Position numbers and translations under genes: made by a program | Shown: piece after piece, positions 1 to 64,000 of the stretch | Layout: every line of letters begins with the position of its first letter | How positions within the stretch are numbered: the stretch's first letter is position 1 | DNA from: Brassica napus | Taxonomy: Eukaryota; Streptophyta; Magnoliopsida; Brassicales; Brassicaceae | NCBI RefSeq assembly: GCF_020379485.1 | Contig: NC_063451.1 | Span: 24,844,630-24,908,629 of the forward strand | Length of the DNA: 64,000 bases | Reading direction: 5' to 3' | The notes under the pieces: model-generated | Told to the model about the DNA's origin: nothing | What the model saw: the letters and a program-made list of their open reading frames with translations, nothing else | The model's database searches: none

Positions 1-978
1 ATTATATTTCAAAAAATTGACTGAAATATATAGTATATTTTAATATAAATATTTATCATTGAGACTTCCTTCTCATATGATTTTATTAACATTTGTATAT
101 TTGATGTAACAAAAATTTAAACCATTAATCTCAAATTTTTCGATGTGATATTTTTCGATGCAAATTTAAAAATTAAAATATTAAAGTCTCAATACTCTTT
201 CAATGCAAATTTCAAAATTAACATATTTATTTATTTTAAATGGTACATAGTTTAATTTAAACGGTATTAATATATATATATAATTTAATATGAATATCTA
301 TTAAATAAAAATTCATATGAATATGATTATATGATCATTTGTATCTTGTTACGACAAAACAATTAAGCCATTGATCACAAAATTTTCAAAAGGATTTTTA
401 ACATTTTTTGTAATTTAAAGTCATTTTAAAAAATTCAAAATAGAATATATAAGAATTTTTTTATTATATGGTTAGTGTGATTGTTTAATTTCTTTTAATA
501 ATATAAAATTAAACAAAATGAGGAAGGATGCAAAAATTGTTGTCAAACCTTTATTATTCATAATTATTAATTGTCATATATGTGTTAATCATATTAGGTA
601 ACTCTGTAGTTTTTATTTAAGAAAAAAGAATACACGTTTCTTATATTTTGGGTTAATATAATGTTCTATAGTACTTGGATTTTGCATTAACATTTTTCTA
701 ATTGATTCTTAAGCTACCACGTAATCTAAATTGTCATCCTAATTAAGTGACATCTAAGCAGTTCTCATTTTAATTAGTACAAACTTAAAGTTACAATTTT
801 TTAAATAATTTTCAATTAATATACAGAGGATGTTTTCATTCTATTATGTTTAGTATAATTTGAACGTCTCCTAAAAAATATTATGTAGCATATAATGTAT
901 ACCTATAACTCGTTCAAAATTTACAAATCATTTGTTGAGAATAACATGATCTATAATTTATTAAACAAAAAACAGCGT
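1..978. other. AT-rich intergenic DNA, no gene seen
   Basis: No open frame with recognisable protein content and no element termini were found here. The stretch is rich in A/T runs, as is usual for Brassicaceae intergenic or old Helitron-derived sequence. Confidence 0.6.
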
Positions 979-1132
979 GTTAAGCGAACACATGCTGATA
1001 ACATGTTGTAATTACTTTTTTTGGAGGGTCAACTGATAGCATGTAATTGTTTTGAGTTAAGCGAACACATGCTGATAACATGTTGTAATTACTTTTTTTG
1101 GAGGGTCAACTGATAGCATGTAATTGTTTTGA
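979..1132. repeat. 77-bp perfect tandem duplication
   Basis: Two directly adjacent 77-bp copies (979-1055 and 1056-1132) look identical by eye. The unit contains GTTAAGCGAACACATG and ends TAATTGTTTTGA. A diverged single relative occurs near 50213-50300, next to the DCP1 fragment, so the unit belongs to a dispersed sequence. Confidence 0.85.
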
Positions 1133-1340
1133 GAAAGTATGTTGCAAAATTTCAAAAATACGCCCTTGGGAGGAATTGATCTCAGCAACTCTTAGAGATA
1201 TGTAATCCTTCCAACCACTATACTAAAGAAATTAATTGTAATTGATGCCCCCAAAAAATCATATTATTTGGAGCTAAAGCCCTTGCTTCATGTGCTTTGC
1301 TCCAGAGCCAACCCTGGTTATTGAGTTCACATAAGTACAA

Positions 1341-1371
1341 CTAGAGCTGGACCCGCCCGACCGGGCGGATG
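1341..1371 (-). mobile_element. Helitron 3' terminus (minus strand)
   Basis: On the minus strand a perfect 7-bp stem hairpin (CCGCCCG / CGGGCGG, 1353-1368, 2-nt loop) is followed after a short gap by CTAG and then T. This is the canonical Helitron 3' end (hairpin plus CTRR, insertion before T). The matching 5' end is not certain; a headless 5'-like terminus lies at 3721-3754. Confidence 0.65.
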
Positions 1372-3597
1372 TTCTTTTGTGTACGTAATGTAACTAAATA
1401 TTTTTTACACAATTAAATAATCTATAAAAATTATAATAAAATGGTGACAAAAATACATCACATAATACATATATTGATGTAACATAATTCCACTAATAGT
1501 AAAAGTAAAATGATTTATATAACTGTTAATATAAATATCACGCGAATATTTGTTTTTATTTAATCGATATCATTTTTATTTACCAGATATCGAGTTGGCT
1601 AGTGGTAAAGGAAATGCTAGTAGCCTTTCATTGGTCGGGTTTGATACGCGTTGGAAATAATTATTTACAACATTTGGGTCCTAATAAAAAAGAGAAACCA
1701 CTTTTTTTTTCATTTTTTAGACATATACTTTTGTTTTCTATAAAGAATAATATATATATATATATATATATGTATTTTTCATGTATTATGTATTTTTTTA
1801 TTATGACATTACGCATAATAATTAATATATATATATTTAGTTTATGTGTGTGTTTTCCATAAACTAAAATATATCTGCGAAAATAATATTTGAGATGTTT
1901 TGATAGGTTTTTGGTCATAAATGATACCTATATTTAAATTTCCAACCCGTTATATAAGTAGTCTTAATTTTTAATTTCTCAACCGATATATAAATATTCG
2001 TCATGCATTTTTAGTAAAATATTTATACTATACTTATAAAAATGAGTAATTTTTTAGAATGAGTAATTGCATTTCTTGTATTTCTAATATTATCAAATTA
2101 AGTTTATTTTAACTTATTGACTTTAAACATTTTATTATATGTAGAAATTTCATTTATATGAACTTTTTTTCTTTTTCTATAACATTGTTATCTTGTCTAA
2201 ATGTTTTTCTTTACATACAAAATTTGAAGAATATTCTTTTAAAACTTTTCCTATTACAATTTTCTCATAAGAAAAATCTTAGGTGTTTTTAATTGTTTTA
2301 ATATTAATACTTAAATGTACATGTTATTACAAAGTCTAATATTTCAAATCCTTACTAAAGAAAAATAATTTAAGGTAAAATTCAATTGAACATATGCAAT
2401 ATCATACATAATTTAAAAATACTTTTCTAATAGCATTTTAGTTATATATAACTAAAACAATATCGTCAAGATTAGTCAAATTGGTTATTTGAAAAGTTTA
2501 ATTAGTTACAAATTTAGAATTATCAAGTAAATGGATCTTTTTAAATATGTTCTCATTATTAAGTTTTTATTCCCAAATACGGCATATTTTTAAAAATTTT
2601 AAATATTGTTAATTGATTTCATTAACAATAAAATTTTGAAAAATGTTATAAATTGATTGGTAGACAATTTTTAATTTTTATTAGTTTTTTAAAAAGTCTA
2701 TAAACAGTTAATATCACTTGCCAAAAATCTATATAATATTACAAATAATTATTTATGGTAACTATTTATTGAAACTATAGAAAGAATAATAATGTTTGAT
2801 CATTTTTTATATATTTGTAAACTACATAAAATAATAAACAATTTGTTTATTAAAATTGATATATTGATTTTATATTCTTCTATAAAGCCATATATTTGTA
2901 TATAAAGTATAATAAAAATTATTAATGTCTAATAAAATTCATACAAGATTTTTATATCATTTATAAAATGTATAAATACATTTATAAAATTATTTATCTT
3001 GGATTATCATATGTTTTAAATTATGAAAAGAGGTTTTAAGTCTTTTATACAAGCTTATAAATTAATTTATAAAAACTATTTTAAATTTTCATTTTATACT
3101 AAATGAGAAATCAATTAATTATTTTTTTTGTTAGGTGTCGATCATATAGAGAGTTTGAGAAATTATATTATAATTTGATTTGTTAATGATTTTAATTTGT
3201 TTTATTTTATGAGTAAGAAAATCAGTTCTAAAACCAGTTTTATAATCATTATCCAAACGACTTAAATATATTGCACAAAATAATTTATGGTATAATGCTT
3301 CATAAAATAATTTTTAGGAATCAAGTATTTCTAAACTATATAAAATATTTCAAAAGTTTCAGTATTATACCTTCAAAACTTAAGTAATTTTATTAAAAAC
3401 TGAATCATGAATATTATATATAACAAATTTTACTACAATTATCAATACAAAATATCAAAAAGTATTTAAAATAGTCTTATTTATCCTTTTTTAAAAACAA
3501 TCATTCTTAGAAAAATATTTAACAACAAACACATAATGATAAAATTATATTTTAATTTATAAAATTATAATAAATATATTATTACAAAACATTCAAA
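1372..3597. other. AT-rich, Helitron-like DNA without genes
   Basis: About 2.2 kb of very AT-rich sequence between a minus-strand Helitron 3' end and a plus-strand Helitron 3' end. It has a (TA)n run near 1749-1771 and short chance open frames, and no recognisable protein. Its position makes it likely to be the body of one or two nonautonomous Helitrons. Confidence 0.5.
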
Positions 3598-3625
3598 CCC
3601 GCGAAATCGCGGGCATCCACCTAGT
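3598..3625 (+). mobile_element. Helitron 3' terminus (plus strand)
   Basis: A hairpin CCCGCG-AAAT-CGCGGG (3598-3613) is followed seven bases later by CTAG at 3621-3624 and then T. This is the standard Helitron 3' terminal structure. The 5' end of this copy was not located. Confidence 0.7.
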
Positions 3626-3720
3626 AATAATTAATTAAGAGAACAACATATGAATATCAATATATTAAAATTAAATAGCAAATGACACACCTCCTGTAAT
3701 ATAGTTTGAAAATCAAGGGA

Positions 3721-3754
3721 ACCTCAAAAAAAGGTCTTGTGTTTTAATAGTATA
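3721..3754 (-). mobile_element. Helitron 5' terminal sequence lacking its TC, abutting the next Helitron
   Basis: The minus strand reads TATACTATTAAAACACAAG and then a GACCTTTTTTTGAGGT stretch. It is nearly the same as the 5' end of the complete Helitron at 5012. It directly abuts the CTAG end of that element, giving a head-to-tail arrangement. Confidence 0.5.
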
Positions 3755-5012
3755 CTAGATTTTGACTCGTGCTTTGAAAGCGCATGATATTTATGTTATA
3801 AATATTGCAATGTTTTGGAAACCAGACCGGACTAACCAGTCGAAAACAGTCTGACCATGAATCGTTTAATAAGTTGAGTTCGATACAGTTTAAAATTAGG
3901 GATTTGAAAAAAAAACTGGAAAATCCAGTATAACCGATGACTTGAAATTTTGTTGTAAGAAAAAATATATATGGTGATTTGAATGTTAATCTTATGTATG
4001 TCAACAATTTAAGTTCACATAGAATTCATTTTTTCCTTAAAACATGGTATATATCCATATAAAATATACAATAAAATTTTAAAAACCTGTTAAATTGGTC
4101 AGGCCAGTCAACCTGGATTTGAGAAAAAACTGGAAAATCCAGTAAAACCGATGACTTGGAACAATAAAAACTGTATTTGGAAAAAAACCGGAAAACTCAG
4201 TAAAACGATAGTCCGGATAAAAAAAACTCCGGATTCTGCAAAACTAAAACATAGTTTATAGTCTTTTATCCGTTCTAAGAAATTTGCTATGAACTTATTA
4301 GTGATTAATAGTTTTTTTCTTTTCAGTTTTCACATATTATTTCATAGTTTTTTCTACATTCGAAAAAAATTATAAGTCTTATTCCCAATTCTCATCTAAA
4401 TATTATATGTTTCAAATTTTTCCATTACTATAAGATTTGAAATTTTGTTGTAAGAAAAAATATACATTTTGATTTGAATGTTAATCTTATGTATGTCAAT
4501 AATTTAAGTTCATATAGAATTCCTTTTTTTTCTTATAGCATATGGTATATATACATATATATTATACAATAAAATTTTAAAAACCCGTTAAACGGGTTGA
4601 ACTGGTCAGACCAGTCAACCAATATATATACTGAGTCGATCTTGGTTTGGTTTTCAAAATGTTTAGAGAGTAACATAATAATTGTTTTGTTACAAATTAA
4701 TAGTTTTATATTATTATTTTCTAACGTGTGTATAAATATTATCAACAATTAATATTTCATTAATATTTTATAGAACTATACAATTATAGTGGTCAACTAC
4801 GTTAAGCTAATAATTTTTGCTAAAAACTAAATGGTGAAGCATATTAACCGTGGTGGTCAGATATGATGGTCAGCTATGGTGGTCAATTAAAACGTGAAGT
4901 TTGCATATATTGTGGTCAACTACATTAAGCTATTAATTTTGCAAAATAACATGTAAATACTTTTAAAAAAGAAAGACACCTCAAAAAAGGTCTTCTGTTT
5001 TAATAGTAAAGA
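3755..5012 (-). mobile_element. Complete nonautonomous Helitron, about 1.26 kb
   Basis: On the minus strand the element starts TCTTTACTATTAAAACAGAAG (complement of 5012 leftwards), preceded by host A. It ends with an imperfect hairpin (GTGCTTTGAAAGCGC, plus 3770-3784) and CTAG at 3755-3758, followed by host T. The A|T insertion site, 5' TC and 3' CTAG match the Helitron rules. There is no coding capacity. The interior contains a direct repeat of about 150 bp (roughly 3940-4100 and 4434-4620) and repeated CCAGTAAAACCGATGACTTG units. The right part (about 4528-4760) has a near copy at 51261-51485. Confidence 0.7.
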
Positions 5013-5610
5013 TGTTGTTATTTTTAAATCAATTTTTTGAAGTAGAATTAGCTAATTCAATTTTAATTATTTATATAATTAAATATTAACAAAAAACTGT
5101 AACTATAATTTATTATTTTCGTCAAACAAATAGATATCATTGTTCTGTTTTAATATTTTTAAAGATATTAATAGTTTTATACTTAGGTAATCTATTATTA
5201 TAAAAAATGGTTTACTCCCTCCTGGTGATGCCACCTAGGATTCCAGGTCACAAAGTCGAGTCTTGAGGGCGTGACACGTGTCCAGCTGAATAAAACACAC
5301 CGTTTCATTTATTCTTCTGATGGGCTTCGTTCGCGTATTGTGGTACTGGGCTCTGAAATTGGAAAATTCATCCGGGCCGCTGAAATGTATGCTGCCTCTA
5401 GACTTAATACGGCTGAAGTGAATTCGTCTCTCCTCTTCCTGCTGCGGCGATGCAGTGACTTTTGCGTTTCCTCTCACAATCTGAAACCATCGGATTTATG
5501 GCTTCGTCTTTAATCATGTTGATTCACTCCCCCTGCGATGTGTCTTCAAAGCGTTCTTTAGATCTAAGAGGCGTGTGGGTTCAGTATAAATATAGGGGAG
5601 ATTCCTCTCC

Positions 5611-6660
5611 TTGATTGTGTGGAAGAAAGCATTGGTTCGTTTTCCTACAGAGCCACCAGAGGAGCGGGTGTATGATCCACAAGGTCAAGTCGTAAAGCTC
5701 GAGTCCGAAGAGGAAGTTGTTGGAGAGAAAGGCGACAAGTCTTGGTTGAGAGTCTCTTTGGCATCTCGAAAATTACAGGAGAGCATCTTAGCTAGGCCAG
5801 TAAGAAAATAAAATTTAAAACATCTAAGCAGTGAGCTAAGTGTCAAGAAAATTGCGACTTATAATCGAGTTTTTGTTGCAGTCCGATGAAAGGGCTCTGT
5901 TATTGTGTGATATACCTAAGACCAGGGGACTACCATCGGATATACTCTCTGGCTGACTGGTATACATTGGTTCGTCGACACTTTGCAGGTTTGGTTACTC
6001 TCATTAAGTAGACAACCTATGTGTGAATGCATCTTAGTAACGATTGGTATCTCTCTAATATCTATAAACAAGCAATTTTACAGGCCGTTTGTTTCCTCTG
6101 AATGAGCATGCTATGAGAACGATAAAAAAATCTCTATGTTGAAAATGAAAGAGTAATTATTTCTTTGTTTCATTGTAAACGTACCAAATATGCGTAGCCT
6201 TTTCTTTTGATCTCCAGACATTGATCATGAGCTGTTAATCTGATTGAGAACAGGTCGTGCTTGAAGAGATATGGGAACAATGTTTTATGGCACTTGCCAG
6301 TGGCGGAGGGAGAGCATGAAGAAGGGGGGCAGCTGCCCCCTATGAAATATTGATTTTTTTTTTGAGTTTTCATTAATTATTTAACTTTTTTTATAGTTTA
6401 GGTGATCAATTTTTTTCTAATGCTTCCTATAAATTTAGGTCAAATCTTGTATTGCCCCCGATGAAACCATTGTCTGGCTCCGCCACTGGCACTTGCTGCT
6501 GTTGGTGCTACCAACATTGGGTCCATTGAGGTAAAAGTCTGATGAATAAATTGAAACTTAGCTCCCTAAGCCAACGACATTACTGACGTTTGCTATCACA
6601 GCTTTCCATCGAACCTGAATTAAGAACACACGAGCCAAAGAAGAAGCTGTTCTTTGATAG
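5611..6660 (+). pseudogene. Rearranged phosphatidylserine decarboxylase (PSD1-type) pseudogene
   Basis: Translated pieces match the mitochondrial phosphatidylserine decarboxylase proenzyme, which makes phosphatidylethanolamine from phosphatidylserine. In window order the pieces are: RFPTEPPEERVYDPQG (about 5638-5685); GDKSWLRVSLASRKL (about 5732-5775) followed by a GTAAGA donor; CYCVIYLRPGDYHRIYSLAD (about 5903-5965); RLFPLNEHAMRTI (from 6085); VVLEEIWEQCFMALA up to a MITE, resuming AAVGATNIGSIE (to 6531); and LSIEPELRTHEPKKKLF (6601-6654). In the intact family FPTEPPEERVYDP follows KKKLF, so the C-terminal block has moved upstream: a permuted capture. Introns are kept, so the copying was from DNA. 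A frameshift in the A-run near 6125, in-frame stops and the absent LGST-type self-cleavage segment make it nonfunctional. Confidence 0.8.
6298..6488. mobile_element. hAT-type MITE, 191 bp
   Basis: The terminal inverted repeats begin CAGTGGCGGAG and end CTCCGCCACTG. The flanking 8-bp target duplication GCACTTGC is perfect (6290-6297 and 6489-6496), as expected for hAT elements. The insertion splits the ALA-AVGATNIG stretch of the PSD1 fragment, so the empty site can be inferred from the host gene. There is no coding capacity. Confidence 0.9.
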
Positions 6661-7712
6661 TATGGAAGAAAGCATTGGTTCGTTTATGTATACACAAACG
6701 TTAATGGTTACACCTCCTCTATATCCTAATAAGTCATTTAGTATTATAAGATAAACTTTGAAATGATCCTCCACTCCATTTACCAAATCAAGCACCATCT
6801 TTGATATTTTATGTATTGTTGCTCACTATAAATACCATCACTCATCTCACTCTTTTGTACACCAAAAACAAGAACAAGAGTTTATAAGAAAAGAATCATT
6901 ACATCTTATTCTTCCTCTTTATAATAAAATATCTCCCTTATATTAGTGTTATTTGCTTCCTACGGGTATTAAATTCTACTCTTATTTAAATTTCTTGATA
7001 CTATAAATTATAAGTTATTTCATAACACGTTATCAGCACGATCACTCTGCGATTCGGTAAAATTTATTTGTATCATTTATACCCTGTTATAATGGTCGGT
7101 ATATCACCTCTACTATTATTTATATCATGTTATAATGGCCGGAATACCGCCTATATTATTTACTAGTAATTTAATTTATTTATTGGTCGGCTGAGCCGCC
7201 TTATATCCTGTTTATTATTGTTGCAGGCTGGAAATCTGGGATGGCAAAATGGTTGATGGAAGCTCGATGGATCGACCAAAGATATGATCGGATGGGCGAT
7301 AGGATGGAATGCAAGTTATGATCCTGAAAACAAATGCAAAAACAAATGAGATATGATTTCTAATATGATAAAACAAGATAAATAAAGATAGATAGGATGG
7401 AATTAGGCTGCTGGTCGTGTGACACTCTCAGCCTAATCAGTTGATGATTGAAGTGGATTGAGATGGTGCTTTGCTTCCTGGATGTGTATCACTCTCAAGC
7501 TTGGCAAACGAATTGGAATGGAAGGATGGGGGGGGGGGGGGGGGGGTTGAGGACGCCACAAGACTCTATGGAAAGGAGCCTTGATAAGTCAAGGTGCTTT
7601 AGAGTTGCTTCACACAAGCTCAAAAGACTTAGAACAATAGTTTTAAGAAAACTAGAAAACTGAATAATTCTTATTACTTTCAAAAATGGGGTGCTTTACA
7701 ATGAAACAAAGA

Positions 7713-9026
7713 CTAGAGCTTTATAGGCTCGACCAAGGACTCTCTAACAGTCATAAAATGACATAAGGAAAGAAATAAAACCGAAATAATAAACTTGGAA
7801 GCAAAGGAATTGATGGCTCCTTGAAAACTAGCCGTTGGAGGCTTAATGATGAGAATCTTGGCCAAATGAATGTAGATGGTGTCCTCCTTATATCTGGACG
7901 GTTTGAGGGGGTAAGTGAGCTTCCTGGGAATCTTCTTAATGGTCTGGAAGGTGCTTATGTCGTGCATAGACTGAAGGAAAAAGAGCTGTTGGAGTTTTAA
8001 TGCTTGAGACTCCAAATAAGGCAGTTTGGTGATAATGGGGATCTTCTTATTCCTATGTGGGCTGGTGCATGGGATGAAGTTGTAGAACTATTCTGGCTCG
8101 TGTATAATGTCTCCTGGATGTCTTGGTTTTTTCTGGACGTCGTCTGGTTCTCCTGGTTGGATTGGAATTTCTTGGAAAGGATCAAACCGAAAGATTGTCC
8201 AATCTTTCCATAAATAGCTCCGGTTGGGTTTAAGTGATTCTCCATTGAACCAACTGATCTCCTGGGTTCTGGTGCAGCAAAGGACTTCTGGAATACCTCC
8301 TGATTGGTTAAGATGATCTCCTGGTTCCCATAAATAGCTCTGGGTCGAACCAAGTTGAATTGGTTGGAGACTTTCCATAGATGACGTCGGTTTGGCCGGT
8401 TCTGGGGAATTGATCATAACTCCTAATTTCCGTGGCCATTTCTCCTGATCTTGGGCTTTCTGGAAAGCTGCTAAACTCCTCTTGACTCCTATGATGGGCT
8501 TTGCTTCAGGCCGCTCCTTAATTGAGCTTGAATCTTCTTCTAAAGTCGGGTACTCGCAGATGGACGGGTTGAGAAATCTCTGAATTGTAAAATTCATAAC
8601 TTCTTGCTCCGTGAATATATTGGCCCAATTCCAATTGGACTGGACTCCGTATTGAGTGTAGAATCCATAGAAATTAGACTCGTGATTTAAACCCTCCTGG
8701 TTTGTAAGATATGGCATTTTTAGTGCACGTATATCCTGGTTGGCGCCTTGGCTGGTTGAGTAGGGTGTTGGGTCGACCTCTGGTTCAGCTGCTGAATTGC
8801 TGGCTACAACATTCCCTCCCCCTTGAAAAGGTTTCGACTTCGAAACTTTATAACCTTGGTTTGATACTATGATCACTGGTTTTGGTTTATTAAGCAACTT
8901 TGATTGTTTTGTGCTTTGAGCTTCCTTCTGGTCCGTGGGAAGGCTTGTGCTTGGCGTCTCTTCTTCTATGTACCTAGGCTCCTTTAGACCTGTAATAACA
9001 CTCTTGGACAAAGACAAGTGCATCAT
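7713..9026 (-). CDS. Second ORF of LTR-A, entering the 3' LTR (one stop)
   Basis: The ATG at 9026 opens a frame that crosses the polypurine tract (the FQGGGN codons) and continues into the LTR. A TAG at 8088-8090 interrupts it and the frame then continues to 7713. In the right LTR the same codon is GAG, so the stop is a single substitution. The protein has no recognised domain. It is rich in Gln, Pro, Ser and Trp, with related phrases such as NRSYLWK and QSYLWE. Coding sequence in an LTR is unusual; it may be a capsid-accessory product or selected for RNA structure. Confidence 0.5.
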
Positions 9027-9086
9027 ACAAGTGGTAGATGATTTATGAAAAGATTTATCAAGTATAGGACTTACCTTAGCCTTTAT

Positions 9087-9869
9087 TTAGACAATAGCTT
9101 GCTCTGGTTTGTCTTTGGACCTGATCAAAGTGTTTTGGCCGACACTTGTACTCATATTCCTGAACTTTGGGATGTCACTCTTCTGTTCTAAGCAATGGAC
9201 AATGGCATGCCCCTGGTTTGGCTGAAAGTTATCTTGTTGAGACAAGACTCTTTGACCCTCTTGTGCCACTAATCTTCTTGCTTCTTTGGAACCATGAATT
9301 GGATACCTCCTTGGATATAGTTCTTGGATTTCAGAACTTGTAAAATCTGGTGCAAATCTATCCCTCATGACTTCCTTAAGATCTCTCCACGTTTTGATAG
9401 TTGGCTCATTGTAAAACCACCTATCATCTTCTTCTTGTACCCACCATTTAAAGGCTTCTTCTCTAAGTTGATCAATAGCATAAGCTAGCCTTTCTTTCCT
9501 CAGGATGTTGTTGAAGTGAAACCATTCATCAAGGTTCCTCTCCCATCTAAGATAACCTCTTTTTCCTGAAAATTTAAAGAGTTCAATTTTATCAGCAAAA
9601 GAGTTATAATCAAACCGAGAATTAACAACATGATTGTTGTGGGTTTTAGAAGTTGGAGTTTGATTGATCCTTGAAGGATCTGGTGGCTTGGGCTCGACAT
9701 ATACAGCCCCTGGTACATCTCCACATCTTGTTTTTCCTTGCTGGGGTCGTTGGCCTTGTGCCTGATTTCTTTTCTCCAGTTGAGCAATCTTAATTTGGAG
9801 CTTTTGTAGAGCTGCGGACTGTTGGCTCAATGTGGCCCTTAGGTTTTGGCCGTGTCCCTCCTCTTTCAT
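9087..9869 (-). CDS. gag-like protein of LTR-A
   Basis: 260 residues. The N-terminal 40 residues are Gln-rich and probably coiled (residues about 10-45, with QSAALQKLQIKIAQLEKRNQ). The segment around residues 90-170 carries the retrotransposon Gag capsid pattern: FKFSGKRGYLRWERNLDEWF, then LREEAFKWWVQEED, then TWRDLKEVMRDRFAPDF. No zinc knuckle is seen. Gag proteins of this family assemble the cytoplasmic particle that packages element RNA. It is the only classical retrotransposon protein of LTR-A, and enzymes would have to be supplied in trans. Confidence 0.75.
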   Translation of the reverse strand: MKEEGHGQNLRATLSQQSAALQKLQIKIAQLEKRNQAQGQRPQQGKTRCGDVPGAVYVEPKPPDPSRINQTPTSKTHNNHVVNSRFDYNSFADKIELFKFSGKRGYLRWERNLDEWFHFNNILRKERLAYAIDQLREEAFKWWVQEEDDRWFYNEPTIKTWRDLKEVMRDRFAPDFTSSEIQELYPRRYPIHGSKEARRLVAQEGQRVLSQQDNFQPNQGHAIVHCLEQKSDIPKFRNMSTSVGQNTLIRSKDKPEQAIV

Positions 9870-10793
9870 TGCTTCCTGAAAACAATCTCAAAGAGCAAGT
9901 GAAATTATGGGAAGTTTTGGTAGAACCAAAATAAGACAAATGCAATGATGCAATTTAACTAAACCGAGAAAATATGCAAATATGAACCGATATGAAGTAA
10001 CTATGCAATAAATGATTTTTCTTTTGGTTTTCTGAATGTAAATTCGAAATGAAACTATATGATATGACAAGAAACACAAATGAAAAGAAAATATGAAAAG
10101 CAAACTAACAATGAATTTTTTTTTGAATTTTTCTCTTAAGATGAAACAATTAAACCAACAATATGCAAATGATCTAAACTATGGTTTTAAATTTTTTTTT
10201 TTTCTTTTCTGATGCAAGCACGAAATAAATCAGTATGAGATGCTATGAACAATAAATGGAGAGAAAAATATGGAAACAAACTAACAAGGATATTTTTTTT
10301 TGAATTTTCTTAGGATGAAATGCAAAAACAAAACCGGAAATGGAAACTAAAATGTATGCTTGGACCAAAATGATATAAACTAAGCTGAATGATTTTTTTT
10401 TTTTAATGAACATAAGAGACTTATGAAACAACTATGGTATGCACGAAATTAAAAAAATGCTATGCCTTTTTATTTTTATTTTTATGCAAGATTCAAAGAA
10501 GAAACAAATATGGAATGTAGATTTCTTTTTTCTTTTTAAATGAATGCACAAAATCTAAAAATGGAAAGTGGAGCTGGGGAATGAATGCAAACACAATATG
10601 AGATTTCTTTTTAAAATTTTCGTGAATCAAATGCAAGAAAATTTTTCTCTTTTGTTTTTCTTTTCTTAAGAACAATAATAATGCAAAAACTGTTTTTATG
10701 GCTTTTCGGTTTATGATGAAAACAAATGCAAACAAATATGAATGATGCAAGGATAGAGTGACCTGATTCAGGAGCTTCAGCTCTGATACCAAA
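9870..10793 (-). other. LTR-A leader, low-complexity
   Basis: Between the gag start and the primer-binding site lie about 0.9 kb of degenerate repeats: T-runs of 8-12 alternating with AAATGCAAA / GAAACAAA-type words. Chance open frames here are Phe/Ile-rich translations of these runs and are not genes. It probably acts as leader RNA. Confidence 0.6.
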
Positions 10794-11275
10794 TGTTGCA
10801 GGCTGGAAATCAGGGATGGCAAAATGGTTGATGGAAGCTCGATGGATCGACCAAAGATATGATCGGATGGGCGATAGGATGGAATGCAAGTTATGATCCT
10901 GAAAACAAATGCAAAAACAAATGAGATATGATTTCTAATATGATAAAACAAGATAAATAAAAATAGATAGGATGGAATTAGGCTGCTGGTCGTGTGACAC
11001 TCTCAGCCTAATCAGTTGATGATTGAAGTGGATTGAGATGGTGCTTTGCTTGCTGGATGTGTATCACTCTCAAGCTTGGCAAACGAATTGGAATGGAAGG
11101 ATAGGGGGGTTGAGGACGCCACAAGACTCTATGGAAAGGAGCCTTGATAAGTCAAGGTGCTTTAGAGTTGCTTCACACAAGCTCAAAAGACTTAGAACAA
11201 TAGTTTTAAGAAAACTAGAAAACTGAATAATTCTTATTACTTTCAAAAATGGGGTGCTTTACAATGAAACAAAGA

Positions 11276-12280
11276 CTAGAGCTTTATAGGCTCGACCAAG
11301 GACTCTCTAACAGTCATAAAATGACATAAGGAAAGAAATAAAACCGAAATAATAAACTTGGAAGCAAAGGAATTGATGGCTCCTTGAAAACTAGCCGTTG
11401 GAGGCTTAATGATGAGAATCTTGGCCAAATGAATGTAGATGGTGTCCTCCTTATATCTGGACGGTTTGAGGGGGTAAGTGAGCTTCCTGGGAATCTTCTT
11501 AATGGTCTGGAAGGTGCTGATGTCGTGCATAGACTGAAGGAAAAAGAGCTGTTGGAGTTTTAATGCTTGAGACTCCAAATAAGGCAGTTTGGTGATAATG
11601 GGGATCTTCTTATTCCTATGTGGGCTGGTGCATGGGATGAAGTTGTAGAACTCTTCTGGCTCGTGTATAATTTCTCCTGGATGTCTTGGTTTTGTCTGGA
11701 CGTCGTCTGGTTCTCCTGGTTGGATTGGAATTGCTTGGAAAGGATCAAACCGAAAGATTGTCCAATCTTTCCATAAATAGCTCCGGTTGGGTTTAAGTGA
11801 TTCTCCATTGAACCAACTGATCTCCTGGGTTCTGGTGCAGAAAAGGACTTCTGGAATACCTCCTGATTGGTTAAGATGATCTCCTGGTTCCCATAAATAG
11901 CTCTGGGTCGAACCAAGTTGAATTGGTTGGAGACTTTCCATAGATGACGTTGGTTTGGCCGGTTCTGGGGAATTGATCATAACTCCTAATTTCCGTGGCC
12001 ATTTCTCCTGATCTTGGGCTTTCTGGAAAGCTGCTAAACTCCTCTTGACTCCTATGATGGGCTTTGCTTCAGGCCGCTCCTTAATTGAGCTTGAATCTTC
12101 TTCTAAAGTCGGGTACTCGCAGATGGACGGGTTGAGAAACCTCTGAATTGTAAAATTCATAACTTCTTTCTCCGTGAATATATTGGGCCAATTCCAATTG
12201 GACTGGACTCCTTCTTGAGTGTAGAATCCATAGAAATTAGACTCGTGATTTAAAACCTCCTGGGTTATAAGATATGGCAT
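11276..12280 (-). CDS. 334-codon uninterrupted ORF inside the right LTR of LTR-A
   Basis: This is the LTR-resident part of the second LTR-A ORF in uninterrupted form; the left LTR has GAG changed to TAG at the matching codon. It contains TFTEKEVMNF-like and EYPTLEEDSSSIKERPEAKP segments and ends HFMTVRESLVEPIKL. No family is recognised. In the right (5') LTR it would lie around the promoter and not be translated as such. Because LTRs are copied from one template, the open copy probably reflects the source element. Confidence 0.5.
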   Translation of the reverse strand: MPYLITQEVLNHESNFYGFYTQEGVQSNWNWPNIFTEKEVMNFTIQRFLNPSICEYPTLEEDSSSIKERPEAKPIIGVKRSLAAFQKAQDQEKWPRKLGVMINSPEPAKPTSSMESLQPIQLGSTQSYLWEPGDHLNQSGGIPEVLFCTRTQEISWFNGESLKPNRSYLWKDWTIFRFDPFQAIPIQPGEPDDVQTKPRHPGEIIHEPEEFYNFIPCTSPHRNKKIPIITKLPYLESQALKLQQLFFLQSMHDISTFQTIKKIPRKLTYPLKPSRYKEDTIYIHLAKILIIKPPTASFQGAINSFASKFIISVLFLSLCHFMTVRESLVEPIKL

Positions 12281-12822
12281 TTTTAGTGCACGTATATCCT
12301 GGTTGGCGCCTTGGCTGGTTGAGTAGGGTGTTGGGTCGACCTCTGGTTCAGCTGCTGAATTGCTGGCTACAACAATTATTTATTGGTCGGCCGAGCCGCC
12401 TTATATCCCGTTTATTATTTATTGGTCGGCTGAGCCGCCTTATATTCTGTTTATTATTAATTGGTCGGCCGAGCCGCCGTATAATTTATTTATTATTCTG
12501 CATTGATCGGCTGAGCCGTCGCATGATTTGTTGTCATATAACATAAATATTTCATTGTCATAATTTTTCACTTTTATGAAATTTTATAGATTTGATTGAC
12601 CGTTTAATACGATATTTTCGGACTAATTTTTGGTGCACTCGATTTAACCCCAACGGTCACAAAGAAATTTTTTCAAAAATTTCACCTTTCTCCAACGGTC
12701 ATGAACAGTAATTTTCATCTATAAATACAACTCATTTTCACTCCATTTCATCATCCAAAACATTTCATCTTCTCTCAAAAAAATTTCAAATCGCTCTCCT
12801 CCGATTTTTCATTTCAAGAAAG

Positions 12823-12990
12823 ATGATTCGCACACTTTTGTTTTTATGTGCCATTTTTATTTGTGTTTCTATTTATGGTTTATTCGTTGGAGAATTTACT
12901 CCGGGTGAATTTAAGATGAATATCGGTTTACTTTTATTTACATCGCTTCTCCTTGTAATTGCTTGTATGGTTAATGTAAACGGTTTTTAA
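12823..12990 (+). CDS. Small 55-residue hydrophobic ORF upstream of copia-1 gag
   Basis: ATG at 12823, TAA at 12988-12990. The product has two hydrophobic segments (about residues 4-20, LLFLCAIFICVSIYGLF, and 32-50, MNIGLLLFTSLLLVIACMV) separated by a short polar linker, so it looks like a two-pass membrane microprotein. It lies just before the gag frame, which is open from 12975 but has no in-frame ATG near its beginning. An acceptor-like TTTTGTGTTTTAG ends at 13029. Splicing from within this ORF (for example the GT at 12878) would fuse its N-terminus in frame to gag. Function is unknown. Confidence 0.45.
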   Translation: MIRTLLFLCAIFICVSIYGLFVGEFTPGEFKMNIGLLLFTSLLLVIACMVNVNGF

Positions 12991-13029
12991 ATTATGAAGT
13001 TCTAATAAAATTATTATTTTGTGTTTTAG

Positions 13030-13997
13030 AACTACAAATTGCAAACATCGAGAAACTCCAGTTCCCGGCTCTAAAAGTAACCGGCGAAAACTATGTCAGA
13101 TGGGTCACAAATGTGAAACCTTATCTTGTAATAAAAAAGATATTCGAAGCTATAAAAGTCGGTAACAAATCGCCACCCGAGCATATAGCCGAGGCGATAA
13201 TCTTCCTGAAGAAGCACTTAGACGAGAATCTAACTCACGACTATGGAGACGTTGAGGACCCAGCTGTACTATGGCAAGCCTTGAAAGACAGATTCGATAA
13301 TCAAAAGGAAATTAATCTCCCTCACGCTCTTGAAGAGTGGAAAACCCTGAGGTTTCAGGATTTCCAAAGGGTTAGAGATTACAATTCCACTATCTTGAGG
13401 ATAGTTGCACAATTAAAATATTGTGGTAACCCTGTCACCGAAGCAGAAATGCTTGACAAGACATACAATACTTTCCACAAAGAACACAACGTCTTATCCC
13501 GAATTTACAGAAAATGTGGGTACACCAAATTTTCTGAATTGATGGTAACACTCATGTTGGCTGAAAAGAACGATGAGTTACTAATCAAAAACCATAATTC
13601 CCGACCTACGGGAGCCAAGGCATTTCCCGAAGTGAATGCTACGGCGGTAGAATATTCGGGAAGGAGAAACCATACCAACCGAGGTCGTGGTCGGCGTTTC
13701 AACAACAAACGTGGAAAGCCTTACTATCCTAAAAGTATTAGATCTAACAAATGGGTTAGATCTGAACAACCTCATAAAGGCAAAGAAACCGAAGAGGATA
13801 CCACAAAGAAAAGTGAGACTGTATGTTACAGATGTGGATGTAAAGGACATTGGTCCCGTACCTGTCGTACTCCCCCACATTTGTGCAAGTTATATCAAGA
13901 ATCCATAAAAGGAAAGGCTAAAGAGGTGAACCTCACGGAAAAATTTGAAGGGACCTCATATCTTGAATCCTCCGATTTCGCAAATGAGCTGGACTAG
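13030..13997 (+). CDS. copia-1 Gag
   Basis: The frame is open from 12975 and reads LQIANIEKLQFPALKVTGEN from 13032, the usual beginning of this Brassicaceae copia Gag. There is no in-frame ATG there, so the start is either lost or supplied by splicing after the AG at 13029. A UBN2-type capsid region (WQALKDRFDNQKEINLPHAL) is followed by a basic, glycine/arginine-rich stretch and a zinc knuckle CYRCGCKGHWSRTC (CX2CX4HX4C) near the C-terminus. It packages the RNA into particles. It ends at TAG 13995-13997 and the protease starts about 180 bp later. Confidence 0.85.
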
Positions 13998-14173
13998 AAT
14001 ACTCTTGAAGAGTACGGAAATGTTTCTAATAAGACTGCTGAATAGTCCTCATTTGTAATATATAATAATTATGTTTTTAAAGAATAATGTTATTTTAACA
14101 ACAATATATGTATAATTATTTTGTGTTTTCTTTATATAATCAATGAATAAATTTCACGTTTCACTTTTATTTA
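13998..14173 (+). other. AT-rich gag-pol junction, intron-like
   Basis: This 176-bp AT-rich stretch has stops in all frames and ends in a pyrimidine-containing TTTATGATAATTTCAG at about 14192, just before AAATGGATCAAAAT of the protease region. It may be spliced out to join gag to pol, or pol may be translated separately. The sequence alone does not decide. Confidence 0.35.
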
Positions 14174-15576
14174 ATGTTTATGATAATTTCAGAAATGGAT
14201 CAAAATACTAATGGAGCAAAATCCAAGAAACGGATTCGTGAAATATGCATACCAGATAGTGGAACAACGCACACTATTCTGAGACAAAAGAGATATTTCT
14301 CGGATATAAAACCGACAAGAATTGTCGTCAATACAATATCAGGTCCTGTAGACGTGATTGAAGGAACTGGTAAAGCAAACTTTACTTTGCCAAATGGAAC
14401 AAAATTTTCCATAAATAATGCTTTATATTCTCCGAGTTCTAAAAGGAATTTGTTGAGTTTTAAAGACATATATCTTCACGGATATGATACTCAGTCTGCA
14501 ACTGAGGATGGAAAGAAATACATGTATGTAATTTCTGAAAAATGTGGCAGAAAACACATATTGGAAAAGTTTCCAGAACTTCCTTCGGGATTACATCATA
14601 CTTATATCGATGAGATCGAATCAAATCTTGTAGTAAAACGGAACCCAGAAGAGTTCACGTTATGGCATGATCGCCTTGGCCACCCAGGCACTACAATGAT
14701 GCGTAAAATCATAGAAAGTTCACATGGTCATCCATTGAAAATCCATGAGATTTCTCAAGGGAATAAAATGACATGTGTTGCATGTTCTCTAGGAAAATTG
14801 ATCGTAAGGCCATCGCCAACCAAAATCGATAAAGAATCACCAAAGTTCCTTGAAAGAATTCAAGGTGATATATGTGGACCGATACATCCACCATGTGGAC
14901 CATTCCACTATTTTATGGTATTAATTGACGCATCCAGTAGATGGTCACACGTTTGTCTATTATCATCTCGAAATGTTGCATTTGCGAGATTTCTAACTCA
15001 GATAATCAAACTGCGAGCACAGTTTCCTGATTATACTATTAAAAGAGTTAGACTAGACAACGCTGGTGAATTCACATCCCAAGCATTCAATGACTATTGT
15101 ATGGTAATGGGAATTGAAGTTGAACATTCGGTTGCTCATGTTCATACGCAAAATGGTTTGGCTGAATCTTTAATTAAGCGTCTGCAATTGATTGCAAGAC
15201 CATTGATCATGAGATCAAAACTTCCAACCTCTGTATGGGGACATGCCATTTTGCATGCAGAAGCACTCATTCGGATCAGACCGAGTGCATACCATAAGTA
15301 TTTCCCACTACAATTAGCGTTTGGTCGAGAACCAAATATTTCCCATTTAAAATCTTTGGTTGTGCGGTATATGTGCCTGTAGCACCACCACAACGAACAA
15401 AGATGGGACCACAAAGAAGGTTGGGAATATATGTTGGTTGTGATTCTCCATCAATTATAAGATACCTAGAACCACAGACTGGTGACGTCTTTACAGCACG
15501 TTTTGCTGATTGTCATTTTGACGAAAATGTATTCCCAGTTCTAGGGGAGAAAACAAAAATGTTGGAAGTGATATAA
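14174..15576 (+). pseudogene. copia-1 protease and integrase (one frameshift)
   Basis: The aspartic protease motif DSGTTHTI is at about codon 28. Then come the GAG-pre-integrase zinc-binding segment (HDRLGHPG ... CVACSLGK) and the integrase core with acidic residues in QGDICGPI, LDNAGEF and QNGLAES. The frame breaks near 15358, where AAAATC replaces an expected AAAAATC. The adjacent frame continues VAPPQRTKMGPQRRLGIYVG to 15576, the usual end of the copia integrase region. The protease would cut Gag-Pol and the integrase would join cDNA to the chromosome. The catalytic residues are present but the frameshift should block RT production. Confidence 0.85.
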
Positions 15577-15593
15577 AATGGAGTGTACCATCA

Positions 15594-17690
15594 TTGTTAT
15601 ATCTTGATCCTCCTACTAAAGAGTCAGAACTAGAAGTTCGACGAATTATGCATTTACAGAGTATAGCTAACCAGCTACCTGATGCATTTGCAGATACCAA
15701 GACGGTAACTAAATCTCATATACCAGCTGCAAATGCTCCTGCTCGTATCAAAATGCCAAATGAACAAGAAAAGGAGGATGACACACGAGAGCCAAAAACA
15801 CGCCTGAAGCGTGGTAGACCTGTTGGTTCTAAGGATAAGAATCCTAGGAAACAGAAGAAAGCTGAAATATATGATGCACCCAAAATAGCAGAAAATATTT
15901 TGGAAGAAATAAATGATAAGGACTCTGATGAATCAGAGCATCATGAATCGAAAGATAATCATGAGATTTCTATTAATTACATCCATAATAAAAAGATATG
16001 GAAAAGAATGAAAATGATGACATTGGTGATGTTTTCTCATATCTTATGTCAAATGAGGTAAATGAAGATACCGATGATCCAGAACCGAAATCCATATATG
16101 AATGTCAAAAGAGACATGATTGGAATAAATGGAAAGAAGCAATACAAATCGAACTTGATTCGCTTAACAAACGAAAAGTGTTTGGATCTATTGTACTCAC
16201 ACCTGAAGATGTGAGACCAGTTGGGTACAGATGGATTTTCGTTCGAAAACGAAATGAGAAAAATGAGATTACAAGGTATAAAGCTCGCCTTGTAGCCCAA
16301 GGATTTTCTCAAAGACCTGGTATTGATTATGAGGAAACATATTCTCCTGTAATGGATGCGATCACATTTAGATTCCTGATGAGTCTAGCCGCTGATAAAA
16401 ATCTTGAGATGCGTCTCATGGATGTTGTTACAGCTTATCTATACGGATCATTAGATACTGATATCTACATGAAAATCCCTGATGGATTTAAAATGCCAGA
16501 AGCATTAAGTTCCAAACCTAAAGAGTTATGTGCAATAAAATTGCAAAGATCATTATATGGGTTAAAACAATCTGGACGTGTGTGGTACAATCGTCTCAGT
16601 GAACATTTAACAAAAGAAGGATATGTGAATGATCCTATATGCCCATGTGTTTTCATCAAGAAAACAACATCCGGATTTGTGATACTCGCGGTATATGTTG
16701 ATGATCTAAATATTATTGGAACTCAGAAGGAAATACAAAAGGCATCAGAATATCTAAAAGGAGAATTTGAGATGAAAGATCTCGGAAAGACACAATATTG
16801 TCTTGGCCTTCAAATAGAACATTTTCAAAATGGTATATTTGTACATCAATCTACATACACCAAAAGAGTGTTGAAACGCTTTAATATGGATAAATCTAAT
16901 CCCCTTAGTACTCCGATGGTCGTCAGATCACTTAACATTGAAATTGATCCATTTCGACCACCTGAGGAAAAAGAAGAGATACTTGGTCCGGAAGTACCAT
17001 ATCTAAGTGCAATCATGTACCTTGCAAATTGTACACGGCCTGATATATCATTCGCTGTTAATCTTCTAGCAAGATTTAGCTCATCTCCAACACGAAGACA
17101 TTGGAATGGAATTAAACATGTCTTTCGTTACCTACAAGGGACTATTGATTTAGGCTTATTTTACCCTAAAGATTCAAATGGTCAAATGGTTGGTTTTGCA
17201 GATGCAGGATATCTTTCAGATCCACACAAAGCCCGATCGCAAACAGGATATGTTTTTACGATCGGAGGCACTGCTATATCTTGGCGTTCTCAGAAACAAA
17301 CGCTTGTGGCTACCTCTTCAAATCATGCTGAGATCATCGCACTCCATGAAGCAAGTAAAGAATGTGTATGGCTAAGATCAATAAGCTAACACATTTGTTC
17401 AAGTAGTGGGATTGACAAAAGTACGGGGCCAACTATTCTATATGAAGACAATGCAGCATGTGTTGCTCAAACGAAGGAAGGATATATCAAAAGTGATAGA
17501 ACAAAACATATACATCCAAAGTTCTTCTCATACACTCAAGAGCTCGAGAAGAAGAAAGAGATTGAAGTAAGATATGTCCGATCATGCGACAATGCAGCCG
17601 ACCTCTTCACAAAAGCACTTCCTACTTCGGTATTCAGAAAACATGTCCATAACATTGGAATGCGTCATCAGAAGGATCTATGACTGCTCA
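15594..17690 (+). pseudogene. copia-1 reverse transcriptase and RNase H (frameshift and stop)
   Basis: 15594-16061 is the charged linker (EEKEDDTREPKTRLKRGRPV-like). The RT follows in a shifted frame from 15998: KARLVAQGFSQRPGIDYEET, YLYGSLDTDIYM and the catalytic YVDDLN (about 16699-16716). RNase H follows, with GFADAGYLSDPHKARSQTGY and the SNHAEIIAL motif. A TAA at 17387-17389 interrupts it, and the same frame resumes to give DNAACVAQTKEG, HIHPKFF and DLFTKALP until TGA at about 17683. The one frameshift and one nonsense change make this copy inactive but fairly young. Confidence 0.87.
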
Positions 17691-18221
17691 ATCGAGGGGG
17701 AGCTTACGTAGTTGTACTCTTTTTACCTAACTATGGTTTTTCCCATTGAGGTTTTCCTAGAAAGGTTTTTAACGAGGCAACAAAGACGTTAAGCGAGAGC
17801 GGAGAGTGACACCGGTCCCCAAGGGGAGTGTTACGAAACTTAATTTAATACAAGATGGATGATCAAGGGGGAGTGTTATAAGATAAACTTTGAAATGATC
17901 CTCCATTCCTTTACCAACTCAAGCACTATGATCATCTACTCATCAAGCACTATGATCACCCACTCCATTTACCAAATCAAGCACCATCTTTGATATTTTA
18001 TGTATTGTTGCTCACTATAAATACCATCACTCATCTCACTCTTTTGTACACCAAAAACAAGAACAAGAGTTTATAAGAAAAGAATCATTACATCTTCTTC
18101 TTCCTCTTTATAATAAAATTTCTCCCTTATATTAGTGTTATTTGCTTCCTACGGGTATTAAATTCTACTCTTATTTAAATTTCTTGATACTATAAATTAT
18201 AAGTTATTTCATAACATTTAG

Positions 18222-19225
18222 TTTTTTTTTTCTGCAATTGCTTTGGTTCCAAATTTAGGTTCTAATACTATCTAAAGTAAAGTAAAGTAAGGTATGCTTT
18301 TCAAGAAATATATGACTTTCGCTTTGTCAACTACACAACTTTCGTTGGTCTTAGTCACCCTCAATATTATATTTCTTCCTTGCAAATGCTATTATACAGG
18401 TTAATATGAATCTTAATTTTGGTCTCAGGCGTAAAATCAGAATGTAATGTCCATTCATGATCATGCTTTTAAAATAATTGCATATATTAATATATTAGAT
18501 CCCTTACGTATGTTATTTTATTTTGATTAATAATATTCGTTTGGTTTTCCTTTATTAAAATTCAGTGTACGAAAACAAGTTCACTTTTTGATTAAGATCA
18601 TTGTGAGTTGATGAGATGTAACTATCCATTATCAATGTATAACTCCTTTCAAAATGTAAGAACATAAGATCTTTTTGTTGGTCAAATGAACATAATATCT
18701 ATTATGAGAATTTTTCACAGAGTAACATATACTCAGACAAAAGGTTATAAAATATTATTCTATAAATGGTTAATTAACTAATGCATAACATTCACTTTCT
18801 TTACAATGATTGCAGGACCAATTATTCTATAAATAGTTAATTAATTTATGCATAAGTTAAAATTCACTTTTTTTACAATGATTTCAGGATCAACGATGTA
18901 GAAATTGAAATAAATTATATCTACATACTTTTGATCAATAATTTAAGATGGAAAAAATCTAATTTATACAATTACTATAAAATGTATATTAACAATTAAT
19001 TATATATTTAAATTATTGTATCAAAACGTTTAAAATAAAAAAAAATATTATATAAAGCCGGCGCTAACACCCCTAATTGTTTAAAATGCGTAAAACAAAA
19101 ACAATGAATAATTTAAAATTATTTTATATTTTTTTAGCTACTTATATTTTTATAATAGATTGTAACATTTATAAATAAAATTAACATACGAAATATATAA
19201 TCAAAATTTAAATTTAATCAAAAAT
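18222..19225 (+). other. 3' part of the PSD1 Helitron, no gene
   Basis: AT-rich sequence between copia-1 and the Helitron 3' hairpin, with a short (AAAGT)n run near 18278-18290. GCCGGCGCTAACACCCCTAAT (about 19055-19076) resembles a degenerate second Helitron end but lacks a good hairpin. Confidence 0.5.
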
Positions 19226-19253
19226 CCCGGGCGTAGCCCGGGCCAACCCTAGT

Positions 19254-19782
19254 ACAAATAAATATCATTGTTCTGTTTTAAAAATTTCGTCAAATAAATG
19301 AAAATGGAGTGGTTTAGTTTGGACCAATGAATCACGCCCTAGGGCTTACAATACATTATATTTGAGCCGGCCATGTACTGGTTATAAGCTATAACGAATG
19401 CATATTTGTATATTTTTGGACCAATGAATCATCAATTTGCCTTAAAAAAAAGAGGGAGGGGGGGGTGGGGGTGGGGGGGTTGGGAAATCATGAGATGGGT
19501 GTAACGAAAGAAGTAAAGTTTCAAGAGTCTACACATTCGATATGTTTTTCCTGAGGGTGCACCAAAACAATGTTCACCTGTAGAGATGTTAACAGTAGGT
19601 TTAAATGAAATGGGTCTTTGTTACATTTTAGCCATTAATTATTATCCGGGCCGGAGAAGGGTCCCATCTAAAGTTTATCTCAGTGAACCAGCATTACATC
19701 CTTATCTATTTCGTCTCAGCACACTCGTCTTTTGGTAGAATGTATGTTCCGGAGAATGTAGAAGACATAACATTAATTAGAA
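19254..19782. other. Spacer between two Helitrons with a G-rich tract
   Basis: It contains TTGGACCAATGAATCA twice (near 19318 and 19417) and a G-tract at 19453-19484 with at least four runs of three or more G. The start repeats the ATATCATTGTTCTGTTTTAA phrase also seen left of the Helitron (about 5135), so the pre-insertion site may have been a short repeat. No gene is seen. Confidence 0.55.
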
Positions 19783-20471
19783 CTAGGATAGGCCCGCCGG
19801 TACATTTGATGGATCGGATTTTATAAAATATATAATTTTGTGTCAATTTCCTTTTATGTTAAGTTGGGTGTAAGTATTATTATGTTGTATACACCAAATT
19901 TCAATTGTAATTAAATTTTTAATATTTTTGCTGTTTTAATCTTGAATTGTAAGCTTTTATAATGTTTTCAGTTTTATAATACTACAAAATACATAAATCA
20001 ATCGCATTCGATCAAAAGAAAATGAGATCGAGTTTTCTAGTACTATTTTTTGTGAGTGTTTATAAATAGTAGAGAATGAAGTTTACATTTTGAGAAACTC
20101 TCTGTCAAAGTTATTATAGTTGTTTTGGACACTCTTAGTAATTACTATTATAAACAGTTGTTTGTTTTGGTATTTATGTTAAAATGAGGTTTTAAAAGGT
20201 TACTTGAATTCTAGATGTGGTTTGATTTCATATTATAAAATAGAATATTCAGTGTTTTCAATGATTTATTTTATTAGAAAATTTGTCATATATAAATAAT
20301 CTGATGTTCTATCTAAAATTTAAAATATATGTATTAGTAAATAATTAGAAGATAATTATGTCTGCACGAAACACCTAGTGATTATGTCTGCATGGATTTT
20401 CTAATCTGAAAATGGTGCATGTAAAAATTATAATACATGAATCTAAAAATTCTCCATGTAAAGTTTCCTCA

Positions 20472-20650
20472 CCAGTATAATTGTCTTCAGCCAAGTTGTT
20501 CCCAGAGGTTAGCTGCTCAGGATGGAAAAGCTGACGGTAAGTTCCCCTACGGACTTCATTGATAACAGTGGGCTGGAGATCAATAAATAGAGCTCTGGGA
20601 ACATGTTTTCCGGCACCAGTTTCGTAGACAAAGATACGATCAAGTGCTCG
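20472..20650 (-). pseudogene. alpha-tubulin exon fragment
   Basis: About 58 codons translate to [20 protein letters not shown], then [20 protein letters not shown] and [11 protein letters not shown]. This is the alpha-tubulin N-terminal segment (family [10 protein letters not shown]...[12 protein letters not shown]), covering roughly residues 50-110. It ends at an exon-intron-like ACTG|GTGAGG. It has diverged at several normally invariant places, so it is a decayed capture without a start codon or the GTP-binding GGGTGSG loop. It cannot form a microtubule subunit. Confidence 0.88.
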
Positions 20651-21639
20651 TTAAACCAAACAAATAACTTTCAAATCCACGGGGAATAGAAAAATTCTAT
20701 ACGAAAGTGAATCAAACCAATGGATTCCATTGTGTATTTTTTTTTCTTTTTCTTGAGGGCTTAGTTCACAAAGGGAAAAGGGAAATTTTGCAGGGGAAAG
20801 TGTATTCTCACAAAGTATTCTCACAGAGTGTAGTTGGTGCAATGGGAGGCAATGGGAGGCAGATGTGTCTACCTCAGCGTTCTTTCTACAAATTAAATCT
20901 AGCTTTCAGCCTCGGTGTACTGTCAAGGTCTTCCATATTCCGGGCAGAAGTTCGTATAAATCTGAAAAATGCCAAAATAAGATTTTAGCTCAGGAAAAGG
21001 CAAAGGTTGAAAGAAAACCAATAGGTTGGTTCAACGAATCACAAAGGACCAAATTACAGGTCAAGTTTTCAACATCTCATACAAAGCTGAGTAAGTAAGA
21101 TGTTCATGAAAACATAAACTTTCATGCCGTGTGCGAAATATAAGATACTCATGAAAAAAACTCAATTCAGAATAAGTTTTTATTGATTCCACTGCATAAA
21201 TCAAATTTATTGTTTTGTGTTAGACTTTAAGCTTCTTCACTAACCGGTCGGTTCTCTAATTTCTCAGGCACACCTAAAGAAGGAGACTAACTCTCAATTC
21301 GTGATGCTGTTGTGTAAAGGAGTACTTGCAGTAAGCCCATGACCGAAAAATAAAAAATACATATCTTGATGGTCGACGCCGCATGAACTTTTGCTGCAGA
21401 AAGCATATGAATAAAAAAGTTTAGAGACTCCCTTGATCTTAAACCGTAAACAATAGTTGAAAGCACTAATTAACTTGAATAGAAACTACTCAAACTAAAA
21501 CAAAAGTTTTTACTGAATGTATCAATCACCAAACAGAGATAATATATAGAGTACACGTCTCTTGGAATGGTGTGTTCTGCGGTAGAACATGAACGTTGCC
21601 GGTAATGTAAAAAACCAATCTAGTTATGAACTCCAGCAG
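20651..21639. other. Helitron interior without identified gene
   Basis: Several short plus-strand open frames occur (for example 20865-21098), but I recognise no family, and the sequence mixes coding-like and AT-rich stretches. It may hold further captured exons or introns. A TSACTAACCGGTCGG-type stretch at 21240 could be exon-derived. Left unassigned. Confidence 0.4.
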
Positions 21640-21777
21640 AGGAACAGAACAAACCTCAAGCAGCAACATGTCGACTCACATGAGTTCGCCGCCGCGTCGG
21701 ACGTTCATGGCTTCCCAGAAGGTGGAGGAGCATCGTCCGGTCTTCAGATTGGAAAGGAAGATTGATGCGTTAGCCAT
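21640..21777 (-). pseudogene. RPA70-like (replication protein A large subunit) first-exon fragment
   Basis: From ATG at 21777 the product reads MANASIFLSNLKTGRCSS, then FWEAMNVRRGGELM, a stop, and VDMLLLE. This fits the start of Brassicaceae RPA 70-kDa DNA-binding subunit-like proteins. Against that family it lacks about seven residues before FWEA, and GGA (Gly) has become TGA at 21676-21678. A donor-like GAG|GTTTGT follows. RPA1-like genes are known passengers or components of plant Helitrons, which agrees with the element around it. Confidence 0.65.
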
Positions 21778-22259
21778 TTTCTGGATATAAGTTTAATGTC
21801 TTGTTTAGAGAAAATGAGAAGATGGTTGTGATAGTAGGAAAGCTTACCCTTTTATAATTGAAGTTCCACCGACTAACATGAAGAAGATCGCATTCAAAAT
21901 AGATAGTGGGTGATGATTTAAGAATGACTTTAAAGATGGGGATTTTGTAACTGGTATAGAGCGTTAGCAAGAAGCTGAATCAACTCTCTAAGAACTCTAG
22001 TTCTGTGTTGAGACGAAAGCTAATCGAAAAACCTAATACGAAAACGACGGTCAAAGCTGCGTTTACAACTGGGGAAACTCATTGATGGGCTCGCCGAATT
22101 GAACAAATGTAAAGCCCATAACAAATTAAAAACCACGTACCTGAAAGTTTAATGAAACTCATCGGATTTGTGTTTTGGACACGTGTCGACCTCTGGTAAC
22201 ACTATTATCTGACGTGGATGAAGGAGAATGAGGGAATGGTTTTCCTTATATTAATAGAT

Positions 22260-23103
22260 TAATGATATGTGTGCACAATATTGATTGGTTTTAAATTTCT
22301 GGCACAATATTAAAAAAGATTGCAGTTGCAAAATCTTTCTGTTATGCATATTCTCCTTTAATTTCTATATATTTGCATATGCAAATGAGGAACCAGAAGT
22401 TGTGGCATTATTTAATTAGTTCTAAAAATCAGTATTCTTTATAAATTTTTGAACCGTACATATACGTTCATCGTAAGAAGACAAATTTTGCAGGGCATAT
22501 AATACTAACATGCACTTGGAAGATATATATTACTATTATTAACTGAAATCTCGTTGCAGGGTAAGAAGACACTTTGTAAGACGCCTGCAAAATAGTCATA
22601 TTATATGCCCATATAAAACTGTGTATAGCTCAATTTTGGCAGTTATTTCATGTTTAAAACATTGTTATTAAATATTAATCTATGTCTTTACAAAAGAAGG
22701 CAATTGTCATAAAAGAAGTAGGCTGCCAAATACCTTTTTGGGCAAAATGATTTGTTAATTATTAATTACAGTTTTGATGAAAACTTTCGACCAAAAAGAA
22801 CAAAGAAAAAAAAAGTTTTGATGAAAACTCAACCATCTCCTACTCTTCACAATCATTCTTTTAGTGTTTCTATGTATAATAATTCACATAATCTTCTTAC
22901 TTAAAGCCATAAATTCCTCACAAAATCTCAGTTGAGTTCTAACATTTTGATATCAATGTAGGTACAACTCTAACTACAACCTCTGTAGAATCTAAGTTAG
23001 CATTTCCAATGAGGAACCAAGAAGCAGCAAAGAGAGGCAATAAAAATAAAAACAACATGAAAGCAATACTCAAAGAGGTACAATCGGTTTCATCATAAGA
23101 GAT
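22260..23103. other. Intergenic sequence, no gene seen
   Basis: AT-rich DNA with two related GGTAAGAAGACA / CGTAAGAAGACAA phrases (near 22470 and 22560). The right end (from about 22980) may be the 5' flank of the AHL pseudogene. No open frame with protein-like content. Confidence 0.5.
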
Positions 23104-23664
23104 ATGACTAAGAGGCAAAGAGGTAGACTATATGCCTCCAAGAACAAACCCAAATCACCAATCACTGTGACTCACGATAGTCCAAGTTTCCTCAGAGTTC
23201 ATGCCGTTGTGATCATCTCTGCCTGTGAGACTAGCTATATCAGATTTCTCTGGAAAGAAGCAGAGGAGAGTCTGCATACTAAATGCTAATGGTTGCGTCA
23301 CCAATGTGACACTAAGGCAGCCAGCATCATCAGGAGCTAAAGTGACGTAACATGGACGTTTCAAGATCCTGTCATTGCTACGATCAATTGTGCCTCCCAC
23401 CAGCACCGCTTGGGATCACTGGTTTGACCATCAACGACAGGTTGGTGGTGGGCTAATAGCATCTGGTCATGTTTTTTCTGATGGCTGCATCTTTCATGAA
23501 CGCTGTGTTTGATCGCCTTCCTCAGGATGATGATGAAGCTGCTTCTATGAGGAACCAGCAATACTACCAGAATGGAAGATCCCATCCTTTAGATAACATT
23601 CATGGATTGCCTCAAAACATGCTCACTAATGGAAACTCAGGGATAGTCTCCTTGCTCTGCTGCT
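23104..23664 (+). pseudogene. AHL (AT-hook/PPC domain) pseudogene
   Basis: Translations in several plus frames follow the AHL order. An AT-hook-like KRQRGRLYASKNKPKSPITV (from 23104) leads to a PPC (DUF296) start FLRVHAVVIISACE. Then come RVCILNANG, VTLRQPASSGAKVT (about 23315-23345), GRFKILSL, VGGGLIASGHV, and MAASFMNAVFDRLPQDDDEA with a C-terminal NIHGLPQNMLTNGN. AHL proteins bind AT-rich DNA in the nucleus and act in chromatin control. Here the AT-hook arm is degenerate (RGR but not RGRP), and frameshifts and stops break the PPC domain at least four times. No introns are seen, consistent with intron-less AHL clades or a retrocopy. Confidence 0.8.
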
Positions 23665-23940
23665 GAAGCTATTACAGCCACCTTTTGTCGCAAATCCTTT
23701 CTCAGCAGGCTTCTTTGAACCACCTCCAGGGCCAGAGCCATTGACAAAAGAAACATGATTGACTGGTTGAGATGAACCAAAATCGGGTGAATCACTCAGG
23801 TATACAGGAAAAGCTTTTTGTAGCCCTGTATATTAAGCATTAGTAGCAGAAGCATTATAGTCTCCAAATGGTGCAAATGTGTAGATCTCGTAAACCATGA
23901 CCATGTTGTTGCCCTTAACTTTAACCTGAATCTGGGAAAA
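23650..23940 (-). pseudogene. Unidentified coding-like fragment
   Basis: A minus-strand frame of about 95 codons with one stop reads KVKGNNMVMVYEIYTFAPFG, then YTGLQKAFPVYLSDSPDFGS and VNHVSFVNGSGPGGGSKKPA. The composition is protein-like, but I do not recognise the family. It lies tail-to-tail with the AHL pseudogene, suggesting both were collected into one capture-rich block. Confidence 0.4.
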
Positions 23941-25050
23941 AAAAATTCACATAGTCAGTGGAATCCAAGCAAATAAATACCAAAAATAATATTTTTCATA
24001 AAGTTTAGAGATAGGTTGAAAAAAATGGAAAACTAAGAAGGATAAATATTTTATGGCAGTAGTAAGATGAGCGCTGAAGCATATTTTTCTATACAACATA
24101 GTTAGCTTATATGATTTTCCTGTATACCAGAAGTTGAAAGAGAAATGGAGGTGTGTGGGTGTATTAATTAGTAGGGACTGTGTGTTCTTTTTACCTACTA
24201 TCTCATACGATGAATCCATTTAGAATACCTCACTTACAGAGTTGATGTTGATTTGGACACCTCTGTGACTGCTCATCTATATTAGAAATACTGGATTTGA
24301 ATTAACATAAAGATGGAACCTTCCAAAGATTATCCGCTGTCTTCTCTCCCTTTTGACATCATCTTTCTCAATGTCTTACATTTTGATAGGATTCGTCTTC
24401 CTCTATAGAATAGGGAGACAATCATCCTCTGATTCACACCTTCTTTGTTTACATCTACACACCCAAAAAAAAAAGAAAACAAAACACGTCCATGATGAAG
24501 TCATCCTATTATATTATGTGTCAGTGACTGATGGATCTAAATGCAAATTACGTTGAGGGTAGCTGGTTGTTTTGCTACCTTAGTATGTTGAGGAAGCCAA
24601 GTGTTTTTGAACTGAGATGATCTCAACACTTTTCTCAGCGTTCCTCTATAAAATATCCTCTGCATAATCCAAATGTTATTTGCCAAACAAAGAGCAAAAA
24701 TGATTGAAAAGAGGATATACTTTTCTAACGATTTGCAGCCTCCTTCTTCATACTGATTGGAAAAACAGATTAAAGGCTCTAGAATAAAGAGTTACATCTC
24801 ATCGTATCAACAAACCCCTAAAACATTATCTTCTGGAGGTTCTACCACCGTTAACAAACGTAAAAGTAAAAATGCCAACGACCCTTAGCCACCTCCACGC
24901 AGTGTCTCATCCTCCTCTTTAACTACAGATGATTTCATGGAAAATCCACCCAAGATAAAGTGTAAAGAGAATATGATTAGAAGAGTTAAATCATCACAAA
25001 GCCTCGTCTTTGAACGTAGATGAAAATCAAAATATATACTGAAGAACTTA
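23941..25050. other. Unassigned intergenic DNA
   Basis: No recognisable gene. Short chance frames only, plus an A-rich stretch at 24465-24485. It may include decayed captured DNA between the AHL and OVATE-like relics. Confidence 0.4.
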
Positions 25051-25440
25051 CTAAGAGAGACGAAGAAGAAGCTCATCAGGAAGAAGAAGGCTTCGTGCTC
25101 TTCTCCTTGGAATCAGAAGATCCTTACTTTGATTTGAAGAAATCCATTGAAAAGATGGAGAAGTCGTCGCCGTTGATGAACCGGTGGAGAAGCAAGTCGG
25201 AGGGGATCGGTTCCCCGTGTCGAAGTAGAAAACGGTGATGTGGTTGTCAACGTGGAGATGAGCGGCGAAGATGAAGCTCTTGAGAGATTTTGCGAGTCCT
25301 TGCCGATTGCCGGCAGTAGAGAGGAGATGATCTCCGGCGAAAGAGTTTTGTGTTTTGATCAAATAAGGACAGGAGCGGAGAGAGTGCGTGACTGAGGTAT
25401 CCACCGTAGGGTGCTTCGGTTATCCATTACTCCGCTGAGC
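25051..25440 (+). pseudogene. OVATE-domain-like fragment followed by unidentified coding-like sequence
   Basis: The plus strand reads GFVLFSLESEDPYFDLKKSI EKM at about 25089-25158 (gap added here). This matches the start of the OVATE domain (ESxDPYxDFxxSMxEM) of OVATE family transcriptional repressors. The rest of that domain is missing. Another frame continues VENGDVVVNVEMSGEDEALE and further to about 25395, which I cannot assign. Probably a captured fragment. Confidence 0.4.
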
Positions 25441-25457
25441 CAGAACTGTTAGCTTTT

Positions 25458-26281
25458 AACCTAACGATTGGAGATCTAGAATCTGAAAAGGCAAACATTA
25501 TGTTCAAAGCATACGCAAATAATACATTGGTCAAAAGTAACGTCGAAAGCAGAAATATTTATTAACTAAATGGGGCCCGCTAAATGAATACCTGTCGACG
25601 TGGACACACTTAAGGATAGCAAAACTCTCCAACGAAACCAAAAGCTCAAATGTGAATCAATGCCTTCTCAACAAAACAAAATAATGGGACAGGTGTCACC
25701 ACCTCCTTGCCCTATTTGATGAGGTGGCAAGAGGAGAAGAAAATAATCTTATTCTTTGCATTATAAGATATGTAATTTAGCTACCTTAGATCATCAAATA
25801 TTTACCAGAATTCATTTCCAATCTTCGGTAGAAATAAATCAAACATCAGAATACATGTTCTGCTCTGCGAACTGTGTAGGGATTTATGCTAGTGTGGATT
25901 TATTTACAAACAATTGAAATGGTAAATTCGCAACTTTGTGCACCTTACGTCATGTTCTCTTGATACCCAAATTATTAAATGAGTTCTACTGGTAGTTGTA
26001 CTAGTGGAACTTTTAAAATGCATCCATTCAATTAAAACTTACAGACTCTCCAATGCTAATACTAGAGAAAGGAACCTATGAACTGTGCGGTTATTTGTAG
26101 CGCATAAAATACATAAAAACATACATATCAAGTTATCATAATGTCATACAATAATAAACTTCATGATATCGTGAATATATTTATGATTAACAATCTCAAA
26201 ATGAGAGCTTAAACTAAAATGTAAAGTATATATATAAATAATCACTCTATATGTAAATATATATATGCATGCAGCTTATAA
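25458..26281 (+). repeat. 824-bp dispersed repeat, copy 1 (inverted relative to 51486-52309)
   Basis: The reverse complement of 51486-52309 matches over the whole length with scattered substitutions. The boundaries are sharp: TAACCTAACGATTGGAGATC at the left and AGCTTAT at the right, where flanks diverge at both sites. There are no clear terminal inverted repeats, target duplications or coding capacity. Family unknown. Confidence 0.85.
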
Positions 26282-26673
26282 ACATTGTCTATCTATGCGG
26301 GGCTCTAATTTTGATTTAAAAACATAGGCCTAGGCTGTTGCCTTATTTTCATAAGGGTAGGCATGGTTTGTTATGCTCTAACGTAGAAGTAAAAAGTATT
26401 TTTTTCTAAAATAAGTAGAAAATGTATTATAAAATATATGAAAAGTTATCTACTTTTCAAAAAAAATTCAAACTAATCAGATAATAAATTTTGCATTTTA
26501 TTATTTTATTATTTCTAAAAAATTCTAAAACTGTTTCTTTATAATATTTTAATAACTAATATGGGGTAAAATACACCAAAAAGGTAGATAACTGAAAATG
26601 TGAATTAGGACAAATAATTACCTAATTAATTAATTTGTTCCATATTAGCAAATTAGGATTGGGTACTAATGTG
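26282..26673. other. AT-rich spacer
   Basis: About 390 bp without coding potential or element ends. Confidence 0.5.
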
Positions 26674-27264
26674 TGTGAGATATCAAACTAAGTCCCACAT
26701 TGGAGAATTAGACAAGAAGTGTCTAATATATTAAGAGATGTCCAACTCTAATTAGTACGAGACCTTTTGGGAAGGAGCCCAAAAATAAATCCATGCGGAC
26801 CAGCCAATTAGATCCAAAGTGTACAATATTATACTGATCGGATAATATAGAGTTGGACATGGGCTCACACAATTTTCAACAATTGGTATCAGAGCTATTG
26901 ACGAGAAATCTGCAAGAAAACCGAAATACCCTTCGAGAGATGAATGGTATCCTATGAGTTAGGAATGAGAGGTGTGTGGCAGAGATCAAGTCAAGAAGAT
27001 CCTGAAAGTCAGTTGTGGGACACGAGATGAATATGGTCCTTAGTTTGAAGGGGAGAATGTGAGATATCAAACTAAATCCCACATTGGAGAATTAGACAAG
27101 TAGTGTCTAATATACTAATAGATGTCCAACTCTAATTAGTACGAGACATTTTGGGAAGGAGCCCAAAAGTAAATCCATGCGGGCCAGCCAATAAGACCCA
27201 AAGTAGACAATATCATACTAATCAGATAATATAGAGTTGGACATGGGCTCACGCAATTTCAACA
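26674..27264 (+). mobile_element. TRIM (terminal-repeat retrotransposon in miniature), 591 bp
   Basis: The terminal repeats are 26674-26881 (208 bp) and 27058-27264 (207 bp), both starting TGTGAGATATC and ending TTTCAACA. The primer-binding site TGGTATCAGAGC (26884-26895, initiator-Met tRNA type) follows the left repeat and a GAAGGGGAGAA polypurine tract (about 27047-27057) precedes the right. The 176-bp interior has no coding capacity. Flanks are ATGTG and ATGGG, a 5-bp target duplication with one change. It must move using enzymes from another LTR element. Confidence 0.93.
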
Positions 27265-27836
27265 ATGGGTGTTTAAATCTAGGGGCTATAGCCCACACAC
27301 CCATAATACAATTTTTTTTTTTTTTTTGAACACACACCCATAATACAATTTATTATAGAAAATCTATATAGATCATACTAGTGTGTGCTAAAGGCAAATC
27401 ATTATGGGTGTGTCGTAGAGAAAACTAAAGTCATTTTCCTTGACGAAAGATACACTACGTAAAATTTCAAGTCATGTGTACTTCGATACGTTTTGCCTGA
27501 AGGGTGCAATCACTGTATATTTGTATATAAGGTGCATCAAACAATGTACACCCGGTTAATTCTCCATAATATTTTTATAGATTTTAGGTGAAACTTTTTA
27601 TTTCAAGCTTGCGTTATGAAAATTTAAGACTTTTCTTTTTAAACTCTTAACTCATTTAAAAAAAAAAAAAAGATATGGCTGTATTTCATTATATGTTCTG
27701 TAAATTAAATGCTAGTGTGCAAAAAAAAAAGGTTAAATATATATGATTTTAATTATGTATAAAAAGAAAAGTTAAGACCAACATAAGTTAATTTCATAAC
27801 ACGTCTCAAGATGTCTAATTAAGATTATTTGGGAAT
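27265..27836. other. Spacer between the TRIM and copia-2
   Basis: AT-rich, with ACACACCCATAATACAATTT repeated across a T-run (27293-27350) and several poly-A runs. No gene is seen. Confidence 0.5.
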
Positions 27837-28069
27837 TGTTGTGAAAGTAATAAAAAAATCTATTTTTATTCGTAACATAGAAGTTTCTTATATAAGAGAT
27901 TACACCGTCATAGATAAATGGTAAGAATACAAATCATAATCCAACTAGGAAAAAGAAAAACATAAAGACATAAGGAAAAAGAAAAGCTGGTCGACTCTCT
28001 CTTTCTTGGGCCGCTAATGGTATAATCTCTTGGTTATGAGCCATCCACAATCTGGTTCATAACACTTCC

Positions 28070-31000
28070 TCTTGGATGCCATAAACATTTAGAGCTTGTA
28101 ATGTGCTTTAATGTGCTTTAATGTTGCCTCATTAAAACCTTACCAGGAAAACCCAATTGGGACAAAACCATGGTGAAGGAAAAAGAGTACAACACACATT
28201 ACTCCCCCTGATTTAGACATTACTGAAGGTCCCTTGGACCTCTCCAATTTTCTGCAATCTGTGGGTGATGAAGATCTTGGGCAGAATATGCGTGTACCAC
28301 CATGTGTAAAACATAACTTGTTTAAAAAATAAATCAACAAAACCAAATAACCCCTCTTTGGGCTGGTTAGTATAAAATAAACCAAAATGAAAGGCTTCTT
28401 CATCGTCCTTCTTATAGACCAAACAGATCAGTATCTAAAACAAGACTCCTGCATCGTCCATCTCAGGACTAAATGGACTTCTTTATCGTCCACCTTTGGA
28501 CTGAATGGATCAGTGTCCAAAACAAGTGATCTCACGCCCATGTACTAGATAATGGGTGAGACTGGTCCATATTAAATCTCTTGAGTACCCTTTTCTGTAT
28601 ATACTATTTGATGCACAAGGATTTCATTGTTAATGTACTCAAGCTGTAATCCCAAACAAAACTTTGTTTTTCAAGATCTTTCATCTCAAACTCTTTCTTG
28701 AGATATTCAACTGTTTGGGAAATTGTATCCAGATGTTCCTAGGATATTCAGATCATATACTTTGATGATTATCAATATTGTTCTCGAGAACTTGCTGTTG
28801 TTTCACCTCAATACCCTCTAGTACTTTCATTATCCAGTGGACCATATAAATATGCAGTCACTACATCAATTTGCTGCAAGTCTAATTTTCTCTCTTATAT
28901 AGCCAGACTTATGAGAAATCTAAAAGTAGTTGCATCCACCACATGGGAGTATGTCTCCTCATAATCTATTACTGGTCTTTGTGAGAATCCTTATGCAACA
29001 TCAGCTTTATATCTCACGATTTATATTCCTCACAAGACCCATTTATATCCACTGGTTTTAACATCATATGGCCAAATACGTCTTTCTTCTTTAAACTATT
29101 TAACCCCACGTTTCCATTCAATCCAATCTGTTCTACGAGTGCGCACTCTTATATTGACGTGGGTTCATGACCCTCGCTTATATTCATAAATTCAAGTGCT
29201 ACCTTGTATGCAAATAAATCATCTTATGTCGACATTCCTTATTGGTTCCATTATGTTCCAGACATGATATAATCGATTGAGATTCCTTATTATCAGGATC
29301 TTTAATACTTTGCAGCTTGGCATCCCAAGCTACATTGTTTAGTACCTGTACCTTAGAGCCGGCCGGCCTTATCTCCATGTCTGGGATGATTTCCTTAGTA
29401 ATCTCGGATTTGGATTTTGATTATCATTCTCTGCACTTTTCTTTTGTTTCCGAGGATTCTTATCCTTTGGAACCTATTGGTCTACCACGTTTCATACGTT
29501 GTCTAGACTCTGTAGCAACTTGACTGTGTCTCTTCTTGGACATCAAATTCGTTGGTGCTTTACAAGCTGGTTTATATATGACTTAGTCATTCCTTTTCAG
29601 ATCAGCAAATGTGTCAGGCATTTGATTAGCTAGCTTTGTAAATGTATAATCTTTGGACGTCTATTTCACATTCTTTAGTCCGAGGATCTTGCCAAGACAT
29701 TGATGGTTGATTCCATTCTATTTCTTTTACCATTCTTTTACCAGCTTTATTATATATATTTTTTTCTCCTCCTGGTCTTAAAATAATCTGTGTACCTGGC
29801 CTCAAATATAATCACCCATTGTTGGCTCAAAGTACTTTATTATTGTGGGATAATCATATCCAACATATATCCCTATCCTCCTTTAGAGGTCCCATCTTAG
29901 TTCTCTGTGGTGGAGCAATTAGTACATAGACAGCACATCCAAATGTCTTATGATGGGGTATGTCTAGCTCTTGACCCGTTAATAATTGTGATAGGGGATA
30001 TCTATGCTCACTAAATGGCATGATGCGTATTAACTTAGGTGCATGTAAATTTCGTGTGACCCAAGCTGTGAATGGGAGTTTTGACCTCATAAGTTATGGT
30101 CTATCAATCAGCTATTTGTGTTTTAAAAGATTTCGGCCAAGCTGTTCTTGGTATGGACATATATCACAGAATTGTCCACACTTACCCCCATGGACATACC
30201 ATAATCATTTAAACGCTTGGGACATGTATTCACCAGTATTATCTAGACATATAGTCTTTATTATGAAAAGGGGGCTCGTAGCCGTTTTACTGGTGATGAC
30301 CTAATGAGTTTCCCTTGTGTACATGCTACACACGTGAGATTCTTTGGGATAACTCTTCTTATCTTTTAATGTGTGCCTTTTGAATATCAATTTTTGCATC
30401 ATGTTTGGACCAGGATGGCCAATCCGGTCGTGCCATAAAGTGTATATTTTCGCAGGCTTTTAGCCTCTATCATACTGATCTATGCATAGTCTAGGTCAGT
30501 AGAGAATGCATGTATAGTCTTTAGGACTTATTATGGCCTTGGGCGATTTTATACATATATCTGAAGGAACTCTTTGTTTCCTTCGCCCATTGTTTCAATA
30601 TGGAAACCATTCATTCTTATATCTTTAAAACTCAATAGGCTGCTCTTGCTCTTAGAGCTGGGTGAATATAAGGCATCACTGATTTCTAGATGCATACCCT
30701 TAGGCAATAATATATTAGCCTAGCCATAGTCTTCTTTCAGACTGGCGATACATGCTTTAGTACTTATATTGGCGTTTTTCAGTGTACTCATATAGAAAAA
30801 TCATTCATTCATTTAATCTAAGCAGACAATGTAATAGAAATAAATTCAAGGAGATAAAAATCAGAGAAAGCATACAAGGAAAGCAATCACACAAGTTTGA
30901 TGTCGAAATCAGATTATCAACTTGATCCTTTTAGGCAATAATAAGTCTCATATTCCATAAGATCATCTTGATCATGTTCGAAATTATTTTCACCATCTTT

Positions 31001-31690
31001 ATAGACCAAGTGGGTTTCAGGATTCTTCCCTTTCAGACTCTCTTTGGGAGTCCTTCATATCTTAGCACAATGGTTCCTCATTCCACATCTATGGCACACT
31101 GATTTGGTCGAGCTATGTGGTTTAAAGGATATACCACGGCCACTGCCATAGTGATTCCCACGGCCAAATGTGTTATAGTGGCCATGGCCACGTCCTTTCC
31201 ACCCTCCACGGCCATGGCCGTGTGGTCTATCATTCTGGACGTAGTTATCTTTTTTTTTCTTCTGCAGCCTTATTGGTATCAGGTAATAGGGTTAATCCAG
31301 GAGGTCTCAATTCACTGTTTTTCATCAGTAATCCATTATTTTTCCCAGCTAGCAATAGACTCATCCACGGACTTATAGTCCTGGATTCTGAGATTCCTCC
31401 AATCAAATAGGGCCTTTGGTAATAACAACGTTCTTTGATGATCATATCTCGATTTTTTAACTCTGTCCAAAGGTCTAGAAGATTCTCTATAGTCAGATAC
31501 TGATCTTTGAGACTCTTAATAAGATGATGGCTAATAATTAATATTTCCATGTATCAATCTTTCTCATTTGGCATTATTGCCTTTTGTGATTCATTCACCA
31601 AGTCCTTTGACTTTAGGATAAACTCAGTATCCAGTGCCCATTTCAAATAATTATCTCCTGAGAGATTTAGGGCAGCAAAATCAAAATTGA
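28070..31690 (-). pseudogene. copia-2 gag-pol remnant
   Basis: Many frameshifts and stops. Recognisable parts from the 5' side (right): a Gag segment (about 31245-31550, LLAGKNNGLLMKNSELRPPG, cf. copia-1 LAEKNDELLIKNHNSRPTG); a Gly/Arg/His-rich stretch (about 31120-31230); and a zinc knuckle CHRCGMRNH (about 31085-31110) whose last Cys position has become a stop. The integrase C-terminal part follows (29854-30090, MRSKLPFTAWVTRNLHAPKL, APPQRTKMGPL). The 28100-29700 part corresponds by position to RT and RNase H but is too decayed for catalytic motifs to be named. No functional product is expected. Confidence 0.75.
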
Positions 31691-33678
31691 TTTTCAACAT
31701 CTCAAATCATATATCAATCAATTTTAGATCTCATAAAATATTTAACATACGGCCATAAACAAGACATGCTATCAATTCAATACATTTCTAATAAGCAAAC
31801 AAGCCACACGGCCAAAGGTGATATAATGCAATAAGGCCACACGGCCAAAGTGATATATGATGCATAATAAGTCACACAGATTTATCAAGTAAGGGTATCG
31901 ACCAAACAAGCAATTTCTATATGTTTTCATGCGGCCATATGGTTATAATGCAAACCTAGCATACTGATTCTATATGTACAGGAGTGGAATTATAGAACCT
32001 CAATTTAAGACAATCAGATCATGCAAAGGTAATAATAATCAGATCATGCGCATAAAATAAACATGTTGGTCAGGATGATATATGATGCAAACTAGCCACA
32101 CGGCCAAGTAGATATGATGCACTCATTCTTAGCAATCGGATTCTATATGTGCAAGGGTAATATTAAAACATTCAATCAAGGCTTAGCAGTTAATCAATCA
32201 GTTTCAGGTATGAGATTTAGCTAGACTAACAATCAGATTCAATTAAGTTTTATCAAGACTAGCTATTGGATCAATAATCAAAAATAATCAAACGGGTTCA
32301 ATCATTACACAATGTAGGGTTTCGATCCAAAAATAGGGTTTCAATCATGAAAAACCAAAACAATCAGTTTCAAGGCTGATTCTATCAATTTTATTAATCA
32401 GTTTCAAGGATGATATTTATCTGTTTCAAGGCTGATATTAGCAAGATGGAATCAAGCAGTCTGATTTTAGGAATACGCAAATTAGGGTTTAAGGTTTCAA
32501 TTCGAAATTAGATTTTTATCAATCAATCAACTTCTAGAAAATAATCTTAAACCTAAGAACAGTTGATTATATCATGAAACAATCAACCTAGTATAATATG
32601 AAACCTCAAAACATTCAATTCAGATTATGCAATACACGGATTCTATTTTAGGGTTTATCAATTCGAATTAGGGTTTATATTATAACAGATTCTTGTAAGC
32701 TCAGGGATCTGGAGCTTGACATGCTGGTGCGTTGACACAGAGAGAGTGTTGATTGACATGGTTCTTTGGAGTATGGCTCAGACATATTGAAAGAATGTTG
32801 AAGTTTGGCGTGTTGCTGTTGTGTTACACATGGACGATAATGTGTAACACACCGACGTGGACAGAAGAAACTAAGACGTAATGACGTGGATAGTTCCCAT
32901 TGGCTGATCTTGTTTGGACGTGATTTACAAACTAAAAGATGCTCAGATCACAAATTGGAAGATTTAGTGATGCTGATTTTTAGGAAAAGAGATATTGCAC
33001 AATTGGAAAGAATTGGTGGCAATATATAGAAAAGATTAGACTTATGATTAGGTTAAGCTTTCAACGTTATATTCTCACAGAAACACAAACAAGGGTTTTG
33101 GGGTTTCAGGAAGTGAGTGATTTGTAAACGTGATCAACAGGGGTTGGTTCACGCAAAGGGTGGATTAAGGATTGGTCCATGACAAGCCGCGTGTGGCGTT
33201 GTGTAATTCGGATTAGACAAGTCTTTGTAAAAGATTGTTTAAGTGATTCTTAATAAAGAGACAGTTGGTCTTGAATCCTTTGTGTTCTTATTGGTTTCAC
33301 CTGCTGTATACTTTTCAATTCTAACATGCAATATTAAATCTCAAATCATTCAATCAGGTTATAAAAACTATCAATCCCAACTCACACGGATTTAAACCTC
33401 AAAGAAACATTCAATCAATCAAATAAAGCAATCCATGCACACGTAATTTAGGGTTTACAGATTTTAGGGTTTCACTTTGAACATTAGTTAATTCGATTAT
33501 GGGTTCTTAGAGTTTAGGTATACCTTAAACCTTTGTGGGTTGAATGGACCACCAAGAGAATGAGCTTACGTGGACTGGTACAAACTGGAACCTTACGCGG
33601 ACTGGTCCAAACTGTTTTCTTGCAGTCCGCGAGCTAAGATCGGGTACAAGTTGAGATCGAAAGTGATTAGGGTTTATC

Positions 33679-33716
<38 letters not shown>

Positions 33717-33831
33717 TTCAGATAGAGATCGAAAACTTAGCTTAGGTTGAGCTGATTGGGATCGTTGGTACGCGAGCTGGTACTTGCAGTCAAAGAACTC
33801 GTAGATTTGGAACAGTTTGATCACGGACTGG
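31691..33831 (-). repeat. copia-2 leader with degenerate CCACACGGCCAAA repeats and a (GA)n tract
   Basis: About 2.1 kb without genes. CACACGGCCAAA recurs near 31801, 31832 and 32097, with related CATGCGGCCATATGG forms near 31930. The middle contains many AATCAGTTTCAAGG and TTAGGGTTT phrases. A GA microsatellite is at 33681-33710. By position this is the untranslated leader of copia-2, and it has GC-rich short repeats like the copia-1 leader. Confidence 0.6.
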
Positions 33832-34744
33832 TGATGTTAAGAGTTTTCAAGGCTCCTAAAACAAATGTTGTAGTATAGTGATTGTCGAACCAGTTCTGAG
33901 GGATATTAAAGCACCGAGAATGCAAGTACTCACTTAATCTAAGTGCAACCGATAATTTAAGAGGCTTTTAAACTAATGATTAATGATAAATGAAATGACT
34001 TTCTTTACTAAGGGAAAAGAGAACTCATGGGTATAGGGATTAGACCTTGGGTGATCAAGTTTCGAACTAAAGATGGCAAACGATCAATCAAACTATCAAC
34101 CTTAAGCCTAGACACAATTCTAAGCAACCTCTATGTCTAGATGAATGCTCATTTGCTAACATATCTCAAACATCAAATGTCTTTAGTTGAATAATGTGAA
34201 AGCATTCATTACTAACAAGTCTATTAGCTATCTTAGCATCTTTAACAACAAATGTCTTTGGCAAAGTATACTAAAAGCCTAGGAGAGTTGTCTCAGACAT
34301 TTCATCAAACACCTTTTGGGTGAGAAATGCCTATTGATCAACTTTTGAGTGGCCAACTCAGAAGATGCATTATGAATACTCTATTAGCAAGGAACAAGAA
34401 TGATCTACACTAAAACATCCTAGAACTAACCTAATCACCCTTAATCTCCCTAACCCATGAATTCAAAAGGTGATTACTCACTAATCTCCATGATTCCTCT
34501 TAAACCCATATTGGAATTCAGATTAATCATGTAGAGGAATAGATAAGAAATCAACAAGAACACAAGATCAAAGCAATGAAATCTCAAACAAAAGGAGTTT
34601 TACTAATCGTTCTCCCCCAAAAGAGATCCTCTGCCTCGTGGCTACAAAAGGTACTTAAAACATAGGTTTTTAGAAGTAAAAATGTGCGTAATGAAATGAC
34701 CAAAAGGCCTTTGAGAAATCATGAATTCGCCCAAACAAATAAAC

Positions 34745-35125
34745 GCGGAGCGACCTCGGCACGTCGCTGCGAGAGGTCGCTCCCGGGTCGTTTCTTCGCG
34801 AGCGACCTGGCTGTGTCGCTCCGAAGACTTCGCTCCCGGGTCGTCTCCTCGCGAGCGACCTGGCTGTGTCGCTCTGAAGACGTCGCTCCGGGGTCATCTC
34901 CTCGCGAGCGACCTGGCTGTGTCGCTCTGAGGACGTCGCTCCGGGCTTCGTCGGGTGTCGTCTCGCCATGGAAACGCGAGCGACCTTGGATCGTCGCTCT
35001 GGCAAGTCGCTCTGGGAGGGGTGTCTCGCGATAGAAACGCGAGCAACCTCTCTACGTCGCTCTGGCAAGGTCGCTCCGGGATGTGAGCCACAACGACTTC
35101 ATGTAGTAGCTCCTGGAAGTCGCTC
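34745..35125. repeat. GC-rich 53-bp tandem repeats in the left LTR of LTR-B
   Basis: Three main units start with GAGCGAC at 34800, 34853 and 34906 (53-bp period). Each carries two inverted partners of the type GTCGCTC, 15 and about 29 bp downstream. Looser units continue on both sides. The same block is at 40333-40713 in the other LTR. It is far more GC-rich than the surrounding LTR. Confidence 0.85.
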
Positions 35126-35332
35126 CAGGCAGTGCTCATCCAAAGATCACTTTAATCACCTCCCTTGAGCTCCAAATTTATCCAAATGTCTCCAGGAACT
35201 CCATGTGGTACTTCAATACCTAATAGAGACATATGTATGCAAAATGCAACCTAGACATGGCTAAATCCTAATCTATATAATGAAAATGCACATGAATAAA
35301 TGGATAAAACAATGTGAATATGCAAGATATCA

Positions 35333-36893
35333 ACTCCCCCAAACTTATTCTTTTACTTGTCCTCAAGTGAACTTTCTAGAACTCATAGGGAGAGAGGTTT
35401 GAAGGTGGGAGCTCATAGCCAAAAGAAACACACAAAGCACTCAAATCAACATCTAAATTCAGCATTAGTACACCCTCTCTTATTATACTCTAGCTTCTCT
35501 AGGCCTATTCAACTCTTTTCATCCCTACACTCATCATCATGCATTCACACATGCAAATCAGCCAACTCTCAAGTTCATTAAGCATAACATCAAGTGAATT
35601 CTTGCAAATGGTCAATCGGTCCAAATCATTTGGTTGAGTAAGGGAAGGCTTTTATTCAAGTGGGTCAAGAGGTTCAAAATCCATGATCTTTTAAAGTGGT
35701 TTACTCTCAGAACAAGTAGCCTTGACATTGCACATAATATATCTAAGAAAGAGACCAACTCATGCATACAATGCTCAATCTCCATTGTTCTACCCTTTTC
35801 CCAAACATACAGGTTACACAATCACTTCCCAATGTCAAACCCAACTCCCATCTCTCACCAAAAGATCCCAAGAATACTTTGCACATAAAACTCTTTTTCT
35901 TTGAAATCTATAAAGGATTTTCTCAACTTCTAAACAAATCTTAGCTCTAAACAACTTTGCTAGCCCCTTTTTTCTTTCTTTTTCTCTTTTTTTTTTCGGG
36001 GGCCAAGACTTTTCATAAGCTCGAGCTAGACGTTTATCTATTAATTCCAATAAGATTATCCATTTAAACACAAAGAGTCTATTCTTTTCCTTTGAACTTT
36101 TCATGCTTCCAAACCATAGTCACCACACTCACCCCCACCTATAGCTAGACAATAGAGTGCCTAATCTAGCAAAAATGAAGACCAAGCATTGTCGTTCCCG
36201 ATACTCTCAACATTATGCACATGTAAGGCTTTCCGAAAAAGACCTCACTCATCAAATAATAAAAGCTTAAAAGGAGGAAGGGATTTTGGGAATGGTGTAC
36301 CACTAGAGTTTGACAAAAAAGATTGGCATAAAGGATGTGACAACTCAAGTGTGTATATCCATGATTCAGTACACAAGAGACCATGAGCAAGATGCATTAA
36401 GTTCGTTCAGTTCAAATAAGGTTGTAGTTGGCTTCAAAGACTGAGTTTCAGCAGTCAACAAGTTTCAGGAAGAGTTTTCAAGGCTCGAAGCATACAAGCC
36501 TTTTTGAGAGGTGCATAAGCTACTCAGGTGCAAAGTAGTGTTCTTTACAAGGCATTTCAAATCATTGCTCCCAATGCAAGTAAATGCATCCTATATGCTC
36601 TAGACTCTCCTAGAAATGCAAATGATGCAAACTAAATGATTTTTTATGCAAATATATATGTATAATGCAATGCATGAGACTCAAAATCATCAAAGCAAAC
36701 GTGATCAAATACTTGGTACCTCCCCCACACTTAAATGACACAGTCTCTGTGTTGTCAAGGAGAGAGAGATACCCAAAAAGAGAAAAACTAATATGCAAAA
36801 ACGAAATGGTATATACAAGGGAAAGTAGTGGGTTACCTTCTATGGGGAATGAGTAGAGGGAGATGCTCCCTCCTCGTCGTCCTCAGGTGGTAA
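35333..36893 (-). other. LTR-B 3' noncoding region (where pol is absent)
   Basis: About 1.56 kb between the protease stop and the 3' LTR without retrotransposon enzymes. It contains the terminal polypurine tract and, near 36719-36752, an internal TCCCCCACACTTAAATGACA stretch followed by an ACACAG-TCT-CTGTGT hairpin. Short frames here are not protein-like. Confidence 0.6.
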
Positions 36894-37685
36894 CTATTTA
36901 AAGTGCTCATTAGCAATAGTGCCCATCTCTTCAATGTAGAAGGCTTGCCCGAACACAGTTGGTTTCTTCATTTTCTCCTTGATGTCAAAGTGGAAAACAT
37001 GCCCTTTACCCAAATGGAGATCAATCGTGCCCTCTTTCACCTTAACAATTGCTTCCGCTGTAGCTAAGAATGGCCTTCCGAGAATCAATGGGTCTTGAGC
37101 CTCCTCACCCATCTCAAGCACCACAAAATCTGTAGGTATCTCATACCTTCCAATTTTCACAGGTAGGTCCTCTAAGATGTCCACAGGGTACTTCACTGAA
37201 CGATCAGCTAACACCAGAGAGAGTCTACACTTCTTGTACTGAGTGAATCCAAGCTTCTTTGCAACAGACAAAGGCATCACGCTGACACTAGCTCCCAAAT
37301 CGCAGAGACATTTCTCAAATACCATAGGTCCAAGAGCACAAGGTAGTGTGAAGCATCCTGGATCCTCTAACTTTTCTTGAACATCAAGCCTCTGGATGAT
37401 GGCACTGCACTCATGGGTAAGAATCATCATACCTTCCATCTCCTTCTTCTTTGCAGCTACAACATCTTTCAGGAACTTGTTGTATTGAGGAATCAACATA
37501 AAAGCATCGATGATGGGCATTGCAACCTGAGCTTCACTCATTTGCTTCTCAAACAGAGCCTTGTACTTCTCTAGCAGCTGCCTCTTGAATCTACCAGAGA
37601 ATGGTAGTTTGGGTTCATAGGGAGGAGGAACAAAAGAATTTTCACTTGCTGGAGCAACAACTTCACCATCTTTCACTGTTTTCTT
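36894..37685 (-). CDS. LTR-B protease region (in frame with gag after a TAG)
   Basis: The first 60 residues include FVPPPYEPKLPFSGRFKRQL, typical of the gag-protease linker of Athila/Tat elements. The retroviral-type aspartic protease follows, with CDLGASVSVMPLSVAKKLG (active-site DLGAS), a flap-side LVLADRSVKYP and LILGRPFL. The frame is the same as gag, separated only by one TAG at 37686-37688. A protein could arise by readthrough or the TAG may be decay. The protease would process Gag in the particle. It ends EHFK-stop. Confidence 0.85.
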   Translation of the reverse strand, partial: KKTVKDGEVVAPASENSFVPPPYEPKLPFSGRFKRQLLEKYKALFEKQMSEAQVAMPIIDAFMLIPQYNKFLKDVVAAKKKEMEGMMILTHECSAIIQRLDVQEKLEDPGCFTLPCALGPMVFEKCLCDLGASVSVMPLSVAKKLGFTQYKKCRLSLVLADRSVKYPVDILEDLPVKIGRYEIPTDFVVLEMGEEAQDPLILGRPFLATAEAIVKVKEGTIDLHLGKGHVFHFDIKEKMKKPTVFGQAFYIEEMGTIANEHFK

Positions 37686-39290
37686 CTATTCCCCAACCTT
37701 TCCTTTACCTTTGGCTTCCACAATCTTCTCCAATATTTCATCATTGATTTTCTCATCAACAATCACCACTTCATCATCTAAGTTGATGGCCACCTCCTCA
37801 CCTAGTTTCTCAGCATCCCTGGTGAGGGTTGTAGGAGGTAACTGCTTACCACTCCTAAGGGTGATAGCTTTGGCCTCCTTGGCGTTTTGGTCAGATTTTC
37901 CAGGTAGAGATCCTTGCTGGCGATTCTGGTGAGTGTTCATGGAAGCAAACTGATTCTCTAAATTCTTGACTGTAGAAGCAAGATGTGAGAATTTGGTGTT
38001 GAGCTCATTGTAGCTCCCATCAACCTTGGAATGAAGGTTCTTCAACTCATAACCAACATGCTTCTCACTTCTAGTCTGAGACTCCAAGATTTGTTTCAGT
38101 AAGGTCTCAGTGCTGCTCTCTTGAGGAGCAGAGGAACCAGACGAGGGGTTTTGCTGAGGCTGATAGCTGCCTTGCTGGTTGTTTCTAGGCGGATAACCAC
38201 TCTGTTGGTTGTAGGGATAGGATTTCTGTTGGTAGTTGTTGTACTGAAAGTTGGGCTCTTTTTTGTACCAGCTATCATTGTTGTTGATGAAACACAGCTT
38301 TTCCTGACCTTCCAAACCCTCAACCTCATGGACAACAGGTGGTGTCTCTTTGCTTGGGTTACCAATAAAGTGCAGCTGCTCTTGTTTGGCTTTATCAGCA
38401 AGGAGGATGTCTATCTTATCCTGTAGAGCTTTCAACTCCTTCCTCGTCTGCTTATCATCTGTTCGACTGCCTCTGTCGTGGTCTCTACTGTAGACTGCAT
38501 CACTCTTTACCATGTTGTCAACCAGCTCTTCTGCATCTTCCTCAGTTCTCCCCAAGAAGAACCCATTGCTAGCTGTATCCAGTCTGGCCCTGTACTTAGG
38601 AAGAGCACCACGGTAGAATGTGCTCAGCAAGCTCTCCTTAGAGAAACCATGGTGTGGGCATTGAGCTTGGTAGCCCTTGAATCTCTCCCAGGCTTCACTG
38701 AAGCCTTCTAAGTTCTTCTGTTGAAAGCTGGAAATCTCATTTCTCAGCTTAGCAGTTCTTGAAGTTGAGAAGAACTTCTCCAAGAATGCTCTCTTGCAAT
38801 CATCCCAAGTGGTGATAGAGTCGCTGGGTAGAGACTTCTCCCACTGACGTGCCTTATCCCCCAAAGAGAAAGGGAATAACTTCAGCTTCAAGGCGTCCTC
38901 AGACACACCATTGGTTTTTGACAACCCACAGTAGCTGTCGAACCTATCCAAGTGATCAAATGGGTCCTCTAGAGCCAAGCCATGATACTTGTTTTTCTCG
39001 ATCACGTTGAGGAGTCCTGACTTGACCTCAAAGTTGTTTGCTGCCACAACCGGTGCTCGGATTCCCAGTCTATGACCATGAATGTTGGGCCGGTCATAAG
39101 TACCAATGGGTCGAGCTGCCCGCGGTTGGTGTTCTGCCCCTTGCGGTTGATCTTCCATATCAATATCGAATCTCTGCAAGTGGGCTTGTTGTTCTTCTTC
39201 TCATCTAGCTCTAGCACACTCCCTCTCAAAAGCTCTGATGTCTGCTACTATTGGAACTAGGTTTAATGGACCCCTGCTCCTCAAGTTCAT
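37686..39290 (-). CDS. LTR-B Gag (one upstream stop)
   Basis: The true start is probably the ATG at 39290, after an acceptor-like TTTCACTTTCAG, giving MNLRSRGPLNLVPIVADIRA. A TGA at 39201-39203 interrupts an otherwise open frame that continues to 37686. Domains: Athila-type capsid with NPFDHLDRFD-like EDPFDHLDRFDSYCGLSK, LFPFSLGDKARQWEKSLP, TTWDDCKRAFLEKFF and CPHHGFSKESLLSTFYRG. A Gln/Tyr/Asn-rich tract comes next and then AKAITLRSGKQLP near the C-terminus. It forms the particle. It ends KGKVGE-TAG. Confidence 0.85.
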
Positions 39291-40332
39291 ACACCTGAAA
39301 GTGAAAGGTAGGTGAAGAAGATGAATCAGTAACAAAACAAAATTAAAATGACTTAGTCTCAAGCAAGTGACTAAATCTCAATGTTTAAATCTACTCAGAA
39401 TTTGGCAACGACGCCAATTTGATGTTAAGAGTTTTCAAGGCTCCTAAAACAAATGTTGTAGTTTAGTGATTGTCGAACCAGTTCTGAGGGATATTAAAGC
39501 ACCGAGAATGCAAGTACTCACTTAATCTAAGTGCAACCGATAATTTAAGAGGCTTTTAAACTAATGATTAATGATAAATGAAATGACTTTCTTTACTAAG
39601 GGAAAAGAGAACTCATGGGTATAAGGATTAGACCTTGGGTGATCAAGTTTCGAACTAAGGATGGCAAACGATCAATCAAACTATCAACCTTAAGCCTAGA
39701 CACAATTCTAAGCAACCTCTATGTCTAGATGAATGCTCATTTGCTAACATATCTCAAACATCAAATGTCTTTGGTTGAATAATGTGAAAGCAATCATTAC
39801 TAACAAGTCTATTAGCTATCTTAGCATCTTTAACAACAAATGTTTTTGGCAAAGTATACTGAAAGCCTAGGAGAGTTGTCTCAGGCATTTCATCAAACAC
39901 CTTTTGGGTGGGAAATGCATGTTGATCAACTTTTGAGTGGCCAACTCAGAAGATGCATTATGAATACTCTACTAGCAAGGAACAAGAATGATCTACACTA
40001 AAACATCCTAGAACTAACCTAATCACCCTTAATCTCCCTAACCCATGAATTCAAAAGGTGATTACTCACTAATCTCCATTATTCCTCTTAAACCCATATT
40101 GGAATTCAGATTAATCATGTAGAGGAATAGATAAGAAATCAACAAGAACACAAGATCAAAGCAATGAAATCTCAAACAAAAGGAGTTTTACTAATCGTTC
40201 TCCCCCAAAAGAGATCCTCTGCCTCGTGGCTACAAAAGGTACTTAAAACATAGGTTTTTAGAAGTAAAAACGTGCGTAATAAAATGACCAAAAGGCCCTT
40301 GAGAAATCATGAATTCTCCCAAACAAATAGAC

Positions 40333-40713
40333 GCGGAGCGACCTCGGCACGTCGCTGCGAGAGGTCGCTCCCGGGTCGTTTCTTCGCGAGCGACCTGGCT
40401 GTGTCGCTCCGAAGATGTCGCTCCCGGGTCGTCTCCTCGCGACCGACCTGGCTGTGTCGCTCTGAAGACGTCGCTCCGGGGTCATCTCCTCGCGAGCGAC
40501 CTGGCTGTGTCGCTCTGAGAACGTCGCTCCGGGCTTCGTCGGGTGTCGTCTCGCCATGGAAACGCGAGCGACCTTGGATCGTCGCTCTGGCAAGTCGCTC
40601 TGGGAGGGGTGTCTCGCGATAGAAACGCGAGCAACCTCTCTACGTTGCTCTGGCAAGGTCGCTCCGGGATGTGTGCCACAGCGACTTCATGTAGTAGCTC
40701 CGGGAAGTCGCTC
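40333..40713. repeat. GC-rich 53-bp tandem repeats in the right LTR of LTR-B
   Basis: Second copy of the GAGCGAC / GTCGCTC array, nearly the same as at 34745-35125, with a few substitutions such as GACCGAC for GAGCGAC near 40441-40446. Confidence 0.85.
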
Positions 40714-41372
40714 CAGGCAGTGCTCGTCCAAAGATCACTCTAATCACCTCCCTTGAGCTCCAAATGTATCCAAATGTCTCTAGGAACTCCATGTGGTACT
40801 TCAATACCTAATATAGACATATGTATGCAAAATGCAACCTAGACATGGCTAAATCCTAATCTATATAATGAAAATGCACATGAATAAATGGATAAAACAA
40901 TGTGAATATGCAAGATATCAACTAGAACAGGCTGATCGTACAATCTGGAATAGTTGAGGCGTACAGAAACTTGCAGAGATCAGTCCACAGATCGATCTTG
41001 TTGAGATCAGTGGCCGAATACAGATCAGGGTCATGATCAAAGAGAGGTGATCGATAGAGATTAGGGTTTTAGCAATAGAGAGATATTTAGGGTTTATGTT
41101 TGATATTTAGCTTAGGGTTTTAGCGATCAATCGTGCTGATAACGTGTTGTGAAAGTAATAGAAAAGTCTATCTTTATTCATAACATAGAGGTTCCTTATA
41201 TAGGAGATTACACCGTCATAGATAAATGGAAAGAGTACAAATCATATTCCAACTAGGAAAAAGGAAAACATAAAGACATAAGGAAAATGAAAAGCTGGCC
41301 GACTCTCTCTTTCTTGGGCCGCAGATGGTATAATCTCTTGGTTATGAGTCATCCACAATCTGGTTCATAACA

Positions 41373-42539
41373 GGAATCAAATATTGTATACACAAAAAAA
41401 AACAATGTTTTAAAAATCGGATAGACGCGATGGTTGGACTAGGTTTGACCATAAACCGATCATGTGATCAGGTTGGATCTAATAACTGATTCAGTTATAT
41501 ACCGATCACGTATTCAGATTGAGCCTCAAAGCTATTGAACTCAATAAAAACAATTTAAACTATCAAAAATCTAAAAACTAATGTATTTACAATGTTTTAT
41601 ATCTGATATTTATTTATACATTAAGTTTGCATGTAAATAGAAATATTAAATTTTATATATTAAAAACATATTTAACTAGATTGTTGAATCATGTTTAATA
41701 ATAGAACAATTATATTCAGTCTCAGCCCTGAGCTAAAGCCCATAAAACAAGGATTTTAGGCGTCAAATATTATATATATTTCGAAACTGACTTCTTATAC
41801 CACTTTTTAATAATAGATATTTTTGTCCTTTTTGAAGATAATACAAAAAATTTGATTTATTCATTATTACAGATAGGAACAGTTAGTAATTAATCTAACA
41901 ACTATAGTTTCATTATTTATACGTTATATTAAGTAGTGAGAGAATAAATAAATAATTTAATTAAACAAAACCTAATTATTTATTTTGATGTATTAATAAC
42001 AACTAACAAACATTTATTTTCTTTACGTCCTTTTTTTTTTGGAAAACGAATTTTCTTTACATCCTTTTGTGTATTTCTTCTGATATTTGTTATCATAGCT
42101 ACAGAAACTTTAACAATTAAAAAACTCAAATGATCAATTCTTCATATTCCAAGTTTTTTTAAATTGATATTCATATATGAATAGCTGCATATGTCATATA
42201 AACTTTTTTTCTCTTTTTCCTTGTAGGTTTCTGTAGCTTTTTAAAAATGACATTCTAACAAAAATAAATTATTATAATATTTCTACATTTGAGGCTGATA
42301 AATGTTTTTTCAAAAAATAAAATTAATATTTAATAATATTTTTATTAACTATTTAAATTGTATTTAATAATATTTTTATTAGCTTTAGGCATTACGAACC
42401 GGCACCAAACTCACATAATTGATTTGGTTATGTTTCTCTGGTCCATTTTTAAAGTAGGAGTGAAGACTAATCATATAAAAGTAACTGTAGGTAACCGTGA
42501 AAGTGAAAAAAATAATTGCTACACTTAATTCGGTAACTC
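41373..42539. other. AT-rich intergenic DNA
   Basis: No genes or element ends were found. Several poly-T/A runs. Confidence 0.6.
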
Positions 42540-43633
42540 AAACTAATTGGGCTTTTTATTTCCTAAAGGAACGTAGATTACGTGGGTCCGTTAAGCGTTA
42601 ATCATATAAAATGACACGGTTATTTCCCAGTCTTTGTTAAATTTTAATCCTTTTGATTCGGGCTTAAATCAAAGAGGGCCGCGTACATTTATTCTCTGTA
42701 AAGCCCAAATAAGAAACGACGTCGTTTACGTTTTGACTCACCCCTACTCTCGTTTAAGATATTTTGTCTGCTCTCCAAATTGCTTCTTCCTAGTACAAAT
42801 CAAGAGGAGAGAACGAGGTAATAAAAACCCTAATTCCTCAATATACATTCTGGGTTTTGTTCTTAAATGATTTTCGTAATGGAAAGTTTTGTCATTTTCA
42901 CAGTTTGGTGAAAGAAGAAGACGGCGTAGAGGTTAAAGGAAAGGAGACGTTGGTGAGTCTCTCTGGTTTCTATCTTCTCTGCTTGTACACAGGTCCCACT
43001 TAGAGTTTGATCTGGGTCTCTGGTTTCGGAAGCTTGTTGTTCTGTTCTGGGTCTCTAGTTTACCAAAACTTCTACTGGGTCTAGGTTTTTTAGGATAGCG
43101 AGAAAGCTGTTAACTTTTACACTGTTGTTTGAAGGTCTTTTGTACACTATGTTCTGGATTTCGGTTTTGATATGGTTTAGCTTTGTTCGTGGCTTTTTTT
43201 TTTTTTTTTGGTGAATTTTCTGAGCATATAAGACCCGCTTGATTTGAATGTGAATGTGAAGTTACTATAGTTGCTGTTAATGGTTTATATATGTTTTACT
43301 CTTGGTTAATAAGTTATGCCTGATTTGCATGTGAAGTTAATTGATTTAACTAAGTAAATATACAGTCATTGGTTAGTTAGGGTTAATATTTTATTATAGA
43401 CTAAATACGGTTATTACATATGAATGGGCTTGGGTTAATACAAGGCCATCTATATCCCAAATTCTTCTAGGGCTGGCTAATACAGGGCTAATTAAGATTG
43501 GCTTTTGTTTTCTGGTTTAGCGTGCGCACTTACTAAGAAGAAATCATAGCATATGTGTTGTTGTGTTTACAATCTCTTATCATAATGCAACGTCTCTGTG
43601 TTTCTAAAATCATTTTTTTTGTTTTCTAAGGAT
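42540..43633 (+). promoter_or_regulatory. Promoter and 5' leader of the papain-like gene
   Basis: It contains TTGGGCTTTTT (about 42547) and AAAGCCCAAAT (about 42701), site-II-like TGGGC elements. A perfect 14-bp palindrome AAACGACGTCGTTT lies at 42714-42727 and a telo-box AAACCCTAA at about 42825-42833. Site-II plus telo-box is common near start sites of plant growth-associated genes. A leader intron is plausible from GTGAGTCTC (about 42953) to TTTTCTAAG just before the ATG at 43634. Confidence 0.5.
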
Positions 43634-45039
43634 ATGGTGGACTCGGAGTATGTGTATGTACCAGTAAGGCCTGATCTAAGACGTCTTCCCAAACACATTT
43701 CCTCACGTCTGAAGAAGAATCTCTTTACCGAAATAACATCAAAACAACTAAAACAGTTCCTGGATGGTTCTGAATTTAAAAAAGCTGAAGGCACTACTCG
43801 TAAAGGCCTTTTTAAGCTGTCTGATAATGGGAAGATTCTCATGTTGTTTTGGCAGCTGGAACCGACACATCAAGCGAGGAAACAGGTACGTAACTCTTTG
43901 AAATCCACATTACTCTTTCGATATCTTATTTCTAACAGCACACTTGTTTTGTTTATTAGCTTTACAAAGAGCTTGTGGAACTCGATTTATGGGAGAAGCT
44001 TTCTGGTCCTATTCGAGACCAAATAAAACACATCCTGTGTTGGGCCTATAGCTCCACTGATCTCGTCTCCGCCTTACGATGTATCCGTCTGTTGGATGAC
44101 GATTTTGTTCCTCTGTCCACGTGGTACCTCCACTCTCACGTGCATCCTGAGAAGATTGGCAATGACCCAACTGCGTTAACCGGTCATTCCTGTTATGCAA
44201 CTAATACCCGTGAAGCCTTCAAGTTCATGTTAAACCACGGAGGAGTGCCTAAAGAACGGGACGTTGAGTTCGATTGTAATGAGGATCATCCAGCTGATCC
44301 AGAACCTAACATCACCATCAACTCTTACCTTACCTTTGATACCTTAGAAGAAGCACTGGCCCAGCTCCGCAAACAGCCCATTGGGGCGTCTTTACTTGAA
44401 TTTTCTGAACTTTGGAACCTCAAAAAGGTATGTAAACTTCTTAACTTCTTATTGGTCTCTGGTTCTCTTTTAATTGATTAAATTTTAAATCATAATAATT
44501 GGTTTTTGTGTAGGATGCCATTTACTATGGCCCTACAGAGGCAGATTCTTATTTGCTTGGTTACCACGGAGTCGACATTGTTGACATACAGTTTTACAAT
44601 AACGAAGTAGTTGCTCTCTGCAAATTCAGTAACGGCACGCATGTCGGTCGCGATGGATACTTCCGTGTCTCGCTAGGTACTCGGTATATGATGATCGGGT
44701 GTGATGAGAAGAGTGCAGAGACTGTTCGACCAACGCCGACTCCAGAGCCATTGCTATGCAATTTCATCTTCCCGGTCATACATGAAACTCCAAAGCCCGA
44801 AGGCGAAGGCGAAGGCGAAGCTGAGAAGCAGGAACTTAAGAGGAAACGTGGTGAACCCACACACGAGAGGAAACGGCGGTGTACACCGAAGCGTCAGAAC
44901 TTAAGAAGAAGAAGGCCGTTCCATGACCATGGGTAATTATCTGCGGATTACCATTGAGCAATTTCTCAATTCTCTAATCTCTAATCTGTTTGTTTTTTTT
45001 GGTTGCAGAGATAAGAAGAAGAAGCAGATAAGTGGCTGA
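43634..45039 (+). CDS. Degenerate papain-like (C1A) cysteine protease-type gene
   Basis: Exons 43634-43885, 43960-44427 and 44514-44932, with a likely fourth exon 45009-45039; all introns are GT-AG and in phase, giving 389 residues (reading on past 44932 instead stops at 44936). Gln105 and Cys111 in QIKHILCWAYSSTDLVSALR match the oxyanion Gln and catalytic Cys of papain (QxxxxxCWAFS). His258 in GYHGVDIVDI fits the catalytic His. The Asn-Ser-Trp position reads KFSNGTHVGRDGYFRVSLG, so Asn is replaced by Phe278 and Trp is lost. There is no signal peptide or classical inhibitory propeptide. The C-terminus is acidic (EGEGEGEAE) and then Lys/Arg-rich, possibly a nuclear signal. It is probably an inactive or altered protease in the cytosol or nucleus. 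The family call is by motif reading only. Confidence 0.65.
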
Positions 45040-45253
45040 GAAGAAGAAGTGGCTGAGAGTGTGAGAGAGTGAGAGCTTTTTTTTTTCTTTTTGACCCCTT
45101 AAAGCATCTGTTAGCTAGTAAAGGGAAGAAACTAATGTCTTTTGTCTCCTCTTAACTCATCTCTCCTCGGTTAGGTTTTTGGCTGGTTAGATCTTTTTTG
45201 AAAACTTGTCAGGATTCTTATGTGTCTGAGTAATGCGATTCTGCAATATGGCT
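45040..45253 (+). other. 3' untranslated region of the papain-like gene
   Basis: Downstream T-rich and GT-rich DNA without coding capacity. The original 3' flank continues beyond 49830, because copia-3 with an 89-bp duplication now splits it. Confidence 0.45.
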
Positions 45254-45342
45254 ACATTATTGACACTAATATAATACTTCCTGGTGGATGGTTTGACTCT
45301 GCATCTATGTTACCACGGGTCCTGTCTAATTGTTTGTTTGTT
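45254..45342. repeat. Left copy of 89-bp host duplication flanking copia-3
   Basis: ACATTATTGACACTAATATA...ACGGGTCCTGTCTAATTGTTTGTTTG occurs here and again at 49740-49829, with one visible difference (ATGTTACC / ATGATACC). It is much longer than the 5-bp duplication expected for copia integration. Confidence 0.85.
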
Positions 45343-45769
45343 TGTTGGGAAAGATAAGGGATAATATTTTCTTCGAAAGGTTAAAATGGAGTGTGGACGG
45401 TTAGTGTTTAAGATAACCTTCTTATTTTTTTTGGGAAAGGGATTTTCACTAAGACTTGTGTTTGTAAATTTCTTAAAAACTCTTAGAACTCTTTATGAAA
45501 TGTTTTCTCTCTATTGTTTTGCTTGATGTGAGATGATTACAAATGGTGCTAAGCATCCCTATTTATACTATTAAGTGGAGACTACAAGTTAGTTCTACAC
45601 ACTTCATCTTCTACACACTTCCTTTTTTCTACACACTTCTTCATCTTTCTCCATTTTTCTTTAGATATTTCTTCTTCTTAGGCTTCTTGGTTATGGATCA
45701 TAATTTTGGGTTTTGGGCTAATGGAGGAAAAAACCAGCCCAATCTGCATCGGTGTAACCGTTCTTTATC

Positions 45770-48202
45770 ACCAGCCCAATCTGCATCGGTGTAACCGTTC
45801 AACTCCAATTTTCCATTTCCAAAACATAGACACTTCTTCGTTGTGCCTCGTAGATAGCGTAGGATCCACTTAACTGCTTTCCAATGTTCTTTTCCTGGAT
45901 TGGCGAGAAAGCAACTCACAACTCCTACGGCATAGGCAATGTCGGGTCTGGTGCACACCATAGCATACATGAGACTACCCACTGCTGATGCATATGGGGT
46001 AGTCTTCATTTCCTCTTTTTCGTTCTCACTTGTTGGACTTTGCTTCGAACTTAGATTGAAATGTCCACCAAGTGGAGTGCTCACCGGCTTTGCTTTGTGC
46101 ATGTTGAATCTCTCCAACACCCTTTCAACATATCGTTCTTTGGACAACCATAAAAGCTTCTTTGGCCTATCCTGAGTGATCTTCATTCCAAGAATATGTC
46201 TCGCTTGCCCCAGATCTTTCATCGCAAAACTCTTTCCCATATCTTTCTTCAATGCGGAAATCTTGTTGCGATCTTGGCCCACAATTAACATATCGTCAAC
46301 ATAGAGCAATAATATGAGAAAGTCGCCGCTTTCGTACCTCTTTATGAAAACGCAATGATCATTCTTGGTTTTCTTGAAGTTATGATCCACCATGAAGGAG
46401 TCAAACTTCTTGTACCATTGTCTTGGGGCTTGCTTGAGGCCATAAAGACTCTTCTTTAATCGGCACACCAATTCTTCTTTTCCTGGTACCTTGAATCCTT
46501 TAGGTTGCTCCATATAGATCTCCTCCTCGAGTTCACCATGTAGAAAAGTCGTCTTGACATCGAGTTGTTCAATCTCCAAGTCTAGAACCGCTGCTAGACC
46601 AAGAACAACTCGGATAGAGGACATCTTCACCACTGGAGAGAATATTTCTTCAAAATCTATGCCTTTCTTCTGGTTGAATCCTTTCACAACCAATCGAGCT
46701 TTGTATCTTGGATTTGAGCTTCTCTCTTCATACTTCAACCTGTACACCCACTTGTTCTTCAAGGCTCTCTTTCCTTTTGGTAGCTTCATCAGCTCATAAG
46801 TGTGATTATCATGAAAGAATTGCATTTCATCTTGCATAGCTTCAACCCACTCATCTCTATGAGTGTCTCCTATGGCCTCCTCATAGCTTTGAGGCTCCCC
46901 CTCATCTGTAAGATTAACGTACTCATCTCGATAATATCTTACAGATGGTCTTGTCTCTCTTCCAGACCTTCTTGGCTCATGTTCTTCCTCTGGCTCCACT
47001 TGAACTTCTTCTTCACCTTCATCACCATTCGGATCCATGATAGTATCCCCTTCGCCATCATCTCCAATCATTTGTTCATGATCTTGAGGCTTATGAGAAT
47101 CTTCATTCCTTACAACCCTTAGCTTTGGTTTCTTTGATTTGTTGATGTCTTCGATTGTTTGATCTTCGAAGAAAACAACATCTCTGCTCCGGATAATTTT
47201 TCTGTTAACCGGATCCCAAAGCCGATAGCCGAAATCATTTCTTGGCGACCCAAGATAGATGCACTCTTTAGTCTTGGAGTCTAGCTTGGCTCGTTCATCC
47301 TTAGGTATATGGACAAACGCTCTACAAACGAACACCTTCAAATGGTTGTAAGAGACCTTCTTACCTGACCAAACTTCCTCCGGGACATCGCCTTCCAAAG
47401 GAACTGATGGTGTAAGATTTATGACGTCCACTGCAGTCTTTATGGCTTCTCCCCAAAATGGCTTGGGTAGTTTAGCGTGAGAGAGCATGCACCGAACTCT
47501 TTCTGTGATCGTTCGATTCATTCTTTCTGCTAGCCCGTTCAATTGTGGCGTCTTTGGTGGTGTCTTCTCCATTCTGATTCCATGAGCTTTGCAAAACGCT
47601 TCAAAGGGACCTCAGTACTCTCCACCATTGTCAGATCGAACACACTTGAGTTTTTGACCCGTACTTCGCTCTGCTTGGGCTACAAATTCCTTGAAAGCAT
47701 CAAGAACTTGATCTTTTGACTTCAAAAGGTATACCCATACCTTCCTTGAATGGTCATCAATAAAGGTGACGAAATATGATGCCCCTCCATTGGATTTCTC
47801 GGACATGGAGCATACGTCAGTATGCACAAGATCAAGAATATGTTTTCTTCTCATAGACGTAGATGATCTTCGGAAAGCGACCCTATGTTGTTTTCCGGCT
47901 AAGCAATCATGACATGGTGAGAGAGAAATACCTTTCATATCAGGAAGAAGTTTCTTGCGAGAAAGTATATTTAAACCTTTGTCACTCATATGTCCGAGTC
48001 TTCGGTGCCATATATCGATGTCATCACTTGCGACATTTACTTCTTCCTTGCAAAGCTTGGCTTGTATTACATATAAAGAGCCTTCTTTTCTTCCTCGAGC
48101 CATGATCAAACTCCCCTTGGTTAGCTTCCAATTTCCACTGCCAAAGTGGCTATCCAAACCGTCATCGTCAAGCTTCCCGGTTGATATGAGATTTAGTCGC
48201 AT
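45770..48202 (-). pseudogene. copia-3 integrase, RT and truncated RNase H
   Basis: Integrase: zinc-binding IWHRRLGHMSDKGLN ... CHDCLAGKQ, core acidic residues in LVHTDVCSM, RSDNGGEY and QLNGLAERMN. A TGA at 47612-47614 follows GGEY, in frame. RT: YKARLVVKGFNQKKGIDFEE, QLDVKTTFLHGELEEEIYM and the catalytic YVDDMLIVG (about 46284-46310). RNase H stops after GYTDADWAGDK, where the DNA repeats the DADWAG codons and runs into the 3' LTR. The lost C-terminal half holds the other RNase H catalytic residues. A 5-bp ATGTC duplication near 48198 shifts the frame between protease and integrase. Confidence 0.88.
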
Positions 48203-49302
48203 GTCATGTCGGGAACATGTCTCACATCCTTGAGAACTATCTTACATCCAGTGTTTGATGTAAGAATAACATTCCCCTTTCCAATGATCTTGCTTCTTCC
48301 TTGATTTCCCATTTGAACATTACCAAAGTCACCGCTTTGATAGGTTGTGAAGAAGCTTCCATGAGGGGTGACGTGAAAAGAAGCACCAGAATCAACGATC
48401 CATGAGCTATCATCAGAGCTAAGATTACATTCTCCAACGAGATATAATTCTTCGCTCTGGTCTTCCACAATGGTGGTAATCTTGTCTTCATGCTTCTTTG
48501 TAGGATTGAACCGGTCTGGTTTGATGTTACCGGCTTGTTTGTCTTTCTTGAGAAACCGACATTCTGACTTCATGTGACCCGGTTTGCCACATTAATAACA
48601 AGTAACTCTTGGACGTGACTTAGATCTTCCTCGAGATTGGTCTCGTCCTCTGCTTCTGTTTTGGCCACAAGTCTCTTCTCTACCTCGTTTATCAACAATG
48701 TTAGCTTCTGAATAAGAACTCGAACCTCGCTCATTCCTGCGAACTTCTTCATTTAGAAGGCTGTCAGTGACGGTGTCCATGGTAAGCTTTCCCTCCGGTG
48801 CTGAATTGCTTAGAGTGACAACTAGTGTGTCCCAACTCTCCGGTAGTGAACTAAGGAGTAAAAGAGCTTGCATTTCGTCTTCAATCTTCATATCAACTTT
48901 GTTAAGCTGATTTACAATCACCTTGAAATTGTTCAAGTGCTCCATCATGCTCTGGCCATCCTTGTACTCCAACTTTACCAACCGTCGAACAAGAAGAGCT
49001 TTGTTTCGAGGTGTTTTCTTTTGAATCATGGATTCAAGTTTTGTCCATAGTTCAAAAGCATTTGTGTAGGTAGAGACATGTTCAAAAAGAGATCGGTCGA
49101 CATACTTACGTATTACGGCAACTGCCTTTCTATTAAGAATCTCTCATGCTTTATCATCCTTTCCTTCCGGCTTATCCTTCATGATGATGGGCTCATGCAA
49201 ATCCTTACAATAAAGGTGATCTTCCATCATCGGTTTCCATTAAGAGAAGTTGTCCGTCGTGAGCTTGAACATGTCACCTTCAAAGGTAACGGTGGCCTCC
49301 AT
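48193..49302 (-). pseudogene. copia-3 Gag and protease
   Basis: Gag starts at ATG 49302 (MEATVTFEGDMFKL...). Stops occur near 49245 (FS-stop-WK) and 49145 (KA-stop-EIL). The capsid part includes LVRRLVKLEYKDGQSMMEHL and LLSSLPESWD. The zinc knuckle CY-stop-CGKPGHMKSEC has a nonsense codon inside (TAA near 48592). The protease active site is WIVDSGASFHVTP. Several nonsense changes block a full Gag, so the copy is dead, though motifs are well kept. Confidence 0.85.
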
Positions 49303-49739
49303 CTTCACTTCTTCAAAGATAACGATAACCTTGCTCTGATACCAGCTGTTGGGAAAGATAACGGATAATATTTTCTTCGAAAGGTTAAGATGGAATGTGG
49401 ACGGTTAGTGTTTAAGATAACCTTCTTATTTTTTTGGGAAAGGAATTTTCACTAAGGCTTGTGTTTGGAGATTTCTTAAAGACTCTTAGAACTCTTTATG
49501 AAATGTTTTCTCTCTATTGCTTTGCTTGATGTGGGATGATTACAAATGGTGCTAAGCACCCCTATTTATACTAGTAAGTGGAGACTACAAGTTAGTTCTA
49601 CACACTTCATCTTCTACACACTTCTTTTTTTCTACACACTTCTTCATCTTTCTCCATTTTTCTTTAGATATTTCTTCTTCTTGGGCTTCTTGGTTATGGA
49701 TCATAATTTTGGGTTTTGGGCTAATGGAGGAAAAAACCA

Positions 49740-49829
49740 ACATTATTGACACTAATATAATACTTCCTGGTGGATGGTTTGACTCTGCATCTATGATACC
49801 ACGGGTCCTGTCTAATTGTTTGTTTGTTT
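49740..49829. repeat. Right copy of 89-bp host duplication
   Basis: Direct copy of 45254-45342, overlapping the terminal ACA of the copia-3 LTR. Host sequence continues with ATACGTCTTGTTG, so this side probably preserves the original downstream flank. Confidence 0.85.
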
Positions 49830-49830
49830 G

Positions 49831-50456
49831 ATACGTCTTGTTGTGAGTTTTTTCTTTCCAGCGAAGCCTCTTTTCAGTTTGGTAGTAGTTTGTTCAACAT
49901 TATAATCTTGTGGTTTCACTGAGTTTACTGGTTGTAGTCTCTATGCATGGTCTTGAATTCTGTTTTTTTGGCTGCTGGCATTGCTTATATTCAAGTCACA
50001 CTTGCACAAGTATGCTGTAGTGAAAAGGGATTTCCGTCTAGTTGTTCTTGGTGCGGCTTGTATCATGGTTAAGCTTCTCAAGTCAGTACTCATCTTTGAC
50101 AGAGATATAATCTGCATCTTGTGATTCATTTTCCTGTGAGCACTCACTCATTGTAGCTTTGCCTTTGTGATGTGACCCTCTCTGTAACTCTTACTTACTG
50201 CAGCCAATGAGGTGTGTTAAGCTAACACATGTCATGTTTGACTTATATGTTGTAATTATTTTTGGGAGGATCAACTCATAGCAGTTTATAAATTTTATGC
50301 CATTTTGAAACGGGTTACATGAACGTTCTTGATTTAAACTACAAACTATTAATTGGTTGCAGAGTTAACTTTGTTCGTCGTCAAGAGGTAAGTTTTTAAC
50401 TTATATGTGATTGTTTTCTTGAATCGTTGATGGAATCCAGTTTCTTGTTGTTTCAG
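49831..50456 (+). other. Host flank and possible DCP1 intron DNA
   Basis: No open frame. 50213-50300 resembles the 77-bp unit at 979-1132. A splice-like TTGCAG|AGTTAACTTTG...GAG|GTAAG at about 50363-50388 may be a small captured exon. Confidence 0.4.
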
Positions 50457-51068
50457 AAATAGGCAGCAGCCTCGGTTTCAGTTTATTGTGATGAATCGTC
50501 GGAATACAGGTTAGGATTCTCTTCTTAGCGTTTGAATTTTGAGTTATATAAGTAGTTTAGTACATAGTTTTATCTGTAAGTAGTGATCTGTAACAACTAA
50601 CAATGACCTTCAAATTGGTTTAGATCCTCAGTAGGAAGCATAGGCTGGTTTACGTAGGCGATGTCTCTTGGGAACACTTTGGCTGGATCGGCAACTGGAC
50701 CACCATACATGTCATCAGCAAATCATCTACAACCTCATCAACCCACCACTGCCCCTGCGGAAGCTGCACCTCCACAAATATTATCACCACCGCCTATACC
50801 ATCCTCCTCTCCTCTAATGCCTCTTTTTGACAACAATCCTGATCGTATCAGTAGCAACTCCAATGTTCATACAGATCTGGTGACCCCTTCCTCTTTCTCT
50901 GGGCCCCCACGGATGATGGCACAACCACACCTCATTCCTGGTTCATCTATGCCTTCTGCTCCTCCTCTGAACCTTAATAGTGCAACTTACCAGCAGCCAC
51001 ATGGCACTCCGATGCTTCAGCCTTTCCCAAAGAGCGCGATTGAAATCAGATGGCTCAACTCTACATAG
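50457..51068 (+). pseudogene. Truncated DCP1 (mRNA-decapping activator) fragment
   Basis: An exon at 50457-50509, bounded by TTTCAG and a GTTAGG donor, reads QPRFQFIVMNRRNT, from the DCP1 EVH1-like domain. The next part (ORF 50661-51068) reads SLGNTLAGSATGPPYMSSAN, then SSSPLMPLFDNNPDRISSNS, LVTPSSFSGPPRMMAQPHLI and GTPMLQPFP. This is the proline-rich middle of plant DCP1. Most EVH1 exons between the two pieces are missing. After LQPFP the frame runs into unrelated KSAIEIRWLNST-stop, so the C-terminal trimerisation segment is lost. Intact DCP1 activates DCP2 in processing bodies; this copy should not. Confidence 0.85.
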
Positions 51069-51260
51069 AGCTTGTAGAGATATTGTGGCCTTTCTCAGAA
51101 CAGTAAACCGTTTCTGAGCTTGATGAGTTCTTGTTTGTCTCTGAATATTTTTTGCAGCACCACTAAGCACTTCTGTCCTGACCAGCCCTCAAGAAGATCT
51201 TTGTTTTACCAATTTGCATTAACAAAAGATACGAGTTTGCATTTGATTTCTTTCAAATTT
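51069..51260. other. Unassigned junction DNA after DCP1
   Basis: Short stretch with splice-like TTTTTTGCAG near 51163. No recognised content. Confidence 0.4.
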
Positions 51261-51485
51261 TCCTTTTTTTTTTCTTAAAGCGTATGGTATATACAATAAA
51301 ATTTTAAAAACCCGTTAAACGGGTTAAACTGGTCAGACCAGTCAACCAATATATATACTGAGTCGATCTTGGTTTGGTTTTCAAAATGTTTAGAGAGTAG
51401 TAACATAATTGTTTTGTTACAAATTAATAGTTTTATATTATTATTTTCTAATGTGTGTATAAATATTACTAATAATTAATATTTC
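51261..51485. repeat. Helitron-derived fragment related to 4528-4760
   Basis: CCCGTTAAACGGGTTAAACT, then GACCAGTCAACCAATATATA and CTGAGTCGATCTTGGTTTGG match the right part of the Helitron at 3755-5012 in the same orientation. No Helitron ends are seen here; it stops abruptly where the 824-bp repeat begins. Confidence 0.75.
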
Positions 51486-52309
51486 ATAAGCTGTTGCATA
51501 TATATTTACATATAGAGTGATTATTTATATATATACTTTACATTTTAGCTTAAGCTCTCATTCTGAGATTGTTAATCATAAATATATTCACGATATCATG
51601 AAGTTTATTATTGTATGACATGTTGATAACTTGACATGTATGTTTTTATGTATTTTATGCGCTACAAATAATCGCACAGTTCATAGGTTCCTTTCTCTAG
51701 TATTAGCATTGGAGAGTCTGCGAGTTTTAATTGAATGGATGCACTTTAAAAGTTCCACTAGTACAACTACCAGTAGAACTCATTTAATAATTTGGGTATC
51801 AAGAGAACATGACGTAAGGTGCATGAAGTTGCGAATTTACCATTTCAACTGTTTGTAAATAAATCCACACTAGCATAAATCCCTACACGGTTCGCAGAGC
51901 AGAACATGTATTCTGATCTTTGATTTATTTCTACCGAAGATTGGAAATGAACTCTGGTAAATATTCGATGATCTAACGTAGCTAAATTACATATCTTATA
52001 ATACAAAGAAGAATATTATTCTTTTCTCTTCTTGCCACCTCATCAAATAGGGCAAAGAGGTGGTGACATCTGTCCCACTATTTTGTTTTGTTGAGAAAGA
52101 CATTGAATCACATTTGAGCTTTTGGTTTCGTTGGAGAGTTTTGCTACCCTTAAGAGTGTCCACGTCTACAGGTATTCATTTAGTGGGCCCCATTTAGATA
52201 ATAAATATTTATGCTTTCGACGTTACTTTTGACCAATGTATTATTTGCGTATGCTTTGAACATAATGTTTGCCTTTTCAGATTCTTGATCTCCAATCGTT
52301 AGGTTATCG
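51486..52309 (-). repeat. 824-bp dispersed repeat, copy 2
   Basis: Reverse-complement copy of 25458-26281. It joins exactly to the interrupted gag of the truncated Athila copy at about 52310. Confidence 0.85.
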
Positions 52310-52311
52310 TC

Positions 52312-52677
52312 TCCTGGTATTTTAATAGCGGACCTATTGGAATAGGTTCTACCAGGGTCTAGGTAGTTTTGCAAAGGCAATCTTATCTCTTCACCTTTTA
52401 TCAAGGTGGGATTTATCTTAACAGGGATTTCAGTCCCCTGTTTAGTTTGGCTAGTCTCATTGCTCAATTGACCTATTGGTTCAGTTTGGACTACTTCCTC
52501 ACTAATAAACTCGGTAAGAGAAGACTTACCTGCTTCCGGCTGGGCGGTGTCGATCGATATCGGGAGCTCCGTGTCAGTCGATTCTTCGGTCTCCACGTCG
52601 CTCGATAACATTACATCTTCATCGATCGATGCTCGGCCGAGTTCTATGTTCTCTATTCTTAGTGTATGCATAGACAT
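52312..52677 (-). pseudogene. Truncated gag N-terminus of a second Athila-like copy
   Basis: From ATG 52677 it follows the same protein as the gag at 63271, up to NRSAIKIPGDD. It then breaks into unrelated codons from the 824-bp repeat. The 8-residue repeats SIDEDVML / SSDVETEE / STDTELPI / SIDTAQPE are encoded by a 24-bp-spaced TCGATCGA array. It lies upstream of the shared LTR, so it is the start of another element lost to the left. Confidence 0.85.
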
Positions 52678-52739
52678 GGAAAGAAAGAAAACTTAGCAAG
52701 TTTTTCGTACCAAGTCTGTACTAAATTCTAAATTAAAAT

Positions 52740-54057
52740 TGATATCATTCAAATTACCCTAAGGAGTGAATTACTCTCTCAAATAAGAGGTTCAGATGCA
52801 GTACTTAGGGATCGAATCCACAAGGACTCTAGGATTAATCAACAAATTTAAGGGATTAGAAATAAAGATAGACTAAGAGGTTTAATTGTTTAAAATCAGT
52901 AAATGATAAGTCGAACAAGACAATTGTTCGGCGGTTTAAGTTGAAGTTTTTTTAAGGATGGGAAAACAGCTAGACTTAGGCAAATTCTCAGGTATGAAAA
53001 GCATGCAACTTAGTTCAGACTTAAAGGGTAATTTTGAACTCAAACAATGGCAAAACCAGATAGGTTTTCATTACTAGATCTAGGATCTCAACTGTCGTCT
53101 TTTGATCTCGAGAAAGAGTCGATTGATGTGACTTTATGCACATCGTTCGATACACATTTCAAACAATCGATCGACACAACGATAGTCGCGTCGATCGACG
53201 GTTCTTCTAGCAAGCTTTGCGAGCGGGTTTGAAGTTGTTCTCTAACCTTCTAGACCAACTCTCGTTGTTATCTAGTCAGTTAGATCACGCTGGCTATTTC
53301 AGGTATTGAGGGTAACGGTTGGTTATCTCAATTAATCCTAAGATCTAAAATGAGGGTGATCAATCTTAATTTTAGCATTAAGCTCAACAAGCATGAAAGA
53401 ACAATCAAAACACCTTTTTAACAGTCTTATTAGCAGCACATACTTTCAACCTTTATGAGAAACCTAAATCTAACAATTGGGTTTACTCAGACATATTCAT
53501 GAGAGACAAAGTCATGATGGTTTGAATAAAACTCAAATGAAATATTGAACACAGAAAGTAAGAGTAATAGAAATAAAGGAGTTCAAGATCTTCTCTGTTA
53601 TGCAGTCTCAGATCTATCTCTCCAATCCTAAGCTCTTCTAATGGTAGCCAAAATGCTTCTTCTCCAGACTAGGTCTTTTGGCCAGTCTGCCTCAAAAATG
53701 ATACAAAACCCTTGTGCATATAGCCTCACTGACGGCTAAGGGCTTAGGTTGCAATTAATAAACTTTATGGGAATGAAGTCTTCTAATTTCGTGATTAATC
53801 CTCGAGTGATTCAATATCGATCGATGACGCTGAACGGCTGTCGATCGATTTTAATTGGCTCCAGTCGATCGATATTGCTCTTCAGCATCGATCGATTCTC
53901 TACGCGTAAAAGTACTCCAAAGTGTCCCAAAAGCATCATTTCCTTCTATCAAGTAACTGAACCTGTAATTGCTTTGAAAAGACTCTAAAACATGATAAAT
54001 ATATCTTAAAACACTTATATACCAAGACTAAAAATGGGTGAAATCCATGGTATATCA
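52740..54057 (-). mobile_element. Athila-like LTR, shared by two copies (1318 bp)
   Basis: TGATATCATTC...GGTATATCA, with TGATAT/ATATCA ends. It is the 3' LTR of the long element to the right (polypurine CCTAGGGGAGT, complement of about 54058-54068) and the 5' LTR of the truncated copy to the left. It contains two 24-bp-spaced TCGATCGA arrays (53119-53198 and 53817-53895). Confidence 0.85.
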
Positions 54058-55353
54058 ACTCCCCTAGGTTTAAAACATAGAAGCCATCACCTCTACAATA
54101 TCGCATTCCACATCTAAAAGGTCCTAATCACAAAAGCACATTATGCAATATCCTAGCTTAGCAACCAAATTAATCTAGCCAACAACTTTGCAAATCTTAT
54201 CTGGCATTCCTCTTGACCAACCTCGTTTCTTAGCATAAATAAAAGTGCATGCTTTACCTTGGGAGTATCAATCACAAGATTCAAAGATTTTCAAACAAGT
54301 ATCTGGATCTGCAGGTAAATGTTAGTTCCTATCTTTTCTCTCTACTAATTTCTCTCTTTAGTCAAAGTCTGCTTATATTGCAAGATCAATAACCAAGATT
54401 GGACAGGCTTTCATGAATCAAAACTTAATGGTGGTTGCCACCAAGTCTTGTTCACTTCTTTTTGACCTATATCCAAGAATTCATATGAATCGAGCCTTGA
54501 AGATTGCCGCCACCAAGTCCCGTTCGAATTCTTTTTGTTGGAATCCTTATGAAGCAAGCCTTAATGGTTGTAGCCACCAAGTCCTGTTCGGATTCCACCT
54601 AACTAACACCTATTATATATATATTTTAAAATAAATATCTCTACCTATAAATCTAGGGTCGAAATAGAGAGAGAAAAGGTGATAAATATACACAAGGATT
54701 TACCTTCCAGACTTGTTTGAAGAATCCGATCCCATGTATACCAAAGCCCCAAGACAAGTAGTTGTGTCAGGTTTAGTGTTGGAGGTTAGCTTTGGTTCTT
54801 TCAAACAAGCTAGGCAAGTGTGTATAGTTGACAGGTTGATCCACTTTAGCATCTTTAGTACTATCTGCAATCAGTAAATCTAGAATGGTGCTAAAAAGTG
54901 GTTAGACTTTCAAGTAAAAATCATAAGTTCATAGTCTCCTTCTTTACTCAATAAAATTATTTTTGAAAAGATTTTGACAAAACTCAAGAAGATGGTGTTA
55001 GTACTACCTCCCCCAGACTTAAATTACACCGTCTCGGTGTAAAGTGTCCAAAGGTGGTGATAAGCAAAGTTAGATGTTTGAGATGTTAGATCCAAGTGTC
55101 GTACCTCTCTGTCCCGCACATCGATTGATACCATCCTTTCCGTGTCGATCGATGGCGAGAAACAGAAAATTCTGCGTCATGTCTAGAATCAAACTCATAT
55201 AATCTGTCAGTGTGGTTAGCTCTGTCTGACACTCTAAACATAAGAAATAAGTAAACAGTCTCAAACATAAAGCATAGATATGTCTTAAATATAAATCCTG
55301 CAAGTTCGAAAAAAAAAACAAGTTCATAAGGGAAAGAGATAGAAATGAGAGGA
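54058..55353 (-). other. Athila-like 3' noncoding region
   Basis: No enzyme genes. Three imperfect repeats carry GCCACCAAGTCYYGTTC (about 54437, 54509 and 54573). An internal CTCCCCCAGACTTAAATTACA (about 55009-55028) precedes a hairpin ACACCG-TCT-CGGTGT (55026-55040). Two TCGATYGA sites, 24 bp apart, are at 55121 and 55145. Confidence 0.6.
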
Positions 55354-56700
55354 CTAGTCGGTGTCCTCGCTGGTCTCGTCGTCGCTCCCAGACGAAGGAT
55401 CCCTGCATTGCCTAGAAGGTCCCCCTGCTGCTGGTGAATTAGCTCTGATGGTCCTCCTGCTCGTGCAAGATACTCGAGCCCAGATTGCACGAAGAACATC
55501 CACAACTACCCTCTGAAAGTCTCCCTGATCGCGCAAAGGGATGTCTGGTATGATCGGGAAATCAGGAAGAGGTGCCTCCGGTGGTCCCTGTGTAGCTCTG
55601 GCTCGACGCACTCCCGGAGGTCTGCGCGGGATAGCCGGAAGATCGCAGAGCAGCTGGGAATCGGGCATGAACCGGAGCCCATCGATCTTGTCATCGAAGT
55701 CTGTGATCATCATGTTCGGCATCGACAGTAGACGGTGCTGGTTCCCGATCCTAAAACTCCATAGAAGTTCCTCCTTGAGCCAACCTGAGTTCATCAGGTG
55801 TTGCTCGTCCAAGAAGCGGTGGGAGCGGTCGGCTGTGCGCGGATCTAGGCGGATGCCAAGATACTCAAAGATCGGTGTCAGCAAACTCCCAACCGTCTCC
55901 TTCTTCCTTCCTTTGCCCGTGAAGGGCTTCTTCTTCAGGTCCACCAAGTGTGCAGCAAAAATGGCTCCGAGGTTTGGAGTTATCACGTCGTCGTTCTCAT
56001 CGAGATGAGTCAGGTTCACCAAGCCGTTTACTCCACAGAAGAGTAGTGTAAGCTCCTATATCCTGACCTTGTTGGGCTCCATCTTGCAAACCAACGTGTT
56101 TGCAAGAGCCCGTAGAAAGTACCGGAGGGTGGGGTGACGGATGTCTGCCTGCGTAGCGGAGGTGGAGCCCCCCCCCCCGTGCCGATTATCTCCCAGAATC
56201 CGTTGAGGCCTAGGAAGGGTGGAATCTTGCTCGCAGCTGCATCCTCCTGGAAACCGTAGATGCGGCAGAGCTCGGGGATGGAGATCCTGTATCGAATTCC
56301 CCTGGCCAAAAAGGTCAGTGTACCATCTCCTGCTACCCTCGCCTTCGAGGTGAGTGGCCATGGTGCCAAGTCCGAGCGGCGTGATCATCTCCCTGATGTC
56401 TGTCTCGATCCGGAGCTTCCGTAAGATGTATGGGTCGATAAACCGTGTGGGCTTGATAGAGACGCCAAGCCAAGCATTGTAGAACAAGCTGTCGTAGTCA
56501 TCCCACTCGTCCTTGAGCACACGGTTGATGCACTCCTTGCTGTTGACCGCTTACTTCGGGTCAGCGAAATCCTCGAATGTGTCGATGGGTGTTTTGTCGT
56601 CACGAGGCCAAGGGTCGCGGTGCTGTATGGAGGTGCTAGCTTCGTCGTATCTCCTCTTCGTCCTCCTCTCACATCTTTCTGCATCTGCGTCTGAGCTCAT
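55354..56700 (-). pseudogene. env-like ORF (ATHILA ORF-1 family)
   Basis: Starts MSSDADAERCERRTKRRYDE at ATG 56700, directly after a strong acceptor TTTTTTCTGTTTGTTTTCAG. Further blocks: DEWDDYDSLFYNAWLGVSIK, DIREMITPLGLGTMATHLEG, then, in other frames, MVNLTHLDENDDVITPNLGA and FEYLGIRLDPRTADRSHRF. It ends DDETSEDTD. A TAA near 56549 and at least two frameshifts (one at the C-run around 56168-56178) disable it. The place after integrase is where Athila elements carry the env-like gene. No signal peptide or membrane segment is evident in what remains. Confidence 0.75.
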
Positions 56701-57464
56701 CTGAAAACAAACAGAAAAAAGAGTAGAAGTGAGATAGTGTTGTCGATATAGAAATCGATCGATGAAGTATGTGAGATATCGGTCGATATATGTCGTTAAG
56801 AATTAGTCGACAATAAGGGTATCGATCGACGCTATACAGTTCGCGTCGATCGATGTCGAATCGCGAAACCTGCAAAGATCACTCAATTCCAAATCGCACT
56901 TTCAAAGCATTAACAGCATAAAATCCACAATCCTAACACTAGATAATCGTTAGAAACTCCAAAACCATCCAAAATCCGCGCCTAATCATAAGTTCTAGTT
57001 CATTTCAAAACTCAACTCTAAAAATTCCTAACAAAAGAGAATTTCGAAGTCAAACCTTGTAGATCGGGTGAGTGAATGAACTAAACAGATAGAGAATGAA
57101 AAATCGAGTGGATTAGGGCGAGAAACGGAGGAATTCCGTGAAGAATCGGGAGAGAAAAGAGAGGTTTTGATTTCGTTAGGGTTTTGCGAATGAGAGGAGA
57201 GAGAAGCGGATATCGAGTTAAATGAGGTTAACCCTCGATATGTCCGCATCGATCGATGGCAAGACAGCTACATCGATCGATATTTTTTCAAATAAACTAC
57301 TCCTGATTTCTATTACTCCTAATATTTTACTAATAATAAGATATAAATATAAATATAGATATAAATATAGATATAAATAAAAATATAATTAATTTTTTTT
57401 TTTTGAACAGAAAATGGGTTGCCTCCCATTCAGCGCTTAAATTTTAAAGTCTTTAGCTCGACTT
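56701..57464 (-). other. Spacer between integrase and env-like ORF
   Basis: Noncoding. It carries TCGATCGA-type sites at 56755, 56779 (TCGGTCGA), 56803 (TTAGTCGA), 56822, 56846, 57249 and 57273. A (TAAATA)n-like run lies at 57330-57385. GGGTTGCCTCCCATTCAGCG (57418-57437), a phrase typical of this element type, is at the border. Confidence 0.6.
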
Positions 57465-58886
57465 CCTGAATAAACTGTTATCAGGGGGTTCTAGAATAAT
57501 GGGCTGATTTGCTGGCGGATTGGCCCAATAATGTTTCACTCGTTGGCCGTTCACTGTAAACTCATCACCTTTATCACTTTTTGGAGTTATGGCTCCCGAG
57601 GGTTTTACGTCTGTTACTGTGAATGGTCTGGACCAACGAGATTTAAGCTTTCCAGGAAATAGCGTTAGCCGAGAATTATAGAAAAGGACTTGATCATCCG
57701 GTTCAAAGTGTCGGGATAAGATCTTCTTATCGTGGTACGCTTTAGTCTTTTCTTTATATAGTTTCGAATTCTCATAGGCTAAATGTCTGATTTCATCAAG
57801 CTCGTTAAGCTGGATGAGTCTCCTTTCAGCAGCAGGGTTTATATCAAAATTAAGAAGTTTAGTGGCCTAAGCTGCTTTATGCTCCAGTTTGACTGGTAAA
57901 TGACAGGATTTGCCATAAAGGAGGTGGAATGGTGTTGTTCCCAACGGTGTCTTATAGGCGGTCCTATAGGTCCAAAGTGGATTATCTAGTTTCCTAGACC
58001 AATCCTTTCTGGAAATTCTTACAGTTTTCTCTAGAATTTTTTTGATTTGCCGATTAGAGACTTATACCTGTCCACTAGTTTGTGGGTGGTAGGGCGTAGC
58101 TACTCTATGCTGAACACCGTTCTTTTTAAGCAATCCATCCAAGACCTTATTGATGAAATGGGTTCCACCGTCACTAATGACTATTCTAGGAACTCCAAAT
58201 CGCGGAAAGATTATGCTCTTGAAAAGCTTAATAACTACAGATGCGTCATTGGTTGGGGAAGCTATTGCTTCAACCCATTTGGATATGTAGTCTACATCGA
58301 CTAGTATATACTTGTTTCCGTATGAGGATGGGAAAGGACCCATGAAATCTATCCCCCAGCAATCAAAGACTTATACTTCCAAAATGAACTTCTGTTCCAT
58401 TTCGTGTCTTTTGCTGATTTTTCCTCGTCTTTGGCATCTGTCACATTGTGTTATAAATGCATGGACATCGCGAAATGTCGTCGGCCACCAGAATCCTGCT
58501 TGAAGGATTTTGGAAACCGTTTTGTAGGTGGCAAAATTTCCTGCATAGTCAGATCCATGACATTGGTATATAATGTCCGGAATTTCAGCTTCGGATACGC
58601 ATCGTCTGTATATTCCGTCAGAGCAATGCCTATAGAGGTATGGTTCATCCCAATGATATCTTCTAACTTCTCTGAAGAATTTCTTCCTCATATACCCCTT
58701 GAGTTCTTCAGGCTCGACTTCGGCTGCCAAATAGTTGACTATATCAGCATACCAGGGTCGATCTTTCGAGTTCCTACCAATTGCGTGCACCTCTTGTTGC
58801 GATTCTTCATCAGGTGTGAGATTTATCTTATCACCAGCAACATTAACCTTTATGTCAATAATTATTTTATAGACGAGGTGCTGTGA
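57465..58886 (-). pseudogene. Athila-like integrase
   Basis: Zinc-binding part CHGSDYAGNFATYK ... CDRCQRRG, where the second His is Asn. The catalytic core has [12 protein letters not shown] (Asp) and ISDGGTHF (Asp); at the third acidic residue, [12 protein letters not shown] is replaced by TAA (58062-58064). Another stop is at 58371-58373. The C-terminal part continues [20 protein letters not shown] to about 57465, in the same frame. A frameshift near 58865-58890 separates it from RNase H. It would have joined the cDNA to the chromosome, but is catalytically dead. Confidence 0.85.
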
Positions 58887-60910
58887 TTGTGGTTACTAGG
58901 GAATCGAGGCGTTGCGATACTGTCGTTATCGATCGACGTATCACTTCTGGAATCGATCAATATGTTCTCTTTCGCATCGATCGATGTCTCATCGGAAGTG
59001 AGAAATATTTGACCTACGAAAGATGTATCCATTTTTGCAACGTTCTCTGTTGGGAAGAAATCGTCTATAGGGACGTTATCCTCTATTCTGATTCGAGAAA
59101 GATGGTCAGCGACTCCATTATCTACTCCTCCTTTATCTTTAATTTCAATATCAAACTCTTGGAGTAGTAAAATCCAGCGTATGAGTCGAGGTTTTGCATC
59201 TTTCTTTTGCATCAAATATTTAATGGCAGCGTGGTCAGTGTGAACTATCACACGTGTGCCAATTAGATACTGACGGAATTTTTCAAATGCATAAACTACG
59301 GCGAGTTGTTCTTTTTCTGTTGTTGCATAATTCAGTTGCGCTTCATCAAGCGTATGACTGGCGTAGTAGATGGCATGCAGCTTTTTATCTTTTCTTTGGC
59401 CCAAAACTGCTCCTATCGCAAAATCATTCGCATCGCACATGATCTCGAAAGGGAGATTCCAGTCGGGGGCTTGAACGACGGGGGCAGTTATAAGGGATTT
59501 TTTTAAATCTTTGAAAGCTTTCATGCATTCTGGGGTAAAGTCGAACTTTACTTCCTTGCACAAGAGGTTATTTAAAGGTCTAGCAATTTAGCTAAAGTCT
59601 TGTATAAACCTCCTATAAAATCCGGCGTGTCCGAGAAAACTTCGCACGTCTTTTACATTTTTGGGTTCTGGTAGACCGGTCATCACTTCGATTTTAGCTC
59701 TATCTACCTCTATACCAGCGGCGGAAACCTTATGTCCTAATACGATGCCATCGCTAACCATAAAATGGCATTTTTCCCAATTTAGGACAAGGTTCTTTTC
59801 TTCGCATCTTTCCAAGACATTGCATAAATTATCGAGGCAACTCTTAAAATTTGATCCGTAGACCGAAAAGTCATCCATAAAGACTTCCATAAAGTCCTCG
59901 ATCATGTCTGTAAAAATTGACATCATGCAACGTTGGAAAGTGGTGGGAGCATTACAAAGACCAAATGCCATTCTGCGATACACAAATGTTCCATAGAGGC
60001 ATGTAAATGTTGTCTTTTCTTGATCATCCGAATGTATGGGAATTTGAAAAAATCCTGAATATCCATTGAGAAAACAGTAATACTGGTGATTGGCTAAACG
60101 CTCCAGCATTTGATCAATAAAGGGCAGGGGAAAGTGATCTTTCCTAGTAGCGGCATTTAATTTCCTATAGTCGATACTCATCCGATGTCCAATGACGGTA
60201 CGAGTCGGGATGAGTTCATCGTTTTCGTTCTTCACTACTGTAATACCTCCCTTTTTGGGTACAACATGTACGGGGCTTACCCATTTACTATCCGAAATAG
60301 GATAGATAACTCCAGCATCTAGGAGTTTAATAATTTCCTTTTTGACTACTTCCTTTAGATTCCGATTTAATCTCCTTTCCTGTTCTATCGACGTTTTTGC
60401 GTCGTCTTCCAAATGAATACGGTGCATGCAAAGATCAGGAGAAATTCCAGGAATATCATCGAGAGAATACCCGATTGCTTTCCTGTACTTGCGTAGTTTA
60501 TTTAATAATAACGCAAGTTCTCCGCTAGTGAGGTTGGCGTTGACAATAACAGGGTAGGATTGGTCATAAAGAAATGCATATTTAAGACCACTGGGGAGGG
60601 GTTTCAATTCAACCTTTGGTGCTTTGTCTTTAGACCAATTAGATAGTGAAGATTGTTGTCGATCAACGGCCTCTTTGAGATATCGATCGGCGATAATGTC
60701 TGAGTCATCATCTTCTTCGACGTTCGCAACCTCGATACTTGCATCCATCAGTCGCACGTAATCGTCTGTCCTATTATCTATGCTGAAAATTTCCGTTTCC
60801 ATATGGGTAAGAGCATTTTCTAAGGGGTCGTCTGAGCACATGTCTATGAAAGATCCCTTATCCAGCTCAGAAACTTCTTCCACATAGAAGTCTTGGTCAT
60901 CTATCAAGGG
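58862..60910 (-). pseudogene. Athila-like reverse transcriptase and RNase H
   Basis: RT (about 60907-59588) has WVSPVHVVPKKGGITVVKNE, RMSIDYRKLNAATRKDHFPL, AFGLCNAPTTFQRCMM and the FMDDFSVYGS active site. A TAA at 59588-59590 follows, with the frame resuming to RNase [53 protein letters not shown] spacer with SIDAKENI / LIDSRSDT / SIDNDSIA follows, encoded by a 24-bp-spaced TCGATCGA array (58929, 58953, 58977). The N-terminal linker holds ADRYLKEA / VDRQQSSL from another array (60659, 60683). Motifs are intact but nonsense codons block the polyprotein. Confidence 0.88.
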
Positions 60911-61951
60911 TCACTTGATTAGGTTTTCCATATCAAAGGTCATCGAGATGTCCCCGATGTTCAAATTTATTCGTCCTTCTTTCACATCAATGATCACTCC
61001 AGCTGTAGTTAGGAATGGCCGACCCAGAATGAGGGGGTCTTTTGGTTCCTGTCTGTATTTTAACACAACAAAATCTGTAGGCACGAAACAATTATTAATT
61101 TTTACGGGAACGTCTTCGAGAATCCCTTCAGGTACCCTGATAGACCGATCAGCTAGAACCAAGGTTATCAGAGTTGACATAAACTCGTTATATCCCAAGG
61201 TTACTGCAACGGAGTAAGGCGTAAGATTTACGCTAGAGCCAAGATCACATAGTGATCGAGGAAAACGTGTGTTCTGTATATTGCAATCTAGGACGAAACT
61301 ACCAGGATCAGGCCTCTTAGTTGAAGTTTCTCCATGAATCATGGCACTTACTTCCTCTGACACCATCATCACGCTTTGTTCCGCAGTTGGATAATTTGGA
61401 GACGTCATATCCTTCACATAATTCTTTATCGAAGGTGCTATTTTCATAGCATAACTAAGGGACATTTCCACAGTAATTCTATCCAATGCTTTCTTGCAGA
61501 TCACCTTTTCTAATGATTTCTTAGTCTGCGTTTTAGGAGGAAAAGGGGGTAGGGTTCTATAGACTCTTTCAATCGTTGGTTCGGGTTGAGTAGAACGTCG
61601 ATCGATAGGGTTATCTGAATGTTGATTGACGACAGGATTCACCAGTCGATCGACGTGGTTACCATACTGTCGATCGATTTCGGCCTCAATTTCCGAATCG
61701 TCTTCTACTTCTAAGTCTATAGTCTTTTCCTCATTTTTTTCAGCGGTAGACTTCCTGTTTTCGCGAGAAGGTTTTGGGTCAGGGTCATCAAGAAGTGTAG
61801 GCTGAGAATTGCTCTTGCCTGTTTCATCAGCATTGGCAGAATTGCCAATTTCGGTGTTGTTCTTCGTGTTTGTCGCGAGATGTTTTCCGCTACGCAACAT
61901 TACGGCACTGACTTGACGTCTCGAGTTTAAATCAGTTCTCCCGGGAAGACG
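60911..61951 (-). pseudogene. Athila-like protease region
   Basis: The linker includes MLRSGKHLATNTKNN and four 8-residue units IDRQYGNH / VDRLVNPV / VNQHSDNP / IDRRSTQP, coded by sites at 61598-61677. The protease follows with CDLGSSVNLTPYSVAVTLGY (active-site DLGSS), LVLADRSIRVPEG and LILGRPFL. A TGA at 60911-60913 separates it from RT in the same frame, and a TGA at 61952-61954 from gag. It would have processed Gag-Pol. Confidence 0.85.
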
Positions 61952-63271
61952 TCATGTTTCTCTTTTAATGGCAGTCGCAATTTCAGCTACTTGACTTTCT
62001 AATTTTCGGAAAAGTTCACTCAAAGAATCTGCTTTCTCCATTAACTTTCCGTAAACCATATTTATTTTTCCGTAAAAATCTGACTTTGTTTTATGGTTGC
62101 CAGTAAGTGCTTGTCTGATATTGAACTTTTCCTTTCCAGTGCGTGATTTCACAGCAATGTGATAGGCTTGGGTGAAACTATCAATGTTAAACACGGGATA
62201 GGGGTCTGAATAGCTTGTCTCTTCTTCTAATTGATTTTTCATATCAGACAAGACATCATTTTCGATCTAGGCTGTATCAGATCGGTGTTGATTATGAAGA
62301 AAAGAGTGGAGCGAATTGAGGGAATTTTTGATCTCTACCAAATCTGAATTATCTTCTGAATTTAACAAATTTCCTATTTCTTCATCCATCTTTTCATAGG
62401 ATTTTCCCGCTGCTACATTTTCGATAAGGCGTCTAGCATCTCCGGGACTCCTAGTTACGAAATTTCCTTCACTCGCCGTGTCAAGTGTAGTTTTGTAGCT
62501 CAAGTTAACACCTCCATAGAAGATGTTTAGGAGTTGTGGTTCTGAATAACCATGGTGGGGACATTCAAGTTCATAGCTCCTGAATCTTCCCCATGCGTTT
62601 TTAAACGATTCAGGTGGATCTTGGCGGAATGTAAAGATTTGTCTCCTTACTTCCCAATAGCGATCATCATCGAAAAATTTCTTAAGGAAGGCGTTTCTAA
62701 TCTCTTCCCAACAAGTAAGGGATCATGTTGCTAAACAGTTTAGCCATCTGAGAGCTTCTCCCTCTAGGGAAAATGAGAATAGTTTGTAACGATTGTATTC
62801 GTCTGGGATTAATTCTTCCAAACCTTCGATGTGATCTTGCGGGTGCTCAGAGAGAGATCCACAGAATGGGTTTCGACGAACCATACAGTAGTAATCTGCG
62901 TTGAACTTAGATTTCTTGGTATCATCTCCTGGTATTTTAATAGCGGACCTATTGGAATAGGTTCTACCAGGGTCTAGGTAGTCTTGCAAAGGAAATCTTA
63001 TCTCTTCACCTTTTATCAAGGTGGGATTTATCTTAACAGGGATTTCAGTCCCCTGTTTAGTTTGGCTAGTCTCATTGCTCAATTGACCTATTTGTTCAGT
63101 TTGGACTACTTCCTTACTAATAAGCTCGGTAAGAGAAGACTTACCTGCTTCCGGCTGGGTGGTGTCGATCGATGTCGGGAGCTCCGTGTCAGTCGATTCT
63201 TCGGTCTCTACGTCGCTCGATAACATTACATCTTCGTCGATCGATGCTCGGCCGAGTTCTATGTTCTCCAT
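61952..63271 (-). pseudogene. Athila-like Gag
   Basis: ATG at 63271. The N-terminus has four 8-residue repeats from a TCGATCGA array. The capsid follows: NPFCGSLSEHPQDHIEGLEE, LFSFSLEGEALRWLNCL, then TGA at 62723, CWEEIRNAFLKKFFDDDRYW, CPHHGYSEPQLLNIFYGGVN, then TAG at 62267. It ends IATAIKRET before a TGA at 61952. All parts are in one frame, so the copy decayed by point mutations. Gag would form the particle. Confidence 0.87.
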
Positions 63272-63354
63272 TCTTAGTGTCTGCGTAGACAGGGAAAGAA
63301 ATAAAACTTAGCAAGTTTTTCGTAAAAAGTCTATACTAAATTCTAAATTAAATT

Positions 63355-64000
63355 TGATATCATTCAAATTACCCTAAGGAGTGAATTACTCTCTCAAATA
63401 AGAGGTTCAGATGCAGTACTTAGGGATCGAATCCACAAGGACTCTAGGATTAATCAACAGATCTAAGGGATTAGAAATAAAGATGGAGTAAGAGGTTTAA
63501 TTGTTTAAAAGCAGTGAATGATAAGTCGAACAAGACAATTGTTCAGCGGTTTATGTTGAAGTTGTTTTAAGGATGGAAAAACCGCTAGACTTAGGCAAAT
63601 TCTCAGGTATGAAAAGCATGAAACTTAGTTCAGACTTAAAGGGTTTGACGGTTTTAGACCTCAAACAATGGCAAAACCAGATAGGTTTTCATTACTAGAT
63701 CTCAGATCTTAACTATCGTCTTTTGATCTCGAGAAAGAGTCGATCGATGTGACTTTATGCACATCGTTCGATACACGTTTCAAACAATCGATCGATACAA
63801 CGATAGTCGCGTTGATCGACGGTTCTTCTAGCAAGCTTTGCGAGCGGGTTTGAAGTTGTTCTCTAACCTTCTAGACCAACTCTCGTTGTTATCTAGTCAG
63901 TTAGATCACGCTGGCTATTTCAGGTATTGAGGGTAACGGTTGGTTATCTCAATTAATCCTAAGATCTTAAATGAGGGTGATAAATTTTAATTTTAGCATT
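63355..64000 (-). mobile_element. Athila-like 5' LTR (cut by the window end)
   Basis: TGATATCATTCAAATTACCC matches 52740 onwards. It includes the first TCGATCGA array (63740, 63764, 63788, 63812), corresponding to 53119-53198. The other end lies outside the window. Confidence 0.85.

Follow-up and report, generated by a model that had tools for sequence, protein, structure and literature searches.

Arrays of a short palindrome at 24-bp pitch along an Athila-like gypsy retrotransposon of Brassica napus

The retrotransposon and its arrays

The window analysed here, a stretch of 64,000 nucleotides from the Brassica napus genome, carries an Athila-like gypsy retrotransposon with the following features.

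52740..55006, minus strand: 3' LTR, whose low end, TGATATCA, follows from a comparison to loci L007 and L045; high end approximate because it is placed only by the adjoining polypurine tract (55007-55014)
55354..56520, minus strand: broken ATHILA ORF-1 gene (PF03078), in pieces 55354-56022, 56028-56369 and 56056-56520
58371..58790, minus strand: integrase zinc-binding ORF piece (PF17921, 3.1e-12)
58862..59563, minus strand: RNase H ORF (PF17917, 3.5e-37)
59588..60907, minus strand: reverse transcriptase ORF (PF00078, 3.1e-26)
60911..61900, minus strand: gag-protease linker and protease ORF; no Pfam match itself, some homologues carrying the aspartic protease domain PF13650
62723..63271, minus strand: gag ORF piece, so named for where it lies and for its similarity to gag ORFs that bear arrays; no Pfam match

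The order of protease, then reverse transcriptase, RNase H and integrase is that of gypsy elements, the protease being placed via its PF13650-bearing homologues, and an ATHILA ORF-1 following the integrase is a feature of the Athila lineage. One of the three ORF-1 pieces matched PF03078 above the curated cut-off (3.5e-05) and the other two below it, while all five close relatives exceeded it; pieces and relatives alike also matched, weakly, PF20167. A predicted structure of ORF-1 (P0250, alignment of 30 sequences) had a mean pLDDT of 42.8 and was unfit for fold searches, and a comparison of its relative P0251 with solved structures returned 11 weak matches, the best of them (E 0.1) to antibody chains, which we took as chance. 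The low end of the LTR and the polypurine tract were located, the 5' LTR leaves the window, and typical primer-site words were not found.

Along this element, the core TCGATCGA and its variants form arrays, given here without strand.

52550..52629: four sites (52550, 52574, 52598, 52622) in the gag ORF of a flanking, second gag copy; read as S-I-D or S-x-D on the minus strand
53119..53198: four sites (53119, 53143, 53167, 53191), first position in the 3' LTR; counterpart in the L007 LTR
53817..53895: four sites, steps 24, 24 and 23, second position in the 3' LTR; counterpart in L007
55121..55152: two sites in the stretch from the polypurine tract to the ORF-1 (env-position) gene; four sites near the matching place in L007
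56755..56853: cluster of five sites, steps 24, 24, 19 and 24, in the interval from integrase to ORF-1 and in none of the ORFs found
57249..57280: two sites in the interval from integrase to ORF-1, likewise in none of the ORFs found
58929..58984: three sites in the RNase H-integrase coding linker; S-I-D on the minus strand
60659..60690: two sites in the pol linker ahead of the reverse transcriptase; x-D-R on the minus strand
61598..61677: four sites in the gag-protease linker; [IV]-D-R on the minus strand
63165..63244: four sites in the main element's gag; homologous to 52550-52629
63740..63819: four sites in the 5' LTR, which runs past the window end; homologous to 53119-53198

The arrays thus occupy LTRs, non-coding stretches and coding linkers, and make use of all three reading frames. 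They flank the ORF-1 gene on both sides, and no site with up to one mismatch lies within it. Two solitary sites (up to one mismatch), at 60384 and 62262, are absent from the initial annotation.

Site motif, pitch and genome-wide excess

All 38 site coordinates of the initial annotation proved correct, each being TCGATCGA or a variant of it. Its wording of a fixed 8-bp palindrome holds for the 23 exact copies, which are also the only exact ones in the whole window, and is slightly overstated for the other 15, which carry one mismatch (11 sites), two (52574, 63189 and 61622) or three (56803). The steps inside the listed arrays are indeed 24 bp, with a single exception of 23 bp (53865 to 53888), and two neighbouring arrays, one with its last site at 56803 and the next with its first at 56822, lie 19 bp apart. 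Eight of the 38 sites are not independent, since 62920-64000 is a homologous copy (95%) of 52305-53379, so that 30 remain.

Between 52001 and 64000, 36 sites with up to one mismatch formed 18 pairs at exactly 24 bp, and 30 dinucleotide shuffles of the same sequence gave a mean of 6.5 sites and no such pair. The most over-represented 8-mers in 52000-64000 were ATCGATCG (30 observed, 1.25 expected) and TCGATCGA (23 observed, 0.83 expected). The first 52 kb of the window served as a control region, containing two copia elements and one gypsy gag-protease element (nine ORFs scanned); positions 1-52000 held 14 sites with up to one mismatch and zero pairs at 24 bp.

Across the whole genome, exact TCGATCGA pairs occurred 22,260 times at 24 bp (reversed-pattern control: 1) and 4,008 times at the 16 shorter spacings of 8-23 bp combined (control: 70). 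The genome-wide count proposed earlier came out in favour of the pitch relative to these shorter spacings, and so did a motif-blind sample of 20 copies picked by their reverse transcriptase. Every one of these copies contained 24-bp pairs, with site distances of 24, 48 and 72 bp found 109, 55 and 23 times and the next commonest, 4 bp, nine times. In a relative with 78% identity, arrays were present at each of the nine places compared. Five 10-kb loci chosen by position contained no 24-bp pair; among viral contigs, reverse transcriptase patterns retrieved 12 stretches with no relative among them, and none matched the exact three-site pattern.

With its flanking letters, the core forms a 12-bp palindrome, YRTCGATCGAYR, which is common to 59 array similarity groups. 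A purine ahead of and a pyrimidine after both cores were found in 21,029 of the 22,260 genome-wide pairs, and among 172 sites from 59 non-redundant arrays positions -1, 0, 9 and 10 were Y, R, Y and R in 152, 170, 165 and 155 cases, respectively. The outer letters were weaker in the copies picked by reverse transcriptase (Y 125/163, R 131/163).

Constraint on the cores and turnover of the arrays

Within the ORFs, few stretches are as well kept as the array cores. Third codon positions differed in 276 of 3794 comparisons (7.3%) in cores, in 2078 of 3556 (58.4%) in spacers and in 58094 of 155474 (37.4%) elsewhere in the ORFs, and a per-column test placed the core below the rest (P=1.4e-9; 24 vs 923 columns). 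Since it is third codon positions that are kept, selection acts on the DNA. Divergence between the window and L007 was 17/208 (8.2%) in the core, 206/769 (26.8%) in spacers and flanks, and 1653/9087 in the rest. Together with the use of three reading frames, which even occur jointly within one ORF of L008, this bears out the earlier suggestion that the core is selected, and places that selection at the DNA level.

Of the mechanisms put forward for the arrays, sites for an oligomeric DNA-binding protein agree best with a core selected as DNA. From the sequence, we consider it probable that the arrays are recognised by a DNA-binding protein that acts as a dimer and perhaps cooperatively; the binding, its mode and any benefit to the element are what we infer. 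The same DNA-level evidence would suit a host transcription or silencing factor, the arrays then being a captured enhancer or the host's target for finding the element. In its favour, palindromic repeats in Sirevirus LTRs have been compared with transcription-factor sites (PMC2829016), and arrays also adjoin gag or protease genes only 27-36% identical to those of the window (L008, L012 and L014). However, a promoter enhancer would be expected in the LTR, whereas the arrays are spread along the element, including the gag and pol linkers, and use by host silencing should lead to loss of sites that are instead so well kept; we regard this alternative as unlikely.

Changes in array length mostly involved entire units of 24 or 48 bp. 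The array at 58929..58984 had lost exactly 24 or 48 bp in L036, L038, L040 and L041, and that at 60659..60690 was one 24-bp unit longer in L042; two indels in the protease-linker array were not whole units (L037 minus 45 bp, L042 minus one base). Out of 12 spacer positions, 4.57 were identical between adjacent spacers, 5.52 between next-nearest ones and 3.14 between random pairs, and one L007 array repeats its first unit exactly as its third. Spacer columns otherwise hold little information, and spacers are the fastest-changing part. The description of spacers as unlike each other is true for most arrays, not for all. The predominance of whole-unit indels and the slight likeness of adjacent spacers make it probable that the arrays arose by tandem duplication, and since adjacent spacers resemble each other more than random pairs do, the fixed pitch may in part have been inherited from duplication and not selected.

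These whole-unit gains and losses, the slight likeness of adjacent spacers and the repeated L007 unit are also what a functionless, decayed 24-bp minisatellite would produce, spread by slippage and with its core kept by chance or recent spread. The initial annotation had named spacers aligning as one decayed unit as evidence against its own reading, and part of this was found. Yet the similarity excess is weak and spacers are near-random in most arrays, so that whole units do not resemble their neighbours, and the conservation of the core is left unexplained. In these very arrays, spacers differ at third positions eight times more often than cores, the core has been kept despite two mutable CpG in each copy, and 59 similarity groups have one palindrome in common; a minisatellite without function is improbable and already hard to hold.

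An RNA signal, with self-complementary cores pairing mutually for packaging or dimerisation or forming hairpins in the genomic RNA, is a further alternative. Predicted folds of five window arrays gave z-scores of -3.14, -4.81, -0.92, -0.87 and -3.54; three of the five single folds look stable. On the other side, non-pairing A-C combinations within sites were about as frequent (41 of 172) as column totals predict (36), and between neighbouring sites 19 were seen against 18.9 expected at the outer and 18 against 16.8 at the inner positions. This independent variation of R and Y, without covariation within sites or between neighbours, is evidence against RNA pairing, and repetition along 10 kb is not required of a packaging signal, which makes such a role very doubtful.

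The proposed link to 24-nt small RNAs and RNA-directed DNA methylation fares still worse: that the pitch equals the siRNA length is a numerical coincidence only. A small RNA from one unit would have only 8-12 nt in common with the next, most spacers being unrelated and changing fastest, and related proteins suggest a pitch of 21 bp in other genera. We hold it to be highly improbable. A peptide repeat, in which the linker residues S-I-D or [IV]-D-R are selected, might be read from the 8-residue [IV]DR period in 38 of 120 linker homologues, but is effectively refuted by three frames giving three different peptides jointly in one ORF, by arrays in LTRs and untranslated stretches and by the conserved third positions.

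Possible mechanism and comparison with known systems

In the binding-protein reading that we favour, a homodimer would read YRTCGATCGAYR on double-stranded DNA, and the fixed pitch within clusters of two to six sites suggests that adjacent dimers may touch or build a short filament. The pitch corresponds to about 2.3 helical turns, and it is not universal, because 5 of 120 homologues have a 7-residue (21-bp) period. With arrays in LTRs, untranslated stretches and unconstrained coding linkers, the entire element would be tagged. Arrays change in length mostly through duplication or deletion of entire 24-bp units, after which spacers drift freely and sites are retained by selection on the DNA. 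The most likely effect would be that the element recognises itself in a sequence-specific way, its chromatin being opened or marked as a result, possibly an anti-silencing system by analogy with VANC on VANDAL transposons. The binder could be a product of the element or a host protein put to use by it; the ATHILA ORF-1 product is a candidate by its position alone. More tentatively, and with somewhat less than even confidence, we envisage an element-wide address code, in which a dimeric, probably element-encoded protein recognises YRTCGATCGAYR, assembles at 24-bp intervals, marks all copies of the lineage and lifts silencing or directs cDNA or chromatin. Such a code would override the choice among synonymous codons in gag and pol, and would persist while the intervening sequence turns over.

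Plant genomes are filled by retrotransposons, and few cases have shown how a family recognises its own copies or escapes silencing; VANC, the example used here, belongs to DNA transposons. With near-identical sites in the tens of thousands and a fixed geometry, a four-site probe offers a direct handle on the binder, and a binder encoded by the element would give retrotransposons their own equivalent of VANC and provide a tool for sequence-addressed chromatin. Annotated Brassica proteins with seeming peptide repeats (SID, VDR) should be viewed with caution, as such repeats can be by-products of DNA sites. Searches of the open-licence literature by motif (TCGATCGA, GTCGATCGAC, ATCGATCGAT and CGATCGA) and by topic gave, among the papers listed, no earlier report of such arrays.

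TnpA of Spm/En is an element-encoded protein that binds many copies of a short motif. The present element likewise has many motif copies, whereas Spm/En is a DNA transposon with an unrelated motif and sites confined to its ends. TnpA has been linked to demethylation (PMC10398659).

Short interrupted repeat cassettes (SIRC), described in A. thaliana and partly located in ATHILA elements, are likewise short direct repeats parted by diverse spacers (PMC10342631). Their repeats of 10-29 bp are cassette-specific and thought to be MITE-derived, and the accessible text describes no common palindrome, pitch or element-wide tagging. The excerpts available on wheat centromere elements (PMC11302176) contained nothing bearing on the arrays.

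In VANDAL transposons, the VANC target YAGTATTAY is repeated along one family and is needed for efficient binding in vitro, and its arrays evolve via tandem duplication, as appears to be the case here (PMC5735166, PMC10398659). Unlike the present element, VANDALs are DNA transposons with a non-palindromic motif and non-coding sites. VANC carries DUF1985/DUF287, neither of which was present in the ORF-1 proteins scanned; a Pfam scan of nine window ORFs of the element and five ORF-1 relatives did not find DUF1985.

A likeness in layout is seen to the Ty1/copia sireviruses, which bear 8-32 copies of short palindromes per element in LTRs and in the linker before the env-like gene, with a few at the env start (PMC2829016). 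Many short palindromes in the LTR and before the gene at the env position were found here as well, and Tnd-1 (ACAATCGATTGT) has the ATCGAT centre in common with our motif. Sirevirus motifs, however, mostly have a CGG-CCG core in place of TCGATCGA, and neither a fixed pitch nor arrays in gag or pol are described in the available part of that report. Finally, sireviruses are copia elements, whereas the host of the present arrays is a gypsy element, with a PF00078 reverse transcriptase and a PF17917 RNase H and not RVT_2.

The 24-bp arrays in the window and across the genome

The arrays lie in an Athila-like gypsy element, whose parts in the window are as follows:

63271-62723, minus strand, gag
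61900-60911, minus strand, gag-protease linker and protease
60907-59588, minus strand, reverse transcriptase (RT)
59563-58862, minus strand, RNase H
58790-58371, minus strand, integrase piece
between 56520 and 55354, minus strand, pieces of ATHILA ORF-1 (PF03078), the gene in env position
55014-55007, minus strand, polypurine tract
down to about 52740, minus strand, 3' LTR

Beyond the 3' LTR lies a second gag copy, as though one LTR served two elements. Gag and leader sequence flank this LTR on both sides (52305-52740 and 62920-63355), and the resulting order, LTR-internal-LTR-internal, is what recombination between two elements would leave behind. The ORF-1 gene is broken, with a run of 11 C at 56168-56178 where open frames of two phases overlap. 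The array-bearing element shows little CpG depletion (52305-64000; observed/expected 0.93, or 0.87 without the exact motifs), compared with ratios of 0.46-0.80 in 8-kb bins across the first 48 kb.

All 38 sites listed in the initial annotation were found at their positions; the 8-bp palindrome, described there as fixed, was exact in 23 of them, while 11 carried one mismatch, three carried two and one carried three. Exact copies of the core TCGATCGA number 23 in the 64-kb window, every one inside 52550-63795. Since 52305-53379 and 62920-64000 are homologous copies (95%) covering the gag and LTR site groups, which therefore duplicate each other, 30 of the 38 sites are independent. Between 52001 and 64000 there are 36 sites carrying no more than one mismatch, among which 18 pairs lie exactly 24 bp apart, compared with a mean of 6.5 sites and no such pair in 30 dinucleotide-preserving shuffles. 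In the first 52 kb there are 14 one-mismatch sites but no 24-bp pair, and the other retroelements of the window (two copia, one gypsy gag-protease) likewise revealed no 24-bp pairs among sites with at most one mismatch.

The gypsy gag-protease element has repeated ends (33832-35335 and 39420-40923, 98%) with tandem repeats of 53 and 63 bp at 34748-35126 and 40336-40714 that contain an inverted motif of their own, GAGCGAC / GTCGCTC; copies of GTCGCTC recur there in steps of 13-14, 39, 49-53, 58 and 64 bp. These repeats may be another family-specific array, confined to the LTR. Two direct repeats of 1.59 kb (7219-8811 and 10794-12374, 98% identical) each overlap an open frame of >330 residues with no Pfam match, and are possibly LTRs with a resident gene.

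The genome-wide count proposed as a check in the initial annotation shows an excess at 24 bp over shorter spacings: in the 997-Mb genome, exact TCGATCGA-N16-TCGATCGA occurs 22,260 times, versus once for the reversed pattern and 4,008 times for all spacings of 8-23 bp together (reversed control 70). Of some 50 places listed for these shorter spacings, all but four have the 23-bp step, and a single spacer, TGTACACAAGTACCA, accounts for about half of them. This spacer of the 23-bp variant pair is itself near-palindromic (e.g., at loci L011 and L014 and at C1:16304071). Of twenty 10-kb loci, fifteen were taken from motif matches (part of the listed clusters) and five were chosen by position. Pairs whose sites each have one mismatch at most were seen 134 times at 24 bp and 14 times at 23 bp, and no further distance between 8 and 31 bp occurred more than six times; the five position-chosen loci revealed none at 24 bp. 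A motif-blind sample was drawn across the identity range from 96 scored RT matches (9,639 candidates), with 950 bp on each side. All 20 of these RT-chosen copies carry 24-bp pairs, and their 201 sites lie 24 bp apart 109 times, 48 bp 55 times and 72 bp 23 times; the next most frequent distance, 4 bp, occurred nine times.

An extended palindrome conserved in DNA

Taking one array per similarity group reduced 88 arrays to 59, with 172 sites. Around the core, these display a symmetric extension (Y 152, R 170, core, Y 165, R 155) to the 12-bp palindromic form YRTCGATCGAYR, and the spacer columns given are poorly informative (0.005-0.19 bits). Across the genome, both cores are preceded by R and followed by Y in 21,029 of the 22,260 pairs; chance alone would give about 6%. 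The RT-chosen set revealed R in 163/163 and Y in 160/163 at positions 0 and 9, the outer pair being weaker (Y 125/163, R 131/163).

In L007, a relative 78% identical to the window, arrays are present at each of the nine compared places. Differences from the window affect 17 of 208 positions in cores, 206 of 769 in spacers with 36-bp flanks and 1653 of 9087 in the rest (Fisher, 1.4e-9 and 7.5e-5). Because L007 was found through the motif, the RT-chosen set provides a cleaner test, here with 19 sequences including the window (L027 and L029 were left out for foreign inserts). At third codon positions, 276 of 3794 comparisons show a difference in cores, against 2078 of 3556 in spacers and 58094 of 155474 in the remaining ORF sequence, in line with the proposed selection on the core. 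As pair comparisons are not independent, a column test counting sites rather than sequences as units was applied, placing cores below the rest (P=1.4e-9) and spacers above it (P=1.0e-6). When the 8-bp windows of these ORFs are ranked for conservation, eight of the nine core windows fall within the top 2.4-7.2% and the ninth, 61622, only within the top 22%.

A selected peptide repeat is ruled out: the arrays translate as S-I-D, x-D-R or x-R-S, and all three occur within one 452-residue ORF of locus L008, so the peptides are by-products. Action through pairing of RNA strands, put forward initially as a packaging or dimerisation signal, is disfavoured. As RNA, three of the five folded window arrays are more stable than their shuffles (z -3.1 to -4.8, against -0.9 for the remaining two), but self-complementary cores are bound to give such folds. 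The flanking R and Y do not covary: A-C combinations occur in 41/172 sites versus 36 expected from totals (window 4/30), and across 118 non-redundant neighbour pairs in 19 (A-C) and 18 (C-A) versus 18.9 and 16.8. The letters are thus independent within sites and between neighbours, as expected of half-sites that are each recognised on duplex DNA, and not of pairing RNA strands. Furthermore, neither a packaging signal nor a promoter would have to be distributed across gag and pol.

Array turnover and relatives

Whole-unit gains and losses in the coding linkers form a natural record of array turnover. The RNase H-integrase linker has lost exactly 24 bp in L038 and L041 and exactly 48 in L036 and L040, and the pol linker of L042 has one extra 24-bp unit with a similar spacer; exceptions are found in the protease linker (L037, -45 bp; L042, -1 base). 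Spacers, initially considered unrelated, do show low column information, but agree at 4.57 of 12 letters when adjacent (54 pairs) and 5.52 when next-nearest (23 pairs), compared with 3.14 at random. Given the whole-unit indels and this similarity, arrays probably arise when 24-bp units duplicate in tandem, the spacers later decaying and the cores being kept. The constant pitch may therefore be partly inherited from duplication, although other steps are rare even in the window's untranslated arrays (24 bp in 10/12, the remaining two 23 and 19, leaving out the 5' LTR copy).

Arrays also accompany gag/protease genes only 27-36% identical to those of the window (L008, L012, L014), so the system spans diverged families. 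Among 120 listed of 672 protease-linker homologues, [IV]DR recurs at 8 residues in 38 and at 7 in five, and 200 rounds of residue shuffling gave no 8-residue pairs. The homologues stepping at 7 residues include four named proteins (two from Arabidopsis, one each from Capsella and Sinapis), which suggest, at the protein level alone, a 21-bp pitch in these relatives. In the RNase H-integrase linker, S-I-D recurs at 8 residues in five of the 120 relatives listed from a total of 7,933.

A putative binder and known systems

The site, its pitch and its conservation as DNA are established; the function is inferred, the array anatomy fitting a DNA-binding protein that reads a 12-bp two-fold symmetric site. 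Such a binder would meet clusters of two to six evenly pitched sites over the entire element. With arrays on both sides of its gene, the ORF-1 product is a candidate by position; structure prediction gave no usable fold for it, and DUF1985, the VANC domain, was not found in Pfam scans of nine of the element's ORFs in the window and five ORF-1 relatives.

On the features tested, the arrays belong to neither the VANC/VANDAL nor the Sirevirus system. The nearest worked example of a short motif repeated along a transposon is VANC, described in PMC5735166 as binding such a motif along VANDAL transposons and stripping DNA methylation. Among LTR elements, the nearest resemblance is to Sireviruses, which are described as carrying a repeated palindromic motif (PMC2829016).
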